From the NCBI GenBank assembly GCA_015178975.1, contig WHVD01000001.1:2604001-2668000 (forward strand): a stretch of 64,000 bases of DNA. Direction: 5' to 3'. Positions 1 to 64,000 of the stretch are shown here, in pieces; the first letter of the stretch is position 1; each line of letters starts with the position of its first letter. A program made the position numbers and the translations under genes. Origin of the DNA: Hysterangium stoloniferum (taxonomy: Eukaryota > Basidiomycota > Agaricomycetes > Hysterangiales > Hysterangiaceae). The notes beneath the pieces were generated by a model. The model did not search any database, had not been told where the DNA came from, and saw nothing but the letters and a program-made list of their open reading frames with translations.

Positions 1-1161
1 CAATTTTTCTTCCGCCGGAGGCCCACTGAATTCCGTCAGGGCACCACTTCATACTATTTAGCACATTTGCAACATTTGTAATTAGTGGACTAAATGATCC
101 TGACATTCATTAGGCATACGATTCGGTTTGTTAATACATTACTGTGTGTTAACACTCTTGACTTAACAATCTGACTTAACGAAACGAATATAACGCATTC
201 CAAATGTGTAGATGTTCGAAGTACCGAATTTAATATATAGCCCAGCCAAAGTAGACCTATCAGATAGTATCAGATTGGTCAACAAGATGACGTAGGGTGA
301 CGCTGGCTCCGAGAACGTTCACAGGTAGCCTTCCGTACCTGGCGCCTCCTTCACAACAATACGAACACAATCGACGTAACTTCTTAGAAGAACGGGAAAT
401 GCATTATACAGAAGTCCAAGTGTCGGATCCTTGAATTTTGCAGCGGTGTCACGGTGGTGGGTTACATCGTCATAGCTCTCACATGCCCCACCGGCTGCAA
501 CTTGGCCCATTGAATAAACAGCAGCCAAAATACGATGAACTTTATACCAAGTCACACCAAGTCTCAGTTCCTCCCTTGTCGAAGTCTCCCCGATTTAGCC
601 TGAGGTGTCATTATATCAGCCCCTGCGAAACACCAACTTTTCCTTCAATTCAGGTCCATTTGATTACAAATCGACTGGTCAATAGCTCATCTTGTTAGTC
701 TCAATATGGTTGACACCAATGCGCTTCATAAACCGGTGCAAATACAGTTCAAAATGAGAATAGGGCGTTATGACTTGTGGCGATTCCGAATCTTTAGTGT
801 TCAAGGTCTCTGTAGCTGCACGTCATTAGACATTAATGTGTGGCATTCATCAATTCTTTTCTTTCAATCGTTATGGGATACAGGTCTACCACAAGTATGT
901 GTATTACAGATCTAGTTCTGTATTGAGGCGATGTGGGGTCTTTGAACTGAAGGTGTAACTTTCTATGGCATCCTGTACATATCACGCCTTGCGGCTGTGC
1001 TGGACCAGCACTGACATCCCAATTCTTTCAATACCTTCGCAATTGACGGTGAAATCTATGAGCAATTCATATCTTTGTGTTCTTGGCGGCATGCCTACAG
1101 TAATAATTTACATTGTCGGAGTACAGGCCTCCCAGGTGGTTGTGGATACTCGCAAATTCCC

Positions 1162-1169
1162 AATAAAAG
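1162..1169 (+). promoter_or_regulatory. Decayed TATA-like box of the secreted-protein gene
   Basis: AATAAAAG stands about 75 bp before the ATG at 1242. The paralogous gene has TATAAAAG at 38854-38861 at the same spacing, so this is probably the same box with one change. The flanking cgcaaattcc and ggccag are kept in both copies. Confidence 0.5.
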
Positions 1170-1241
1170 GCCAGCATCTGCCACTAACAAGGTCCAACTC
1201 ACCATAGTCAACGGAGTCAGCTAGAGTATTCATCCTACATC

Positions 1242-1547
1242 ATGACCTCTTTCACCTATCTTTTCAGTCTCATTGCCCTACTCTCCCTCGCTTCTGCTGC
1301 TCCTGTCATTGAATGGCAGAGCGTAGAGTCACATCAGATTGTCCCCGGCCTCCCTGCTCCCCCTGCTCCCCCTGCCTTCCCTGCCCCCTGCCTTCCCTGC
1401 TCCCCCTGCCTTCCCTGCTCCCCTGCCTTCCCTGCTCCCCTGCCTTCCCTCCCCCCCTGCCTTCCTTGCCCCCTGCCCCCCTGCCTTCCCTGCCCCCCTC
1501 CCTGGCCTCCCCCACAATGCCTCACTTGGGTAGGGCTACCCCGGTAG
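1242..1547 (+). CDS. Small secreted protein with Pro/Ala/Cys minisatellite
   Basis: The ORF of 101 codons starts with a clear signal peptide: MTSFTYLF, then a hydrophobic run through LIALLSLASA and a likely cleavage at SAA-P near residue 20. After APVIEWQ the protein becomes a low-complexity run of Pro, Ala, Leu, Ser and Cys encoded by imperfect cctgccttccctgctccc-type units (1340-1510). The paralogue at 38934-39101 has the same signal peptide but a run about 110 bp shorter, so this copy expanded or the other shrank. The start is supported by the conserved upstream promoter block. Downstream, both copies keep a stretch that in another frame reads TPVDIIALFAESN, suggesting that array length changed the original reading frame. 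Function is unknown; secretion is inferred from the signal peptide. Confidence 0.5.
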   Translation: MTSFTYLFSLIALLSLASAAPVIEWQSVESHQIVPGLPAPPAPPAFPAPCLPCSPCLPCSPAFPAPLPSLPPCLPCPLPPCLPCPPPWPPPQCLTWVGLPR

Positions 1548-2224
1548 ACATCATTGCTCTGTTTGCCGAGAGCAACTGATCCCCTCACGGTTTCCTTGGT
1601 ACGATTGGCAATTATGGAAACCGGCATTTCTAAAGCTTTATACAATTTGGGTACCTGGGGACTCATTGACAAACCCGAAGGAGTCAATATAGTCGGTTCT
1701 CAATGGACGTTAAGAATAAAACATGATGTGAATGAAAACATCACTACATACAAGGCCCAACTAGTAGCTCAAGGCTTTACACAAGTATTCGGGACAGATT
1801 ATGAAGAGACGTTTTCTCCTATTGTTCATCTAGCATCACTGAGGGTTATAACAAGCATAGCAGCCCAAAACAGCTGGCCTATAGAGCAAATGGATGTTAA
1901 CAACGCATACCTAAATGCAAGGCTTACAGAAACGGTGTATATATATGCACCAACCACTGGGATTTCCTCAAGGTCCAGCATCAAAAGTACTCAAATTGAA
2001 AAAGGCTCTATATGGTTTGAAACAATTGGGCAAAGAATGGTACAAGCTACTCGGCAAGGTGATGAATCAAATGGGATTTACTTGCTCACTCTCCGATCCA
2101 GCCGTATTCTACAAATGAGTGGAAAATGATATTATCATTATTGCAGTAGCCGTGGATGATCTCACTCTCACTGCAAATATGAACAAAGGAATAATTCAAA
2201 CAAAGGAGCAATTCAAGTTATATT

Positions 2225-3043
2225 TGTTAGGATACACACACAGGCTGGGATTCCGGAGAAACCTGCAGGATATCCGGTAGGACTTGGCTTCAGCTTATAG
2301 GCTGCGCCCTCGCTAGATCATGTTGTCCAATTTCAAACGGACGGACGGGGATCCCGGGGAGTCCAGGCGGGGTTCGTGGGTCGTAGGTCGTAAGTCGGAG
2401 GTCGTGGGTCATGAGTCGAGATAGTTGAGAGGGATAGATGCGTCGGAGCCTGCGGGCTCCGACTAGTGCGAGCAATGTGAATTAAGTAAGGTTTTAGAGT
2501 GGAAAATGTTATTAGATTACTAGGGGGAATCTAAGCTAATTTTCTGACTGGATTGTATGTACAACATCTGCCAGTTTATATAGACAGTGGAATGCATGAC
2601 ATACCAAATCCAGTAATGACGAAATCAAACTAACAAAACATGAAATGGGAATAGTAAACACCAAATTGGTGTTAGGAACGGAACGGAACGGAGTGGAGTC
2701 CGAATCGTGACAAAGCATAACCCATAAGGGGAAACGGAGTGGGAGTGGAGTCCTAAATTGTGACAGGTCATTTGACTAAAACGGGAACGGGGCTCGATTA
2801 GAGCGGTGACGGGATTCTAAGCGGGGACCGGTGACTGGTGCGTGGGACGAAGATGGACATAGACAGAGACAGAGTCCAGGGGAAGTCCGGTGACTGATAT
2901 GTGTCATAATGAGGTTGAACGTAACGAGTCTTGATGTAACGGAGTCTGGGCGGGAAATCCTATAAACAGACGATTGGTGCTTGTAGTGCGTGGGGGTGTA
3001 CGGGTTAGTGCCCAGAGTCTGGCGGGATTGTCTGGTCGTAACA
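2225..3043. mobile_element. Solo LTR of a Ty3/gypsy-type element
   Basis: An 819-bp insertion begins TGTTAGG and ends GTAACA, the LTR-type inverted terminus. It is flanked by the 5-bp target duplication atatt (2220-2224 and 3044-3048) and interrupts the copia reverse transcriptase; removing it restores the order seen in the minus-strand copia copy. Part of it (near 2284-2315, cttcagcttataggctgcgc) resembles the LTR of the chromovirus at 4416, so it is probably a related gypsy family. There is no internal coding sequence, as expected after LTR-LTR recombination. Confidence 0.85.
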
Positions 3044-4415
3044 ATATTTCAAAATGAAGGATATGGGAGAATTACATTGGCTACTGAACATAGAGGTCAA
3101 ATACGATATAAAAGTGCATACAATTTCATTTGGACAAACTGCATATATTGACCTAATTATCAAATGGTTCAATTTACAAGATGCAGCCCCAGTCGCACTA
3201 CCTATGGATCCCAAGCCATTATTATCAAAAGAGCAATGCCCTACTACACCAAGAGAATGCGAAAATATGAAGAATATTCCATATTGTGAAGCCATTAGTT
3301 CACTAATGTGGGCTGCAATGGGTACAAGACCAGATATTGCTTTTGCAGTATCTATTTTATCAATTTATGGAGAATCCAGGATGAATACATTGGGAAGCAA
3401 CAAAAAGAGTATTAAAATATTTGAAGGGAATACCAAACTTCAAATTAACATTGGGAAGAAATGAGAGTGGTATAATGGGGTATACAGATGTGGACTGGGG
3501 ACAACAACCAGATCGACACTCAATGTCAGGTTATTGTTTTCTATTAAATGGTGGAGCATTCATTCTCTTGGAATTCAAACAAACAAAGACTCATAACTTT
3601 GTCTAGCACCGAGGCCAAATTCATTGCAGCCACATATACCATCAAAGAAGCATGCTGGATTCACAAATTTATGAACGAAATCTTTCATCCATTCACCAAA
3701 TCAATCACATTACATTGCGATAATCAAGCTACTATTATCATATCTGTCACGAATCGATTATTCTTCAATAAAGTCGAATAATATTCTACTAATCGAACTC
3801 AAAAGCCTCATTCGATGAAGTATATATTCACCCTGTCGATGAAGTAAGAGGCTATTACCAGTTGCGAGAACTCACGGAAGTATTTGTCGAAGAAGTTATG
3901 ACAAGATAGATTACTAATGTCACTAATATACAGATATTTCGACTGACTTTCCTCGCTCCCTTCGTAGCCCTTTTATGCTTTTCTTCATATCGTTATGACT
4001 ATGTTATGAACTAATAATGAAATCATACATGACGTTGAAATGAGACATGTCGAAAGAGATTTGATGATGTCGAATAATGTTCAGGTTTGTCGAGTCGAAT
4101 TTGATGCATCGAAGAGTTGTCAAATATTACCTTTGATTGTTTGTGACAGTTTTGTGACTTGTGACGGTTGTGACAGTATCCTCCCTTTGTGACCGAGCCC
4201 ACGAGGTCAGAGTTTGAAAAGTTTTTTCATCCTCTATTTTCGTGTTCATCAATCAATGTCTGACATATGTAGAAGTTGATCAGCTTGAATCAGGATCTGA
4301 GTTTTTGGGTTTCGAGGATAGAGATGCAGTTAGTAAGTTGATTTCTGGGATTTCTTTAAATTAGTTAATTAGTTGTTTTTTAGAAGAAATTCCCAAAAAG
4401 CACATAGAAGACTGC

Positions 4416-4959
4416 TGTTAAGTGCCATGTCGGAAACTTATTCCAGAACTATCGGAAAGTCACCGGGAAGTTGGAAACTAGTGGATAGGGTCAGGACGTC
4501 GGCTTCAGCTTATGTGCTGTGCCTCTACGCAAATGCTCAAAGTCCTTAATTTCGGAAGTAAAGCTTACGATGGAAGATACGGATATTCAGAGTTCCGAAG
4601 AGTTCCAAATATCGAGCGTACAGAAAGACGGGAGGAGGAATAAGAAACTAAGTTGATATCAGATCTAAGGTAAAGTACAAATTCGCGGAAACTAATATAA
4701 GTCTACTCGTTATTGTACTACAAACTAAGACCATAATAAGATGGAAATGGAAGTGTTCTTAAAACGGAAATACAATAAGACATATTAGGGAGACAATATT
4801 CCGAAACAGGAATCCAACAAACAAACGAGTGAATACTTGTCAATGGACAAATTACCAAATGTGGAACAAGGGAAGAACACGGATGATACAGTAACTATGA
4901 TGTTCCGTAGTCGGAGATCGGAAGTCGGATATTGAAACATCCGGGAACGGGTTGTAACA
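4416..4959 (-). repeat. 3' LTR of chromovirus
   Basis: This 544-bp copy begins TGTTAAGTGCC and ends GGTTGTAACA. Its inner border is followed by gtactcccct, which on the minus strand is a short purine-rich tract of the kind that primes plus-strand synthesis. Compared with 11260-11805 it differs mainly by C/T and G/A changes. Confidence 0.9.
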
Positions 4960-5143
4960 GTACTCCCCTGTTAGGCCGAAATCCCATAGAGGCGATTAGG
5001 TACTGAGTGATTGAAGTGACGGCTGATTATTATGTGTCGTGAATTTTACGCAATTCTGGAGGTGAGAGTTTCGGCTGATGTTTTGAGTATAAAAACCTCC
5101 AAATATTCGAATTAACATTTTTGTTTCTTCATCCACAACTTGT

Positions 5144-6205
5144 ATGTCGATACGTCGGCCACTGTTCATCACTACCCCGGAAGATTCAGATACCGAAATT
5201 GCCATGCTTCAGAAAATGTCGAAGGTCGCAGAATTTCAACAAAAACGACAAAGGATGGAGGAGTTGAAGCGATGACACGAGGAAGAGGAAAAGGCGTTGA
5301 TGCAGGAGTTGAAAGATGTGGAAGAGGCGGAGAAATGGGAGTTGGAGCAGGCGAAGGCGGAGGCTCAGAAAAGGAAAGAAGAGGCGGAAAGGTTACAGCG
5401 GGAATCAGAGGTGGTGAAGAAACGTGAGGAGATAAGGGAAGGAAAGGTAAGTGATATCCATAGCTTCCGTGATTCCAACCGATAACTATTGGGTACAGCG
5501 ATGGAAGTAGAGGGAGAGGCTGGACCTTCGAGTCCTAAAGTAAGTGCATCTACAAAAGGACTGATAATTGAGTAACTTCCGAAACAGAAGCCAAAGGTCA
5601 AGGCTCCGGAACAGATGGAAGTGGTCCATGAAAATCCGTGTTATCGATGTTCCATATGGAGTATGATGTGTTGGAAACAGAAGGTAAAATGGGGTGGAAC
5701 TTGCTATCCCTGCGCAGTCCTCAAACTTCCGTGCACTCTCGCCTCGAAAAGGGTTCCAAAAGGTGAGAAGCCTCAGAAAACTATCGATGTGGAAGGTTCG
5801 GGAGCGGCCAAAACTGCGGAAACTGAGGTACCAAAAATGGATAGTACGGGTATGGAGCTCCTCAAGGACACAGTCCACGTGTTAGTCTTTATTGGAATGG
5901 AAGTCATGAAAATGTGAGATACACTGGATCACCATAATGAAATCCAGGAAAAGGGTTTCCGTTCATTGATTCGAAACTTCCGGAGGTAGAACAAATTCCT
6001 GGAGAAGGTAATGGTTAGCATCAGTGTGATCGCAGTTTCCGAGAGATTTTCCGATAAGGCAAGGGAACAGCCTAACGATCCGTTGGCGGAATATGTTGAA
6101 AAGAGATGGGAGTCAGGGAAAGGGCCGGAAAGTGAGGATGAAGAGGTACAGGATATGGTGGAGAGTGCAGAAATTGCGGATGATATGGGAGTGGAAATGG
6201 AATGA
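5144..6205 (+). CDS. Antisense accessory ORF in the chromovirus, spliced, coiled coil plus CxxC motifs (fossil)
   Basis: Between the chromodomain and the 3' LTR, the strand opposite to gag-pol carries a coding-like region. It reads a short N-terminal part with acidic residues, then a long Glu/Lys/Ala/Gln coiled coil (around 5300-5450), a likely intron with GTAAGT donor and CAG acceptor after REEIREGK, and a cysteine-rich block (around 5600-5770) of two similar modules, C-x2-C-x5-C and again C-x2-C-x6-C. Downstream is an acidic tail (around 6010-6205). Double cysteine modules of this kind are known in accessory ORFs of fungal LTR elements, but I cannot name the family. It is degenerate like its host element. 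Confidence 0.5.
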
Positions 6206-9200
6206 GGATTTGGGGTGTCAGAGACTTTAAAATAGATGAAAATAAATTTGACTTGTATGATTTCAAAAAATGAGCGTGATATCGGAAATAGCGGAAGTGT
6301 CGGAAACTGAAACAGAAAGAAAAAACGGAAGAGTCAGAGTGATGATAAAGGTCCAGGTTGTTTGGATAAGCCGTGTGGAAATCAGTAACAATTTCCATAG
6401 CATGTCCTAGTTCCATGGCCAATATCCATGAAGTTTCCTCATCGGTACCTTCATAACCTGCCCATTTGACTAAATAGAGCAATTTACAAGTACGTCAGCG
6501 ATTGTCGATTTTAGAATCCAAAATTTCGGAAACTTCAAATTCGGGTTCTCCGTCAATAATGACCGGAGGGGACGGAGGTTGAATACGTTCCGGGATGTTG
6601 TTAGGAACACAGGGTTCTAACATGGAAACGTGGAAAACGGGATGAACTGCTCACATACTATCGGGAAGTTGGAGAGTCCATGAGAGTGAACCGGCTTGTG
6701 CTATAATTTCAAAAGGTCCTAAGAATTTCTCAGCGAGTTTTTTAGAAGGTCGGGTAGTACGGAAGAATTGAGCTTTTACAAAAACCTGATCACCGATTTT
6801 AAAATTAGGAGGCGGGATCCTGTTTTTGTCCGCAGAATGATGATAATATTCCTGTGCGGAAGAAATAGCTTTCCGAAGTTCTTGATGTAATTCGTCGAGG
6901 TCGGTAATAAATTCTTGAGCACGGACAGAAGCCAAATCTCGTTCGGGATGTACGGTGAGATTTGGATTATAGCCTTTGTTGGTGAAGAAAGGAGATACGC
7001 TGGTAGTTGCATTCGGAAAGTTATTGTAGGCGAATTCTGCGATCGAGAGAAGGGATTTCCAGTTGTCCTGTTGATAATTGCAATAGATGCAGAGGTATTG
7101 TTCCAATGTTTGATTTACACGTTCTGTTTGTCCATCACCTTCCGGGTGATATCCCGAGGTGAAGTGTAATTTCATGTCGAGGGCTTTTCCGAGAGCCTGG
7201 AAGAAATGGGAGACGAACTTGGAGCCTCGATCGGAAGTTACGTGAGATGGAACTCCGTGTTTGGAAAATACGTGAATAATGAAAAGTTCTGCTAATTGTA
7301 AGGATGTGATTGTATCATGAGTGGGTATGAAAATGCCTTGTTTCGAGAATTGATCCACAACAACTAGAATGGATGTAAAGCCTTCAGAAGTCGGGAGTTG
7401 TTCGATAAAATCCATGGAAATTGAGTTCCAGGGCTTTTCTGGTATCGGAAGTTGCTTGAGAAGGCTGTATGGCTTATGCCTCTGGGTTTTGGAGTGTAAG
7501 CAGGTAGTGCATGACTTACAGAACTGGGTTACGAAATCTCGGAGGTTGGGCCAAGTGTATTCTCTACGGATTAAACTGAGAGTATTGTTAATGCCGTAAT
7601 GTCCGGAAATTGGATGATCATGTTTATACTGAAGTATGCGGAGTCGGAGATTGTTGGAATCTGGAACGTAGATACGTCCATCGAGACGGATAAAACCTTG
7701 AGAGTCTTGTGACCATCGGGGTTGGTCCGGATTATCAGGAACTTCTAGGTGTGGCTTGAGAGCTGGGTCGGAAGTGAGTGCGGAAAGGATATCTTGATGT
7801 AATTGCTCAATGTCCATAATCATGATGCTACGCATAATTGGATAGTAGAGGGAAGTTGCTCAGATAGATGCAGAAAGTTGTTGCATTGTAAAAACCAGTT
7901 TCAAGTTATGTGGATTAACAACAGCATAGTTACTTTCCCCCTCTTTAGGATAGACATCCCATCGTCGAGTCATGGCATCTGGTTTTCCACCAAGATGTCC
8001 GGGTCGGAAACGGATAATCATATTGAAAGCAGAGAGGAATTCAGACCAGCGGGTTAAAAGTTTAGTGGTAGAAAAATATTCGAGATTTTTTTGATCGGTA
8101 ACAATGTCAACGGGAGTTGCGGAACCTTCGAGATAATGGCACCAATGTTTGAAAGCTTCTAAAATAGCCAAAAGTTCCTTGTCATGAACGTCCTAGTTGA
8201 GTTCGGACACTGAAAGTGTCCGAGAGAGAAACACGACCAGATGAATTTCACCGTCGGAATCTTGAATGGAAAGAATCGTGGCAATTGCATAATCGGAAGC
8301 ATCGGTTTCCACAATAATCGGAACATCAGGTTTCCAATGGGAGAGAATCGGGGCGGAAGTGAAAGCATTTTTTAAAGTCTGGAAGGCGGAGTGGCATTTG
8401 TCGTCAAAGACCCATGGTTGAGGTTTACGGGTAAGACGAGTGAGCGGTACTGTAATATCCGAGTAGTTCCGAATAAAACGACGGTAAAAGTTGGCGAAAC
8501 CTAAAAATGACTGAATATCCTTGACTTTCCGTGGTTCGGGCCAATCACAGACAACTTGAACCCGGGTTTCATCCATACAGAGACCATCAGGTCCGATAAT
8601 GAAACCTAAGTATTCAATAGAATCCATGTCAAAGTAGCATTTTTTACTGTTGGCGAAAAGACCGTTTTTATGGAGTCTTCAGAAGACTTCACGGACTTGT
8701 TTGTCGTGGAAAGCGGGATCCTCGGAAAATACCAAAATGTCGTCCAAATAGACTATGACACATACATCAAGCATGTCGGAAAATATATCATTAACAAAAT
8801 GTTGAAAAGCGGAAGGGGCGTTGGTAAGGCCGAACGGCATAACCAACCATTCAAAGGATCCATAGCGAGTTCGAAAAGTGGTTTTCCATTCATCGCCCTC
8901 GGCAATTCGGACCAAATGATAGGCGTGTTTGAGGTCTATTTTGGTGTAAATCTGAGCTTTCCGTGGGGCATCAAGTAAATCAGTAACGAGTGGAAGTGGA
9001 TACTTATCTTTCCGCATGATGGAATTTAATCCTCTGAAATCGACACAGAGTCGAAGGGAGCCATCCTTCTTATGGACGAAAAGGACGGGTGCTCCATACA
9101 GAGACTTTGAGGGATGGATAAAACCTATCGACAGATGTTCATCCAGGAACTCCCGAATAGACGAAAGTTCCGATTGGGATAACGGGTAAATAGGTCCTAA

Positions 9201-11246
9201 CGGAGGGTTTGAACCAGGCTCAATATCGATTTTTAAGTCGTAGGGCCTATGTGGTGCAAGCCTGTCAGCTTTTTGCTTACTGAAAATGTCTGCAAAATCA
9301 TGGTATTTTTCAGGAACTCCTTCCAGGTCGGCTTTTAGCTTGGATAATTCTGGAGTTGCAAAACGTCCAGATGCTTCATCAACTTTTAAGCTGATCGAAA
9401 AACACTGCGAACCATCCAGTTTACTCGCCCTAACAAATGCCAAAGTGTTGATGAGAGAGATTTTTGGGGGCACAGAGGTTTCGGTAGAAGCTGGAGGTGC
9501 CGTAAATGCCGAAAAGGCATTGGCCGGAAGAGACGCTGCAGGAGGAACCGAAGTGTCGGGAATCCGGAAATTAATACTGCCCAATACCCAGTCAATCAAC
9601 GGATTATATCGGGTGAGCCAGTTGTATCCAAGAACTACCAAACAGCTAGAGTCCAACTGTGTTACGAAAAAAGTAACCGTCTGGGATGTTCCACAAGGGA
9701 ACCGGATAGACATGTTGCAGGCTTGGGTAATTGCCGTATTGCTAGTGCCGTCAAACAGACGCAAGGAAATTGTGGGAACAGAATGGAGTTTCAGATTATG
9801 TTTCGAGGCAAAGGTGGTATCTACAAAACAGTGTGTGGAGCCGGAATCTATCAGAGCTCGGAACACTAAATTTCCAAGAAAGTCAGAAACGAGTTTTACA
9901 AATAATGAATTGGGATTAGAGAGAGCGGACGCGTTGAGACGGATAACCTCAGAAACACAGAGAGAGTCAACGCAACCCTCTGTCCATGCAGATTCCGGAG
10001 GGTTGCTTACTCTTTTTTCGACTCCGTGGCGGGTTTTTCCTTAGATGTTGTAGTCGTAGTGGAAGTTGCCACGCGAGCCTTGGAAGAGTTATATTTAACG
10101 GTACAGTCGGAAACCTTGTGTCCGCCTTTCCCACAGAAAAGGCAGAGGTTGTTGTCCATACGTCATTGTTTCTCCTTCGGGGTGAGTTTACCGTCGGTGC
10201 CCAACAAATGGGAAATGTCGGGTTTGTCGGAAGTTGACTGTTTTTCCTTGTTGGATTTCTTGTCTTTCTTCTGGTCGGAGGTTGATTTGCCAGTATTCGT
10301 GCCAGAGTTGCATTGCCGGTGTTATTGCCTGTGTTGTTGCCAGAAGACTTGCTAGTCGACGCCTTGTTATTCTGAGAATGTTCCGTCGGATTCTCTCGAG
10401 AGACCTTGGCTTTTTGTTCCCAATAACGGGCATCGGATGTTTGAGCTTTAATCCACATGAGTTGGAGAGTTTTCGGCTTTCCATCTATGCAGATTTCATC
10501 TTTGAGGCGTGACGGAAGTCCCATATAGAAATGGTGTCTGAGGGTGGAATCGTCCCATCCACATCGTGTGGCGAGAGTATTGAACTTGATGAGATAATCG
10601 GAAACTCGTTGGTTATCCTTCATTTTGAGCATCATTAATTCATTTTCCGCTTCACCGGATTGATCGTAAGGTCTGAAATTAGTTTCCAGTTCTTCCACAA
10701 AAGTGTCCCAGTCGTCGAGCCATACAGGTGTCTCGTCAGATATTCCAGATAGTCTGGGTTCGAACCAATCTTGAGCGGTATCCTTGAGATAAGAGAGCGC
10801 AAAATTAACTTTTCGACTGTCGGATTTAAATGCGGAGGGTCGATCTCGGAAACTGAAATGGCATTGAAGAAGGAAATTCTTCAATTTTTTCGGATTCTTG
10901 CTGGTAAATGGTTTGGGTTCTTTGACTCCGGTGCGGGATGATTCTTTACTATCCTCAGCGGATTTCAAGTAGTCAGCGAATTTCACAATGGAGTTGATGA
11001 ACAACATTTCAGTCGGTTCATTGGAAGATTTCTTTTTCGATGTCTCCGGCTGATCTTCTGCTGGGGAACATTGGTGTCCTTTGTTACCTTGGTCACCTCC
11101 TCGGTAACTTCTTCGACCGAAGCTGATGTTGTCGGCTGAAAAGGGGTTTTGGGTTGAGTGGTGTAAAGTTGCAACGGGGATTGAAGTTGGGATGGTCCTT
11201 CGGCAGCTTTGCGTTTGGGACCCATGATGAGCAAGTCGCAGAGTTC

Positions 11247-11257
11247 AGATCTGATAT
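11247..11257 (-). promoter_or_regulatory. Putative self-priming primer-binding site of the chromovirus
   Basis: Two bases inside the 5' LTR the sense strand reads ATATCAGATCT. Its exact reverse complement, AGATCTGATAT, occurs within the same LTR at 11510-11500 on the sense strand. In Tf1/sushi-type chromoviruses the 5' end of the mRNA folds back and primes minus-strand synthesis on such a site instead of a tRNA. The placement and 11-nt length fit that mechanism. The palindromic AGATCT core could produce part of the match by chance. Confidence 0.55.
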
Positions 11258-11259
11258 AC

Positions 11260-11805
11260 TGTTAAGTGCCGTGTCGGAAACTTATTCCGGAACTATCGGA
11301 AAGTCACCGGGAAGTCGGAAACTAGTGGATAGGGTCAGGACGTCGGCTTCAGCTTATGTGCTGCGCCTCTACGCAAACACTCAAAGTCCTTAATTTCAGA
11401 AGTAAGGCTTACAATGGAAGATACGGATATTCAGAGTTCCGAAGAGTTCCAAATATCGAGCGTACAGAAAGACGGGAGGAGGAATAAGAAACTAAGTTGA
11501 TATCAGATCTAAGGTAAAGTACAAAATCGCGGAAACTAAGATAAGTCTACTCGTTATTGTACTACAAACTAAGACCATAATAAGATGGAAATGGAAGTGT
11601 CCTTAAAATGGAAATACAATAAGACATATTAGGGAGACAACATCCCGAAACAGGAATACAACAAACAAACGAGTGAATTACTTGTCAACGGACAAATTAC
11701 CAAATACGGAACAAGGGACGAATGTGGATGACATGCTAACTATGATGTTCCGTAGTCGGAGATCGGAAAGTCGGATATTGAAACATCTGGGAACAGGTCG
11801 TAACA
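11260..11805 (-). repeat. 5' LTR of chromovirus
   Basis: This 546-bp copy begins TGTTAAGTGCC and ends GGTCGTAACA. It contains the AGATCTGATAT segment (sense strand 11510-11500) that matches the primer site. Its right flank, atgatgtcg, continues as the remnant LTR of element B. Confidence 0.9.
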
Positions 11806-12130
11806 ATGATGTCGAATAATGTTCAGGTTTGTCGAGTTGAATTTGATGCGTCGAAGAGTTGTCAAATATTACCTTTGATTGTTTGTGACAGTTTTGTGAC
11901 TTGTGACAGTTGTGACAATATCAAAGAATAACAGATTCCAAGGATGAACGAAGCACATCGATATACAATAGAAGTTCATATACGAAATTGTGGAAAATGG
12001 CACAATTGCACTCAAATATTGTCCTACCAAAGATATGACAGCAGATATATTCACCAAAGCTTTACCTTGCCCAAAACTCATCTATTTCACATCAAAACTC
12101 GGTCTCATTAACACTCAACTTGAGTGGAAG

Positions 12131-12424
12131 TGTTAATAATAGCAAGTCTTCGCATAAACCGAAATTGCGATCAAATCCGCAATGACAAATATATGCACAT
12201 ATATGATAATTCCATAAGGGGGAATTAACTCCTTATTTCTCATCAATGATGCAATGGGCTAGAAACTTCGAGTATCTAAATCTCTCCTTTTACTCTCCTA
12301 AATAATCACAAAGTAAATAAAAAGAACACGAAATTCGCCATATACCTCAGTGAAAGTTATTCACTCACTCACTGAGATTCATGTTTAGACTCCATCCTTT
12401 CGAATTCTTGTCTCCTACTCAACA
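12131..12424 (+). repeat. 3' LTR of copia-1, short form
   Basis: TGTTAATAATAG to CTACTCAACA, preceded by the purine tract gagtggaag. It aligns with the solo LTR at 40155-40464 and the long-form LTRs at 47901-48331 and 48491-48922. It carries one tcactcactcactgag hairpin arm, against two in the long form. Confidence 0.85.
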
Positions 12425-13858
12425 AAAATCACCACCGTAACTCAGTCCCTGGATGAGTTCTACAGATTTCATAGTGTAATTGGGGAGCAGATCAGGCAGT
12501 AGATTTACCACACACTAGATTGGGTACTGATTCTCAGTGACGTCACGGTAGCGGGATGAAGTATTTAATTCTTCCTGAGTGCTCCTTGCTTCTTCCCAGT
12601 CATTCATCTCATTCCCAAGGGTGGCCTTATTTCACCCATATGAATACATTGCTGACCAATTTCAGTGATTGCCGTGACAATGAAATTCACCCGACTGCTG
12701 AACTAATCAATATAAGATTAAATAATCAAAGATTCGTTATAGAAACTTTTAGAAGCTTCTAATAATTTCCTAATTAGTTATTTAGATATTATTAAGCAAA
12801 AATCTCTACATGTATAAAAGGAGGTCTAAATCACTGAATAAAACAATCTATTTTACTACTATCAACAGCACCAGCTAAAAGCTTATCTAATCATCCTAAG
12901 GACAAAAATAGCCTTAGTCTGATATCTAACTGCAAGCACCTACACTTGCAGCATCTTGAACTCTTTCTCTTGAACTTAGCTAATTCATCTAAGTTCCCTC
13001 AGCTTCCTGGAAAACCTTTAGGCTTACTAATCACCTAAGTAAATCTAAATTCTCATTACTGAAATCCCTGCCCATTTAGGTTATTCAAGAGCCCATTTTA
13101 ACAGCACAGTTAATCAATCTTTAAACAAACGCTTGGATATTCGACTCTCAGATGATCTCTCTATTTATATATTATTTAACAGCTTGTTAAATCTTTATAA
13201 ATAGTAAACTAAAAGGCTACAAGAAAGCGAAGGCTTACGACAAGTTTCCGCCAACTTATTGCGCATACATTCAGCTCCCAAACCTTTATTCTCAAGGAGA
13301 ACTTAACCTTTGTAGAGCACGTCACTACAAGTTTATCTGAATTTGTCAAGAGACCAAACAAATATTGACTTTAGTTGTTTAAGCTTAATAGCGCAGCTAA
13401 TTAATCTATCAGTATTTAAATTACTGGACCTTTATTTGTTTATTTCTTGAATCCCTTGCCGTGTCAACGTTTGTCAACTATTTGAGAGAGTAAATAGCCG
13501 GATACCTTACAGATGCAAAACTCCTTCTGCCACACTCAACAACCTTGCAAGGTTTGAACGGGAAATATCTTTTGTGTGCCCCTCACTACAGTGTGTGCGG
13601 GGCACATGACACCCTCGAACAATGCTAACCAACAACAAACAAACCAAACACATTGACACATCCCGGCAACTTAGCATTTGATCAGGAAGCGGTGTTTTGG
13701 CAAAGCCTTCACATGGGCCACCTCATTCCAAACATCTGAGCTCATATAGAGTTGAACCGTTCTCAACAGATACTACTCTATATTGTGAGACTGTCATGTT
13801 TATTGTTTCATGGTAGATCGAGATGCATGATTCATACCTTCTGTTTTTACTATCATGA
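12425..13858. repeat. Unclassified repeat F, copy 1 (with internal insertion)
   Basis: The parts 12425-12741 and 13606-13858 match, inverted, the stretch at 59540-60110. Shared landmarks are a TGACGTCA palindrome (near 12538 here, near 60000 there), the tgctccccgattaca-type block and the agagtagtatctgttgagaac block. No long ORF or recognised domain is visible. The left edge abuts the copia-1 3' LTR and the right edge abuts a copia protease fragment, so both ends are set by neighbouring elements. Confidence 0.7.
12742..13605. mobile_element. About 860-bp insertion in repeat F, LTR-like
   Basis: Repeat F copy 2 lacks this AT-rich block, so it is an insertion here. It has a TATA-like gtataaaagg near 12811-12820 and ends in a hairpin whose arms are TGTGCCCC and GGGGCACA (near 13573-13606), then CATGACA. 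These features resemble an LTR, but no clean TG start or target duplication was found. The class is unresolved. Confidence 0.45.
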
Positions 13859-13859
13859 T

Positions 13860-15089
13860 AAAGACCATTTATTTGATCAATTTGCCTGCATATACCTCCC
13901 TCTGGATTTCGAAGGGTGCATTTTCCATTGCCTAATGTGCATGAGAACCCCTTTTTATTGCAGCATGTGATGGACACTAAAGTAAAGGTAATTTGGGTGA
14001 GTACAAGACATTTTGTAATGTGATGTTAATGGGCTTGCTGCCATTTTGCACTTGTATGTGCATATTGCCAATTCCCATGGCTAAGAACTCTGTTTTATCG
14101 GCGGCACAAATTTTCCGCAGTGGGTGTATTGTTTTGAAGCTTGAGAATAAGTTTAGATATGGGGACATATGAGAATTGGCCCCAGAGTCCCATACTTCGA
14201 CGATTTTTGTGCCATTGTTGTTAGTTTCGTCATTTGTTAAAATTCTCATGTTTAGTGAGCTAGCAAATGCATATGACTCTTCATTTGCGATATTTGCATT
14301 CCTGTTGTTGCCTGTATTGTATCCCCTTTGATTTGTGCTATTGCACCTTGAACACTTGCGCATATATCTTGGTTTTTGTCCCTCCTTACCCCCACCTTTG
14401 ACCCAACAATCGGCTATGACATGTCTGATCTGTCTGCAATTTGGATTGAACCATGTTAGATTTCGATTTTGGGTTGTAGAGGTATTTCTCAAGTTCCAGG
14501 AGTTACTACTGGGGACTGTACTTTGTCACTGGTCCTTAGTATTGGCTAGGAGGACTTGATTGTTGTTATTAGTTGAGTTTGGGGCTTTCTTTGATTTTCT
14601 ACGCTTATATTCGGCTTTGATCATTGTTATTAGGCTTGTTGGGGTTAAAACAGTCCCAGTGTCTGTTGCAGAAGTCATTACCACATTCATCATGACATCA
14701 TAAGAGTCCGGGAGTGACCTCAACAAAATGTTGAAGAAATTGTTATCTTCTATCTTCATTCCCATGCTTGCTAATTGCTGATGCATTTCTAGTAGGGTGT
14801 CAAGGTGGGAATGGACATCTTCCCCTTCTTTGAATTTTAGAGCACACATTCTGCACTGCAAATCGACTTGGGCCATTTTTGGCTTTGACTCAAATTCCTG
14901 GCAAACAGCCTCCCATACTTCTCTTGCTGTGCTGAGTCTTTGAAGACTGAGCATAAGATAAGAGAAGGGCCGACTGATAAAAAGATTTGAGCTTTGACTC
15001 GTCCTTCATGTTCAAGGTAGCAATCCAAATGTTCCTCTTGCTTGTCCCTGAGATCTAACTGGTCATTTGTTAATACAGTTCCTGTGACA
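13860..15089 (-). mobile_element. Ty1/copia gag-protease fragment (copia-1 type)
   Basis: On the minus strand, gag occupies about 15089-14530 (motifs REVWEAVCQEFESKPKM and LLRSLPDSYDVMMNVV). It is followed by a zinc-knuckle-like Cys region and aspartic protease (about 14250-13860, WDSGANSHMSPY). The protease part is closely similar to 51778-52206 in the other copia-1 copy. Both ends are cut, by repeat F on the protease side and by the Tc1 element on the gag side. It is broken in a few places. Confidence 0.85.
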
Positions 15090-16443
15090 TACAGTAGGCA
15101 ACAAAACCCCAACATCATACCTTCCAGAAATGCACAGCCACAAGGTACCACATCCTTATTTGGTAAGTCCACATCACACACAAACCAATAGCTCATTGTA
15201 AGGGTTTTGTTGCACACATTTTTAAAGTTCAAAATGGGTCATAGTCACATGACTTTGTTTATAAAGTTCAATAAAGTCATGTGACCACTCTTCCTCAATG
15301 CATATAAGATGAAAGCAACCAGTTGGAATCCCACAATCACCCTACTCACAATGAAAAAGCTCTCCTCCAGCCAAGTCTAACATGTTCTTACTCTACTTGA
15401 CTCTGGCATTTCTGGAGCTCAAATATGTTACCAAACTCATCTCAACAGTACCACCATCAGTCGTATTCACTCTGAGCATCACCCTGACCTCCCCAAATGC
15501 ACTGGTAGCTGTCCTACAAAGCTTACCACAGCCAATATTGCGTATACTAGAATAATAATTTGCATGGGGAAGGTTGATAATGCCACACAGGCAACCAATA
15601 AACTTATAGACATCATCAACACTCCTATTACTTCACAAACAGTGTGTCACCACCTCAAAACCATAGGCATGAGGGCTGTGGTAAAGAGAAAAAGGCCACT
15701 TCTCAAACCTCATTATTAGAAATCTCGATTGGAGTTTGCAGAAAGGCATTTGGAATGGACCCTGGAGGACTGGAAGAGGGTCATATGGTCTGATGAGACT
15801 AAGATTAATAGGCTGGGATCAGATGGAAGGAAATATGTGTGGAAAAATGTGGGTGAGGGGTTAAATGATAGGTTAGTAGAGGGAACAGTCAAGTTTGGAG
15901 GAGAAAACCTGATGATGTGGGGATGCATGGGCTGGGATGGGGTTGGGTTTGCAACCAAAATTGATGGGAGGATAGATGCTGAGCTTTATGTGGAGATCCT
16001 GGATGATGAACTCCAGCAAACCCTCAAATATCATAACAAAACAGTGGCTGACATTGTATTTCAACAAGACAATGACCCCAAACACACCAGCAAAAAGGCC
16101 CAGAAATGGTTCACTGACCATGATGTTACAGTCCTCAAGTGGCCTGCACAATCTCCTGACATGAATCCTATTGAACATATGTGGAATCATGTCAAAAGAA
16201 GCTGGGGGAGTATGAACAGCCTGCAAATAGTGTTCATGAACTGTGGGAGAGGGTGCAGAAGGTGTGGGAAGAGATTCCAAAGGAGGAGTGTCAGAAGCTT
16301 ATTGAGAGTATGCCTAGAAGACTTGCAGCAGTGATTAGAGCAAAGGGGGGCCATACTAAATACTAATTTCTTGTAATAATAGTCTCAAAATAGTGTGCAA
16401 CAAAACCCTTACAATAAGCTATTGGTTTGTGTGATGTGGACGT
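15090..16443 (+). mobile_element. Tc1/mariner DNA transposon
   Basis: Inverted repeats lie at 15168-15219 and 16391-16443 (core gggttttgttgcacac and its complement) and flank a Tc1 transposase. The outermost left sequence, TACAGTAGGCAACAAAACCC at 15090, looks like a true Tc1 end next to a TA target. The matching outer part is missing on the right, where a copia-like LTR begins at 16444. The element therefore seems truncated on the right. It is inserted in the N-terminal part of a copia gag. Confidence 0.8.
15351..16366 (+). pseudogene. Tc1-type DDE transposase, inactivated
   Basis: The reading frame from ATG 15351 gives a helix-turn-helix-like N-terminus and then the catalytic core. The core holds VIWSDETKINRLGSDG (first Asp), VFQQDNDPKHTS (second Asp) and SPDMNPIEHMW (Glu), with 34 residues between the last two: the DD34E pattern of Tc1. 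The C-terminal RLAAVIRAKGGHTKY is typical of the family but lies in a different frame from the core. In-frame stops lie at 15378-15380 and 15717-15719, and a frameshift falls near 16190-16205. Full length would be about 338 residues, normal for Tc1. It would bind the terminal repeats and move the element by cut and paste, but this copy cannot. Confidence 0.85.
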
Positions 16444-16631
16444 TGTTGGAAAGCATCATGGACAACAGTGTCTATTCTTAGAATGACAAAGGGGTGGTCT
16501 CCGGAATTTGTGGACACATGGGGATATAGGGCCGTGTCACCTTGTATAAATACTAAGAGTCTGTTACTATGTTACTTGGTCGATTATACTTATCCATAAC
16601 TCCCTAATAATATGGGTCTTGAGTTTCAACA
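16444..16631 (+). mobile_element. Copia-like LTR with adjacent primer-site motif
   Basis: TGTTGGAAAGCATCATGG to GTTTCAACA, 188 bp, with a TATA-like tgtataaata near 16541. It is followed at once by ggttatgggcccc, a copia primer-site-like motif that recurs at 40513. A purine tract gagaaggag and the first 17 bases of the same LTR recur at 19951-19976, suggesting a matching 3' end of a nonautonomous element spanning about 16444-19976. Confidence 0.6.
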
Positions 16632-17130
16632 GGTTATGGGCCCCAGCTCGCGCCGTATAACCAAGTGACAAAACACTGTCCAATTGTGTTTTCGAGTCTC
16701 AAGACCCACCTTCCACTTTCTGCACAGGTTGCATATTCATCTTCAAAATGCTCTTTGGCCCACATTCCCTTTAGGGCTTATTATTCAGGACTAATCCCAA
16801 CAATAACCATTTGAAAACCCATTTATCACATCTACCATAATTCTATTTCGTCCACAAGACTTTACAACCGTTCTACAATCGACAACTCAAATAACGTCAC
16901 TCATCGCCATTCTATGGTAGCCGTCACTCCTATCTCATCCGTCCCTCCTTTTCCATAGCCAACAAACCAATCATATCCTTTAGGTCTCCGGCAGGGAACT
17001 ACGTAACAGGAGGAGTAGAGTGGTTAGGAGGAGCATTGAGAGTTAAGACACCGCACAATAGGAAGGAGGCACTCCCTATGTTTATGTTTGATGTACCGAT
17101 CATGGCCGCCCTCATATCTTCCATTCTTCA

Positions 17131-17265
17131 GAGCAGTGAGGAGGAGCATTAAGACACAGCACAATAGGAAGGAGAGCGGTGAGGAGGAGCGTTAAGACAC
17201 AGCACAATAGGAAGGAGAGCGGTGAGGAGGAGCGTTGAGAAGAGAACACCGTACCATGGAAGGAA
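17131..17265 (+). repeat. 43-bp tandem repeat, about 3 units
   Basis: The units begin gcggtgaggaggagcgttaa and continue gacacagcacaataggaagg. Each contains a purine tract followed by a GTT-A start, so the unit resembles the junction of polypurine tract and LTR in the copia-2 family. A partial unit lies near 17020-17075. Confidence 0.8.
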
Positions 17266-17539
17266 GTGGCCCTCCTTTGTTTAGGCTTGCTGCATAATGG
17301 TGTCTGTCTATTCTAACCACACTCGTCGTGTGTGCATCATATCCATCATCCTTCAACATCTCTTTCGACTTACTTTGGTGCATAATCGCCCACTTCATTG
17401 TCTCATCGCCACCACATATGTCGCATCTATGCTCAACATCATTGGCGTTGTCATCTAATCAGCCCTATCCATCAGTGATGCAATCTTACCTGCTATCAAT
17501 TTCTGGCAGCGTTGATTTCAGAATTCTGTTGTGATGCAC

Positions 17540-17860
17540 TAACATCGTCTCATTATCGCCTCTGGGCACATTTTTACCTCACCACTAACATGAGGAATTT
17601 TTCTGGTGCTACTTTACACCACCATCCCACTATCGCCTCTGTGCAAAATAGTTTTTGGTGCTATTCTACACCGCCATCCTATTATCGCCTCTGAGCGAAA
17701 CCTTTTTTATGTGCCAATCCACACTATCATCTATCACCTATCTGCGAATTTTTAGTGTGCCACTATGCACTGTCTTACTATCGCCTTTGAGCGAAATTTT
17801 TGTGCCATTAGGTACCATCATCTTACTATGGCCTCTGAGCGCAATTTTCGCCATCATTTT
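17540..17860 (+). repeat. Degenerate tandem repeat, about 6 units of 50-65 bp
   Basis: The units share ctattatcgcctctgagcg, a T-rich stretch and gtgccattctacaccaccatc. Spacing and sequence vary, so the array is old. Confidence 0.7.
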
Positions 17861-17877
17861 TCTGTCAGCTATATTTT

Positions 17878-18600
17878 CTTGGAACCACCTGTTCCAAAGT
17901 CTACCGCAACCACTCCTCAATAGGAACTAGGTAATTTCTGGGACAAAATTTATGGCAAAATTTATAGAGCTTAAACTTGAATTCTTTCGGAACCGCCTGT
18001 TCCAAGTTAATCGCGACCACCTCTGTCTGGCCGGTGACAAAACTTACAGCAATATAGCTCATTTTTATGGAACCGCCTGTTCCAAGTTGACCGCAACCAC
18101 CTCTGTCTGGCCGGTGACAAAACCTATGGCAATATAGCTCAATTTTTTATCACTGGAGGCACCCCAAGATTTTTGGGGTTTGAAAACTCTCTGAAAATCC
18201 TAATATTTGGCCAAACTTCCTAAGAATTCTTTAAACTGGTAAATTGTTTGAGAGTTTTAAGTTTTAGTAAGATTTTCCAAACTGGAAAATTATATCTGAA
18301 AATCTTAAAAATTTGTATGAAGAAACTCTGACTAATGGTGTTTCCTCAGATTTCCTGATACAAATGTTTAAAGTTTTCAGATATGATTTTCCACTTTGGA
18401 AAATCCTACTAAAACTCAAAATTTTCAAACAATTTACCAGTTCAAAGAATTCTTAGAAAATTTGGCCAAATATTAGGATTTTCAGAAGGTTTTCAAACTC
18501 CAAAAACCTTGGAATGCCTCCAGTGTATGGAACCGCTTCCACCGCACTGTGGCCATTTCGGCGACAAAATTTATGGCCCAATTTATTGAGTATAAAACTC
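17878..18600 (+). repeat. About 75-bp tandem repeat, 4 units, split by a MITE
   Basis: The units begin tggaaccgcctgttccaag and run through gtctggccggtgacaaaac to atagctcattttta. The middle two units are nearly identical. The last is separated from the third by the MITE at 18151-18525. Confidence 0.8.
18151..18525. mobile_element. 375-bp foldback MITE
   Basis: The two halves are inverted copies of about 150 bp each, beginning CACTGGAGGCA and ending TGCCTCCAGTG. Flanks are TAT on both sides (18148-18150, 18526-18528). Removing the insertion restores the junction ttttTAT-ggaaccgc seen between neighbouring tandem units, so the empty site is visible in the same array. There is no coding capacity. 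The terminus and TA-containing target fit a Tc1/mariner-type MITE, though a 3-bp target would also fit PIF/Harbinger. Confidence 0.85.
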
Positions 18601-18829
18601 ATATTTCATTTCCTCGACATTTGATCCTTTCTATTTTTTGACAGGCGTGTATGCATAATCAGGAAACAACAATCTATGCCAGCTTAACGGCACATTTACA
18701 GGGCAGCAGGAAGCTTCGACATCTTGCCTTATGAATTTCTTTTAGGCCAAATCCGACTCTGGAATACCCTCAATAATCTACTACTTTTATTACTTGTCTA
18801 GCAATGCGTCAGTCCTTATACAAGACCTA

Positions 18830-18955
18830 CACGGGCCGAGGAGGAGAATTTTGGACCTACATTATACGACCCAGCAAGCTCTATTTTGGACCTATGATAT
18901 ACGACCCAGAAAGCTTTATTTTGGACCTACGTTATACGACCCAAAATTCACTTCA
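18830..18955 (+). repeat. About 40-bp tandem repeat, 3 units
   Basis: The units read ttttggacctacattatacg followed by acccagcaagctctat, three times with few changes. Confidence 0.8.
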
Positions 18956-19959
18956 AATTTTGTACCCTCGTCGGTGCACCAAAGCTATGATTCGAGGAGG
19001 AGAATTTCAGTCCTGTCATTTGCGACTTAGCAAGCTTTCCAGACCAATCTCCTCACTCGGTTTACCCACACAGTGCTACACATTGTCGCCTAGTTGCCAT
19101 ACGGGACAATCTATCACATTGCCCCATTCTTAGTCGCCGCTGCCCTGTTTCTTTTGGTCCGAAATGCTCCCTCCAATTTTGGGCCAGCATCTTCGGACAC
19201 ATGAATCAGCATGTTTTTGCAGGTCTATAATGTTGCATGCAGGGCAAAACAACATATGTTCAATCATTCTATACTGAGCAATGATATACCACACATCACT
19301 ATCTCACTGATTTTGTGGGTGGTGAATGCTTAGCCACGGCCTGTTCCTACTTCTCTCCCCCCTGCATGCACATTATCGCGACCAAATGCTGCAGTTGACA
19401 TTGTGTCCCTCATTGTGTCTGTCAGCACACTCGTCACGCACACACTACGCAGATAACAGTGTCCACCATTCTTCCTATGACGACATCCACACGTTATCAA
19501 ATACCCGTGGTCGACACCCGTTCTTGAGGCAGAGTACTGCAGTGAGGAGGAGTGTTGAAGAACAAAGAACACCACATATGCTGCGGGGTCGACCATATCA
19601 GGAGTTGTGACACCAACACAGTAGAGAAGGGTATAAAGAGGAGACACCTCTTGGTCTTGATTTTTTTAACATCGAACCCCAGAACCATGTGTATCACCAC
19701 CCTCAAACCCCAGAACATCCTCTGACATCCATTCGGAACACTATGACGTGTCATTGCGTCTATCAACTGTTCACGCTCTCACTGATTTTTCAACATCGGG
19801 GATTGATAACAATGATCGCCTTTTCATTCTTGCCTGTAGCATTCTCATTTGATCCAGAATTTATTCCAGAGACAGGCATCTAGAGACTCATCTGAAGGAA
19901 GACTCCCATGCATGCATGAGGAGGAGCTTACCTTAACTGTTGTCCACGCTGAGAAGGAG

Positions 19960-20415
19960 TGTTGGAAAGCATCATGATCCGGTCTAATGCCAGACCACAA
20001 AAGTACTGGGGCCGACTTCGACGTCCGTTGCATTACGAATGACGGTGCAAACCACCTAGTCATGGCCTCTCTCTCAATGTCGGACATGCCTTGCCCAATT
20101 CCTGATGAATCCAGAAAACATTGCGGCGGCTCTAGGCAAGTTGCAAAACCACGGCACTAAATGAAAAAAAAGTCCGACACATTGAAGTCAATCCTTGAAA
20201 CAAAAGCTTAACATACCAGTTTCTGAACCCATGGATCAAATGCGTCCTTGGTTATTGATACATGCTTGTCACGACCTGGTCTATGATAACAGAGCCCGTG
20301 ATCCTCTCTCTTACACGCCCATTGTCTCTGGAGTATATCCTGAAAATGACTTTTGAGAACTGGGATCCGTTGACATTCCATGGCAGCAGGTGAGATCAAT
20401 GGGAGTGGCTCTTCG
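19960..20415. other. No gene seen
   Basis: After the 17-bp LTR match at 19960-19976 the sequence is unique within the window, with no coherent ORF or known motif. Confidence 0.5.
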
Positions 20416-21320
20416 ACATGGTCAAGGTGGCTGGATATTCAAGGTAAATGGCATGGCTGTACTCTCTTGTCTTGTTGCATCTGTTGCATCTTGCATCTCT
20501 TTCTCATGCTCCTTCTATGGACTTTACATGGGTTTCGATGAGACACTGTAGTCAAATGACAGAGCTAATGGGACGTTAGTAACTATGAGTAGATGCTGTG
20601 ACTGCAACAGGACTTTTGGATATTCGAGTTGAAGGGTATGCTTCCGCCTTCCTGCTTTCTTTTCTCCTTCTCTGGGAGTTTTGTGGATGTCTGCCACCAT
20701 GGCAGTAAACTAGAAACCTTCCTTGATGCTCTTCTGATAGACATGTTAGGAATATTAGGAAAACCAATGTATCCCATGAGCTTGTGTGTATGGCTGTGTC
20801 AGCACTGCATGTTGGGCGATCACTGTAGATTATTTAGTTTGACCATAAGAAAGACCAAGGAAGATGTCTTCAGAAACATCACAATACTATTTATCAGCCG
20901 TAAAGCTGCAGTGTTTAGCATGGCTTAGGCATTGGGCATGCCCTCAACTCGTCAACATACTTTATTGAAGGCGATGCACGATAAGACTTGGGTAACTACA
21001 GAATTAAAGAAAAAATGCTAGTCAGTTTCAATAACATGCATTCAATGCGTCAACTAATGCGAAAATCCTACGGTTCTGTGACTGCCTTGTCTGTAGGGAA
21101 CTGCAGGCTGCCCCACTGCTTGCTGCGGGGTCCAGGTGCCAGCTTCTGCGCAGATATGGGCTGACAGACATCTGTACAGGCTTAATAATGCTGCATGACC
21201 CTGGTGGCAGGCTCTGTGACCCTTTCTCTGGGATTGCATGCAAAGTGGCCTCAGCCTGATGCCTGGGTACATCAGAGGTGATCAGTCCACTGGCTCAAGA
21301 CTTGAACGATTGAACAGCGA
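20416..21320 (+). repeat. Unknown repeat H, copy 1
   Basis: It shares with 21430-21690 and 30815-31260 the block attcaaagtaaatggca, a T/C-rich stretch, the caactatgagcag block and, further on, the blocks cctggtggcaggctctgtga and gatgcctgg. Compared with copy 3, about 280 bp near 20625-20905 is extra. The sequence looks like degenerate exons and introns of a host gene; I do not recognise it. Confidence 0.6.
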
Positions 21321-21429
21321 TCGGGTACCTGATCAGGATTTTCGGATTTTTCCAACACTTCTACCTAGCCCCACTTTAACTTTCTCCACATAGCAGGCCA
21401 GTTCTCCATGCAGATCTTCTGGTTGTCCA

Positions 21430-21690
21430 CATCCATGGACAGTTCCGGCAACTGTGATGCTTCCTCTGAATATTCAAAGTAAATGGCATGCCCGTACCCT
21501 CTTGTCTTGTTTCATCTGTTGCATCTCTTTCTTGGTCTCCTTCTCTAGATCTTGCGTAGTTTTCGACAAGACACGGTGGGCAAACAAAAGAGCTTCTGGG
21601 ACTTTGTCAACTATGAGCAGGGGCTGTAACTGCGACAGGACTGTTGGGAATTTTCTTGTTCGGCCGTCATGGTGCAGTGTTTGGCAAGGC
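21430..21690 (+). repeat. Unknown repeat H, copy 2 (5' part)
   Basis: Same order as copy 3 from ggcaactgtgatgc to gtttggcaaggctta, then it diverges. It lies 110 bp after copy 1, so these two are a tandem pair. Confidence 0.65.
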
Positions 21691-23600
21691 TTAGAGTTGG
21701 AACTAAATCGGATTCCAAATGGGATAGGAGATCACGCTGGTTTAGAATACTTCATTTCCTTCCCACGACTACCACCGTTTAAGAGATGGACGTACGTTTA
21801 ATTATGCATGACGCAGCACCTCAGTGATGTCTAAAATGCTTGCACAGCGAGTATTCGGCCTAGGAAACTCCGAAGACACAATACTCACAGAACAAACACA
21901 GCTGAACGAGAATTAATGGGTCAACATATCGGGAAAGTTGATAAAACAACGCACCCGTTCTCAAAGATACCAGCCAGAAACAACTCATTGACACCCTTAG
22001 CCCATGAACCAGAGAAATCGATGAAAAGAAAGAAGTAGAAATATCCAAAGAAATAAGAAGGAGAAGGAGAACTAGAAAAGAAAAGAAAGAAGTATGTCTG
22101 GCCTCTGCCACTACTACTCGTCCGCCGCTGCCACTACTTTTTGTCCGCCGCTGCCCCTCCCTCTTGCCCCTGCTTTCGCTTCTGCCCCTGCTTAACCCGC
22201 TTACCTCTCTTTCCGCCATCGGTTACATTGTGGTGGAGGCGCACCCGGAGGCAATGGTTCCATCCGAGCAGCTAGAGGTCCACCAAGTGTCTTTGCTGAA
22301 CGTTGTAGTGGGTAGTTGGACATGCGGGACTGGCTTTCCAACCTGTTGCCACCCCAGGTCAGGTGCAAGTGCTGTCGCACTGAGGCATCCGCCACTTGCC
22401 TAAATGATAACATGTGAGTATAATCGCCAAAATTAATCAAACGAAATCGTACTTGTCTAACCGTGTTGGCGGTTCTCCTCTATTATTAAAAGCCCTGTCT
22501 TGTCTCACCTCTCTTTCCCTCGTAATGGGGTTGAGGTGTTAAGGACTTGTGTTCGAAACGCTTTGTCCTTCTAAGAAGTCAATGTTAGTTAGTGTATGAA
22601 ATATAGCCGACGGGACTCACCTGCAACCCGAAGATGTTCTCACCCTAGAGGACGGACTGTTTGAGACATGCGAACCATCACCATGTCCTTTATACCGGCG
22701 CTGGTTCTTGGGGTTGTGCATTGATGCGGACGACCCGTCGGATTTGGCTTCGTCCCGGTAAGGACATCTGGGATGGCCATCGGTCGGAGACTTTGTGCTT
22801 TGTGGGACTTTAGGGGCTGGTGCTAGGGTGGTCTTCAGTTTTTTTCTTGTGGTATTAAAATAAGTCACAACTAATGAGGTATTTCTTGATATTTGAAGTC
22901 AGGGAAGTCAGGAGGTGAAGACTTTCCAGGCTGCTCATAAGCTCGTCCTGCAAGTGCACCATGCCCAGTCCCATCGTGTGAGGGAAAATCCTGATTAATG
23001 AATGTTAAGTACGTATGAGAGAAACAAGTGGTGCAACATACTGCATACTAGATGATGAGCTGCCCCAGATGCCCCTATACAACATGTCTGCATAGACCTC
23101 TATATTTGCACAAAATGTTAATTTCTCTAATGACACATTAGGATATGGACAAGGTATGATTATTGATCCCTTCACTGTCCATCGCGGTGGTGGTAGCGCT
23201 AGTGCTAACGTGTGGGGGGTCGAGTTGGCAAGACACAACATCGTGAACGAATGGGACAACCGGGAGCAACACTATCACAGGCATGTCTGCAATTATTGCG
23301 GATTTTGATGAGTTTTTGTAGATCCCCGCAAAGCAATGAAGTGCAGGAACCAAATGCTGGAGACAGGTCTGTCTGCATGCTCATACAGGCCAACACTTTC
23401 TGATCAGTGGCTTCATCATTGTCATCAATGAAGGAAGATTCTGTAAATAGTCAGTTGTCCTATATTTCAAACAAGTAGGGATTTAGCATATTTTCGGAAA
23501 CTGAAACTTTTTTGAACAGTATGTCCTGTGAGTATTTGATAGTGAGAGAGTCTGTTGCCACAGTGTTTAACAAGTAAAAAGTCATTTCGGAAGTAGCCAA
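21691..23600. other. Largely featureless; no confident gene
   Basis: It contains a pyrimidine-rich stretch around 22110-22200 and mixed sequence with short ORFs on both strands, for example an open frame at 22868-22617 (-) with many Ser, Pro and Lys residues and no recognisable domain. A 430-bp block around 22440-22870 has a promoter-like look (tattattaaaagccc) but no support for a gene. Confidence 0.4.
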
Positions 23601-23705
23601 TAAGTGGAGCGCCGATTCCGGTAGGAAAGCAGCGGCCCGCAAAGCAGGTGACCTGCTGATGCTAGTTGAAGGGACGCTTTGAGTCTCTACTCGTCTACCA
23701 ACAAC

Positions 23706-24719
23706 ATGAAAATAGCAATAACGGGAGCAGCAGGCACAGTAGGACGACGGGTTGTCGCTCATGCCCTTGAATGTGGACATCAAATCGTTGCAACAGATGT
23801 TCGTGGCCCCATCGACTCGAAAGATTCCCTGGCCACCTGCGATCCTCAAAGATATACTTTCATCCAAGCTGATCTGAAGAATTTTGACAAAGTTGTTGAT
23901 GTTTTGAAGGGATGCGATGCTGTAATCCACCTTGCTGCTCTGATCTTCCCTACTTACAATACCCATAACGAGTAAGAACCTTATCTGCCCATGCGATCCT
24001 AATCCTACAATATACTGATCGGGATCCGAAAGCAACGTTGTTGTATCCTGGAACGTAATGGAAGCAGCGGCCCAGGTATCATCGCACTTGGTATATGCTT
24101 GTTTGTTTGTTTGATAATTTGTCCACTATAGCTAGGAATCCTTCGTGTTGCACAAGCTTCTAGTATCAACGTAATAGGCTTATACTTCAACCACTCGCCC
24201 ATTCTTTTGGATTACCTCCCACTTGATGAAGCCCACCCCCGCCGTCCCGATGACTCATATTCTGTGTCCAAAGTGTAAGCCATAAAGATCTCCATTCGCA
24301 AAATTATTACTTATATACAGGGTTATACTAGAATTTGTGAAATTCAGGCCGATTCTATCGCACGTCGATATCCTCAAATGCGGATCGCTTCTCTTCGTCT
24401 CCACATGGTTTCCCCCTCTCGCGATCGCCCTGTCAACATGGCCCCCGTAGGGGCCCGCAAACAGCTGTGGGGATACACGCTAGAATCCAGTGCTGCACGT
24501 GCATTTCTGCTTGCCGTCACTGTGTCAAAAACATCATTCCAAACAGGGCACGAATCATTTTTCATCGTTGAACCTGATGTTGCCAGTGATGAGACTATCG
24601 AGGTCCTTCTGGAAGAATGGAAGGATGTTCCCGTCAAAGCCGATATCAACGTTAAAGGATTTTTTGACTGTGGTAAAGCGGAGCGACTATTAGGATGGAA
24701 AGGACAGCGTGATCTATGA
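23706..24719 (+). CDS. NAD-dependent epimerase/dehydratase family protein (extended SDR)
   Basis: Four exons fit exactly: 23706-23971, 24033-24075, 24132-24274 and 24332-24719, giving 840 nt, 279 residues and a TGA stop. All introns (56-61 nt) are GT-AG. The protein starts MKIAITGAAGTVGRRVVAHA, with the glycine-rich GxxGxxG NAD(P)-binding loop at residues 7-13; DVIHLAAL-type strand residues (GCDAVIHLAAL) follow near 72-82, then the catalytic YxxxK (SYSVSK) near 146-150. The C-terminal part ends in CGKAERLLGWKGQRDL, typical of sugar-nucleotide epimerase relatives. It would catalyse an NAD(P)-dependent oxidation or reduction of a sugar nucleotide or similar cytosolic substrate; the substrate is unknown. 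At 279 residues it is at the short end for the family but keeps the key motifs. An AATAAA-like signal lies at 24838. It appears intact. Confidence 0.9.
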
Positions 24720-24779
24720 CAATCCATCTGACCTGTGAGTTCAGCATTGTTAAGTAGTTGTGCTTATAGCTCGGACTAG

Positions 24780-25900
24780 CTGAGTATATAGGAAAGCAGT
24801 TTGTATTTCCCACATTTCCTGATCAAATAATGTAAACTCAATAAATTTCCGACTCATCTTGAGTGAAAATTTTCTCTGCTACCAATAGGTTAGACATGAA
24901 GTCAGTAGTGTCAAAATTACGAAGTGCCTCTTCAAACGGTCTTCAAGAGGCTCCTGGACGTCATAGACGTCCTGGAACGTTGGGACACGATCCCAGTGCT
25001 TAAGACCGGCGCCATGTTAGTGAACAAGTGAATACAGTTTGAACTCCCAAGATGCGAAATTGCCTTCTTCGCGTTTCATGAGCGCTCTCTTCAGTCCACA
25101 TCTATATGCTGTTTTCAAAGTTGTGGGGGGTCCACGCCATAATCCAGCCGCTCACCCTCAGACCTTAATTTGAAGGAAATGTTATCAATCGCTAGAAGGT
25201 GAATCGCCTGGTGGTATTTATTGATATTTGTGTTGGCCGTTAAGGACGCTCGCGGTTTTGCTGTGCTCTTTTAGGTTATACTATATTAGCAAGTGGTATA
25301 TTCAAGTAATTCAATGCACTCCACTATGTGATACTTTACAGTAGCTTAGTAGCCAGTTATAATGAAAAGAAGACTTTGTTACCCCCTTCACCCGCAAGAA
25401 AACTGCCGTATATTTCAACACCGCCGTCTGATAATTTTACATTTACCGTCTGCTGGGGGGGACTCTAACCTCCTGTGGGTGGCGTCTGAAATACGGTAAT
25501 AGCGTTATCGGTTGGGAAACACAGGATTTGTTGAGGTAGCGCAACTGGAATAGTTGTAAATTGATCTCTTCTCGTCATATTCAGCCACAGTTACGATTAC
25601 ACCTTATATTCATTACTATTACTATATATGAGACAGCAGGTGGATAATTAAGAATGCTATATTGCAATGCACACATGCAAGTCACACACACAAGGAATCA
25701 CGATGAACCTTTAAAGCCATCCACTACCCACTGTACATCGAAACTGAATAGTCTTGGAGACCACATATGCCAAACTAAAAATGGCAATATGTTCAATGGA
25801 TTGGTTGTTGCGGTTCAATCATGAGCAGTATTATAGTTAAGTAATATATGATGTAAAGTAAAAATAAATGACAGGGAACCGGTACCATATACTCAGATCC
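24780..25900. other. Intergenic, with two small hairpins
   Basis: There is no coherent ORF. Adjacent perfect hairpins lie at 24925-24951 (arms GCCTCTT and AAGAGGC) and 24956-24972 (arms GGACGTC and GACGTCC). A weak inverted pair CCGTAT..TTCA and TGAAATACGG lies at about 25409-25497. Confidence 0.5.
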
Positions 25901-26460
25901 ATCATCACCAGCAGTTTGTGACTTGAGGTGGATGGTGGTATTCGTCTTGGGACTGATGTGGAATGTCTCATTGTTGGGTCCTGCTCAAATTAAGTCCAGT
26001 AAGTATATGATGACATTAGTCAAATGACGTCGGACAAACCTGGCACAATGCTCTGGGCGAATGATCCCGTCAATAGCAATCCATCCAGCATGAGGGGGCC
26101 ATACTCTGCGAGATCGAGCCCCTTCCCCCTTTCTTCTCACGAGATATGTGGGGTATAGTCCGGATCTTCATTGGCGCCTTTGACATTACCGTCATACATG
26201 GCCGGGAGTTTGTGACTTGGGGCGGAAGGTCGTATTCGCCTTGGGAACAATGTGGGGATGGAATGTCCCAACATTGGGTCCTGCTCAAATCAAGTCAAGT
26301 CAGTATATGATGGCATTAATTAAGCGACGTCGGACAAACCTTGGCCAATGTGCTGGGCGAATGATCCCGTGAACAGCGATCCATCCAGCATAAGGGGGCC
26401 ATACTCTCTAAGGTCGACTGCCTTTCCCTTGTCTTCCCACGAGATACGTGGGGCGGAGTC
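25900..26460 (-). repeat. Tandem duplication of the 3' end of the repeat-protein gene, period about 300 bp
   Basis: Blocks around 25975-26130 and 26276-26440 are direct copies, sharing gggtcctgctcaaat, acgtcggacaaacc, gggcgaatgatcccgt and agggggccatactct. The right copy is the true C-terminus of the gene ending at 26320. The left copy is a decayed duplicate of the same coding 3' end plus downstream sequence, and part of the left flank (25910-25975 against 26210-26275) is duplicated too. Confidence 0.8.
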
Positions 26461-27107
26461 GGGATCAGAATGGGTGCCCTCGACGCTGCCGTCATCCACA
26501 GCGGGTGGGCGATCAGCCGCATTGGTGCCCTCGACTTTACCTTCATCCTCAGCGGGTGCGTGATCAGGCGCGTCGGTGCCCACGACGCTACCGCCATCCA
26601 CAGCGGGTGCATGATCGGCGGCGTCGATGCCCTCGATTTCACCGTCATTCACAGCGGGTGCATGATCAGCCACGTCGGCACCCTTGACGTTCTCGTCATC
26701 TGCAGCGGGGTCGTGATCAGCATCGTCGGTGCCCTCGACGTTCCCGTTATCTGCAGCGGGTGCGTGATCAGCCGCATTGGCGTCCTCGACATTCCCATCA
26801 TCCACAGCCGGTGTCTGCTCACCCGCGTCAGCATTCTCGACGTGCGCATTTTGAAGGCGAGAGTGTGTGAAGTACATGATGGTGCCGAGCAGCGTGAATA
26901 CCAGAGCGATGTGTATCAAGGCAATACACGCACCGCCGATCACTGCAGCATGTCTAGAAAATCATTGTCAAGTATGTTACTATTTGTCACTGCACATAAC
27001 ACTCACCGTTGCTTGAGCCCACGACAGATCGTCCCCTCGATGTGTACATGCAGCGCGTGTGGCAAGTGCGTGACGCAGCTGGGTCTGCCTCCGAATGGCT
27101 TGCTCAT
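26320..27107 (-). CDS. Membrane protein with seven 17-residue acidic repeats
   Basis: The minus-strand model joins 27107-27007 and 26953-26320 across a 53-nt GT-AG intron (donor GTGAGT, acceptor TTCTAG), giving 244 residues. After a short basic N-terminus (MSKPFGG...CRGLKQR) comes one transmembrane helix at about residues 35-62 (core ACIALIHIALVFTLLGTIMY). Seven tandem units of 17 residues follow, for example VEDANAADHAPAADNGN and VEGTNAADRPPAVDDGS: very acidic, Ala/Pro/Asp-rich and encoded by a 51-bp minisatellite. The end (GPLMLDGSLFTGSF) is distinct. A single-pass membrane protein with a disordered acidic tail is inferred; function is unknown. An earlier start is possible because the frame upstream of 27107 stays open. 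The 3' end is duplicated downstream. Confidence 0.6.
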
Positions 27108-27411
27108 CAACACCGTCGCAAGGCTGTCTTTTGAGAATGGATATAGTCTAACAGGAGTACAACCAGTAAATGACAACATAGCAGGCAACAAATAAGAGCC
27201 ACCGCCACTCACACATTGCTGTAACAAACCGAATACAAGGAGCACTTCATGTCACTCACGGGAAGCCAACCAAATAATCCCGCCGCCTACTCCAGGTTCA
27301 AGTCGAGGTGTGTGAACAGCTTGAGTCGTGTGACGGCAGCCAAGAAGGGCCTAAAACCCCTGTTGAAACCCGGGAGCTGGTAGCCATGTGATATAGACAT
27401 AGACACATCGG

Positions 27412-27879
27412 TCAGCATATCCAACACCTTGAACTGGGTATCCGAGATGTGGCGGTGAAGGATGACTGATAATAATCTTTGCTAGGCGGTGTTGACATTG
27501 GTGCTGTGGCAGTAATGTGAGTATGGGGGAGGTGGTGGCAATGTGAGAAAGAAGGGTAGATACACATACCTAGCGTTTGAGATGTTGCCGGTGAAAATCC
27601 AATGGAAATGGAAATAATGCCCGGAACCATGGATAGCATGAAGTTCAACTGTGCCATCAACAGACACAGGAAGACTGATGGGAGTATTAAGGCGGTCAGA
27701 GTGATCCCGCTTAGGACCACGATGTCTGGTGTCTTCATTGTTGTTGTAGAAGTGATGATTTTATTCAAGTGCTTGGATTCGGTGGTAGTGGAGAATAGAC
27801 CTGGGGTGGTAAGGAACGAGGTTATACCAATGGGCAATATGATAGCGCCAAAAATATCATCGATTGCATTGGGAACCAT
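27412..27879 (-). CDS. Putative small multipass membrane protein
   Basis: The open frame starts at ATG 27879 (MVPNAIDDIFGAIILPIG). A 66-nt intron with consensus ends (GTATGT...CACAG, 27569-27504) can be removed without changing the frame, leaving about 133 residues. Hydrophobic stretches lie near residues 8-22, 52-74 and 76-95 (VVLSGITLTALILPSVFLC, then MLSMVPGIISISIG). No known family is recognised. It lies 300 bp upstream of the repeat-bearing membrane gene on the same strand and could be a 5' part of the same gene, since both are membrane proteins with short introns. That alternative cannot be excluded. Confidence 0.35.
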   Translation of the reverse strand: MVPNAIDDIFGAIILPIGITSFLTTPGLFSTTTESKHLNKIITSTTTMKTPDIVVLSGITLTALILPSVFLCLLMAQLNFMLSMVPGIISISIGFSPATSQTLGMCIYPSFSHCHHLPHTHITATAPMSTPPSKDYYQSSFTATSRIPSSRCWIC

Positions 27880-27949
27880 GCATCCAAACTTGGAAGATCA
27901 AGAAATGCTGGGCAGTTTGTATAGATATTTATTCAGGCAATGAATAGTG

Positions 27950-30400
27950 ATTGTCGAGTGTCTCGCACAGCCTGATGTGTTTTATTAAGATAGATGAAGC
28001 TATAAAATTACATTTCCTTTCTATTAAAAAACAGTATAGGTTGGCTTAATGTCAATGCACAAACTACAATGGCTCAATAAGCTTGTAATAAAGTACTTGT
28101 ACCAATCAATGTGTCAGTCAGTGAATCACGTTCTGACATGATAGGTTTGGTGAGAAGTTGGATGTACATGGGTTAAACCAGGCATCAGCCCACTGAGCAT
28201 GGTCAAAGTACAATTCAGTAAACCATTTTTTTTTTTCATTTTGACATCAGTGGAATGACGATAATTCTGAATTATTTATGGACAAATATAAGAGTATTTA
28301 TCTTTATTGTTTTAGATGTAATGAAAACATATCGGCCGATACCCTACACAACCTCTATTTGGCCAAAGACACAGAAAGACCAGACGGTTGAGAAACGAAG
28401 CATCGGTATCGCCTGTTTTAAGCGTTGAAAGGTGGAACGGACTAATTCCGTTAGTACGTGTTCTTTGTAATGGGAATGTTTCCCCTTTTAAGCTCCGCCA
28501 TCGTGGAGTCAGCTCCCGCCGCCTTTTGTCTCTTGCCACCATCGTCTGAGTGGCCGGCCCTCAAGGATTGCCCAGGCTTTCCTTGAGTAATTTTCTTTTT
28601 CCCGCCATCCCACCCTTTCCTGCTCCTTTATTGCCCTAAAACTCGTAGTTTAGATTGATTTTTCATGCATTTACTATTAGTTTGGCATGCTGTTGGGGGT
28701 CGCTCATGTCCCCATCAGCATGTTTTGCGCAATGGAGCCTGTGGCCCCTGGATTCGCGTCCACCGGGGGTCCACTCACCCAAACATGGACAAAGACAAAG
28801 AATGCTTCTTAATGGCGCTTAATTTGACAGGGGTGCCCTGGGGACCCATGATAGGCAAGTCGCTAATGCTCAGTGTCGGTCATGGGAGGCCGTGGGCTGT
28901 GGTATGTGACTCGTGTATGGAATTTCACCCAATTTTCGGATATCTCGGGGATCAAATTCTGTATTTACCCCTGCTTTTTGAATTGTGGTTTTAATATGGA
29001 AACATCGTCTCTACTTTTAGCTTGGCTTCTTTCTCCATGACCAGTGGTCACACTGGTTACAATCACATGAGGCATGGAGCACCCATCAAATGGTGGAGGA
29101 TCGCCACGAGGGCTGAAACAGCCGAAATACATGGCTCAAGTATAATGACGAGAAACATGTATTGGTGTTTATATCTGGGAGGCCGAGTAAATTTGTTGAC
29201 TACCTACCTTCCTTCCTTCTTGACTGGCGTAGTCGTGAGGTCTATGGCACCGGTATAGTTTAGATACGAAAAGTACACGCGAAGTTCGAATAAACAAAGT
29301 AATGCTCAAAATTCGTTGATATATTGAGATACAACGTCTGAGGTATATATATACAATACAGCTCCGAGATATATGTCATGCCGTGTATATGAGATAATTG
29401 GAGCGAATGACGAAACAAGAATAAATGGAAATACATGTTCATACAACCTATTTTGGTAATTGATTGGAATACGCGCAGGCTTGCAATTCCAACAATCGGT
29501 AGTGCATTGACTTGGTATACATTAAACCTGTGACACGACATCAGGTGGGGCTAAAGATGGCGGACGTTGCATGCGATCAAATGGCATGGTGGGGGGCGAT
29601 CCTGGCGGAAGCCCTTCGTTGGGAGATATATTAACTGATACATTAAAAATTTATATTCCTAGTCAAACATGTGCTCGATTATTATTTGGTAGCTTCAATC
29701 CATCCACAGATTTGTTGGGTATATGCGCTTTGCATATTAATTGCGTGGATTATTCATAACAAGGTGGTCAAAGACACGGCCTTGGGAGGTTTTACCAGCG
29801 TGATCCATCGATATCGAGATGAGATAGGCAAGTGTGTACGAGAATGCCAAAGGGAAAGGTAGGCGGGTAGCGACGGGCGCTGTTTCTGTAGGAACGCTAC
29901 CTACGTTTGTACAGTTCAATTTTAAGCGACTCCGAAATGGATGCGGACTCGTCACTTGTCACCATTCTCTCGCCCCGACAAATAGAGTTGCAAGCAGACA
30001 GAGGAGCGAATGTACGTGCATCAAAATACCCAAGGTCGTCGTCCAACTCTCCTCTCCATGCATCGCAGAAAAGTCCAGGAAGTCGTGGAGAGCAGGGTTT
30101 GGGCTATTCGCTCGCACTGCCGTGCACGCAATTTCAGGTTCTGGATATTGTGAATTTAAGGACAGTAACCCCCGTATTAGCCTCGAGGCGTCATGAAACA
30201 ATAAATGGGCTGATTTTGGGTTCTGAACTAGTCTTCTGATAACTGAATAATTTGAGACGACAGGAACAATGTTGTTGTGACAAAAACCGGCAATGCTCAT
30301 ACCCCAAACGCGGGAACACTGCCAGATCGTATATCGGACTAGACCACCCGCTTATATTTTCCCTTTCATCGTACGAGCTCATTTTTCACCCACACGCGTA
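27950..30400. other. No confident gene; one short dispersed repeat
   Basis: Short ORFs on both strands have no recognisable domains. The AT-rich stretch 29260-29540 has none. 28022-28185 is homologous to 63064-63215 (see that entry). Confidence 0.45.
28022..28185 (+). repeat. Short dispersed repeat, copy 1 (about 160 bp)
   Basis: It is collinear with 63064-63215: tattaaaaa start, a cttgtaataaagtacttgta block, a caatcaatgtgtcagt block and a gataggtttggtg block, with roughly 75-80% identity by eye. It is too short to classify; a MITE or SINE remnant is possible. Confidence 0.6.
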
Positions 30401-30814
30401 TATATGTTGTGCGATGCTATGAAATGCAACCTCAGTCGTTTCCCTACAGCCCCGCTGGGCAGCGGCTGAGTCTTGGGCGTCCGCTGCTCCTCTTCTATTC
30501 TAGCTCGGTCCAATTTTGTCAGTTGTGCTGTCTTTCTTTGTCCTCAAGGAGAAGAAGTGAAGCATCGGCCAACCCAATCAAAGCCAAACCATGAAGGCTA
30601 AACATCTATCGACCTGACGCACCAACTTGAGAGCTCCCAAATCAAGCTCGGCCTCTTCCACTTTTATTTCATTTCCTTCCCATCCACACTCAATGTCCTC
30701 TCTCTTGTCACGCTCGTCGCATTATGAATAGGCTCCATCTTGGACAATGTCCTCCTACTCTCCCAACCTCCCAACCTCCCAAACTCAAACCCAAACCCAA
30801 ACCCAAACCTGTCC

Positions 30815-31260
30815 CTTCAAAGACAGTTGCCGCAACTGTGATGCATCCTCTAAATATTCAAAGTAAATGGCACGCACATACTCTCTTGTCTTGTTGCGTC
30901 TGTTGCATCCCTTTCCTAGTCTCCTTCTCTCGAACCTGGCATGGGTTTTAACAAGACACAGTTGTTAAACGAAAGAGCTTCTGGGACTTTGTCAACTATG
31001 AGCAGGTGGTGTAACTGCGATGGGACTGTTGGGAATTTCTTGTTCAGTCGCCATGGTGCAGTGTTTGGCAAGGCTTATACTTTGGGCATAGCCTCGGACT
31101 CGTCAACATACCTTATCGAAGGCGACGCGCAAGAAGATTTGCCCATGCTGCGTGATCCTGGTGGAAGGCTGTGTGACCCTTGCTGTGGTCTTCTATGCAA
31201 AGCCGTCAGTGATGCCTGGATGCCTCAGACACGATCAGTCGACTGGTTCATGACTTAGGC
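30815..31260 (+). repeat. Unknown repeat H, copy 3 (best preserved)
   Basis: It contains an open frame at 30941-31258 with MSRWCNCDGTVGNFLFSRHG, YTLGIASDSSTYLIEGDAQ and DPGGRLCDPCCGLLCKAVSD, preceded by an intron-like block after attcaaa-GTAAATGG. The frame is open for about 105 codons and parts match copies 1 and 2, so a real but degenerate host gene family is likely. I do not recognise the protein. Confidence 0.5.
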
Positions 31261-31269
31261 AGCGGGGAT

Positions 31270-32150
31270 CAGGCAAGCTGGCACCTATTCAGGCCGACAC
31301 GGCTGATAATGATATTCGGTTTCTTCCGATACTTTTACCAAACCGTGCCTCCAATTTCTCTCCATACTAGCACGGCTCCCCATGCAAACATTATCAGTAT
31401 GGATTTACCCTCAAGTGATCGAGCCTTATAATCCTTTATTAATTTGAAGAGTTTATTCCCCAACGGAACGGTCGATTGTCTAAGGGTGCTTAAAGGTATT
31501 CGTCAAGGTGTGATAGGAATATCGAGGCGACAGCATAGCAGTCACCAGGAAGTTGCGGGGAACCATTTTAGCTGAGGTCGATTACATGCGCCATCACTAC
31601 TATGACTCTGCCGATCTTCGCTTCTTCGCTAGTGCCAAGCCCGGAAATAAAGGTGGTATACATATTTATGAGAAGGCATTTCCCTGGATATCGGATCTTA
31701 GGCGGGTAAGACGGCCTTCTTTAAAAGGATTTTAGCATGAAATGGATCGCGTTTACCAGAAGCGAACATGCTTCAAGAGATCCACCCCCTCTTTAACAAT
31801 TATGTTCAATTGCCCTACTGTTAACTGTTTTTTAAGCAGTCTTTTCCTTGTCTTTTCCCCCTCGCCTGTGCCTGTGAGCCTTACAACCCTCCTTTGGTGC
31901 TCCTCCACATGTGTGTTGAAGAATCACTTCCCAATCAAAATCTGCATGTAGGCGGAAAATTCATGGTGTCATTCACTATACCCTCTCAGGTAGACCCCTC
32001 ACCAGTCTCTCAGCAGCAAGTGTATTAAGGTGGCCCAGCGATAGCTATATTTAAAAAAATACTGTCTGATTTGTTCATCCGGTTCCGCCACGTGCCCACA
32101 TAATTCGCTGTTCGTCCACTATACCGTCTTCACGTGACCACCGTGAATCA
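31270..32150. other. No gene seen
   Basis: Mixed sequence with short ORFs only. No repeat match to other parts of the window was noticed. Confidence 0.45.
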
Positions 32151-32156
32151 AAATTA

Positions 32157-32600
32157 TTATAATTTAAAAAAGTAGTCCAAATAAAACAAACTGCCCATAA
32201 GTAAAACCCACACCTGTTCTACATCTCTCTCAACCAGCCTCATCCACTGCAATTCCATCGTGTCCATGGTGAGGTCCAACTGTGTTGCCGTGGGCAGCTC
32301 GGGTAGCCGCTGCCTCCCCATTAGCCCCGTCTGCAATTCTCCCGTCATGTCCTTGGCAAGAACCAACCACATTGGGCGGTAAAGACAGACCGTGCCACCG
32401 TTAACAACCAAAACTGTCCAGGTCGCCGCCCGCCTCCCGAGAAGTCTGTATTGGACACGGGAACTCAACCGCAAATATGTAAGAGTAATATAATTAAGTG
32501 ATACCCCCAGCACCGGGAGACTCAACAGCGAAACTTGAGCTGAAGTCATATCCATTACTGAAAGAGTTAAAAAAAATATCACAAGTTTCATCTCATCCAT
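32157..32600 (-). CDS. Hypothetical 147-residue membrane-like protein
   Basis: A single open frame from ATG 32600 (MDEMKLVIFFLTLSVMD) to TAA has a hydrophobic N-terminus and two or three further hydrophobic stretches (VSLLSLPVLGVSLNYITL; TWTVLVVNGGTVCLY; VWVLLMGSLFYLDYFF). Its start lies 348 bp from the divergent four-helix-bundle gene at 32948, so the two may share a promoter region. Only its first codons survive in the duplicate locus (near 42290-42240). No family is recognised, and it could be a chance ORF. Confidence 0.35.
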   Translation of the reverse strand: MDEMKLVIFFLTLSVMDMTSAQVSLLSLPVLGVSLNYITLTYLRLSSRVQYRLLGRRAATWTVLVVNGGTVCLYRPMWLVLAKDMTGELQTGLMGRQRLPELPTATQLDLTMDTMELQWMRLVERDVEQVWVLLMGSLFYLDYFFKL

Positions 32601-32947
32601 CTTTATTCTTCATTACCAAAGGCACAAGTGACTTATCGCTACAACGCCATATGTCATCATGATGTTTTTCATTCTAATCGATGAACTATTGATAAGATCG
32701 TGCGTCTCTTCTTTTAATGACGAATGATCGATCTAATCCATTGTATTCCAGCAATTCCACTATTGACATAGTCCACACCGTAACTAGGGTTTTGAATATG
32801 AGTGTGTCGTTTTGGTGGGATCAACACTGCATTTCCCCTACCAATCCGGCGCACCATCCCAAGGCACAGCCAATAACAAATACAGCGCCTCGACGTGCCA
32901 AAGAGCAACTATCTCTCACCATCTACTAAGATCATCGACCATCGCTC

Positions 32948-34334
32948 ATGGACATTGCAGCCATTGTTGTCAAAGTCGCTGGCGATGCCGTTCCATTGCC
33001 TGACTTAAAGAGTGCAGTGACCCTGGTTTTGGAGATTATGAACGTTATAAAGGTAGGTCGTCTGCATCAACATCAGTTTAGGAGCTGATGTGGATCATGA
33101 TTCACAATCACTAGGCAAGCGGGGAGCAAAACGAGAAATTGAATAACCTTGTCCAGACAACTGGACGTCGCCTCGTCGCTTTCCACGATCAGCTGAGGGG
33201 GAAGTGGGAGAATATCCCGGACAATTTCAAAACTATATTGGACGATTATCAGAAGTGAGAACGCGGGACTCACTGAGTAATCGTACTTGATGAATAAATC
33301 GATTTTTTTCAGTGCACTTGAGGATGTTCTTGCGCTTGCACTGTCATACACACCAAGAAAAGGTCTTAAAGCACACTTCGTGTCTTGGATGGGACAACGA
33401 GATACGTCTATCATAAAACTGGAAAGGCGATTGGAAGAAGGGGAGGAAGAGGCAATGGTGCGTGCTGAAAGTGACACTCAGAGTCGTTTGTTATATATAT
33501 TGGCTCTTAGATGTGCATTCTTCTGGATACATCACTAGCCGTCGCTCAACTCGTAGCCGTCGATGATACCAGAATGGACGATATCATCCTTCATTCGTTT
33601 TCGTCGGCCACGGGCAGAGGAAGAAATGGTATTAGTGAACGCGTACGCCCGTTCTGTCATCTCAAAAATCATGTCCGTGGGTTTATCATAATGAGGCAGT
33701 ATTTGATCGATCGAAGGGACTTGCAACTGTTACGCACCTTATCGGTCGCGAACCACAATGATTATGACTATGAAAAGGCAGGAAATCATGGGGTCACCTT
33801 GCGGTGGAGTATCACACTTTGTGAAGCGAAGACTGAAAGTGACGGTAAGCCGGTATTGGTCAAAATGTACGAAGGCGGGAGACCCACTTTGGATGTGAGA
33901 CACAAAAAGGTACGAGCCCCGTTTTCTGGTTTGGATTTCAGAAATTATTTGTAACATATCAAACTTTTGATATAGTTCCAACGCGACCTCACTTCCTATC
34001 AAGACGTGTCGTAAGGATCCAACACATCAGATTAAATAACCCAAGTAGTCCCATCACAATTATGTTCAGGAACCCTAGCATTGCTGCGTTCTTGGGCTAC
34101 AGTAACACGCAAGACAATGGACTTTTCCAAGTTTTCCGTAATCCGGGCATTGAACCTGAGGACGCATGCAAATGGCTCGAACGCACTAGATCAGCTGGAG
34201 TCAGAGAAACCATTTTGGGACTATGGGACATGGTGAATGAAATTACTCGCGGTATTTACAAGCTAACGCGATATATTTTAGAGGGATTCCTACAATGTGA
34301 CGTACTTGGATACCTTCTCTCCCGTAAATGCTGA
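32948..34334 (+). CDS. Four-helix-bundle (MLKL-NTD-like) protein with kinase N-lobe-like segment
   Basis: Seven exons fit: 32948-33052, 33115-33254, 33313-33457, 33511-33642, 33700-33909, 33976-34010 and 34070-34334, totalling 1032 nt and 343 residues, all introns GT-AG (53-66 nt). Residues 1-150 are helical and amphipathic (MDIAAIVVKVAGDAVPLP; GEQNEKLNNLVQTTGRRL; GKWENIPDNFKTILDDY; SIIKLERRLEEGEEEAM), the pattern of the MLKL-type N-terminal four-helix bundle found in many basidiomycete signalling proteins. Residues 205-290 resemble a kinase N-lobe: a VLVKMYEGG strand with a Lys near 229, a helix FQRDLTSYQDV, then NPSIAAFLGYS in the place of HPN-hxxhxG. No HRD or DFG motif is present before the stop. 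A role in membrane-directed or regulated-cell-death signalling is inference. It is duplicated at 42706, where the bundle is six residues longer. Confidence 0.6.
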
Positions 34335-34425
34335 TGTGACAATGTGACATTAGGAATTAGTTGATTTCTGTTTAAACAACGAAATTTTTATTGACCCGCT
34401 GGTTCGTTAATTCGACTGACATAAG

Positions 34426-35010
34426 ATGTCAATCATAACTTTGTTTATTCAGTTTTTCAATCCCGGTGATTTAATTGTCACTGTCACTGACTGTCCTCCC
34501 AATCGCCATCATCTGAAGCTTTTGTACACCGGAACACTGGTCAGCCGTGGCCCCGCATGGTACTACACGAAATGGTATCCCGTTATTTACCCCGATAACT
34601 CTAGGATCAATCCTTCATCAGCAGACTCTATCGTAGACTTATTCGTATACAAAGTGGATTCAGGGTGTCTCGGCACTGCTTTAATGGATGAACAACTTCG
34701 AAGCTCGCACACCATTATTCAATTGGCCAATCCACTACTGGACTTCGAGTTTCTGAGACCAATTGTGGGCTATATCAAGGATGGAGATCTGGGGTCCATC
34801 GCTTTGTGGGACGTGGGCTATCGGGATAAAGTTGCAGGCGATTTTGTAGTGTGTGGGAGTCTACATGAGTGGTTATCTGAAACCCTCGGTATAGAACCCT
34901 TAGTCGAGGTTCGTGTTCATCTCAACGAGCGAGAGTCTAGATATTTAGACGAGGGTGAGAGTGTAACAATACGAGGTGGAAAACCAATGAGAAGGTATTT
35001 TTTAAGCTAG
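34426..35010 (+). CDS. Conserved unknown ORF downstream of the four-helix-bundle gene, copy 1
   Basis: A 194-residue open frame is kept in the duplicate at 44193-44801 with strong protein-level similarity (for example LGTALMDEQLRSSHTIIQLA, ALWDVGYRDKVAGDFVV, SETLGIEPLVEVRV, SVTIRGGKPMRRYF). The N-terminal third differs and includes an intron-like TTTATTCAG acceptor near 34440-34451, so the true exon may start near 34452. It may be a later exon of the upstream gene or a separate gene. A further conserved piece, KAWRAYAPLYIEE-GI with HELMISKHKSLL, follows at 35140-35266. The domain is not recognised. Confidence 0.45.
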   Translation: MSIITLFIQFFNPGDLIVTVTDCPPNRHHLKLLYTGTLVSRGPAWYYTKWYPVIYPDNSRINPSSADSIVDLFVYKVDSGCLGTALMDEQLRSSHTIIQLANPLLDFEFLRPIVGYIKDGDLGSIALWDVGYRDKVAGDFVVCGSLHEWLSETLGIEPLVEVRVHLNERESRYLDEGESVTIRGGKPMRRYFLS

Positions 35011-35339
35011 CACACTGACCCGATAGTTGCTCAGTTTTCTGCCCCATAGATATACCTGTGATATTGACGAAGCCAGTATCGACGATTTCTGCCGGCCCCA
35101 TGTCGATATCGACAAATTCTGCTGGCCCTCCTCTAAACTGCAGAAAGCATGGAGAGCATACGCACCGCTTTACATAGAGGAAAATGGGATCATGGGTATC
35201 CCTCCACACGAGTTGATGATCAGTAAGCACAAAAGTCTTTTGGAAGTGATATTGAACCCTTTGTGACAACAGTAATGCACTAGCAGACAAGAGTAGCCGT
35301 GGAAATGCCTCAGAATTTGTTTGTTTCACTTCCCCATTC

Positions 35340-35990
35340 ATCGAGAGCCTGGCAGAATTCAGTCACTCCGGAGATGTGGAACTGCGTAGCATATTCTTGT
35401 TTGAACCTACTTCTCCACGTTATATTTTTGCCCCCTCGGGGAGACCTGTACTAGACGTGCAGTTGCGTGCTTCTTATGATGCGGAGCCCAGTTGGATAAA
35501 TGATCCTGTGGCCGGACACGGTATTTGAGCGAGACCCGTGAGTGTCGATGTTGTCCTTATTTAATAGTATTAACGTCTTGAATAAGGCTGATACCTTATT
35601 TTCAGCTACCTAGGTGCATATGGGAGGAGGATTAAACTGGGACACGATCAAACCCATCGAACATTTTCCCGTCACGTCTAGCTATATCATTTTGAGATAT
35701 AAAAGCTCTTTATTTATTGGAGCTCTGTACCTCTGCCCATAATTCAATTGTGAACAGAAGATGTAAGAATACGTGAATGTTAATTTTCAAAAATAATGAC
35801 AAAAAAAGTAGTTCTTCGTCGTAACTGTGTGACATCGCGTAAGATGTGCTGGCTTGCGCCCATTCTTCCTCCCAGACTTTCTCGCCTTCCCAGCCCTCGT
35901 CTTTCAGAATCTTTTCGGAGAGAAGCGCCACCACAATGCTTTGACAAAGAAGTATTTCCTCCTGTCTTTCAATGGAAATGAGATTTCACC
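35340..35990 (+). other. 3' part of the duplicated unit, exon-like pieces
   Basis: 35345-35528 reads SGDVELRSIFLFEPTSPRYI and DAEPSWINDPVAGHG. 35580-35700 and 35850-35985 also match the second locus (45100-45730), including FFLPDFLAFPALVFQNLF and HHNALTKKY. The collinear match ends at gaaatgagatttcacc in both loci, which marks the right edge of the segmental duplication. Confidence 0.55.
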
Positions 35991-36390
35991 AGCCTTCCGC
36001 ACATACCATCTCTTATCCTGTCTCACCCACGCCTGTTCCTGCACCGAAGAGCTCCCCATATCCTGTTTTGACTTTCAGATGCCCAAGATCGCGGACTGAA
36101 TCCGCTCAGGCTGGTTATCGCACCCTCGCGGTCATTTCCCTCTCACACGCCGGTGTCCCTGCCATCGACGATGATTACCTCGTCCATCCTCGACGCTACT
36201 GCCTGTATTCCAAGAACCCATCAAACCCACCATGTTCAATTCCCTCATCGGAAGAGTCCACGAAGAATTTTCGATGACGAAACAGGAAGATGGTCAAGAG
36301 TTCTTCGCATATATATTCTTAAAGCCCTGCGGTAACAAGCTGAAAACACGTCCCGAAGCCGGAGCCTACTGTCATCTTCCGACAGAGGTA
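35990..36390 (+). pseudogene. UBP14/USP5-like deubiquitinase fragment K1
   Basis: Pieces in different frames match the UBP14 catalytic region. AFRTYHLLSCLTHACSCTEE follows where the Cys box would be, FQMPKIAD lies near 36070, and ITSSILDATA, NSLIGRVHEEFSMTKQ and DGQEFFAYIF lie at 36175-36320. The last corresponds to the QQDAxEF box of ubiquitin-specific proteases. The Cys box itself is absent. The fragment is non-functional. It continues into a tail block (36390-36800) shared with the other fragments. Confidence 0.7.
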
Positions 36391-36800
36391 TAGTAATCAA
36401 ACTCTCAAGATTGGTCATAAACGTCTAGAAGATATGGGGGTACGATGGTTTCTTTGAGTAGGAGCGGCGCGAAACAGATATATGGTTACCCTCAAAGTCC
36501 ATGCCATTTTGCATGCGGAGCTCTTTCCAAAGATTCAATGCAGTGTAATGATTGTATGATGATGTTGATGAATTACATTGTGGAGGGCCGGTAGGATTTG
36601 CGATGCCGTGTATACTAGATATACCTACGCTATCGGCGAAGCCAGCATCAAAGATTTCTGCCGGCCCCTCGTCTGAAGTGTGGAAAGCATGGAGAGCATA
36701 AACCACTTTGCATAGAGAAAAATGGGATGAAGGGTCTCTGCACACGAATGATCACTAAGCACAGAAGTCTTTTGGATTAGATCAACAGACATGTGGGAGG
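36390..36800 (+). repeat. Tail block of the UBP-like units plus a copy of the KAWRAY segment
   Basis: The block gagtaggagcggcgcgaaac, ccatgccattttgcatg and ttccaaagattcaa-gcagtgtaatgatt recurs at 41590-41760, 46860-46990, 58605-58680 and 63640-63810. It is followed at 36630-36780 by a shortened copy of the 35060-35240 segment (atcggcgaagccagcatc...agcacagaagtctttt). Confidence 0.7.
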
Positions 36801-36929
36801 GGGTTGATTCCACAGAGAAGTTGTATGGCATCTCCAGAGATTCATTAACATGTCTTCTCACTGCAACAGATGTGCTAAAGCATGTAGCTAAAGATACTTT
36901 ATTTTTGCACCCAGATTTTGCTACAGAGT

Positions 36930-37165
36930 TAATTTATTTCCTAATTATCCCTCTTTAATACCTACAGATTAAATTAATTGCAATTAGTTGTCACCCTCCT
37001 GGTCTAAAAATATTAATCTCAAAATCTGGGCAATCCAAACCAAAACCAACGCTCATGACTTAGAGGAATGAAGCAACGTCACCATGACGTCATACAGCAT
37101 CTAGCGACGCAGGGGAGCACTGGGCCATTATGACATCACTGCATTATGAACACTCACCGGTAACT
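36930..37165 (+). repeat. Duplicated intergenic block with TGACGTCA, copy 1
   Basis: It matches 47098-47316 (ccctctttaat, caccctcctggtct, ccaacgctcatgact, ctagcgacgc, ccggtaac). Palindromic TGACGTCA/TGACATCA-type sites lie near 37095 and 37128. The two copies diverge where a MITE starts in the second (47316), so this is the empty site of that MITE. Confidence 0.75.
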
Positions 37166-37263
37166 TAACGACTCGTGTGAACCTGTTACATGATGGGCCT
37201 TCCGTCGGAGGTTTTAAGCACACCCGTTGATTCTCACCTTATGTGTCGACTGGGACATTATAT

Positions 37264-37511
37264 TCTTGAAACAGTTGAATAACTCTTGACAAACACCCTG
37301 TGAGTGTGAGGAAAGTAAACACTAAGGAGACTTTCCCACACCCACAGCGGAATATGCTACAGGGTGCTTACCTAAGCATATACACATCAGTTACCTTACT
37401 AGGTAACTCACTCAATACTGCACCTACAGTGCTGGGAAAAATACTACAAATATCAGAAAAATATAGGGAACATCATAGACTATGTAAGAGCTGTAATATC
37501 ATACTCTAACA
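37264..37511 (+). mobile_element. Solo LTR, family D
   Basis: A 248-bp LTR runs from TCTTGAAACAG (first bases slightly decayed) to ATACTCTAACA. It is flanked by the target duplication tatat (37259-37263, 37512-37516). The related sequence at 53080 reads acattatatttgttataac without an insertion and is the empty site. A longer copy lies at 47705-48444. Confidence 0.85.
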
Positions 37512-38853
37512 TATATTTGTTATAACTCTGTTCACATATAACAGATCACTGGCGCCTGTTCTTGAATTCAACGTGGGTTGGCAGGTCTAGAATGAAGTGA
37601 GAATTTTTAATACCAATTGTCATCCACCGGAGGCCCACTTAATTTGGTGAGGGCACCACTTCATACCATTTAGCATATTTTCAACAAATGTAATCAAATG
37701 AACTACCTATTAATTAGTGCACTGAAAGTCCCTGATATTCATGAAGTATAAGACTCGGTTTGCAAATGCATTACTGTGTATTAACCCTCTGACTTAACAC
37801 AATACTGAATATAATATATAGTACAGCCACTGAATAGTCAGGGCCACGACTTCATACTATTTAGCACATTTGGAACAAAGGTAATCGGAATAAATTTAAT
37901 ATATAGCCCAGCCAAAGTAGAACTATCAGATAGCATCAGATTTGTCAACAAGATGACTTAGAGTTTGAAAATCATCGCAAGACGCTGGCTCCGAGAATGT
38001 TCACAAGCAGCCTTCCATACCTGGCACCTTCCTCACAACAATATGAACACAATCGACGTAACGTCTTAGAAGAACCGGCAAATGCATTATACGGAAGTCC
38101 AAGTGTCTGATCCTTGAATTTCGCAGTGGTGTCACAGTGGTGGCTTACATCGTCATAACTCTCACATGGCCCACTGGCTGTAACTTGCTCCATTAAATAA
38201 ACAGGAGCCAAAATATGATGAATTTCATAGCAAGTCACACCAAGTCTCAGTTCCTTCCTTGTCGAAGTCTCCCGGAGTTAGTCTGAGGTATCAGTGAAGT
38301 TATCATATCAGCCCTTGCGAAACACCTACTTTTCCTTCAATTCAGGTCCATTTGATTACAAATCGACTGGTCAATAGCTTATCTTGTTAGTATCGATACG
38401 GTTGACACCAATGTGCTTCATAAACCGGTGCAAATACAGTTCAAAATGAGAATAAGGTGCTATGACTTGTGGCGATTCCAAATCTTTAGTGTTCAAGGTC
38501 TCTGTAGCTGGACGTCATTAGATGTTAATGTCTGTCATTCATCGATTCTTTTCTTTCAATCGTTATGGGATAAAGGTCTACCACAAGTATGTGTATTACG
38601 GATCTAGTTCTGTATTGAGGTGATGTGGGGTCATTTAACTGAAGGTGTAACTTTCTATGGCATCTTGTATCACACCTTGCGGCTGTGTTGGACCAGCACT
38701 GACATCCCAATTCTTTCAATTCCTTCGCAATTGACGGCGAAATCTATGAGCAATCTATATCTTTGTGTTCTTGGCGGCATGTCTACAGCAATAATTTACA
38801 CTGTCAGACTGCAGGGCCTCCTCCCAGGTGGCTGTAGATACTCGCAAATTCCC

Positions 38854-38861
38854 TATAAAAG
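38854..38861 (+). promoter_or_regulatory. TATA box of the secreted-protein gene, copy 2
   Basis: TATAAAAG lies 73 bp upstream of the ATG at 38934, in a block conserved with 1140-1241. Position and sequence fit a fungal core promoter. Confidence 0.6.
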
Positions 38862-38933
38862 GCCAGTATCCCCCACTAACAAGGTCCAACTCACCGTAGT
38901 CAACACAGTCAGCTAGAGTATTCGTCCTACATC

Positions 38934-39101
38934 ATGACCTCTTTCACCTATCTTTTCAGTCTCATCGCCCTCCTCTCCCTCGCTTCTGCTGCTCCTGTCA
39001 TTGAATGGCAGATCGTAGAGTTGCGTCAGATTGTCCCAGGCCTCCCTTCCCCCCCCCTGCCCCCCTGCCTTCCCTGCTCCCCTCCCCAGCCTCCCCCGTG
39101 A
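38934..39101 (+). CDS. Small secreted protein, short form
   Basis: The 55-residue ORF has the same signal peptide as the gene at 1242 (MTSFTYLFSLIALLSLASAA), then PVIEWQIVELRQIVPGLP and a short Pro/Cys run ending at TGA 39099. The pyrimidine-rich array is about 110 bp shorter than in copy 1. It would be a secreted, cysteine-containing, proline-rich peptide; function is unknown. The downstream sequence in another frame (TPVDVIVLFAESN) matches copy 1, suggesting both are array-length variants of an ancestral longer protein. Confidence 0.45.
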   Translation: MTSFTYLFSLIALLSLASAAPVIEWQIVELRQIVPGLPSPPLPPCLPCSPPQPPP

Positions 39102-39186
39102 CACCTCACTAGAGTAGGGCTACCCCGGTAGATGTCATTGTTCTCTTTGCCGAGAGCAACTGATCCCCTCACGTTTTCCTTGGTAG

Positions 39187-40149
39187 GTCGAAAGGTTTAC
39201 TACCCGAAGAATGTAGCTGATTCCAGCTTATTTTCACATTGTATAAAGAAGCATCATTTATGGAATATTCTTTTAATCTCTCTCCCCTTGATATGAACAT
39301 TCCTTCAACATGTTTTTCCTTCCACAGACCCTGCTTGTGATGTCACTCCCACCTTCCCCGCTCCCCTTCATACGATTACCCATTTACTAGTATAGTCTGA
39401 TGATCTAGTGCAGTGTTTTTGTCAAATTTGAAACCCCATGTTGAGTAAAAATGCCAACCACCACGTCCCCTCTAGGTTATTATGGTATGTGAAGCGAGAC
39501 ATATTCGGGCAATTTTGGACCTCTGTAGGCCATACAGCATCTAATTTCATAATGACTGAAATATGGTGTGTTTTTCACTTCCCTGCAGCCAATTGTTGTT
39601 CCGTGACAAGTCATGTAATTTCAAAATTATTGACATGATGGAATTTTTTATTTTTTGGGCTTGAGTTCACTGCAGCCTCATATTATGTAGTTCTAGATAG
39701 GGGTTTAACATCGCATGTAATATTATAATGTATACAGTAGATACCACGACCCATCGGTGACAGCCTAAAGTGAGGGTAATAAAGCACTCAGAATCCTGGG
39801 AACAATGTTGTCCATGTTTCGGGCAGGGAATGTGGAAAGTAAATCATGTGGCACACAGCATACTGTATATATCTACGCGACAAGGTTTATGGCCATATTA
39901 TCCACGACTGTGATGATTATTAGGTATAACGAGTATTGCAGAAGTAAGCACGTGTATGAAAAAGGTGAGACAAAATGTCTCAAAAAGACACAATGCGTCA
40001 TATTGTTCAATCTCCTCTCAAATTTAATATTATATACGTGTAGTATAGCTAGGGAATCTCTCAGCGAACGTTTAATCGCTGAGAGTAAGTGATATGTTTA
40101 TTGCCTCTCACGAAACAAAACTTATCTATGTATATAGTACTTAAACGTC
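39187..40149. other. No gene seen; one perfect hairpin
   Basis: The sequence is AT-rich with short ORFs. A perfect 10-bp stem, CTCTCAGCGA with TCGCTGAGAG, lies at about 40052-40084. Confidence 0.45.
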
Positions 40150-40154
40150 TTTAG

Positions 40155-40464
40155 TGTTGAATAGGAGACAATAATTCGGAAGGGTAGAGTCTGTTTGCGA
40201 AGCTCAGTGAGTGAGTGAGTAAACTTCACTGAGGTATATGGCAAAATATCGGGACTTTTTATTTACTTTCTAATTATTTTAGGAGAATTATTATGTAGGG
40301 GAGTAAAAAGGAGAAATCTAGATACTCGAAGTTTCTAGTCCATTGCATCATTAAGGAAGAATTCGTGATTAGGAGTTACTCTCCCCTTAACGGCACTACA
40401 ATATATGCGCATACATTCGTCATTGTAGGTTTGATTCCAATTTGCGAAGACTTGATTACTAACA
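40155..40464 (-). mobile_element. Solo LTR of copia-1, short form
   Basis: A 310-bp LTR (TGTTGAATAGG to GATTACTAACA on the + strand) is flanked by the target duplication tttag (40150-40154, 40465-40469). Its orientation is minus relative to the copia-1 coding sense. Just downstream, at 40508-40530, is a copia primer-site-like ggttatgggccccgg, the trace of an older element. Confidence 0.88.
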
Positions 40465-40616
40465 TTTAGGTATTGTATAATATAGCGAATGTTTAATCAC
40501 TGAGATACTTAAACGGCTTTAGGTTATGGGCCCCGGCTCTTTACATTGATAGCAAACAATTAACAAGCCATCCTAATTTATCGCTGAAATGATTACCCTG
40601 GACAAAATTAAGAATT

Positions 40617-41350
40617 ATGCCACAGACATGAGTCTTTCATAGTGTCGTCTCAGTACTATAGGCTGATACCGACCAGGTCATGGATGTGTTCCCAGACGTG
40701 CACGGCTTGTGGCTTTTCCTGACATCTTGTTGTACATGCGACAAATTTTCTGTACGTGAGGTGGGTGCCTACAAAATGTGGTCGGCGGTGGTTATTCTCC
40801 CTTCAACGTGTGTCATGGACAAGGAGGGAGGCCATTCCTCGAAGAGTCGAGTCACCCTAGGGTACGTCATACTCACCCAATGGGTTCAAGCCTGTCTTCT
40901 CTCAAGGACTGACAGTACTCGGGGATCTGGGAAACAATGGCGACATGGCATCCACCCTCCAAGCAATATCCACACTTCCAGCCTTCCGCATATACTATCA
41001 CCTCTCCTTTCTCAACCAGGCCTGTACCTGCACCCAACAGCTCTTCGCGTCCTGTATTGCCTTGCTTAACTCCGCCCTCTCCCATACGAAAGCCCCCTCC
41101 CAATCTTCAATGCTGCCCCGTTCGCAGCCATTCCCTCCCAGTCGTTGTCAGAAGGCATTATATGCGACCAGGAAGGCGGCTGTTGTGGTTGATTGGACAT
41201 GTGAAAGTTACGGGTGTGGCATTGATGATATTAGACACCGTTGTTCGCCCGTCGTTCTTTTGTCATTACCAGCATCGATGATCCTTCGGTGCAGTCAAAG
41301 GTTGCGGCGACAAGTGACAGTGGGCCTGCACCGTCTGTGGAATAGATAGC
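40617..41350 (+). pseudogene. UBP14/USP5-like fragment J1
   Basis: It is collinear with 57715-58440. In the catalytic region the Cys box reads GNNGDM instead of GNSCYM (about 40928-40945), followed by ASTLQAISTLPAFRIYYHLS. The nucleophilic cysteine is therefore lost. Upstream is a block shared with 57715-57900 and 61080-61260 (gagtctttcatagtgtcgtc). Downstream, near 41330-41360, a shared stop precedes IAMMEE. Non-functional. Confidence 0.65.
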
Positions 41351-41589
41351 CATGATGGAGGAAATGCGATGTATGTTATATGGTGAGTAACTGCATGCAT
41401 ACATGCATATATGCAATACATATGTTTGCTGTGAATATAATAATGAACATCTCGCGATCAACCATCACTACGTGACATACTACGTGACATCCAAGATTTA
41501 GATCAGAGAAAGATCGATTGGATATTATTTTCTACCCGGCAACTTTTCTAAGACCGACAGAGGTATAGTAATCAAACACCCAAGACTGG

Positions 41590-41800
41590 TCACAAATGTC
41601 TAGAATGATATGGGGCTACAAGGTTTTCTTTGAGTAGGAGCGCCGCGAAAGAGACATGGTTGCCCTCAGAGTCTATGCCATTTTGCATGAGCTTTTTCCA
41701 AAGATTCAGCGCAGTGTAATGATTCTGTGATGATGTTGATGAATTACATTCTGGAGGCCAGTTTGCACAGGGAGCGCAAGTCAAGGCAAAACAAAGCCTA
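41590..41800 (+). repeat. UBP-unit tail block, copy 2
   Basis: Same block as 36430-36600. It ends in ggcaaaacaaagcctacgttactacaatg, which is also present at 63850-63885. Confidence 0.65.
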
Positions 41801-42235
41801 CGTTACTACAATGCATTACTTAATTTTATGTGGGACTACATGCGACAAAGAGGAAGAAGGTGGATGCAGCGGTATTTCTAATTGAAGAAATGACGCTCAA
41901 TGGCTAATCCCCCTCACGCAAATATCATATTTTTACAACGAGATCACTGTTTGTTGGATTTTACACTTAGAAATGATGGAGTGGGATTTATCATCTTCTT
42001 TGTTAGGTAGTTACTTGTTCTTAAACTTTTTATTAGTCAACGATTTAAATACCGAATTTCAGCTATAAAATTTAACAGATACAAGCTTAACTTCTGTTAA
42101 ATACACGAAAAGCCACCACTGGCTCGCGAGATTGCACCACTCCAATTATGTGCAAGATTACTGAACTAAACATATACCTAATACCAGTAATCCCAACCTA
42201 CTCTCATAACACCCGGTAGTTGTATTGTAGCAGTG
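41801..42235. other. No gene seen
   Basis: AT-rich spacer up to the left edge of the segmental duplication near 42240. Confidence 0.5.
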
Positions 42236-42705
42236 AGAGATTTCACATTGAAAGGGTTACAAAAATATCACAAGTTCCATCTCGTCCATATGTCTGAAGT
42301 TTTACTCAGAAAGACACAATACTAGCTCCAATTGGGAAAGGACAAGGCGAGACAACTGATCATGGGAATAAGCAAGGCAGAACTGAGCTATCGCTACAAT
42401 GACCTCTGTCAGTTCATGATACCGTTTATCCTTCTCGATAAACCATTTCGTTGAACCACTCATAAGATTGTGCGGCTTTTCTTTTAATGACGAATGATCT
42501 TTCGAATCCCTTGTATTCCAGGAATTCCACTACAGACAAAGTCCACATCGTGATTACGGCCTTTGAATATAAGTATCGCTGTTGAGATGAACACTGCATT
42601 TCCCCTACCGAACTGGCGCTCTATTCTCAGGGCAGAGCTAATAGCAAATACAGCCCTTCGACGTGCTAAAGAGCAGCTTTCTACTAAGATCATCGACCAT
42701 CACTC

Positions 42706-44101
42706 ATGGACATTGCAGCCATTGTTGTCAAAGTCGCTGGCGATGCCGTTCCATTACCGGGTTTACAGAGTGCAGCGACCCTTGTTTTGGAGATTATGAA
42801 CGTTATAAAGGTAGGTCGTCTGCATCAACACCAGTTTAAGAGCTGATGTGGATCATGATTCACAATCACTAGGCAAGCGGGGAGCAAAACGAGAGATTGA
42901 ATAATTTTGTCCAGACCACTGGACGTCGCCTCGTCGCTTTCCACGATCAGCTGAGGGGGAAGTGGGAGAATATCCCGGACAATTTCAAAACTATATTGGA
43001 CGATTATCAGAACTGAGAACTTGAGACTCACTGGGTAACCGTACTTGACTAATAAATCGATTGTTTTCAGTGCACTTGAGGATGTTCTTGTGCTTGCAAG
43101 GTCATACACACCAAGAAAAGGTCTTAAAGCACACGTCGTGTCTTGGATGCGACAACGAGACAGGTCTATCACCAGACTGCAAAGGCGATTGGAAGAAGCG
43201 GAGAAAGAGGCAATGGTACGTGCTGAAAGTGACACTCAGAGTCGTTCGTTATATACTGGCTCTTAGATGTGCATTTTGCTGAATACTTCATTAGCCGTCG
43301 CTCAACTCGTAGCCGTCGATGATACCAGAATGGACGATATCATACGTCAATTACGGGGTATCCTTGATTCGTTTTCATCGCTCACGGTCAGAGGAAGAAA
43401 CGATATTAGTGAACACGTATGCTCGTTTTGTCATTTCAAAGATCATGCCCGTGGGCTTATAGTGGTGTTTGATTCATAGAAGGAATTTCCAAGTGTTACG
43501 GACCATATCTATCGCGAACCATAATCATTATAATGATGAAAAGCCAGGAAATAATAAGGTCGCCTTGCGGTGGAGTGTCAAACTTTGTGAAGCGAAGGCT
43601 GAAAGTGACGGCAACTCGGTATTGGTCAAAATGTACGAAGGCGGGAGACCCACATGGGATTTGAGCTACAAAGAGGTACGAGTTCTGTTTTGGCTGGTTT
43701 GGATTTCAGAAAGTATTTGCAATACATCACACTTTGGATATAGTTCCAACGCGACCTCACTTCCTATCAAGACGTGTGGTAAGAATGAAACACATCAGAT
43801 TAAATAACCCAGTAGTCCAATCGCATTCATGTTCAGGGACCCTAGCATTGCTGAGTTCTTGGGCTACAGCAACGCACAAGACAATGTACTTTTTCAAGTT
43901 TTCCGTAATCCGGGCCCTGAACCTGAGGACGCATGCAAATGGCTCGAACCTACTAGATCATCCGGTGTGAAAGAAACCATTTTGGCACTATGGGACATGG
44001 TGAATGAAATTACGCGCGACATTTACAAGCTAACGCGATATATCTTAGAGGGATTCTTACAATGTGACGCACTTGGATACCTTCTCTCCCGCAAATGCTG
44101 A
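42706..44101 (+). pseudogene. Four-helix-bundle/kinase-like gene, copy 2
   Basis: It is collinear with 32948-34334. Exon 1 (42706-42810) gives MDIAAIVVKVAGDAVPLP. The bundle region reads GEQNEREIE/LNNFVQTTGRRL-type helices and ALEDVLVLARSYTPRKG, with RQLRGILDSFSS (six residues more than copy 1 in this stretch, near 43345-43362). The kinase-like part keeps VLVKMYEGGRPTWD, FQRDLTSYQDVW and DPSIAEFLGYSNAQDNVLF. The clean splice model of copy 1 is not fully preserved, so this copy is probably not expressed in the same form, although individual exons remain open. A paralogue with altered splicing is the alternative. Confidence 0.55.
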
Positions 44102-44192
44102 TTTGACAATGTGACATTAGGAATTAGGGGATTTCTGTTCAAACAACGAAATTTTTATGGACCGGCTTGTTCGTTAATTCGACTAACATCAG

Positions 44193-44801
44193 ATGTCAAA
44201 TGATAACTCTGTCCATTCAGTTTTCATATCCCGGTGCTTCAATTGTCACAGTCCTGCCAATCGCCGCCGTCATCTGAAGCTTGTGTACAGCGGAACACTG
44301 GTCAGCGGTGCCCACCCCAGGGCCTACCAGCCCAGTATTTATCGCGGTCACTCTAGGATTAATCCATCATCACCGGACTCCATCGTAGACTTGTTCGATA
44401 CCAACGTGTATGCATGCTGGCTCGGCACGGCTTTAATGGATCAACAACTTCGAAGATCGCACACCATTTATCAATTGGCCAATCAACTACTGGACTTCGG
44501 GTTTCTGGCACCCCTTCGGGGCTATATCGAGGATGGAGATCTGGGGTCCCTCGCTCTGTGGGACGTGGGCTATCGGGATAAAGTTACAGGCGATTTTGTA
44601 GTGTATGGGAATCTACATGAGTGGTTCTCTGAAACCCTCGGTATAGAACCGTTAGTCGAGGTTCGTGTTGACCTCAACGAGCCAGAGTCTAGATATTTAG
44701 ACGAGGATGAGAGTGTAACAATACGAGGTGGAAAACCAATGAGAAGGTATTTTTCGAGCTGGCACACTGACCCAATTGTTGCTCAGTTTTCTGCCGCGTA
44801 G
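44193..44801 (+). CDS. Conserved unknown ORF, copy 2
   Basis: The 202-residue frame is homologous to 34426-35010 from HLKL-YSGTLVSG on. It keeps PSSPDSIVDLFDTNVYACWL, LGTALMDQQLRRSHTIYQLA, LRGYIEDGDLGSLALWDVGY and ESRYLDEDESVTIRGGKPMR, and it extends seven or eight residues further (SSWHTDPIVAQFSAA). Retention of both frames suggests coding constraint or recent duplication. The frame probably begins at an exon acceptor near 44220. Function is unknown. The KAWRAYAPLYIEETGIKGV segment follows at 44890-45015. Confidence 0.45.
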   Translation: MSNDNSVHSVFISRCFNCHSPANRRRHLKLVYSGTLVSGAHPRAYQPSIYRGHSRINPSSPDSIVDLFDTNVYACWLGTALMDQQLRRSHTIYQLANQLLDFGFLAPLRGYIEDGDLGSLALWDVGYRDKVTGDFVVYGNLHEWFSETLGIEPLVEVRVDLNEPESRYLDEDESVTIRGGKPMRRYFSSWHTDPIVAQFSAA

Positions 44802-45099
44802 ATATACCTATGATATTGGCGAAGGCGGCATCGAAGATTCCTGCCGGCTCAGTGTCTATATCGCAGACTTCGGCCCGTCGTCTGAAGTGAAGAAAGCGTG
44901 GAGAGCATACGCACCGCTATACATAGAGGAAACTGGGATCAAGGGTGTCCTTCCACACGAGTTGATGATCAGTAAGCACAGAAGTCTTTTGGGAATGATA
45001 TTGACCACTTTGTGACCACAGTAAACCACTTTAGGACAACATTAGTTGTGGAAATGCCTCAGAATTTGTTTGTTTCACTTCCCCCTTCAGCAATGTCAG

Positions 45100-45735
45100 A
45101 GCCTGACAGAGTAATCTAGTCACTCCGGAGATGTGGAACCGGGTACCATATTCCTGTTTGAACCTACTTCTCCACGTTATATTTCTGGCCCCTCGGGGGG
45201 ATGTGCAGTTGCGCGCTTCTTATGATGCGGAGCCCAGTTGGATAAATGACCCTGTGTGGCCGGACACGGTATTTGAGCCAGACCCGTAAGCGTTGATGTT
45301 GTCCTTATTTAATAGTATTAACGTCTTGAATAAGGATTGTATGGTATTTTCAGCTATCTAGGTGGATATGGGAGGAGGATTAAACTCGGACACGATCAAA
45401 CCTAGCGAACATTTTCCCGTCACGTCTAGCTATATCATTCTGAGATATAAAAGCTCTTTAGTTACTGGAGCTCTGTGCCTCTGCCCATGATTCAATTGTG
45501 AATAGAAGATGTAAGAATACGTGAATGTTAATTTTCAAAAATAATTACAAAAAAAGTGTGACATCGCGTAACATGTGCTGGAGTCCTGCGACTTGCGCTC
45601 ATTCTTCCTCCCAGACTTTCTCGCATTCCCAGTCTTCGTCTTTCAGAACCTGTTCAGAGAGAAGAAACACCACAATGCTTTGACAAAGAAGTATGTCCTC
45701 CGTTCTTCCAATGGAAATGAGATTTCACCTATTAT
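45100..45735 (+). other. 3' part of the duplicated unit, copy 2
   Basis: It matches 35340-35990 up to gaaatgagatttcacc, with FFLPDFLAFPVFVFQNLF near 45600. Beyond this point the two loci differ, giving the right duplication boundary at 45730. Confidence 0.6.
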
Positions 45736-45944
45736 GCTTACGCCTCAACCACGCAATCTAATAGGATCCACTTGAAGGCATCGACGTGTGCCTCCCGTGC
45801 TTGGATAGAGAGTGTATGGGGGGCTATGTGACGCGGATGCATGTGCAGCTCCATTGTAGGATGCTTGGGTATCCGTGTATGTGAAGAGCATGCTGGAACC
45901 GAACCCGAAACGAGTGAGTAGGGTGTTTTTTTCCTTCTGTGAGC

Positions 45945-46640
45945 AGCTGAGTAAGAGCTGGGAAGTTTTGATGATTGAGTTGGTGGCGTTGGTGATAGAA
46001 CAGTAGCGGGCCGCTGCTCAAGAAGCTTGCTACTGTCGAGGACACGGAGAAGGACAATTATGAGTATATGCCGAAGTGAGATATTGGGCTTGTCATGGAC
46101 AAGGAACGAGGTCATTTATCAACGAGTCGAATCATCCTGAGGTCCGTCATACTCGTGTAATGTTTTCGAGCCTGTCTCCCCTGCAAAACTGACGGGACTC
46201 CGCAATCTTGGAAACAGCTGCTACATGACATCAACATCGATATTCACACTTCCAGCCTTCCGCACATACCATTCCCTTATCCTTTCTCACCCATGCCTGT
46301 TCCTGCACTCGACAGCTCCTCGCGCCTTGCATTGCCTGGCTTAACTCCGGCCTCTCCCGTACAAAAGCCCCCTCCCTCCCAATATTCAATACTGCCCCTT
46401 TCGCAGCCATTCCCTATCGGTCGTTGTGAGAAGGCATTATTTGCTACCGGGAAGGCAGTTGTTGTGTTTGATTGGACATGTGGAAGTTCCGGGTGTATCA
46501 TTAATGATATTAGACACCGTCATTCGCCCGTCGTTCTTGTCATTACAGGCATCAATAATCACTCGGTGCAGTCGAAAGTTACGCCGGCAAGTGACAGTGG
46601 GCATGGACCGTCTGTCGAGTAGATAGCTATGATGGAGGAT
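45945..46640 (+). pseudogene. UBP14/USP5-like fragment J2, Cys box kept
   Basis: The catalytic Cys box reads LGNSCYM (codons at 46207-46227), followed by STSIFTLPAFRTYHSLILS. Upstream, 45950-46060 matches 62226-62340 (tgggaagttttgatgattga), a block where the third fragment reads NLATVEEKEKDTSEFVTTV, like the linker between the zf-UBP and catalytic domains of UBP14. Near 46600-46640 VTPASDSGHGPSVE is followed by a stop, then IAMMEDVGC. Multiple frames are needed, so it is a pseudogene. Confidence 0.7.
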
Positions 46641-46839
46641 GTGGGATGTACGCTATATAGTGAGTGAGTAACTCCACACATACACGCATACATACAATAC
46701 ATGGGTTCGCTGTGAACATAATACGGAACATCTCACGAGCACCACTATGCAACATGCAAGATTCAGATGAGAGACGGATCGATGGGATATTATTTTCTAA
46801 CCTGCAAAGTTTCAAGACAGACAGAGGTAAAGTAATCAA

Positions 46840-47097
46840 ATTCTCAACATTATGGGGGTACGAAGGTTTCTGTGAGTAGGAGCGGCGCGAACAGATGGTT
46901 ACCCTCAGATTCCATGCCATTTTGCGGGCGGAGCTGTTTTCAAAGATTCAACGCAGTGTAATGATTCTATGATGTTGTTGATGATTACATTGTGGAGGAC
47001 CGGTAGAATTTGTGATGGCATGTAGATATACCTATGGTATCGGCGAAGCCAGCATCGAAGATTTCTGCCGGCCCCACGTCGCAATGGACCCATTCGG
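46840..47097 (+). repeat. UBP-unit tail block, copy 3, plus partial KAWRAY-segment copy
   Basis: It matches 36430-36680, including gccagcatcgaagatttctg (47047-47066). Confidence 0.65.
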
Positions 47098-47315
47098 CGA
47101 GCCCTCTTTAATCCCTCCAGATTCATTTAATTGTAATTAGGTGTCACCCTCCTGGTCTGAAAATATTAATGTCAAAATCTAACGAAAACCGACGCTCATG
47201 ACTTCAAGGAATGAAGCCAAGCCGCACCATGACGTTATAACAGCACTCTAGCGACGCGGGCGGGCATTATGACGTCACTGCGTTATGAACAGCGACAAAA
47301 CTCTCGCCGGTAACA
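47098..47315 (+). repeat. Duplicated intergenic block with TGACGTCA, copy 2
   Basis: It matches 36930-37165 and is cut on the right by the MITE that starts at the TA at 47316. Confidence 0.75.
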
Positions 47316-47704
47316 TACAGTTGTTCCCAGTACCTAAGGCGGAGTTCAAAGTTTAAAAAAAAATTCTGCTTTTGACCCACAGACAAATTGTGCTGTATCT
47401 CAGGAAAGGGACCCAATTAAGACAAAATATTTTGGATTGTGTACTATATAGTATAGATCTATATATTTATGTATATAGTTGGCCTTATGAGATGCTATTT
47501 AATATTTAGTGAAATATGAGTGCAATGGCTCCCCTTCATTCAATTCTTCCTTGATTTGCATATAAGCTGGTAGGAATAATACTATATATTTTGTATGAAT
47601 ATACCCTAAGCTGTGAGGCTTAATACCACCCTTTGGACAAATTGTGCCACTTACTGTATGCACACTTGATAGTGAGTAATATAACTTGTTCAAAAGGTAG
47701 TATT

Positions 47705-48444
47705 TGTTAGAGTATTATATTACAGCTCTTACATAGTCTATGATGTTCCCTATATTTTTCTGATATTTTTAGTATTTTTTCCAGCACTGTAGGTGCAGTA
47801 TTGAGTGAGTTACCTAGTAAGGTAACTGATGTGTAGGTGCTTAGGTAAGCACCCTGTAGCATACTCTGCTGTGGGTGTGGGAAAATCTCCGTAGTGTTTA
47901 TGTTGAATAGGAGACAATAATTTGGAAGGGTAAAGTCTGTTTGTGAAGCTCAGTGAGTGAGTGAGTAAACTTCACTATATATTATTGTACCTGTTTGCGA
48001 AGCTACAAGATGTTTAATAAGTCATAGAATGATAATAAGTGATTGCACATATACCTCAGTGAGTGAGTGAGTAAACTTCACTGAGGTTATATGGCGAAAT
48101 ATCACCACTTTTTATTTACTTTCTAATTATTTTAGGAGAGTTATTAGGAGAATAAAAAGGAGAAATCTAGATACTTGAAGTTTCTAGTCGATTGCATCAT
48201 TAAGGAGAAATTCGTGATTAGGAGTTACTCCCCCCTTGACTGCACTACAATATATGCGCATATATGTGCATACATTCGTCATTGTAGGTTTGATTCCGAT
48301 TTCAGTTTATGTGAAGACTTGATTACTAACATTTACTTTCCTCACACTCACAGGTATGTAGTTATTTCACAGTTGAATACATTTAGTGTTTACTTTCCTC
48401 ACACTCACAGGGTGTTTGTCAAGAGTTATTCAACTGTTTCAACA
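47705..48444 (-). mobile_element. Solo LTR, family D, itself interrupted
   Basis: TGTTAGAGTATTA to TGTTTCAACA on the + strand, with the target duplication gtatt (47700-47704, 48445-48449). It matches 37264-37511 in inverse orientation. It contains an extra direct duplication of about 57 bp around cctcacactcacagg (48340-48415) and is split by a copia-1 solo LTR. Confidence 0.85.
47901..48331 (-). mobile_element. Solo LTR of copia-1, long form
   Basis: A 431-bp LTR (TGTTGAATAGG to GATTACTAACA) lies inside the family D LTR. Flanks share ttta (47897-47900, 48332-48335). The uninterrupted D sequence agtgtttactttcc at 48372-48385 shows the target. A perfect 9-bp hairpin, CCTCAGTGA with TCACTGAGG, lies at 48054-48086. 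Confidence 0.85.
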
Positions 48445-48490
48445 GTATTAGGCCTTACAACTCAGGTGATGTTAGATACAATACATAGTA

Positions 48491-48922
48491 TGTTAAGTAG
48501 TAGACAAGATTTCAAAAGGATTGAGTCTGTTTGCGAAGCTCAGTGAGTGAGTGAGTAAACTTCACTATATATTATAGTACCTGTTTGTGAAGCTACAAGA
48601 TGTTTAATAAGTAATAGAATGATAATAAATGATTGTGCATATACCTCAGTGAGTGAGTGAGTAAACTTCACTGAGGTATATGGTGAAATATTGCAACTTT
48701 TTATCTACTTTCTAATTATTTTAGTAGAGTTATTAGGGGAGTAAATAGGGGAAATTTAGATACTCGGAGTTTCTAGTCCATTGCATCATTAAGGAGAAAT
48801 TCATAATTAGGAGTTATTTCCCCCCCTTAACGGCACTTCAATATATGCACATATATGCGCATATACTCGTCATTGTAGGTTCAATTCCGATTTCGGTTTA
48901 TGTGAAGACTTGATTACTAACA
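48491..48922 (-). repeat. 3' LTR of copia-1, long form
   Basis: A 432-bp LTR with the same duplicated gtgagtgagtgagt hairpin module as 47901-48331 (second hairpin at 48644-48676), against one module in the short LTRs at 12131 and 40155. Confidence 0.85.
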
Positions 48923-51900
48923 CTTCCCCTCAAGTCGAGTGTTGATAAGACCGAGTTTTGATGTAAAATAGATGAGTTTTGGGCGAGGTAAAGCTTTGGT
49001 GAATATGTCTGCTGTCATATCTTCGGTAGGACAATATGCAAGTGTAATTGTGCCATTCTCCACAATTTCGTATATGAATTTGTATCGTATGTTTATATGC
49101 TTTGTTCGTCCTTCGATATGATAATAGCGGCTTGATTGTCGCAATGGAGTGTGATTGATTTTGTGAATGGATGAAAGACTTCGTTCATGAATTTGCAAAT
49201 CCAGCATGCCTCTTTGATAGCATATGTGGCTGCAACGAATTCGGCCTCAGTGCTAGATAAAGTTAAGAGTCTTTGTTTGTTTTAACTCCAAGAGAATGCT
49301 CCACCATTTAATAGAAAACAATAACCTGACATCAAATGTCAATCTGGTTGTTGTTCCCAATCCACATCTGTATATCCCATTATTCCACTCTCATTTCTTC
49401 CCAATGTTAATTTGAAGTTTCGTGTTCCCTTCAAATATTTTAGTACTCTTTTCGTTGCTTCCCAATGTACTCATCCCAGATTCTCCATAAATTGAGATAG
49501 AATAGAGACTGCGAAAGCAATATCTGATCTTGTACCCATTGTGGCCCACATTAATGAACCAATGGCTTTGCGATAAGGAATGTTCTTCATATTTTCACGT
49601 TCTTTTCGTGTGGTTGGACATTGTTCTTTTGATAATAATGGTTTGGGGTCCATAGGCAGTGTGATTGGGACTGCATCGTGTAAATTGAAACGTTTGATAA
49701 TTAAGTCGATATATGCGGTTTGTCCGAATGAGATTGTATGCGCTTTTATATCGTATTTGACCTCTATGTTCAGTAACCAATGTAATTCACTCTTATCCTT
49801 CATTTTGAAATGTGATTTGAATTGCTCTTTTGTTTGAATTATTCCTTCGTTCGTATTTGCAGTGACGGTGAAATCATCCACAGCTACTGCAATTGTGACA
49901 ATATTGTGTTCCACTCATTTGTAGAATACGGCTGGATTGGATAGTGAGCACGTGAATCCCATTTGATTCATCACCTTGCTGAGTAGCTTGTACCATTCTC
50001 CTCCCGATTGTTTTAAACCGTATAGAGCCTTTTTCAATTTTATTACTTTCGATGGTGGACCTTGAGGAAATCCTGGTGGTTGGTGCATATATACTGTTTC
50101 TGTAAGTTTTGCATTCAAGTATGCATTGTTGACATCCATTTGCTCTATAGGCCAGCCATTCTGGGCTGCTATGCCTGTGATAAGCCTCAGTGAAGCCAAA
50201 CAAACAATTGGAGAAAACGTCTCTTCATAGTCCATCCCAAATACTTGTGTAAAGCCTTGAGCTACTAGTCATGCCTTGTATGTATTGATGTTTCCATTTG
50301 CATTGCGTTTTATTCTTAACATCCATTTAGAACCGACTATATTGATTCCTTCGGGTTTGTCGACAAGTTCCCAGGTGCCTAAATCATGTAAGGCCTTCAA
50401 TTCCTTTAAAAATGCCGGCTTCCACAATGACCAATCGTCTCCTCTCATAGCCTCTTCCACTGTAGCTGGTACACCTTCTTGAATGTTTGCAACCATCCCT
50501 ATCATTTCCAATCTCTCGCTGTCCATCCTGTCTGTAAACTCCATCCATTCCAATGGGCTATATGCATCTGTATACGAAATATTTTTATCGACCATGATTG
50601 GCGGCTCACTTGGACTGTCTCCCCATAAAATTGAGTCTTCATCAAAACCGTTTTCATCTTCTAATATAACACATGTAGCCTTTCTGAATTCTTCTGGTAC
50701 TTGTAGTCTTGGAGAGAATTCGATTTGACTAGAACCTGCGGTACCTTCCCCTTGTCTAAGATGGCGCATATAATCACATGGAAATCTGGTTCTTGAACTT
50801 CATCTCAATTGCTCCTGAGGTAAGGATTCCGTAGTTTCTGGTAGCTCTGGAATGCTAATTTGAGGCAATTCAGGAAATGGTATGTCTGTGGGCATTTGAG
50901 GAAGTATCTTGTATGTTTTGTGTTCTAGATCCTTTCCTGATATGAGTATAGGAACCCCAGCTTGCTTGGGGAATGCCACATTCCGTTCTGCAGTCACGGT
51001 TCATTTTTCTGGCCAATATATGCGGTGTCCTTCACTGTTAAAACTGTACCTGACCCAGTGGCCCTCTTTTGCCTTGGGTCCTAGTTTACCTCCCTCTGGC
51101 TCCATTCTCACATATACAGTTTCTCCCCATTCCGGTAAGTCACTTAGATTCGGCTTCTTGTTATGAACTAGCTTGTATGGTGTTTTTCCATCGAGAGCTG
51201 ATGTTGCTGTTCTATTCTTTAGATATACTGCATGCTGTATGCACTCACCCCATAGAAACTTGGGCAGATTGGCAGTGATGAGCATTGACTGGGTGTGTTC
51301 AACTAATGTTCAATTTAGTCTTTCTGAGACACCATTCTGTTGGGGAGTATCATGAATGGTTAACTGTTGGAGGGTTCCGCGTGAGGATAGATAATCTTTA
51401 AACTCATTGGATGTATATTCGCCTCCATTATCTGATTGTAACTTCTTAATCGCAATGTTCCTTTGTTGATTTAGGAATGCCTCGTATGACTTGTACTTTT
51501 GAAATTCTTCTCCTTTCGCTTTCATCAGGTAGGTTCTTGTTTCCCTTGTGAAATCATCAGTAAATGATATATACCATCTACAACCTCCAATGGTTTGAAC
51601 TTCAGATGGCCCCCATACATCAGTGTGTATCTTTTGGCCTTGAGATTTGGCTCGTTCTGATTTCCGAACTTTTGGGATTGGTTCCTGAGTGATCTTCCCT
51701 TTGATACAGGCTTCGCAAAATTCAATAGGCTTCGAATGATATAATGTAATTCCTTCGATTGTCCCATTTTCGACCATTCACTTCGCAGTAGCTGGTGCTA
51801 TGTGTCCCATACATGTATGCAGCTCGTTTATTGTCATTGTAGTGTAGGCGTCATTTTGTAGATTATTGGTCTCATGGATAATATAGCTTCTTTGATATAG

Positions 51901-52376
51901 ACCATTGATTCGATCGGTTTGCCCGCATATACCTCCCTCTGGATTTCGAAGGGTGCATTTTCCATCTCCAAATGTGCATGAGAACCCCTTTTTATCGTAG
52001 CATGCGATGGACACTAAAGTAAATGCTAATTCAGGTGAGTACAACACATTTTGTAATGAGATGTTAGTGGGCTTGCTGCCATTTTGCACTTGTATGCGCA
52101 TATTGCCAATTCCCGTGGCTAGGAACTCTGTCTTATCGGTGGTGTGAATTTTCCGAGATGGGTCTATTGTTTTGAAGCTTGAGAATAAGCTTATATATGG
52201 GGACATATGAGAATTGGCCCCAGAGTCCCATACTTCACCGATTTTTGTACCATTGTTGCTAGTTTCATCATTTGTTAAAATCCCTGTGTTTAATGAGCTA
52301 GCGAATGCATATGACTCTTTGTTTGCGATGTTTGCATTCCTATTGTTGCCTGTATTGTATCCCCTTTTGTTTGTGC
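48491..52376 (-). mobile_element. Ty1/copia element (copia-1), 5' truncated
   Basis: On the minus strand: part of gag and protease (about 52376-51900; MSPYISLFSSFKTID), integrase (about 51780-51000; ITQEPIPK, WGPSEVQTIGG, QSDNGGEYTSNEF), reverse transcriptase (about 50770-49470; GTWELVDKPEGINIVGSKW, QMDVNNAYLNAKL, VAVDDFTV), RNase H (about 49300-48930; TADIFTKALPRPK) and the 3' LTR (48491-48922). The 5' LTR and most of gag are missing; the left-out end joins a MITE at a shared gctattt. It has several breaks (about six to ten). It is younger than the + strand copia-1 copy, judged by coding similarity. Confidence 0.9.
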
Positions 52377-52884
52377 TATTTAATATTTAGTGAAATATTA
52401 GTGCAATGGCTCCCCTTCATTCAATTCTTCCTTGATTTGCATATAAGCTGGTAGGACTAATACTATATATTGTTTTGTGTATAAATATACCTAAGCTGTG
52501 AGGCTTAATACCATCCTTTGAACAAGTTGTGCCACTTACTGTATGCACACTTGATAGTGAGTAATATAACTTGTTCAAAAGGTAGTATTATGCCTTACAA
52601 CTCAGGTTATGTTTAGATACAATACATAGTATTAATTCCACCAGCGTATATGCAAATATAGAGAGAATTGAATGAAAGGGAACCATTGCAATGATATTTC
52701 ACTGAACATTAAATAGCCTGTCATAAGGGCAAATATATACATATATACATAGATCCATACATTATCATACACATAGAATGCTATTATGCCTTAATTGCCA
52801 CTCATTCTGGAGATATGGCACAATTTGTCTGTGGCAGGATTTTTTTGAAATTCTGAACTCCGCCTTAGGTACTCGGAACAGCTG
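52377..52884 (+). mobile_element. MITE E, copy 2 (left terminus missing)
   Basis: It holds the inner left arm (gctatttaatatttagtg), the unique middle (52470-52632) and the complete right arm, inverted (ttccaccagcgtatatgc through the end CGGAACAGCTG), with TA at 52885. It shows the empty site of the family D LTR. Its left end is lost at the junction with the copia element, where both share gctatt. Confidence 0.75.
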
Positions 52885-52886
52885 TA

Positions 52887-53100
52887 AGCCACCCCATTGT
52901 TGTTAGCTTGTCCCTTTGTTTTATTGTTCTTTTGTTCCACCTTTATGTTGTGTCACAAAACTCTATTGTTCCTTTTAGTTAAATAGAGCAGCTACATGAT
53001 TGTATCTACATGCGTTTGCAACAGAGTTGGCAAACTTCTTGCTTATACCTGCGATCCCCTGCCTGTAATTCTAACATTATATTTGTTATAACTCTGTTCA
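52887..53100 (+). repeat. LTR-like sequence upstream of repeat A copy 3
   Basis: A T-rich block with ttgttgttagcttg ends in attctaacattatatttgtta and then tataacagatcactggcgcc. The end resembles an LTR terminus followed by a primer-site-like tggcgcc, shared with 37512-37570. Confidence 0.4.
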
Positions 53101-53825
53101 TCCATATAACAGATCACTGGCGCCTGTTCTCGAATTCGACATGGGTCGGCAGGTCTCGAATGAAGTGATTAGTACCAATTGTCATCCGCCGGAGGCCCAC
53201 TGAATTCGGTCAGGGCACCACTTCATACCATTTAGCATATTTCCAACAAATGTTATCAAAATGAAATAATTATTTAATTAGCGGACTGAAAGTCCCTGAT
53301 ATTTATGAGGTATAAGATTCGATTTGCAAATACATTACTGTGTATTAAAACTCTGACTTAACACAATACCGAATTTAATATATAGTACAGCCACTGAATA
53401 GTCAGGGCCACGACTTCATACTATTTAGCACATTTGGAACAAATGTAATCAAAATAAATTACAAATTGAATTAGCGGACCAAAAGATCCTGATATTCACG
53501 AGGCAGCCTTCCGTACCTGGCGCCTCCCTCACAACAATACGAACACAATCGACTTAACTTCTTAGAAGAACCGAGAAATGCATTATACGGAAGTCCAAGT
53601 GTCGGATCCTTGAATTTCGCAGCGGTGTCACGGTGGTGGCTTACATCGTCATAACTCTCACATGGCCCACTGGCTGTAACTTGGTCCATTGAACAAACAG
53701 CAGCCAAAATACGATGAACTTTATACCAAGTCAAATCAAGTCTCAGTTCCTTCCTTGTCGAAGTCTCCCGGAGTTAGCCTGAGGTGTCAGTGAAGTTATT
53801 ATATCAGCCCCTGGGAAACACCTAC
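53101..53825 (+). repeat. Low-copy repeat A, copy 3 (truncated)
   Basis: It matches copies 1 and 2 from tggcgcctgttc to gaaacacctacctttcc, including the 200-bp direct duplication (53210-53400 against 53405-53510). It is cut at about 53825 by the copia-2 element, so it lacks the secreted-protein gene. The open frame on the minus strand (53734-53471) is the best conserved of the three copies. Confidence 0.75.
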
Positions 53826-56800
53826 CTTTCCTACAATGGCATTATTAAAGGTATGCCAAACTCTACCCGCCAGCCTCCTCCCAAATGTGATTTTTGCATC
53901 CTTGGCAAACAGACCAAAAACTCAGTACCAAAAGTGCGAGCACAGGGAGATGGGCATAAAGCCACAAGACGATTGGGAAAAATCTGGGTGGACTTGGCAG
54001 GACCAAACGATGTAGTGTCCCGTACAGGATCATTGTATATAATGAATATTGTAGATGACTACTCAAGTTTCCCATGGTCTATTCCAAAACTGGGAGCGTG
54101 CACGAGAAATAGAAATTGGGTTGAAAGTTGGCATCTACAGGACAGACAATGGAGAACTAAAAACCAACAAAATGCATCAATGGCTGGAATCTCGAGGTAC
54201 TACACATGAGTTCACTGCACCTTATACCTCAGCACACATAGGCCGCATTGAACAGATGCACCACACATTAATGGGAAAAGCCCAGACTATGCGATCATAT
54301 GCAGGATTACCCCCCCAATTTGGGAAGAATTTTACCTCACTGCAGCGCATGTACATGGTAAGACAACGACTCAACAATCCAAAGGAAGAACCCCTTGGGA
54401 ACTATGGTATGGCCACAAACCAGATCTCTCTTACCTGTGAGAGGCCAGCTGCCAGGAATTCATCCTCATACTCAACAAAAATAATCCAAAAATATATGAA
54501 CGATCAATAGAATGTATCCTACTTGGATACGAACCAAATGCAAAGGCATACCGCTGTTATGACCCAAAAACCAAGCAGATATACACTTCTTACCATGTAA
54601 AATTCCTTGAAAGCCATGATGGTCACCTACGCACATCTCAACCCACTATGTCTGCTTTACCACCGCCTAACATCAAACTCCCACAGATAGTCATGCCACC
54701 CCTCCAACCATCAGAGATCGACGAGTCAAAACCCATCATGCCTATACTGCAACCTAATGATATTGCACCTCCACTTTTACCACCTGATGATGCCGTGCCT
54801 CCACAGTTGGCCATCCCAGATGATGCCCCAGCACCTATTCCTGATGACAACATTCGGCGCTCTACTCAGATAGCAGCACAAGACCCTAATCATCCTTCAC
54901 AGCTGGAGACGGCAGTCCAGGACGCCATAGCAAGTGCTACACGTGTCTGTGCCCAACAGGAACAATGCCGCCTAGACATCCAGCAGTTACACAACGCTGA
55001 CCTCCCAAATGCTAACGTTGCTGATGAGCTGTGCACCATGCTCAACAGTTTTCGTCATCCAGGAGAGTCTGACGCCGATGTATTAACTATCTCAAACTTG
55101 CCTGTGTCCAATGGCCCCACACCATACGAAACAGACCCTCTTACATGGGACGAAGCCAAAAACTCCCCCCAAAAGGAAGCATGGCACACCAGCTATCAAG
55201 AGGAACTTCAATCGCTGAAAGAGATGGGAGTATATGAACTCGTACCACCTTCAGAAATCCCCATTGGTACCAAGGTCCACAAAGGGAAGCCAATTTTTCA
55301 TATTACAAGGAATGCTGATGGCGAAATCTACCATCAGAAAATGAGGCTCATTTTTAAAGGTTTTGAGCAAGTATATGGACGTGACTATGATAAAACAACC
55401 TCACCTACAGCTCGTATGGAATCCTGGCGCATTTTACTGCACTTAGCAGCAAATTTAGGGTGGGACGCCCAACAAATTGATGTCAAGATGGCCTTCTTAT
55501 ATGGCCTGCTTCCAGATGACGAAATACAATTCATGTTCCAGCCTGAAGGCTTTGAGGAGCCAGGAAACGAATCGTGGGTCTGGAAAGTCGTACAAGGACT
55601 ATATGGTATGAAACAAGCCAGTTGCATTTGGAATCGCACAATGCATGAGAAAACGCTCAGCTGGGGTTTTATTCCATTGCCCAGTGAACCCTGCATCTAT
55701 TATCGAAAAACCTCTTTAGGAATCATCATTGTGGCTGACCATGTCGATGATTTCGTATCTATTGCCTCTACTAAGGCTGAAAACGACCGATTCAAACAAC
55801 AAATGAAATCAGCCTGGAGCATATCAGATCTCGGTACCGTCAGTTTTGTTGTTGGCATCGCTGTCAAGTGGGACAGACCAAACTCTCTTGTTAAGTTGTC
55901 CCAGACTGCTCTCATTGATCGCATCATATCTCAGTTCAGACAAGTGGACTCTGCCCCAGTGTCTATTCCTATGGTCCCAGGCCTAAAGCTACAGCGCATC
56001 CTCTGTTCTTCCCTCCCTCCAAACGACCAATCTCACCTCTCCAAGCTCCCTTACCGCTCACTTGGAGGCTCGCTCCTATACCTCGCCATCTCCACTCGTC
56101 CCGACATATCCTATGCTGTACAACAGCTCTCCCAATATCTCGACTGCTATTCATACGAGCATTGGACTGCCACCATTCGGGTTGTCCAGTATCTCAAAGG
56201 CACGAAAAACCTACAACTACACTTGGGGGGCACCAATCCTATCACTCTATTGGGTCACAGTGACTCTGATTGGGCAAATTGCCTCGACACCTGTAGAAGT
56301 GTGGGGGGGTTCACGTTCTCTCTAGGCTCAGGTGTCGTATCCTGGAGTGCCCGCAAACAAAAAACCATCGCAGCTTCATCATGTGAAGCTGAATATATTG
56401 CAGCCTTCTCTGCTGCAAAAGAAAACTCCTGGCTACGATCGGTGCTTCGAGGTATCAACATACCTTTCAACAAACCTACAACCATTCATTGTGATAACAA
56501 CGCCGCCATCTGTCTCTCAGAGGACCACTTCTAAATGATCGAGTGAAGCATATAGATATTAAGTATCATTTTCTACGAGAGGGTGCCATATCCGGAGAAC
56601 TAAAACTTAAGTATATCCACACCAAAGACAACCTATCAGATATATTCACAAAAGCACTCGAGGGCCCACAATTCACACGTCTTCGCGGATTCTTAGGCCG
56701 AAAATAGGCACGAACGACATAGGAGTACTGCGGTGAGGAGGAGTGTTGAGGAAGAGAGACACCGCATATACTTCTATATGCACTAGGGACGATCGAATCC

Positions 56801-57086
56801 GAAATCAGGCAAACGAATATTTCTTTTGCCCCCATCACATCCTCTGTTCTAATCACAGTCACATTGACTGTCACACACATATATATTGGGCGTCAATTAT
56901 AGTTTTACCTCAGTCCGTTATACTACGAATATACGAGACTGAGGTGAGCTGTCTATTTATCAAGTAGACAATTTCCTTAACTAACCTCACGTGTACTAGG
57001 ACTACATTCTAGGTACCTATTGTGCAGTCCGGTTATACTACGAATATACGAGACTGAGAACTACATTCTAGGTATCACTTTTAACA
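53826..57086 (+). mobile_element. Ty1/copia element (family copia-2), 5' truncated
   Basis: Parts in order: end of the gag-pre-integrase region and integrase (about 53826-54600; CDFCILGKQTKNSVPK, IWVDLAGPND, YRTDNGELKTNK), a proline-rich linker (54650-54860), reverse transcriptase (about 55140-55950; QQIDVKMAFLYGLL and ADHVDDFVSI), RNase H (about 56230-56535; SDSDWANCLD, ASSCEAEYIAAFSA, IHCDNNAAICLS), a purine tract (56731-56743) and the 3' LTR (56744-57086). The linker-RT-RNase H frame is still open for 628 codons, so it is young compared with copia-1. The 5' LTR, gag and protease are gone and the integrase part is broken in a few places. Confidence 0.9.
56744..57086 (+). repeat. 3' LTR of copia-2 with internal duplication
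   Basis: TGTTGAGGAAGAG to CACTTTTAACA, 343 bp, preceded by cggtgaggaggag. It contains a direct duplication around ttatactacgaatatacgag (about 56919 and 57032) followed both times by a ctacattctaggta block. The right boundary is inferred from the start of the host-derived block at 57087. Confidence 0.7.
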
Positions 57087-57510
57087 GCACATACCATCCC
57101 TTATTCTTTCTCACCCATGCATGTTCCTGCACCGAAAGCTCCCCATATCCTGTTTTGACTTTCCGATGCGCAAAATCGCGGACCGAATCTCCTCAGGCTA
57201 GTTATCGCACCCTCGCGGCCATTTCCCCTCTCACACCGCCGGTGTCCCTACCACCGCCGAAGTGCTGGTGAACTCATGGAACCAATGGTATCGACGATGA
57301 TCACCTCGACCATCCTCGACGTCACTGCCCATATTCCAAGAACCCATCAAACCCACCATGTTCAAATCCCTCATCGGAAGAGTCCACGAAGGATTCTCGA
57401 TGACGAAACAGCGAGATGAAGAGTTCTTCGCATATATATTCTTAAAGCCCTGCAGCAACAAGCTAAAAACATGTCCCGTAGCCGGAGCCTACTGTCATCT
57501 ACTGCTTTCA
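57087..57510 (+). pseudogene. UBP14/USP5-like fragment K2
   Basis: It is collinear with 35995-36390 and 60440-60880: HACSCTE-type Cys residues, then LIGRVHEGFSMTKQRDEEFFAYIFLKPCSNKLKT (two overlapping pieces at 57365-57480). The QQD box is shortened (QRDEEF). It begins directly at the copia-2 LTR, so its Cys-box part was lost or displaced there. Confidence 0.65.
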
Positions 57511-57870
57511 GGTGGAACAAGAGTCACTGCGTATGTAGTGCAAGGGTGTGTGTCCTAGCTTGTGGATGAGCATGATGATTTGAGCGTGGGTATCCGACCC
57601 CGGCTTTAGAGAGGTGTTGTATACGGGGTGGAGGCTGCGTGTGTGCGTAGGGGACAGGATGGGTAAACCTTTGGTTGAGTATTCTTGTCCGTGGTGCGAG
57701 GCAGGGGTTCCACCGCAGACATGAGTCTTTCATAGTGTCGTCTCAGTACTATAGGCTGATACCGACTAGGTCGTGGATGTGTTTCCAGACGTGTACGTGT
57801 TGCGGCTTTCCCTGACATCTTTGTTGTACATGCGGCGAATCTTCTGCACGTAAGGTGGGTGCCTACAAAA
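57511..57870 (+). repeat. Block between UBP-like fragments, copy 1
   Basis: It matches 60885-61260 (caagagtcac-gtgtat-tagtgcaagg, gcatgatgatttgagcgtgg, gagtctttcatagtgtcgtc, gtgtttccagacgtg). Its right half also matches 40617-40800. No domain is evident. Confidence 0.65.
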
Positions 57871-58690
57871 CGTGGTCAGCGGTGGTTATTCTCTCTTCAA
57901 CGCGTGTCATGGACAAGGAGGGAGGCCCTTCCTTGAAAATCGAGTCATCCTCAGGTACGTCATACTCGCCCATGGATTCGAGCCTGTCTTCCCTCAAGGA
58001 CTGACAGGACTCAAGGATCTGGGAACCAGTGGCGACATGGTATCCACCCTCCAGTCAATATGCACACTTCCAGCCTTCCGCATATACTATCCCCTATCCT
58101 TTCTCACCCAGGCCTGTACCTGCACCCAACAGCTCCTCGCGCCTTGCATTGCCTGGCTTAACTCCGGCCTCTCCCGTACAAAAGCCCCCTCCCTCCCAAT
58201 ATTCAATGCCGCCCCGTTCGCAGCCATTCCCTACCGGTCATTGTCAGAAGGCATTATTTGCTACGGGGAAGGCGGTTGTTGTGGTTGATTGGACATGTAG
58301 AAGTTCCGGGTGTCATTGATGATATGAGACACCGTCGCTCGCCCGTCTTTCTTTTGTCATTACAGGCAGCAACAATCCTTGGGTGCAGTCGAAAGTTGCG
58401 CCGGCAAGTGATAGTGGGCCTGAACCGTCTGTGGAGTAGATAGCTATGATGGAGGATGTGGGATGTACGTTATATAATGAGTAAATGCACGCATGCACGC
58501 ATACATGCAATACATATATGTTTGCTGTGAACATAATAATGAACGTCTCATGATAAAGCACCACTGCAACATGCAGGATTCGGATCAGAGAAAGATCGAT
58601 GGGATATTCCATGCGGAGCTCTTTCCAAAGATTCAACACATTGTAATGATTCTATGATGATGTTGATGAATTACATTGTCCAGGCAAGGG
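57871..58690 (+). pseudogene. UBP14/USP5-like fragment J3
   Basis: It reads GLKDLGTSGDMVSTLQSICT and then LPAFRIYYPLSFLTQACTCT. The Cys box GNSCYM has become GTSGDM, the same Cys-Tyr to Gly-Asp change as in J1, so J1 and J3 are sister copies. Near 58430-58455 it shows the shared stop and IAMMEDVGC. The tail block follows at 58605-58690. Non-functional. Confidence 0.68.
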
Positions 58691-58829
58691 AGAATTTGGG
58701 ATGTCCACAGGAAGTGTAATTAAAGGCAACACAGCCTATGTAACTACATGCGATAAAGAGGAAGAAGGTGGATGCAGCGTTATTGCTAGCTGCAGCAAGA
58801 TGATCAATGGCTAATCCCCCTTAGCACGT

Positions 58830-59375
58830 CATGGTACTTGATTCGTTGTCCGTCACGGGCAGAGGGAGAGGTAGAAATGATATTAGTAAACGCGTACGCC
58901 CGTGAGCTTATGGTAATGAGACAGTATTTGATCGACCGAAGAACTTGCAACTATTACACACCTTATCGGTCGCGAACCACAATGATTAATATTATGAAAA
59001 GGCAGGAAATCATCAGGTCACCTTGCGGTGGAGTGTTACATTTTGTGAAGCGAAGGCTGAAAGTGACGGCAAGCCGGTGTTGGTCACAATGTACGAGGTG
59101 GGAGACCCACTTGGGATTTGATACACAAAGACGTCCGATTTCTATTTTGGCTGGTTTGAATTTCAGAAACTATTTGGACCATATCACACTTTTGATATAG
59201 TTTGCCTGCTGCCTCATTTCCTATCAAAACGTGTGGTAAGAATGCAACACATCAGATTAAAGAGTCCAAGTAGTCCAATCACATTCATGTTCAGGGATCC
59301 TAGCGTTGCTGTGTTCTTGGGTTACAGTAACACACAAGACAATGTACTTTTCCAAGTTTTCCGTAATCCGGGCTC
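58830..59375 (+). pseudogene. Four-helix-bundle/kinase-like gene, copy 3 (fragment)
   Basis: It corresponds to exons 4 (end) to 7 (start) of the gene at 32948: acgggcagagg-agaaatgatattag, LIDRR-type stretch, ANHNDYDYEKAGNH counterpart, FCEAKAESDGKPVLVTMYE (the putative kinase Lys is Thr here), and VAVFLGYSNTQDNVLFQVFR at 59300-59370. The bundle-coding exons are missing and the right edge is cut. It is more decayed than copy 2. Confidence 0.65.
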
Positions 59376-59539
59376 TGAACCTGGCTCCTCATAGCACGAA
59401 GATTAAGTTACGGACCCGTTTCGACTTACTCCGTTCCCTCCCACTCTTCGAAGCAGTCAGAGGATACATTCAAACCTCCCGAGTGGGAATAGCGAGTTAA
59501 AAAATACCCAGAATAAACTCAAACATAAAGATGATTCGT

Positions 59540-60110
59540 AATATATATGTATACATGATAGTAAGAACAGAAGATAGGAATCATGCCTCTCGATTTACCA
59601 TGGAACAATAAAGATCACAGTCTCACAATATAGAGTAGTATCTGTTGAGAACAGTTCGACTTTATATATGAGCTCAGACGTTGGGAATGAGGTGCCTATG
59701 CGAAGGCTTTGCCGAAACACTGGTTCCTGATCAAATGCTAAGTTGCCGGGACGCGTAGCTGTGTTTGGTTTGTTTGTTCTTGGTTAGCATTGTTCGAGGC
59801 ACTTTTGGTACGAACCTTTGATTATTTAATCTTATATCAATCAGTTCAGCAGTCGATGAGTTTCATTGTAGCGGCAATCACTGAAATTGGTCGGCTATGC
59901 ATTTGGATGGGGAAATAAGGACACCCAATGGAATGAGATGAACGACTGGGAAGATGTAAAGAGTGCTCAGGAATAATTGAGTGCCTCATCCGCTACCGTG
60001 ACGTCACTGAGAATCAGTAGCGAATCTAGTGTGTGGCAAATCTACTGCTCCCCGATTACACGGTGAATCTGTAGAACTCATCTAGGGCCGGAGTTACGGT
60101 GGTGATTTTC
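59540..60110 (+). repeat. Unclassified repeat F, copy 2 (uninterrupted)
   Basis: It is inverted relative to 12425-13858 and lacks the roughly 860-bp insertion, giving the empty site ttcgtaccaaaagtgcctcg near 59790-59815. It contains TGACGTCA near 59998-60006. No coding function was found. Confidence 0.7.
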
Positions 60111-60360
60111 ACTTCCCTTTGATGAGCTGGTAGCCCGTAGGTAACAATTGTGTCATGAGAAGATTTCGACACTTCAGCCCATTCCATGGTATTCAGTAGG
60201 AGTCAGCATCCCATCACGCATTGTATGGTATATTCGAAACCTATATGTTTGTAACCTTTGTATCTATTTGTGTAAATTGTTTGACGCATTTAACTAAACT
60301 TTAAATAATGTATTTGCCTACCATGAAGTATTAAAGGACTTTCCAGACAAAAAGAGTATA

Positions 60361-60884
60361 CTGTCTCCCCTGCAAGACTGACGGGGCTCCGCAATCTCCG
60401 AAACAGCTGCTACATGGTATCAACATCGATATTCACACTGCCAGCCTTCCACACATACCGTCCCTTATCCTTTCTCACCCGCGCCTGTTCCTGCACCGAA
60501 GAGCCCCCCATACCCTGTTTTCGAATTTCAGATGCGGACAATAGCGGACTTAATCCGCTCAGGCTGGTTATCGCACCCTCACGGCCATTTCCTCTCTCAC
60601 ACCGCCGGTGTCCCTACCACCGCCGAAGTGCTGGTGAGCCCATGGAACCAATGCTATCGACGATGATCACCTCGTCCATCCTCGACGCCACTGCCCGTAT
60701 TCCAAGAATCATCAAACCCACCATGCTCAAATCCCTCATCGGAAGAGTCCACGAGGAATTATCGATGGCGAAACAGCAAGACACGCAAGAGTTCTTCGCA
60801 TATATATTCTTAAAGTCCTGCATCAACAAGCTAAAAACACGTCCCGGAGCCGGAGGCTACTGTCATATTCTGCTTTGAGGTGGA
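60361..60884 (+). pseudogene. UBP14/USP5-like fragment K3, Cys box and QQD box both present
   Basis: This is the most complete catalytic fragment. LRNSCYMVSTSIFTLPAFHT (60387-60445) holds the catalytic-type Cys. RACSCTEEPP follows, then a middle in another frame, then KPTMLKSLIGRVHEELSMAK and QQDTQEFFAYIFLK (60715-60815). In UBP14/USP5 these are the Cys box and QQDAxEF box, which form part of the ubiquitin aldehyde pocket. The His box and UBA domains are not visible here. An open frame covers 60414-60878, but the middle does not align in frame, so it is classed as a pseudogene. Confidence 0.7.
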
Positions 60885-61265
60885 GCAAGAGTCACAGTGT
60901 ATATAGTGCAAGGGGGTGCGTGCTGTCGTGTGGAAGAGCATGATGATTTGAGCGTGGGTATCTAATCCCGGCTTTGGAGAGATGTTGCATGGGCGGGGGA
61001 AGCTGCGTGAGTGCATAGGGGGCGTGTCGGGTAAACATGCGGTTGAGTATTCGTGTCCACGGTGTGAGGCAGGGATTCTACCATAGGCGTGAGTCTTTCA
61101 TAGTGTCGTCCCGGTACTATCGGCTGATATCTACTAAGTCGTGAATGTGTTTCCAGACGTGCACGTGTTGCGACTTTCCCTGATATCTTTGTTGTTCATG
61201 CGACGAATTTTCCACACGTGAACCGGGTACCTATAACCGTGTTCAGCGGTGGTTGTTCTCCTTTC
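60885..61265 (+). repeat. Block between UBP-like fragments, copy 2
   Basis: It matches 57511-57900 with about 80% identity by eye and ends at gttcagcggtggttgttctc. Confidence 0.65.
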
Positions 61266-62220
61266 ATCTCTTGTCTTAGTCTTCCCTTTCTTTTTCTTGA
61301 AGACATCCCCATCAAGTTGCCTGACGATGTTGTTCTTATTTTGTATGAATACCTTGCATCGGGACTGCAGCCAGGTCAGACGCTGCCTCCGGACGAGGTT
61401 TGCATCCAGTCAAAGTCCACTCATGCACAAGTCAAAATCACTCCCAGCCAGATACCATATTCACAGGTTTATATCGCACAAAGGGTCGCTCGCGCGTTCT
61501 GGGTACCACATCTTGCATAGTCGGAGTGTGTTTTTAATGACGAAAGAAGGTTATGAAGGCGGAACGTGGGAGCGTGAGGGAATTGAAGCCGTTGGCGCAC
61601 CTGTATGCCCATGCACCAAACCATGTACATTTTCAATATTTCCGTAATCCAAAGAGTTACTCTTGAAGATGCACAATTGCACACAAGTGTGCACCCCCTC
61701 AGAACTCCATTAATGCAAAAATTCACGGCGGCATTATCGAACAATCTTTCGTCACCTGTATTTATGTGGCTTTCTGGTGTGAACATCATACATTTACCGG
61801 TACTCTGAAAAATAAGTACGGGGCATTTATTTGTACCCAGAATCTCTCTACTTAATGGGTTTTAATTGGAATTTGCGTTCCCTTTAAAACGCTCCTAGGA
61901 TTTTCATATTTACCCATTTTGTATATTTTCAACTGTTATATAAAGTAGTTACTTGATGCTGAACTTCCTAAGTGGGTCTCGGTGTTTCATTGCTATGAAC
62001 TCGAGGAAGGCGAGCACCGGCCGGCGATTGTCACAGGAATCTTTAGACATATTTGATGGCACTCTATGGGAAGAATTTTCCTTCAAGAACTTGAAAGATC
62101 GCACAATGAGCGCTTTCGTTTATCCATTCCATTCTATCCCAGATAGATGGTTACACTTCGAGACCTTTTCGCTACTTCTTTTGGACCTGGTGTAAAGTAG
62201 GTACTAATAAATCTAGGCGT
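61266..62220. other. Exon-like pieces of unknown origin
   Basis: The open frame 61218-61520 includes DIPIKLPDDVVLILYEYLAS, which looks like real coding sequence (F-box or BTB-like helix spacing is possible, not certain). The frame 61953-62195 reads RRLSQESLDIFDGTLWEEFS and PFHSIPDRWLHFETFSLLL. Neither is recognised, and neither recurs elsewhere in the window. Confidence 0.3.
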
Positions 62221-62225
62221 ATGAC

Positions 62226-63055
62226 CTGGGAAGCTTTGATGACTGCGTTGGTGGCGTTGGTGAGAGACGGTCGCGGACCGCCGGTGAGGAACCTAGCCAC
62301 CGTTGAGGAGAAGGAGAAGGACACGTCTGAGTTTGTGACCACGGTGGGGTATTGCAAGATTTCTGATTCTTGTCAGTCTTGGAGAGAAGACAGGCTCGAA
62401 CACATTGGACGAGTATGACGTACCTGAGGATGGTTCGACTCTTCAAGGAATGTCCTCCCTCCTTGTCAATGACACGCGGAAACAGTTGCTACATGGCGTC
62501 CACCCTCTAATCAACATTCACACTTCCAGCCTTTCCCATACATTATACCCTATCCTTTCTCACCCACGGATGTACCTGCACACAACCTTCTCGCGTCGTA
62601 TTGACCGTCAGATGCCAACATGGCGGAATCCTCTCAGGCCAGAAAACGCGCCCGCACCGATTTCCCATCAAACTACCTAAAGATGACGTACCTATTTTGG
62701 ACTAGCCCGCTACCTCGTAACTGGAACTGGGTGACACCTCGCTTTAGGATGGTAATTGTGATAAGCCCTTATCGGTATGTACTTATATCCCTCGCCTATT
62801 GCGTATTCATTCCATTCTGAATCATGTTGAGTTCATCAGCCTTGCCACTTTTCCCCACTCCCTCCCATTCCACATCTCTCACGTTTAATGTCATCTACAT
62901 TCCCCCTTCGCTTAACTCCAGCCTCTCTCCCAATCTTCAACGCCGCCCGTTCGCAGCCATTCCCACCCGGTCGTTGTCAGAAGGGATTATTTCCTACCTG
63001 GAATAGTGGCGCGGAGGCGGTTGTAGTGGTTGATTGAACATACGGAGGTTCCGGG
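62226..63055 (+). pseudogene. UBP14/USP5-like fragment J4 with internal inversion
   Basis: It begins with ALVALVRDG, then NLATVEEKEKDTSEFVTTVG (62290-62350), like the acidic linker after the zf-UBP domain. The next roughly 125 bp (about 62352-62478) is inverted relative to J1, J2 and J3, after which the normal orientation resumes exactly at GNSCYMASTL (62478-62505), with the Cys box kept. The downstream part to 63055 matches J1-J3 (ggttgtagtggttgattgaa) with gaps. Non-functional. Confidence 0.68.
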
Positions 63056-63063
63056 TGTGTCAT

Positions 63064-63215
63064 ATTAAAAATAGTATGAGTTGACTTATACAATCTACAA
63101 GTGGTTTAATGGACTTGTAATAGAAGTACTTGTATCTCAATCAATGTCTCAGTTAGTTAATCACCTTCTGACAAGATAGGTTTGGTGCTAGTTTAGGTGT
63201 ACACCATTAAAATAA
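63064..63215 (+). repeat. Short dispersed repeat, copy 2
   Basis: Homologous to 28022-28185. Here it sits inside UBP-unit J4, between 63055 and the continuation at about 63300, so it is an insertion into that unit. Confidence 0.6.
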
Positions 63216-63299
63216 TGCATTAACCTCAAAAACATTGTTCATATAAAGCATTTGAGGTAATAGGGGAACCGCCCTAGGAGGAAGATGTTTCATCATTAT

Positions 63300-64000
63300 T
63301 TCCAACATGATATTAGTCACCATCATTTGTCTGTCCTTTTTTTGTGAAGATATCAATGGTCCTTCCGTGCAGTGCAACGTGGTGATGGAAAGTGACAGTA
63401 GGCTTGAACCGTTTGTGGACTGGATAGCTATGATGGATAACATGAGTGTACATTATATGGTGAGTAACTACACACATACATGCAATACATATATATTTTC
63501 TGTCAGTATAATAATGAACATCTCATGATAAAGCACCACTATGCAACATGCAAGTTTCAGATGAGAGAAGGATCAATGGGATATTATTTTCTAACCTGCA
63601 ACTTTTCAAGACCGACAGAGATATCGTAATCAAACCCTCAATATTGGTCATAAATGTCTAGAACGATATGGGGTACAAGGGTATCTTTGAGTAGGAGTGA
63701 CATGAAACAGATATATGGCTACCTCAGAGTCCATGCCATTGTGCATGCAGAGCCCTTTCCAAAGATTCAATGCAGTGTAATGATTCTATAATGTTGTTGG
63801 TGAATTACATTGTGGAGGTCTGGTAGAATTTGTGATTTGCACAGGGAGCGTGAATAAAGGCAAAACAAAGCCTGTGTTACTACAATGTATTTTTAATGTT
63901 ATGTGGGACTACATACGACAAAGACAAACAAGGTGGGTGCAGCGGTATGACGAACTGAAGAAATGACGATCAATGGCTAATTGTTAAGAACTAGAAACTG
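63300..64000 (+). repeat. UBP-unit tail, continues past the window
   Basis: It reads ESDSRLEPFVDWIAMMDNM (63390-63445), the only copy in which the codon before IAMM is Trp rather than a stop. Then come the shared block around gcatacatgcaatacatata and the tail block (63640-63890). Confidence 0.65.

Follow-up and report, generated by a model that had tools for sequence, protein, structure and literature searches.

What kind of gene begins at position 32948 of the window, the 64,000-nucleotide stretch of Hysterangium stoloniferum DNA analysed here (C1:2604001-2668000 of a 111-Mb assembly)? A preliminary description had likened it to a miniature MLKL, i.e., a stand-alone cell-death-type helical bundle with half a kinase, encoded by seven exons and stopping before any HRD or DFG motif. 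We recovered the seven exons on the forward strand (32948-33052, 33115-33254, 33313-33457, 33511-33642, 33700-33909, 33976-34010 and 34070-34334), their introns having GT..AG ends both in the window and in most covering paralogs; with the 57-nt intron at 33643-33699 spliced out, the exons total 1032 nt and close with a single terminal TGA (34332-34334). The VLVKMYEG strand and the FLGYS motif are present, and HRD is absent, as described. The gene end was misplaced: this TGA sits inside a 52-nt GT..AG intron (intron 7, 34302-34353, GTACTT..TAG), within TGCTGATGTGAC, which we read as a branch-point-like stretch of that intron. The reading frame runs on through six further exons, to 35681, which are common to distant paralogs (46-59% identity to the window over exon 9), and one clean copy, L023, encodes a 675-aa product that continues for ~340 residues past the point of the intronic TGA. 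Because the frame continues past this stop into shared exons, the gene is neither truncated nor stand-alone, and the comparison with a miniature MLKL loses its support. At a probability of roughly one half, the sequence features suggest instead a NOD-less, NLR-like receptor family combining a death-type effector with a hypervariable sensor.

Splice sites shared with aligned copies and distant paralogs, together with numerous indels whose length is a multiple of three, exclude a chance chain of open reading frames, so that the earlier call of a real gene was correct. In an alignment of 17 copies, the 52-nt intron is followed by a 16-codon exon (exon 8, 34354-34401), a 51-nt intron and a 542-nt exon (exon 9, 34453-34994), and in 41 of 53 copies the ends of both introns flanking exon 8, and the next donor, are canonical. 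Spliced alignment of the L023 protein to six distant paralogs found these downstream introns again, in unchanged phase, in L030, L032 and L033, and yielded partly different or doubtful models for L031, L034 and L035. A 13-exon gene spanning 32948-35681, as predicted from these genomic alignments, is settled to a good degree. Its fourth intron (33643-33699, in frame) is GT..AG in 18 of 19 spanning copies and has a diversity of 0.185 (vs. 0.094 for exon 4 and 0.161 for exon 5); five aligned copies carry a 1-nt insertion inside it, and the one TAG seen in many listed paralog matches is its last codon in the aligned copies. Three other models were rejected: a direct splice from 34323 to 34453, which gave stops, an exon end at 34302, which was one base off, and a 12-exon model in which the intron within the old exon 4 was taken as coding, making some copies look broken. 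The diversity analyses ran on the 12-exon numbering, and residues were renumbered by -19 to the 13-exon model.

Along the window copy (all on the forward strand), exons 1-3 encode a constrained, putatively helical N-terminal region (aa 1-130) with splice sites kept in most paralogs, and exon 4 (33511-33642), delimited by paralog alignment, encodes the end of this region and a linker. Exons 5-7 (33700-33909, 33976-34010 and 34070-34301) hold the kinase N-lobe-like segment (VLVK, FLGYS, LFQVF) and the helix that follows it. A diversified module comes next, with exon 9 as its central part: hypervariable codons lie at 34387, 34393 and 34396 in exon 8, around 34456-34459, 34540-34597, 34648-34657, 34756-34771 and 34906-34930 in exon 9, and around 35099-35120 in the diversified exon 10 (35050-35222). 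An in-frame TAG in exon 11 (35273-35318) at 35281-35283, where L012 and L013 have TGG, ends the window protein after 590 open codons; further on, exon 12 (35363-35537), followed by exon 13 (35606-35681), lacks 2 nt present in aligned relatives, which breaks its frame. Judging from these differences, the window copy is probably damaged at its C-terminus, and it may still make a 590-aa protein.

The family is large and clustered. The first 30 nt of the gene occur in 40 exact genome copies, 21 of them on C1 (1.83-2.65 Mb) and six on C113. Genome searches returned 102 first-look candidates for exon 2 (best 40 scored, at least 40 matches), 220 for exons 4-5 (best 150 scored) and 185 for exon 9 (best 150 scored, at least 151 matches). 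The 150 exon 9 matches listed correspond to 132 places when merged within 1200 nt, and 76 of the 150 lie within about 1 Mb of C1 (1.80-2.81 Mb); 74 span exon 9 fully, of which 43 are on C1 and 67 contain no stop. Gene number is uncertain because some of the small contigs resemble alternative haplotypes, C145, C198 and C278 having equal scores. Across 20 sampled stretches that hold exact copies of those first 30 nt, sequences agree at about 84-95% in the main pieces around 32.6-36.0 kb. We scored a set of 20 copies, defined as blastn chains that cover 1500 nt or more of the gene, which leaves out shorter fragments as well as L027, which is the window's own second copy. Under the 13-exon model all frames are open in two of them, L023 and L017, the latter with a 277-nt insertion in intron 3. 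Each of the other 18 is broken or incomplete, owing to frameshifts, stops, altered splice sites, large gaps or insertions of 143-441 nt; some, at least L010 and L014_1631, are also cut by the end of the sampled stretch.

Several observations concern the surroundings of these copies. The L017 insertion lies at the 3' end of intron 3, is flanked by an apparent short target duplication and is possibly a solo LTR or small transposon, and in L019 (5135-5339) exon 1 and its upstream stretch are tandemly duplicated 204 nt apart, giving two identical starts. The window itself holds two near-full family copies plus debris: the second copy (42625-45448, forward strand) is 86.4% identical in DNA and is disrupted by a frameshift and altered splice sites, and fragments lie at 58837-59383 (81% identical to 33589-34158) and 36656-36776 (81% identical to 35117-35244). 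The gene cluster is embedded in retroelements, with long Ty3- and Ty1/copia-like frames recognised by eye at 6651-11244 (-), 54441-56534 (+), 50269-52386 (-), 13977-14525 (-) and 1548-2129 (+). A 204-aa frame at 15720-16334 (+) resembles, by eye, a Tc1/mariner-type transposase, and another at 26320-26961 (-) has a hydrophobic start and degenerate ADHAPAVDDGNVEG-type repeats.

Selection differs sharply along the gene. With broken copies left in, the 20-copy set gave a piN/piS of 0.43 for aa 1-130, 0.58 for the old exon 4 and 0.42 for the lobe-like exons 6-7, then 0.9, 1.0, 0.8 and 1.11 for exons 8, 9, 10 and 11, and 0.35 for the constrained exon 12. For exons 8-9 a larger set was drawn, comprising the window and 52 further stretches picked from stop-free matches spanning exon 9 and therefore biased to open copies; both exons are open and of the right length in 45 of these 53. 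Among the 45, diversity at codon positions 1, 2 and 3 was 0.212, 0.184 and 0.255 in exon 8 and 0.157, 0.132 and 0.135 in exon 9, where position 3 shows about the same diversity as positions 1 and 2, vs. 0.095, 0.128 and 0.092 in three introns. Diversity exceeded 0.4 at 69 of 590 exon sites and 2 of 131 intron sites (Fisher P 7e-5). Thirty of 196 codons account for half the replacements, with a dN/dS of 3.15 (0.61 in the remaining codons), a figure to be taken as an upper view since it is set against the overall dS and the 30 codons were chosen by replacement count. The overall dN/dS of exons 8+9 is 1.02 (0.83-1.25), not above 1, and the claim of diversification rests for that reason on heterogeneity among codons and on the intron comparison. 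At aa 499-505 (13-exon numbering) replacement counts alternate (11, 0, 27.5, 5, 29, 4, 28), which fits one face of a strand; this holds for some runs and not throughout, as autocorrelation at lag 2 (0.33) is hardly above that at lag 1 (0.30). All replacement figures are parsimony counts on one tree, which gene conversion would distort. By these counting methods the family has a hypervariable, diversified region, a feature of fungal NLRs, and this region would be the putative sensor.

The same figures bear on a different account, which we consider unlikely, namely that of a dying tandem array, once functional and now consisting mainly of pseudogenes, whose diversity stems from relaxed constraint and gene conversion instead of ligand recognition. 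Both the 18 broken or incomplete copies out of 20 and the near-neutral overall ratio of exons 8+9 are what such an array would show, and given the former, part of the diversity may indeed be relaxed constraint. Relaxation alone, however, should neither make codon positions 1-2 more variable than introns within those copies nor gather so many replacements (half of the total) into 30 codons at the ratio given above, and it sits poorly with the constraint that persists in the N-terminus and exon 12, with the fully open L023 and with the stop-free state of most listed matches that span exon 9.

Turning to the N-terminal part of the putative receptor, the cell-death-type bundle of the preliminary description is still plausible in that helices are predicted in the right order, but this prediction is of very low confidence and no profile matched, an outcome that the preliminary description had named as counting against its reading. 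An AlphaFold model from two sequences (pLDDT 38.5) was all-helical, with an extra first helix followed by four long ones (low-confidence AF2 helices at 3-13, 20-36, 42-65, 71-92 and 99-122); its query retained 19 intron-4 residues, located after the bundle. This order equals that described for basidiomycete MLKL-like domains in the available portion of PMC9815663. Two of the four core helices have hydrophobic moments that under 5% of shuffles attain (2.3% and 0.5%), against 9.3% and 5.7% for the other two. Profile comparison of eight members (alignment A1) gave no match to MLKL_N (PF22215), BLASTP against the MLKL_N protein of the same genome gave none either, and hhalign against that protein returned an E of 0.32 and a probability of 0.2%. 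MLKL homology of the N-terminus is unproven. Elsewhere in the genome, L029 (1348-3330) and L037 (1369-3447), on C104, are long open frames of at least 661 and 693 codons, of which L029 matches MLKL_N (PF22215, 30 bits) and L037 shares 69% identity with L029 in that region; their C-terminal part differs from that of the window family.

The identification of the VLVK segment as a kinase N-lobe is likewise a weak one. In an hhalign comparison of seven members with four TKL kinase N-lobes from the same genome, the C-helix, beta4 and beta5 aligned in register (E 0.0018, vs. 0.46 for the control module A5), so that a degenerate kinase-like lobe is plausible, but the probability was 15%. A full kinase domain, which the preliminary description had named as counting against its model, was not found: PF00069 and PF07714 matched neither the window protein nor the seven members of alignment A4. 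Nor does the rest of the protein look like a complete pseudokinase, as no kinase profile matched over it and HRD is absent; DFG tripeptides occur at 444 and 550 of L023, in other surroundings. More generally, Pfam and PDB searches of bundle, lobe and module, using single sequences and profiles, gave no convincing match, and for the module none at all in Pfam, the window-protein query carrying 19 intron-4 residues and an exon-11 acceptor that was later dropped. The AlphaFold model of exon 9 was uninformative (pLDDT 34.3). A tblastn search with the L023 protein at three TKL kinase neighbourhoods (L100-L102) found no convincing match. By eye, L101 (C509) and L102 (C105) are TKL-like kinases: TPR-like repeats precede the kinase in one, and the other carries two kinase-like domains in tandem, the first apparently degenerate.

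The N-terminal part is exchangeable within the family, again a feature of fungal NLRs. The window, L023, L030 and L032 have the helical type, and L034 fits neither type clearly. In L033 and L035 (C2 and C533) and, by eye, in L031 (C98), the module is preceded by exons of an alpha/beta hydrolase where the helical part would otherwise be, with the motifs IVAIHGLDG, then HSFGG (AHSFGG, the nucleophile serine motif, in L033 and L035, HSVGG in L031), then GVIFMGTPHQG; we take this hydrolase to be SesB-like on the strength of these motifs. With hand-joined exons, Abhydrolase_6 matched above the cut-off in L035 (6.6e-6) and below it in L033 (0.002); a PDB search with the L033 hydrolase gave no match, and neither did a profile search with the poorly spliced L031 fragment. 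The two types lie about 14 kb apart on C98 (L030 and L031), and a seven-sequence tree does not separate them (0.70-0.84 at the relevant nodes). A genome search with the hydrolase exon gave at least 150 matches. When the best 38 were compared with 38 NACHT matches, 15 had NACHT 665-736 bases downstream, four had the family module instead, none had both and 19 had neither among the matches listed; adding two lower hydrolase matches, entered for their NACHT neighbours, makes it NACHT in 17 of 40. No NACHT match was found within 2.5 kb of the four SesB places that precede the family module. In NLRs, a swap of HeLo-like for SesB-like domains on near-identical NODs is documented (PMC4986451, in the part available).

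This exchange weighs against a second alternative, that of a diversified signalling scaffold comparable to expanded TKL families, with no cell-death role and with the helices serving as a coiled-coil adaptor. TKL kinases have expanded in the basidiomycete Laccaria bicolor (PMC2838846, as far as its available text goes), the present genome has 147 PF07714 matches, and the helices are tied to MLKL_N by no profile. Against this, HRD is absent, and members in which a SesB-like hydrolase stands where the helices would be, with relatives of that hydrolase preceding NACHT, follow an NLR effector pattern, which makes the scaffold quite improbable. The family is like that Laccaria expansion, so far as the latter is described there, in being a basidiomycete lineage-specific expansion of kinase-related genes, and unlike it in that the kinase part is degenerate and unrecognised by Pfam kinase models and that diversification lies outside it.

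Retention of intron 7 is hardly probable as the source of a true 343-aa isoform (bundle plus N-lobe, made alongside the long receptor as a decoy or free executioner): intron retention is common in fungi and 32 of 53 aligned copies have the TGA of the seven-exon reading at the same place in the tail (34302-34334), but the other 21 have a different length (11, of which 10 are out of frame), an earlier stop (six) or no stop (four), and a branch-point would conserve the stretch anyway.

In the receptor reading, the exon 8-11 module would act as a sensor binding variable nonself or modified-self ligands, the kinase-like segment would be a scaffold or switch, and ligand binding would free the N-terminal effector, which in the helical subtype may be a HeLo/MLKL-like bundle able to oligomerise and permeabilise membranes. 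The overall action would resemble that of an NLR without a NOD, its role most likely being allorecognition (somatic incompatibility) or antiviral and antibacterial defence. Somewhat more tentatively, and a little short of even odds, the family may represent a NOD-less class of fungal receptors with a degenerate kinase lobe at the NOD position, swappable front effectors and a non-repeat hypervariable recognition module.

Fungal NLRs have exchangeable HeLo-like/BaMLKL or SesB-like N-termini (PMC4986451, PMC9815663, in the portions available), and the family shares with them, as they are depicted there, swappable N-terminal effectors, large variable repertoires and positively selected sensor positions. 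Unlike them, it has no P-loop pattern in the three members checked and no Pfam match in the window protein, and hence no NACHT, WD40, ANK or TPR; a kinase-lobe-like segment occupies the switch position, and a module of no assigned family would serve as the sensor. As in an MLKL-style architecture, a putatively helical N-terminus is followed by a kinase-lobe-like segment without HRD, whereas MLKL_N and kinase profiles have no detectable match and the long hypervariable C-terminal module and the clustered many-copy family are unlike MLKL-style proteins. The features tested do not establish membership of MLKL, the kinases or NLRs; the mode of action is most likely NLR-like. Fusions of HELL with a (pseudo)kinase have been mentioned before (PMC12881547, in its available part). 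We found no description of such a family, module or hypervariability in the open-access literature searched, a scope that leaves out most subscription papers and all bioRxiv preprints.

If this reading is true, basidiomycete receptor repertoires evolve on a non-NLR chassis with the same effectors, and an MLKL-style architecture would be linked to recognition, beyond execution alone. Somatic incompatibility in basidiomycetes has been called poorly understood (PMC8229728, in the section available), and the ~1-Mb cluster would then be a candidate for this process in mushrooms, a group in which little is known of the recognition genes. Since the hypervariable codons mark out which residues to follow in population data, the idea is directly testable.
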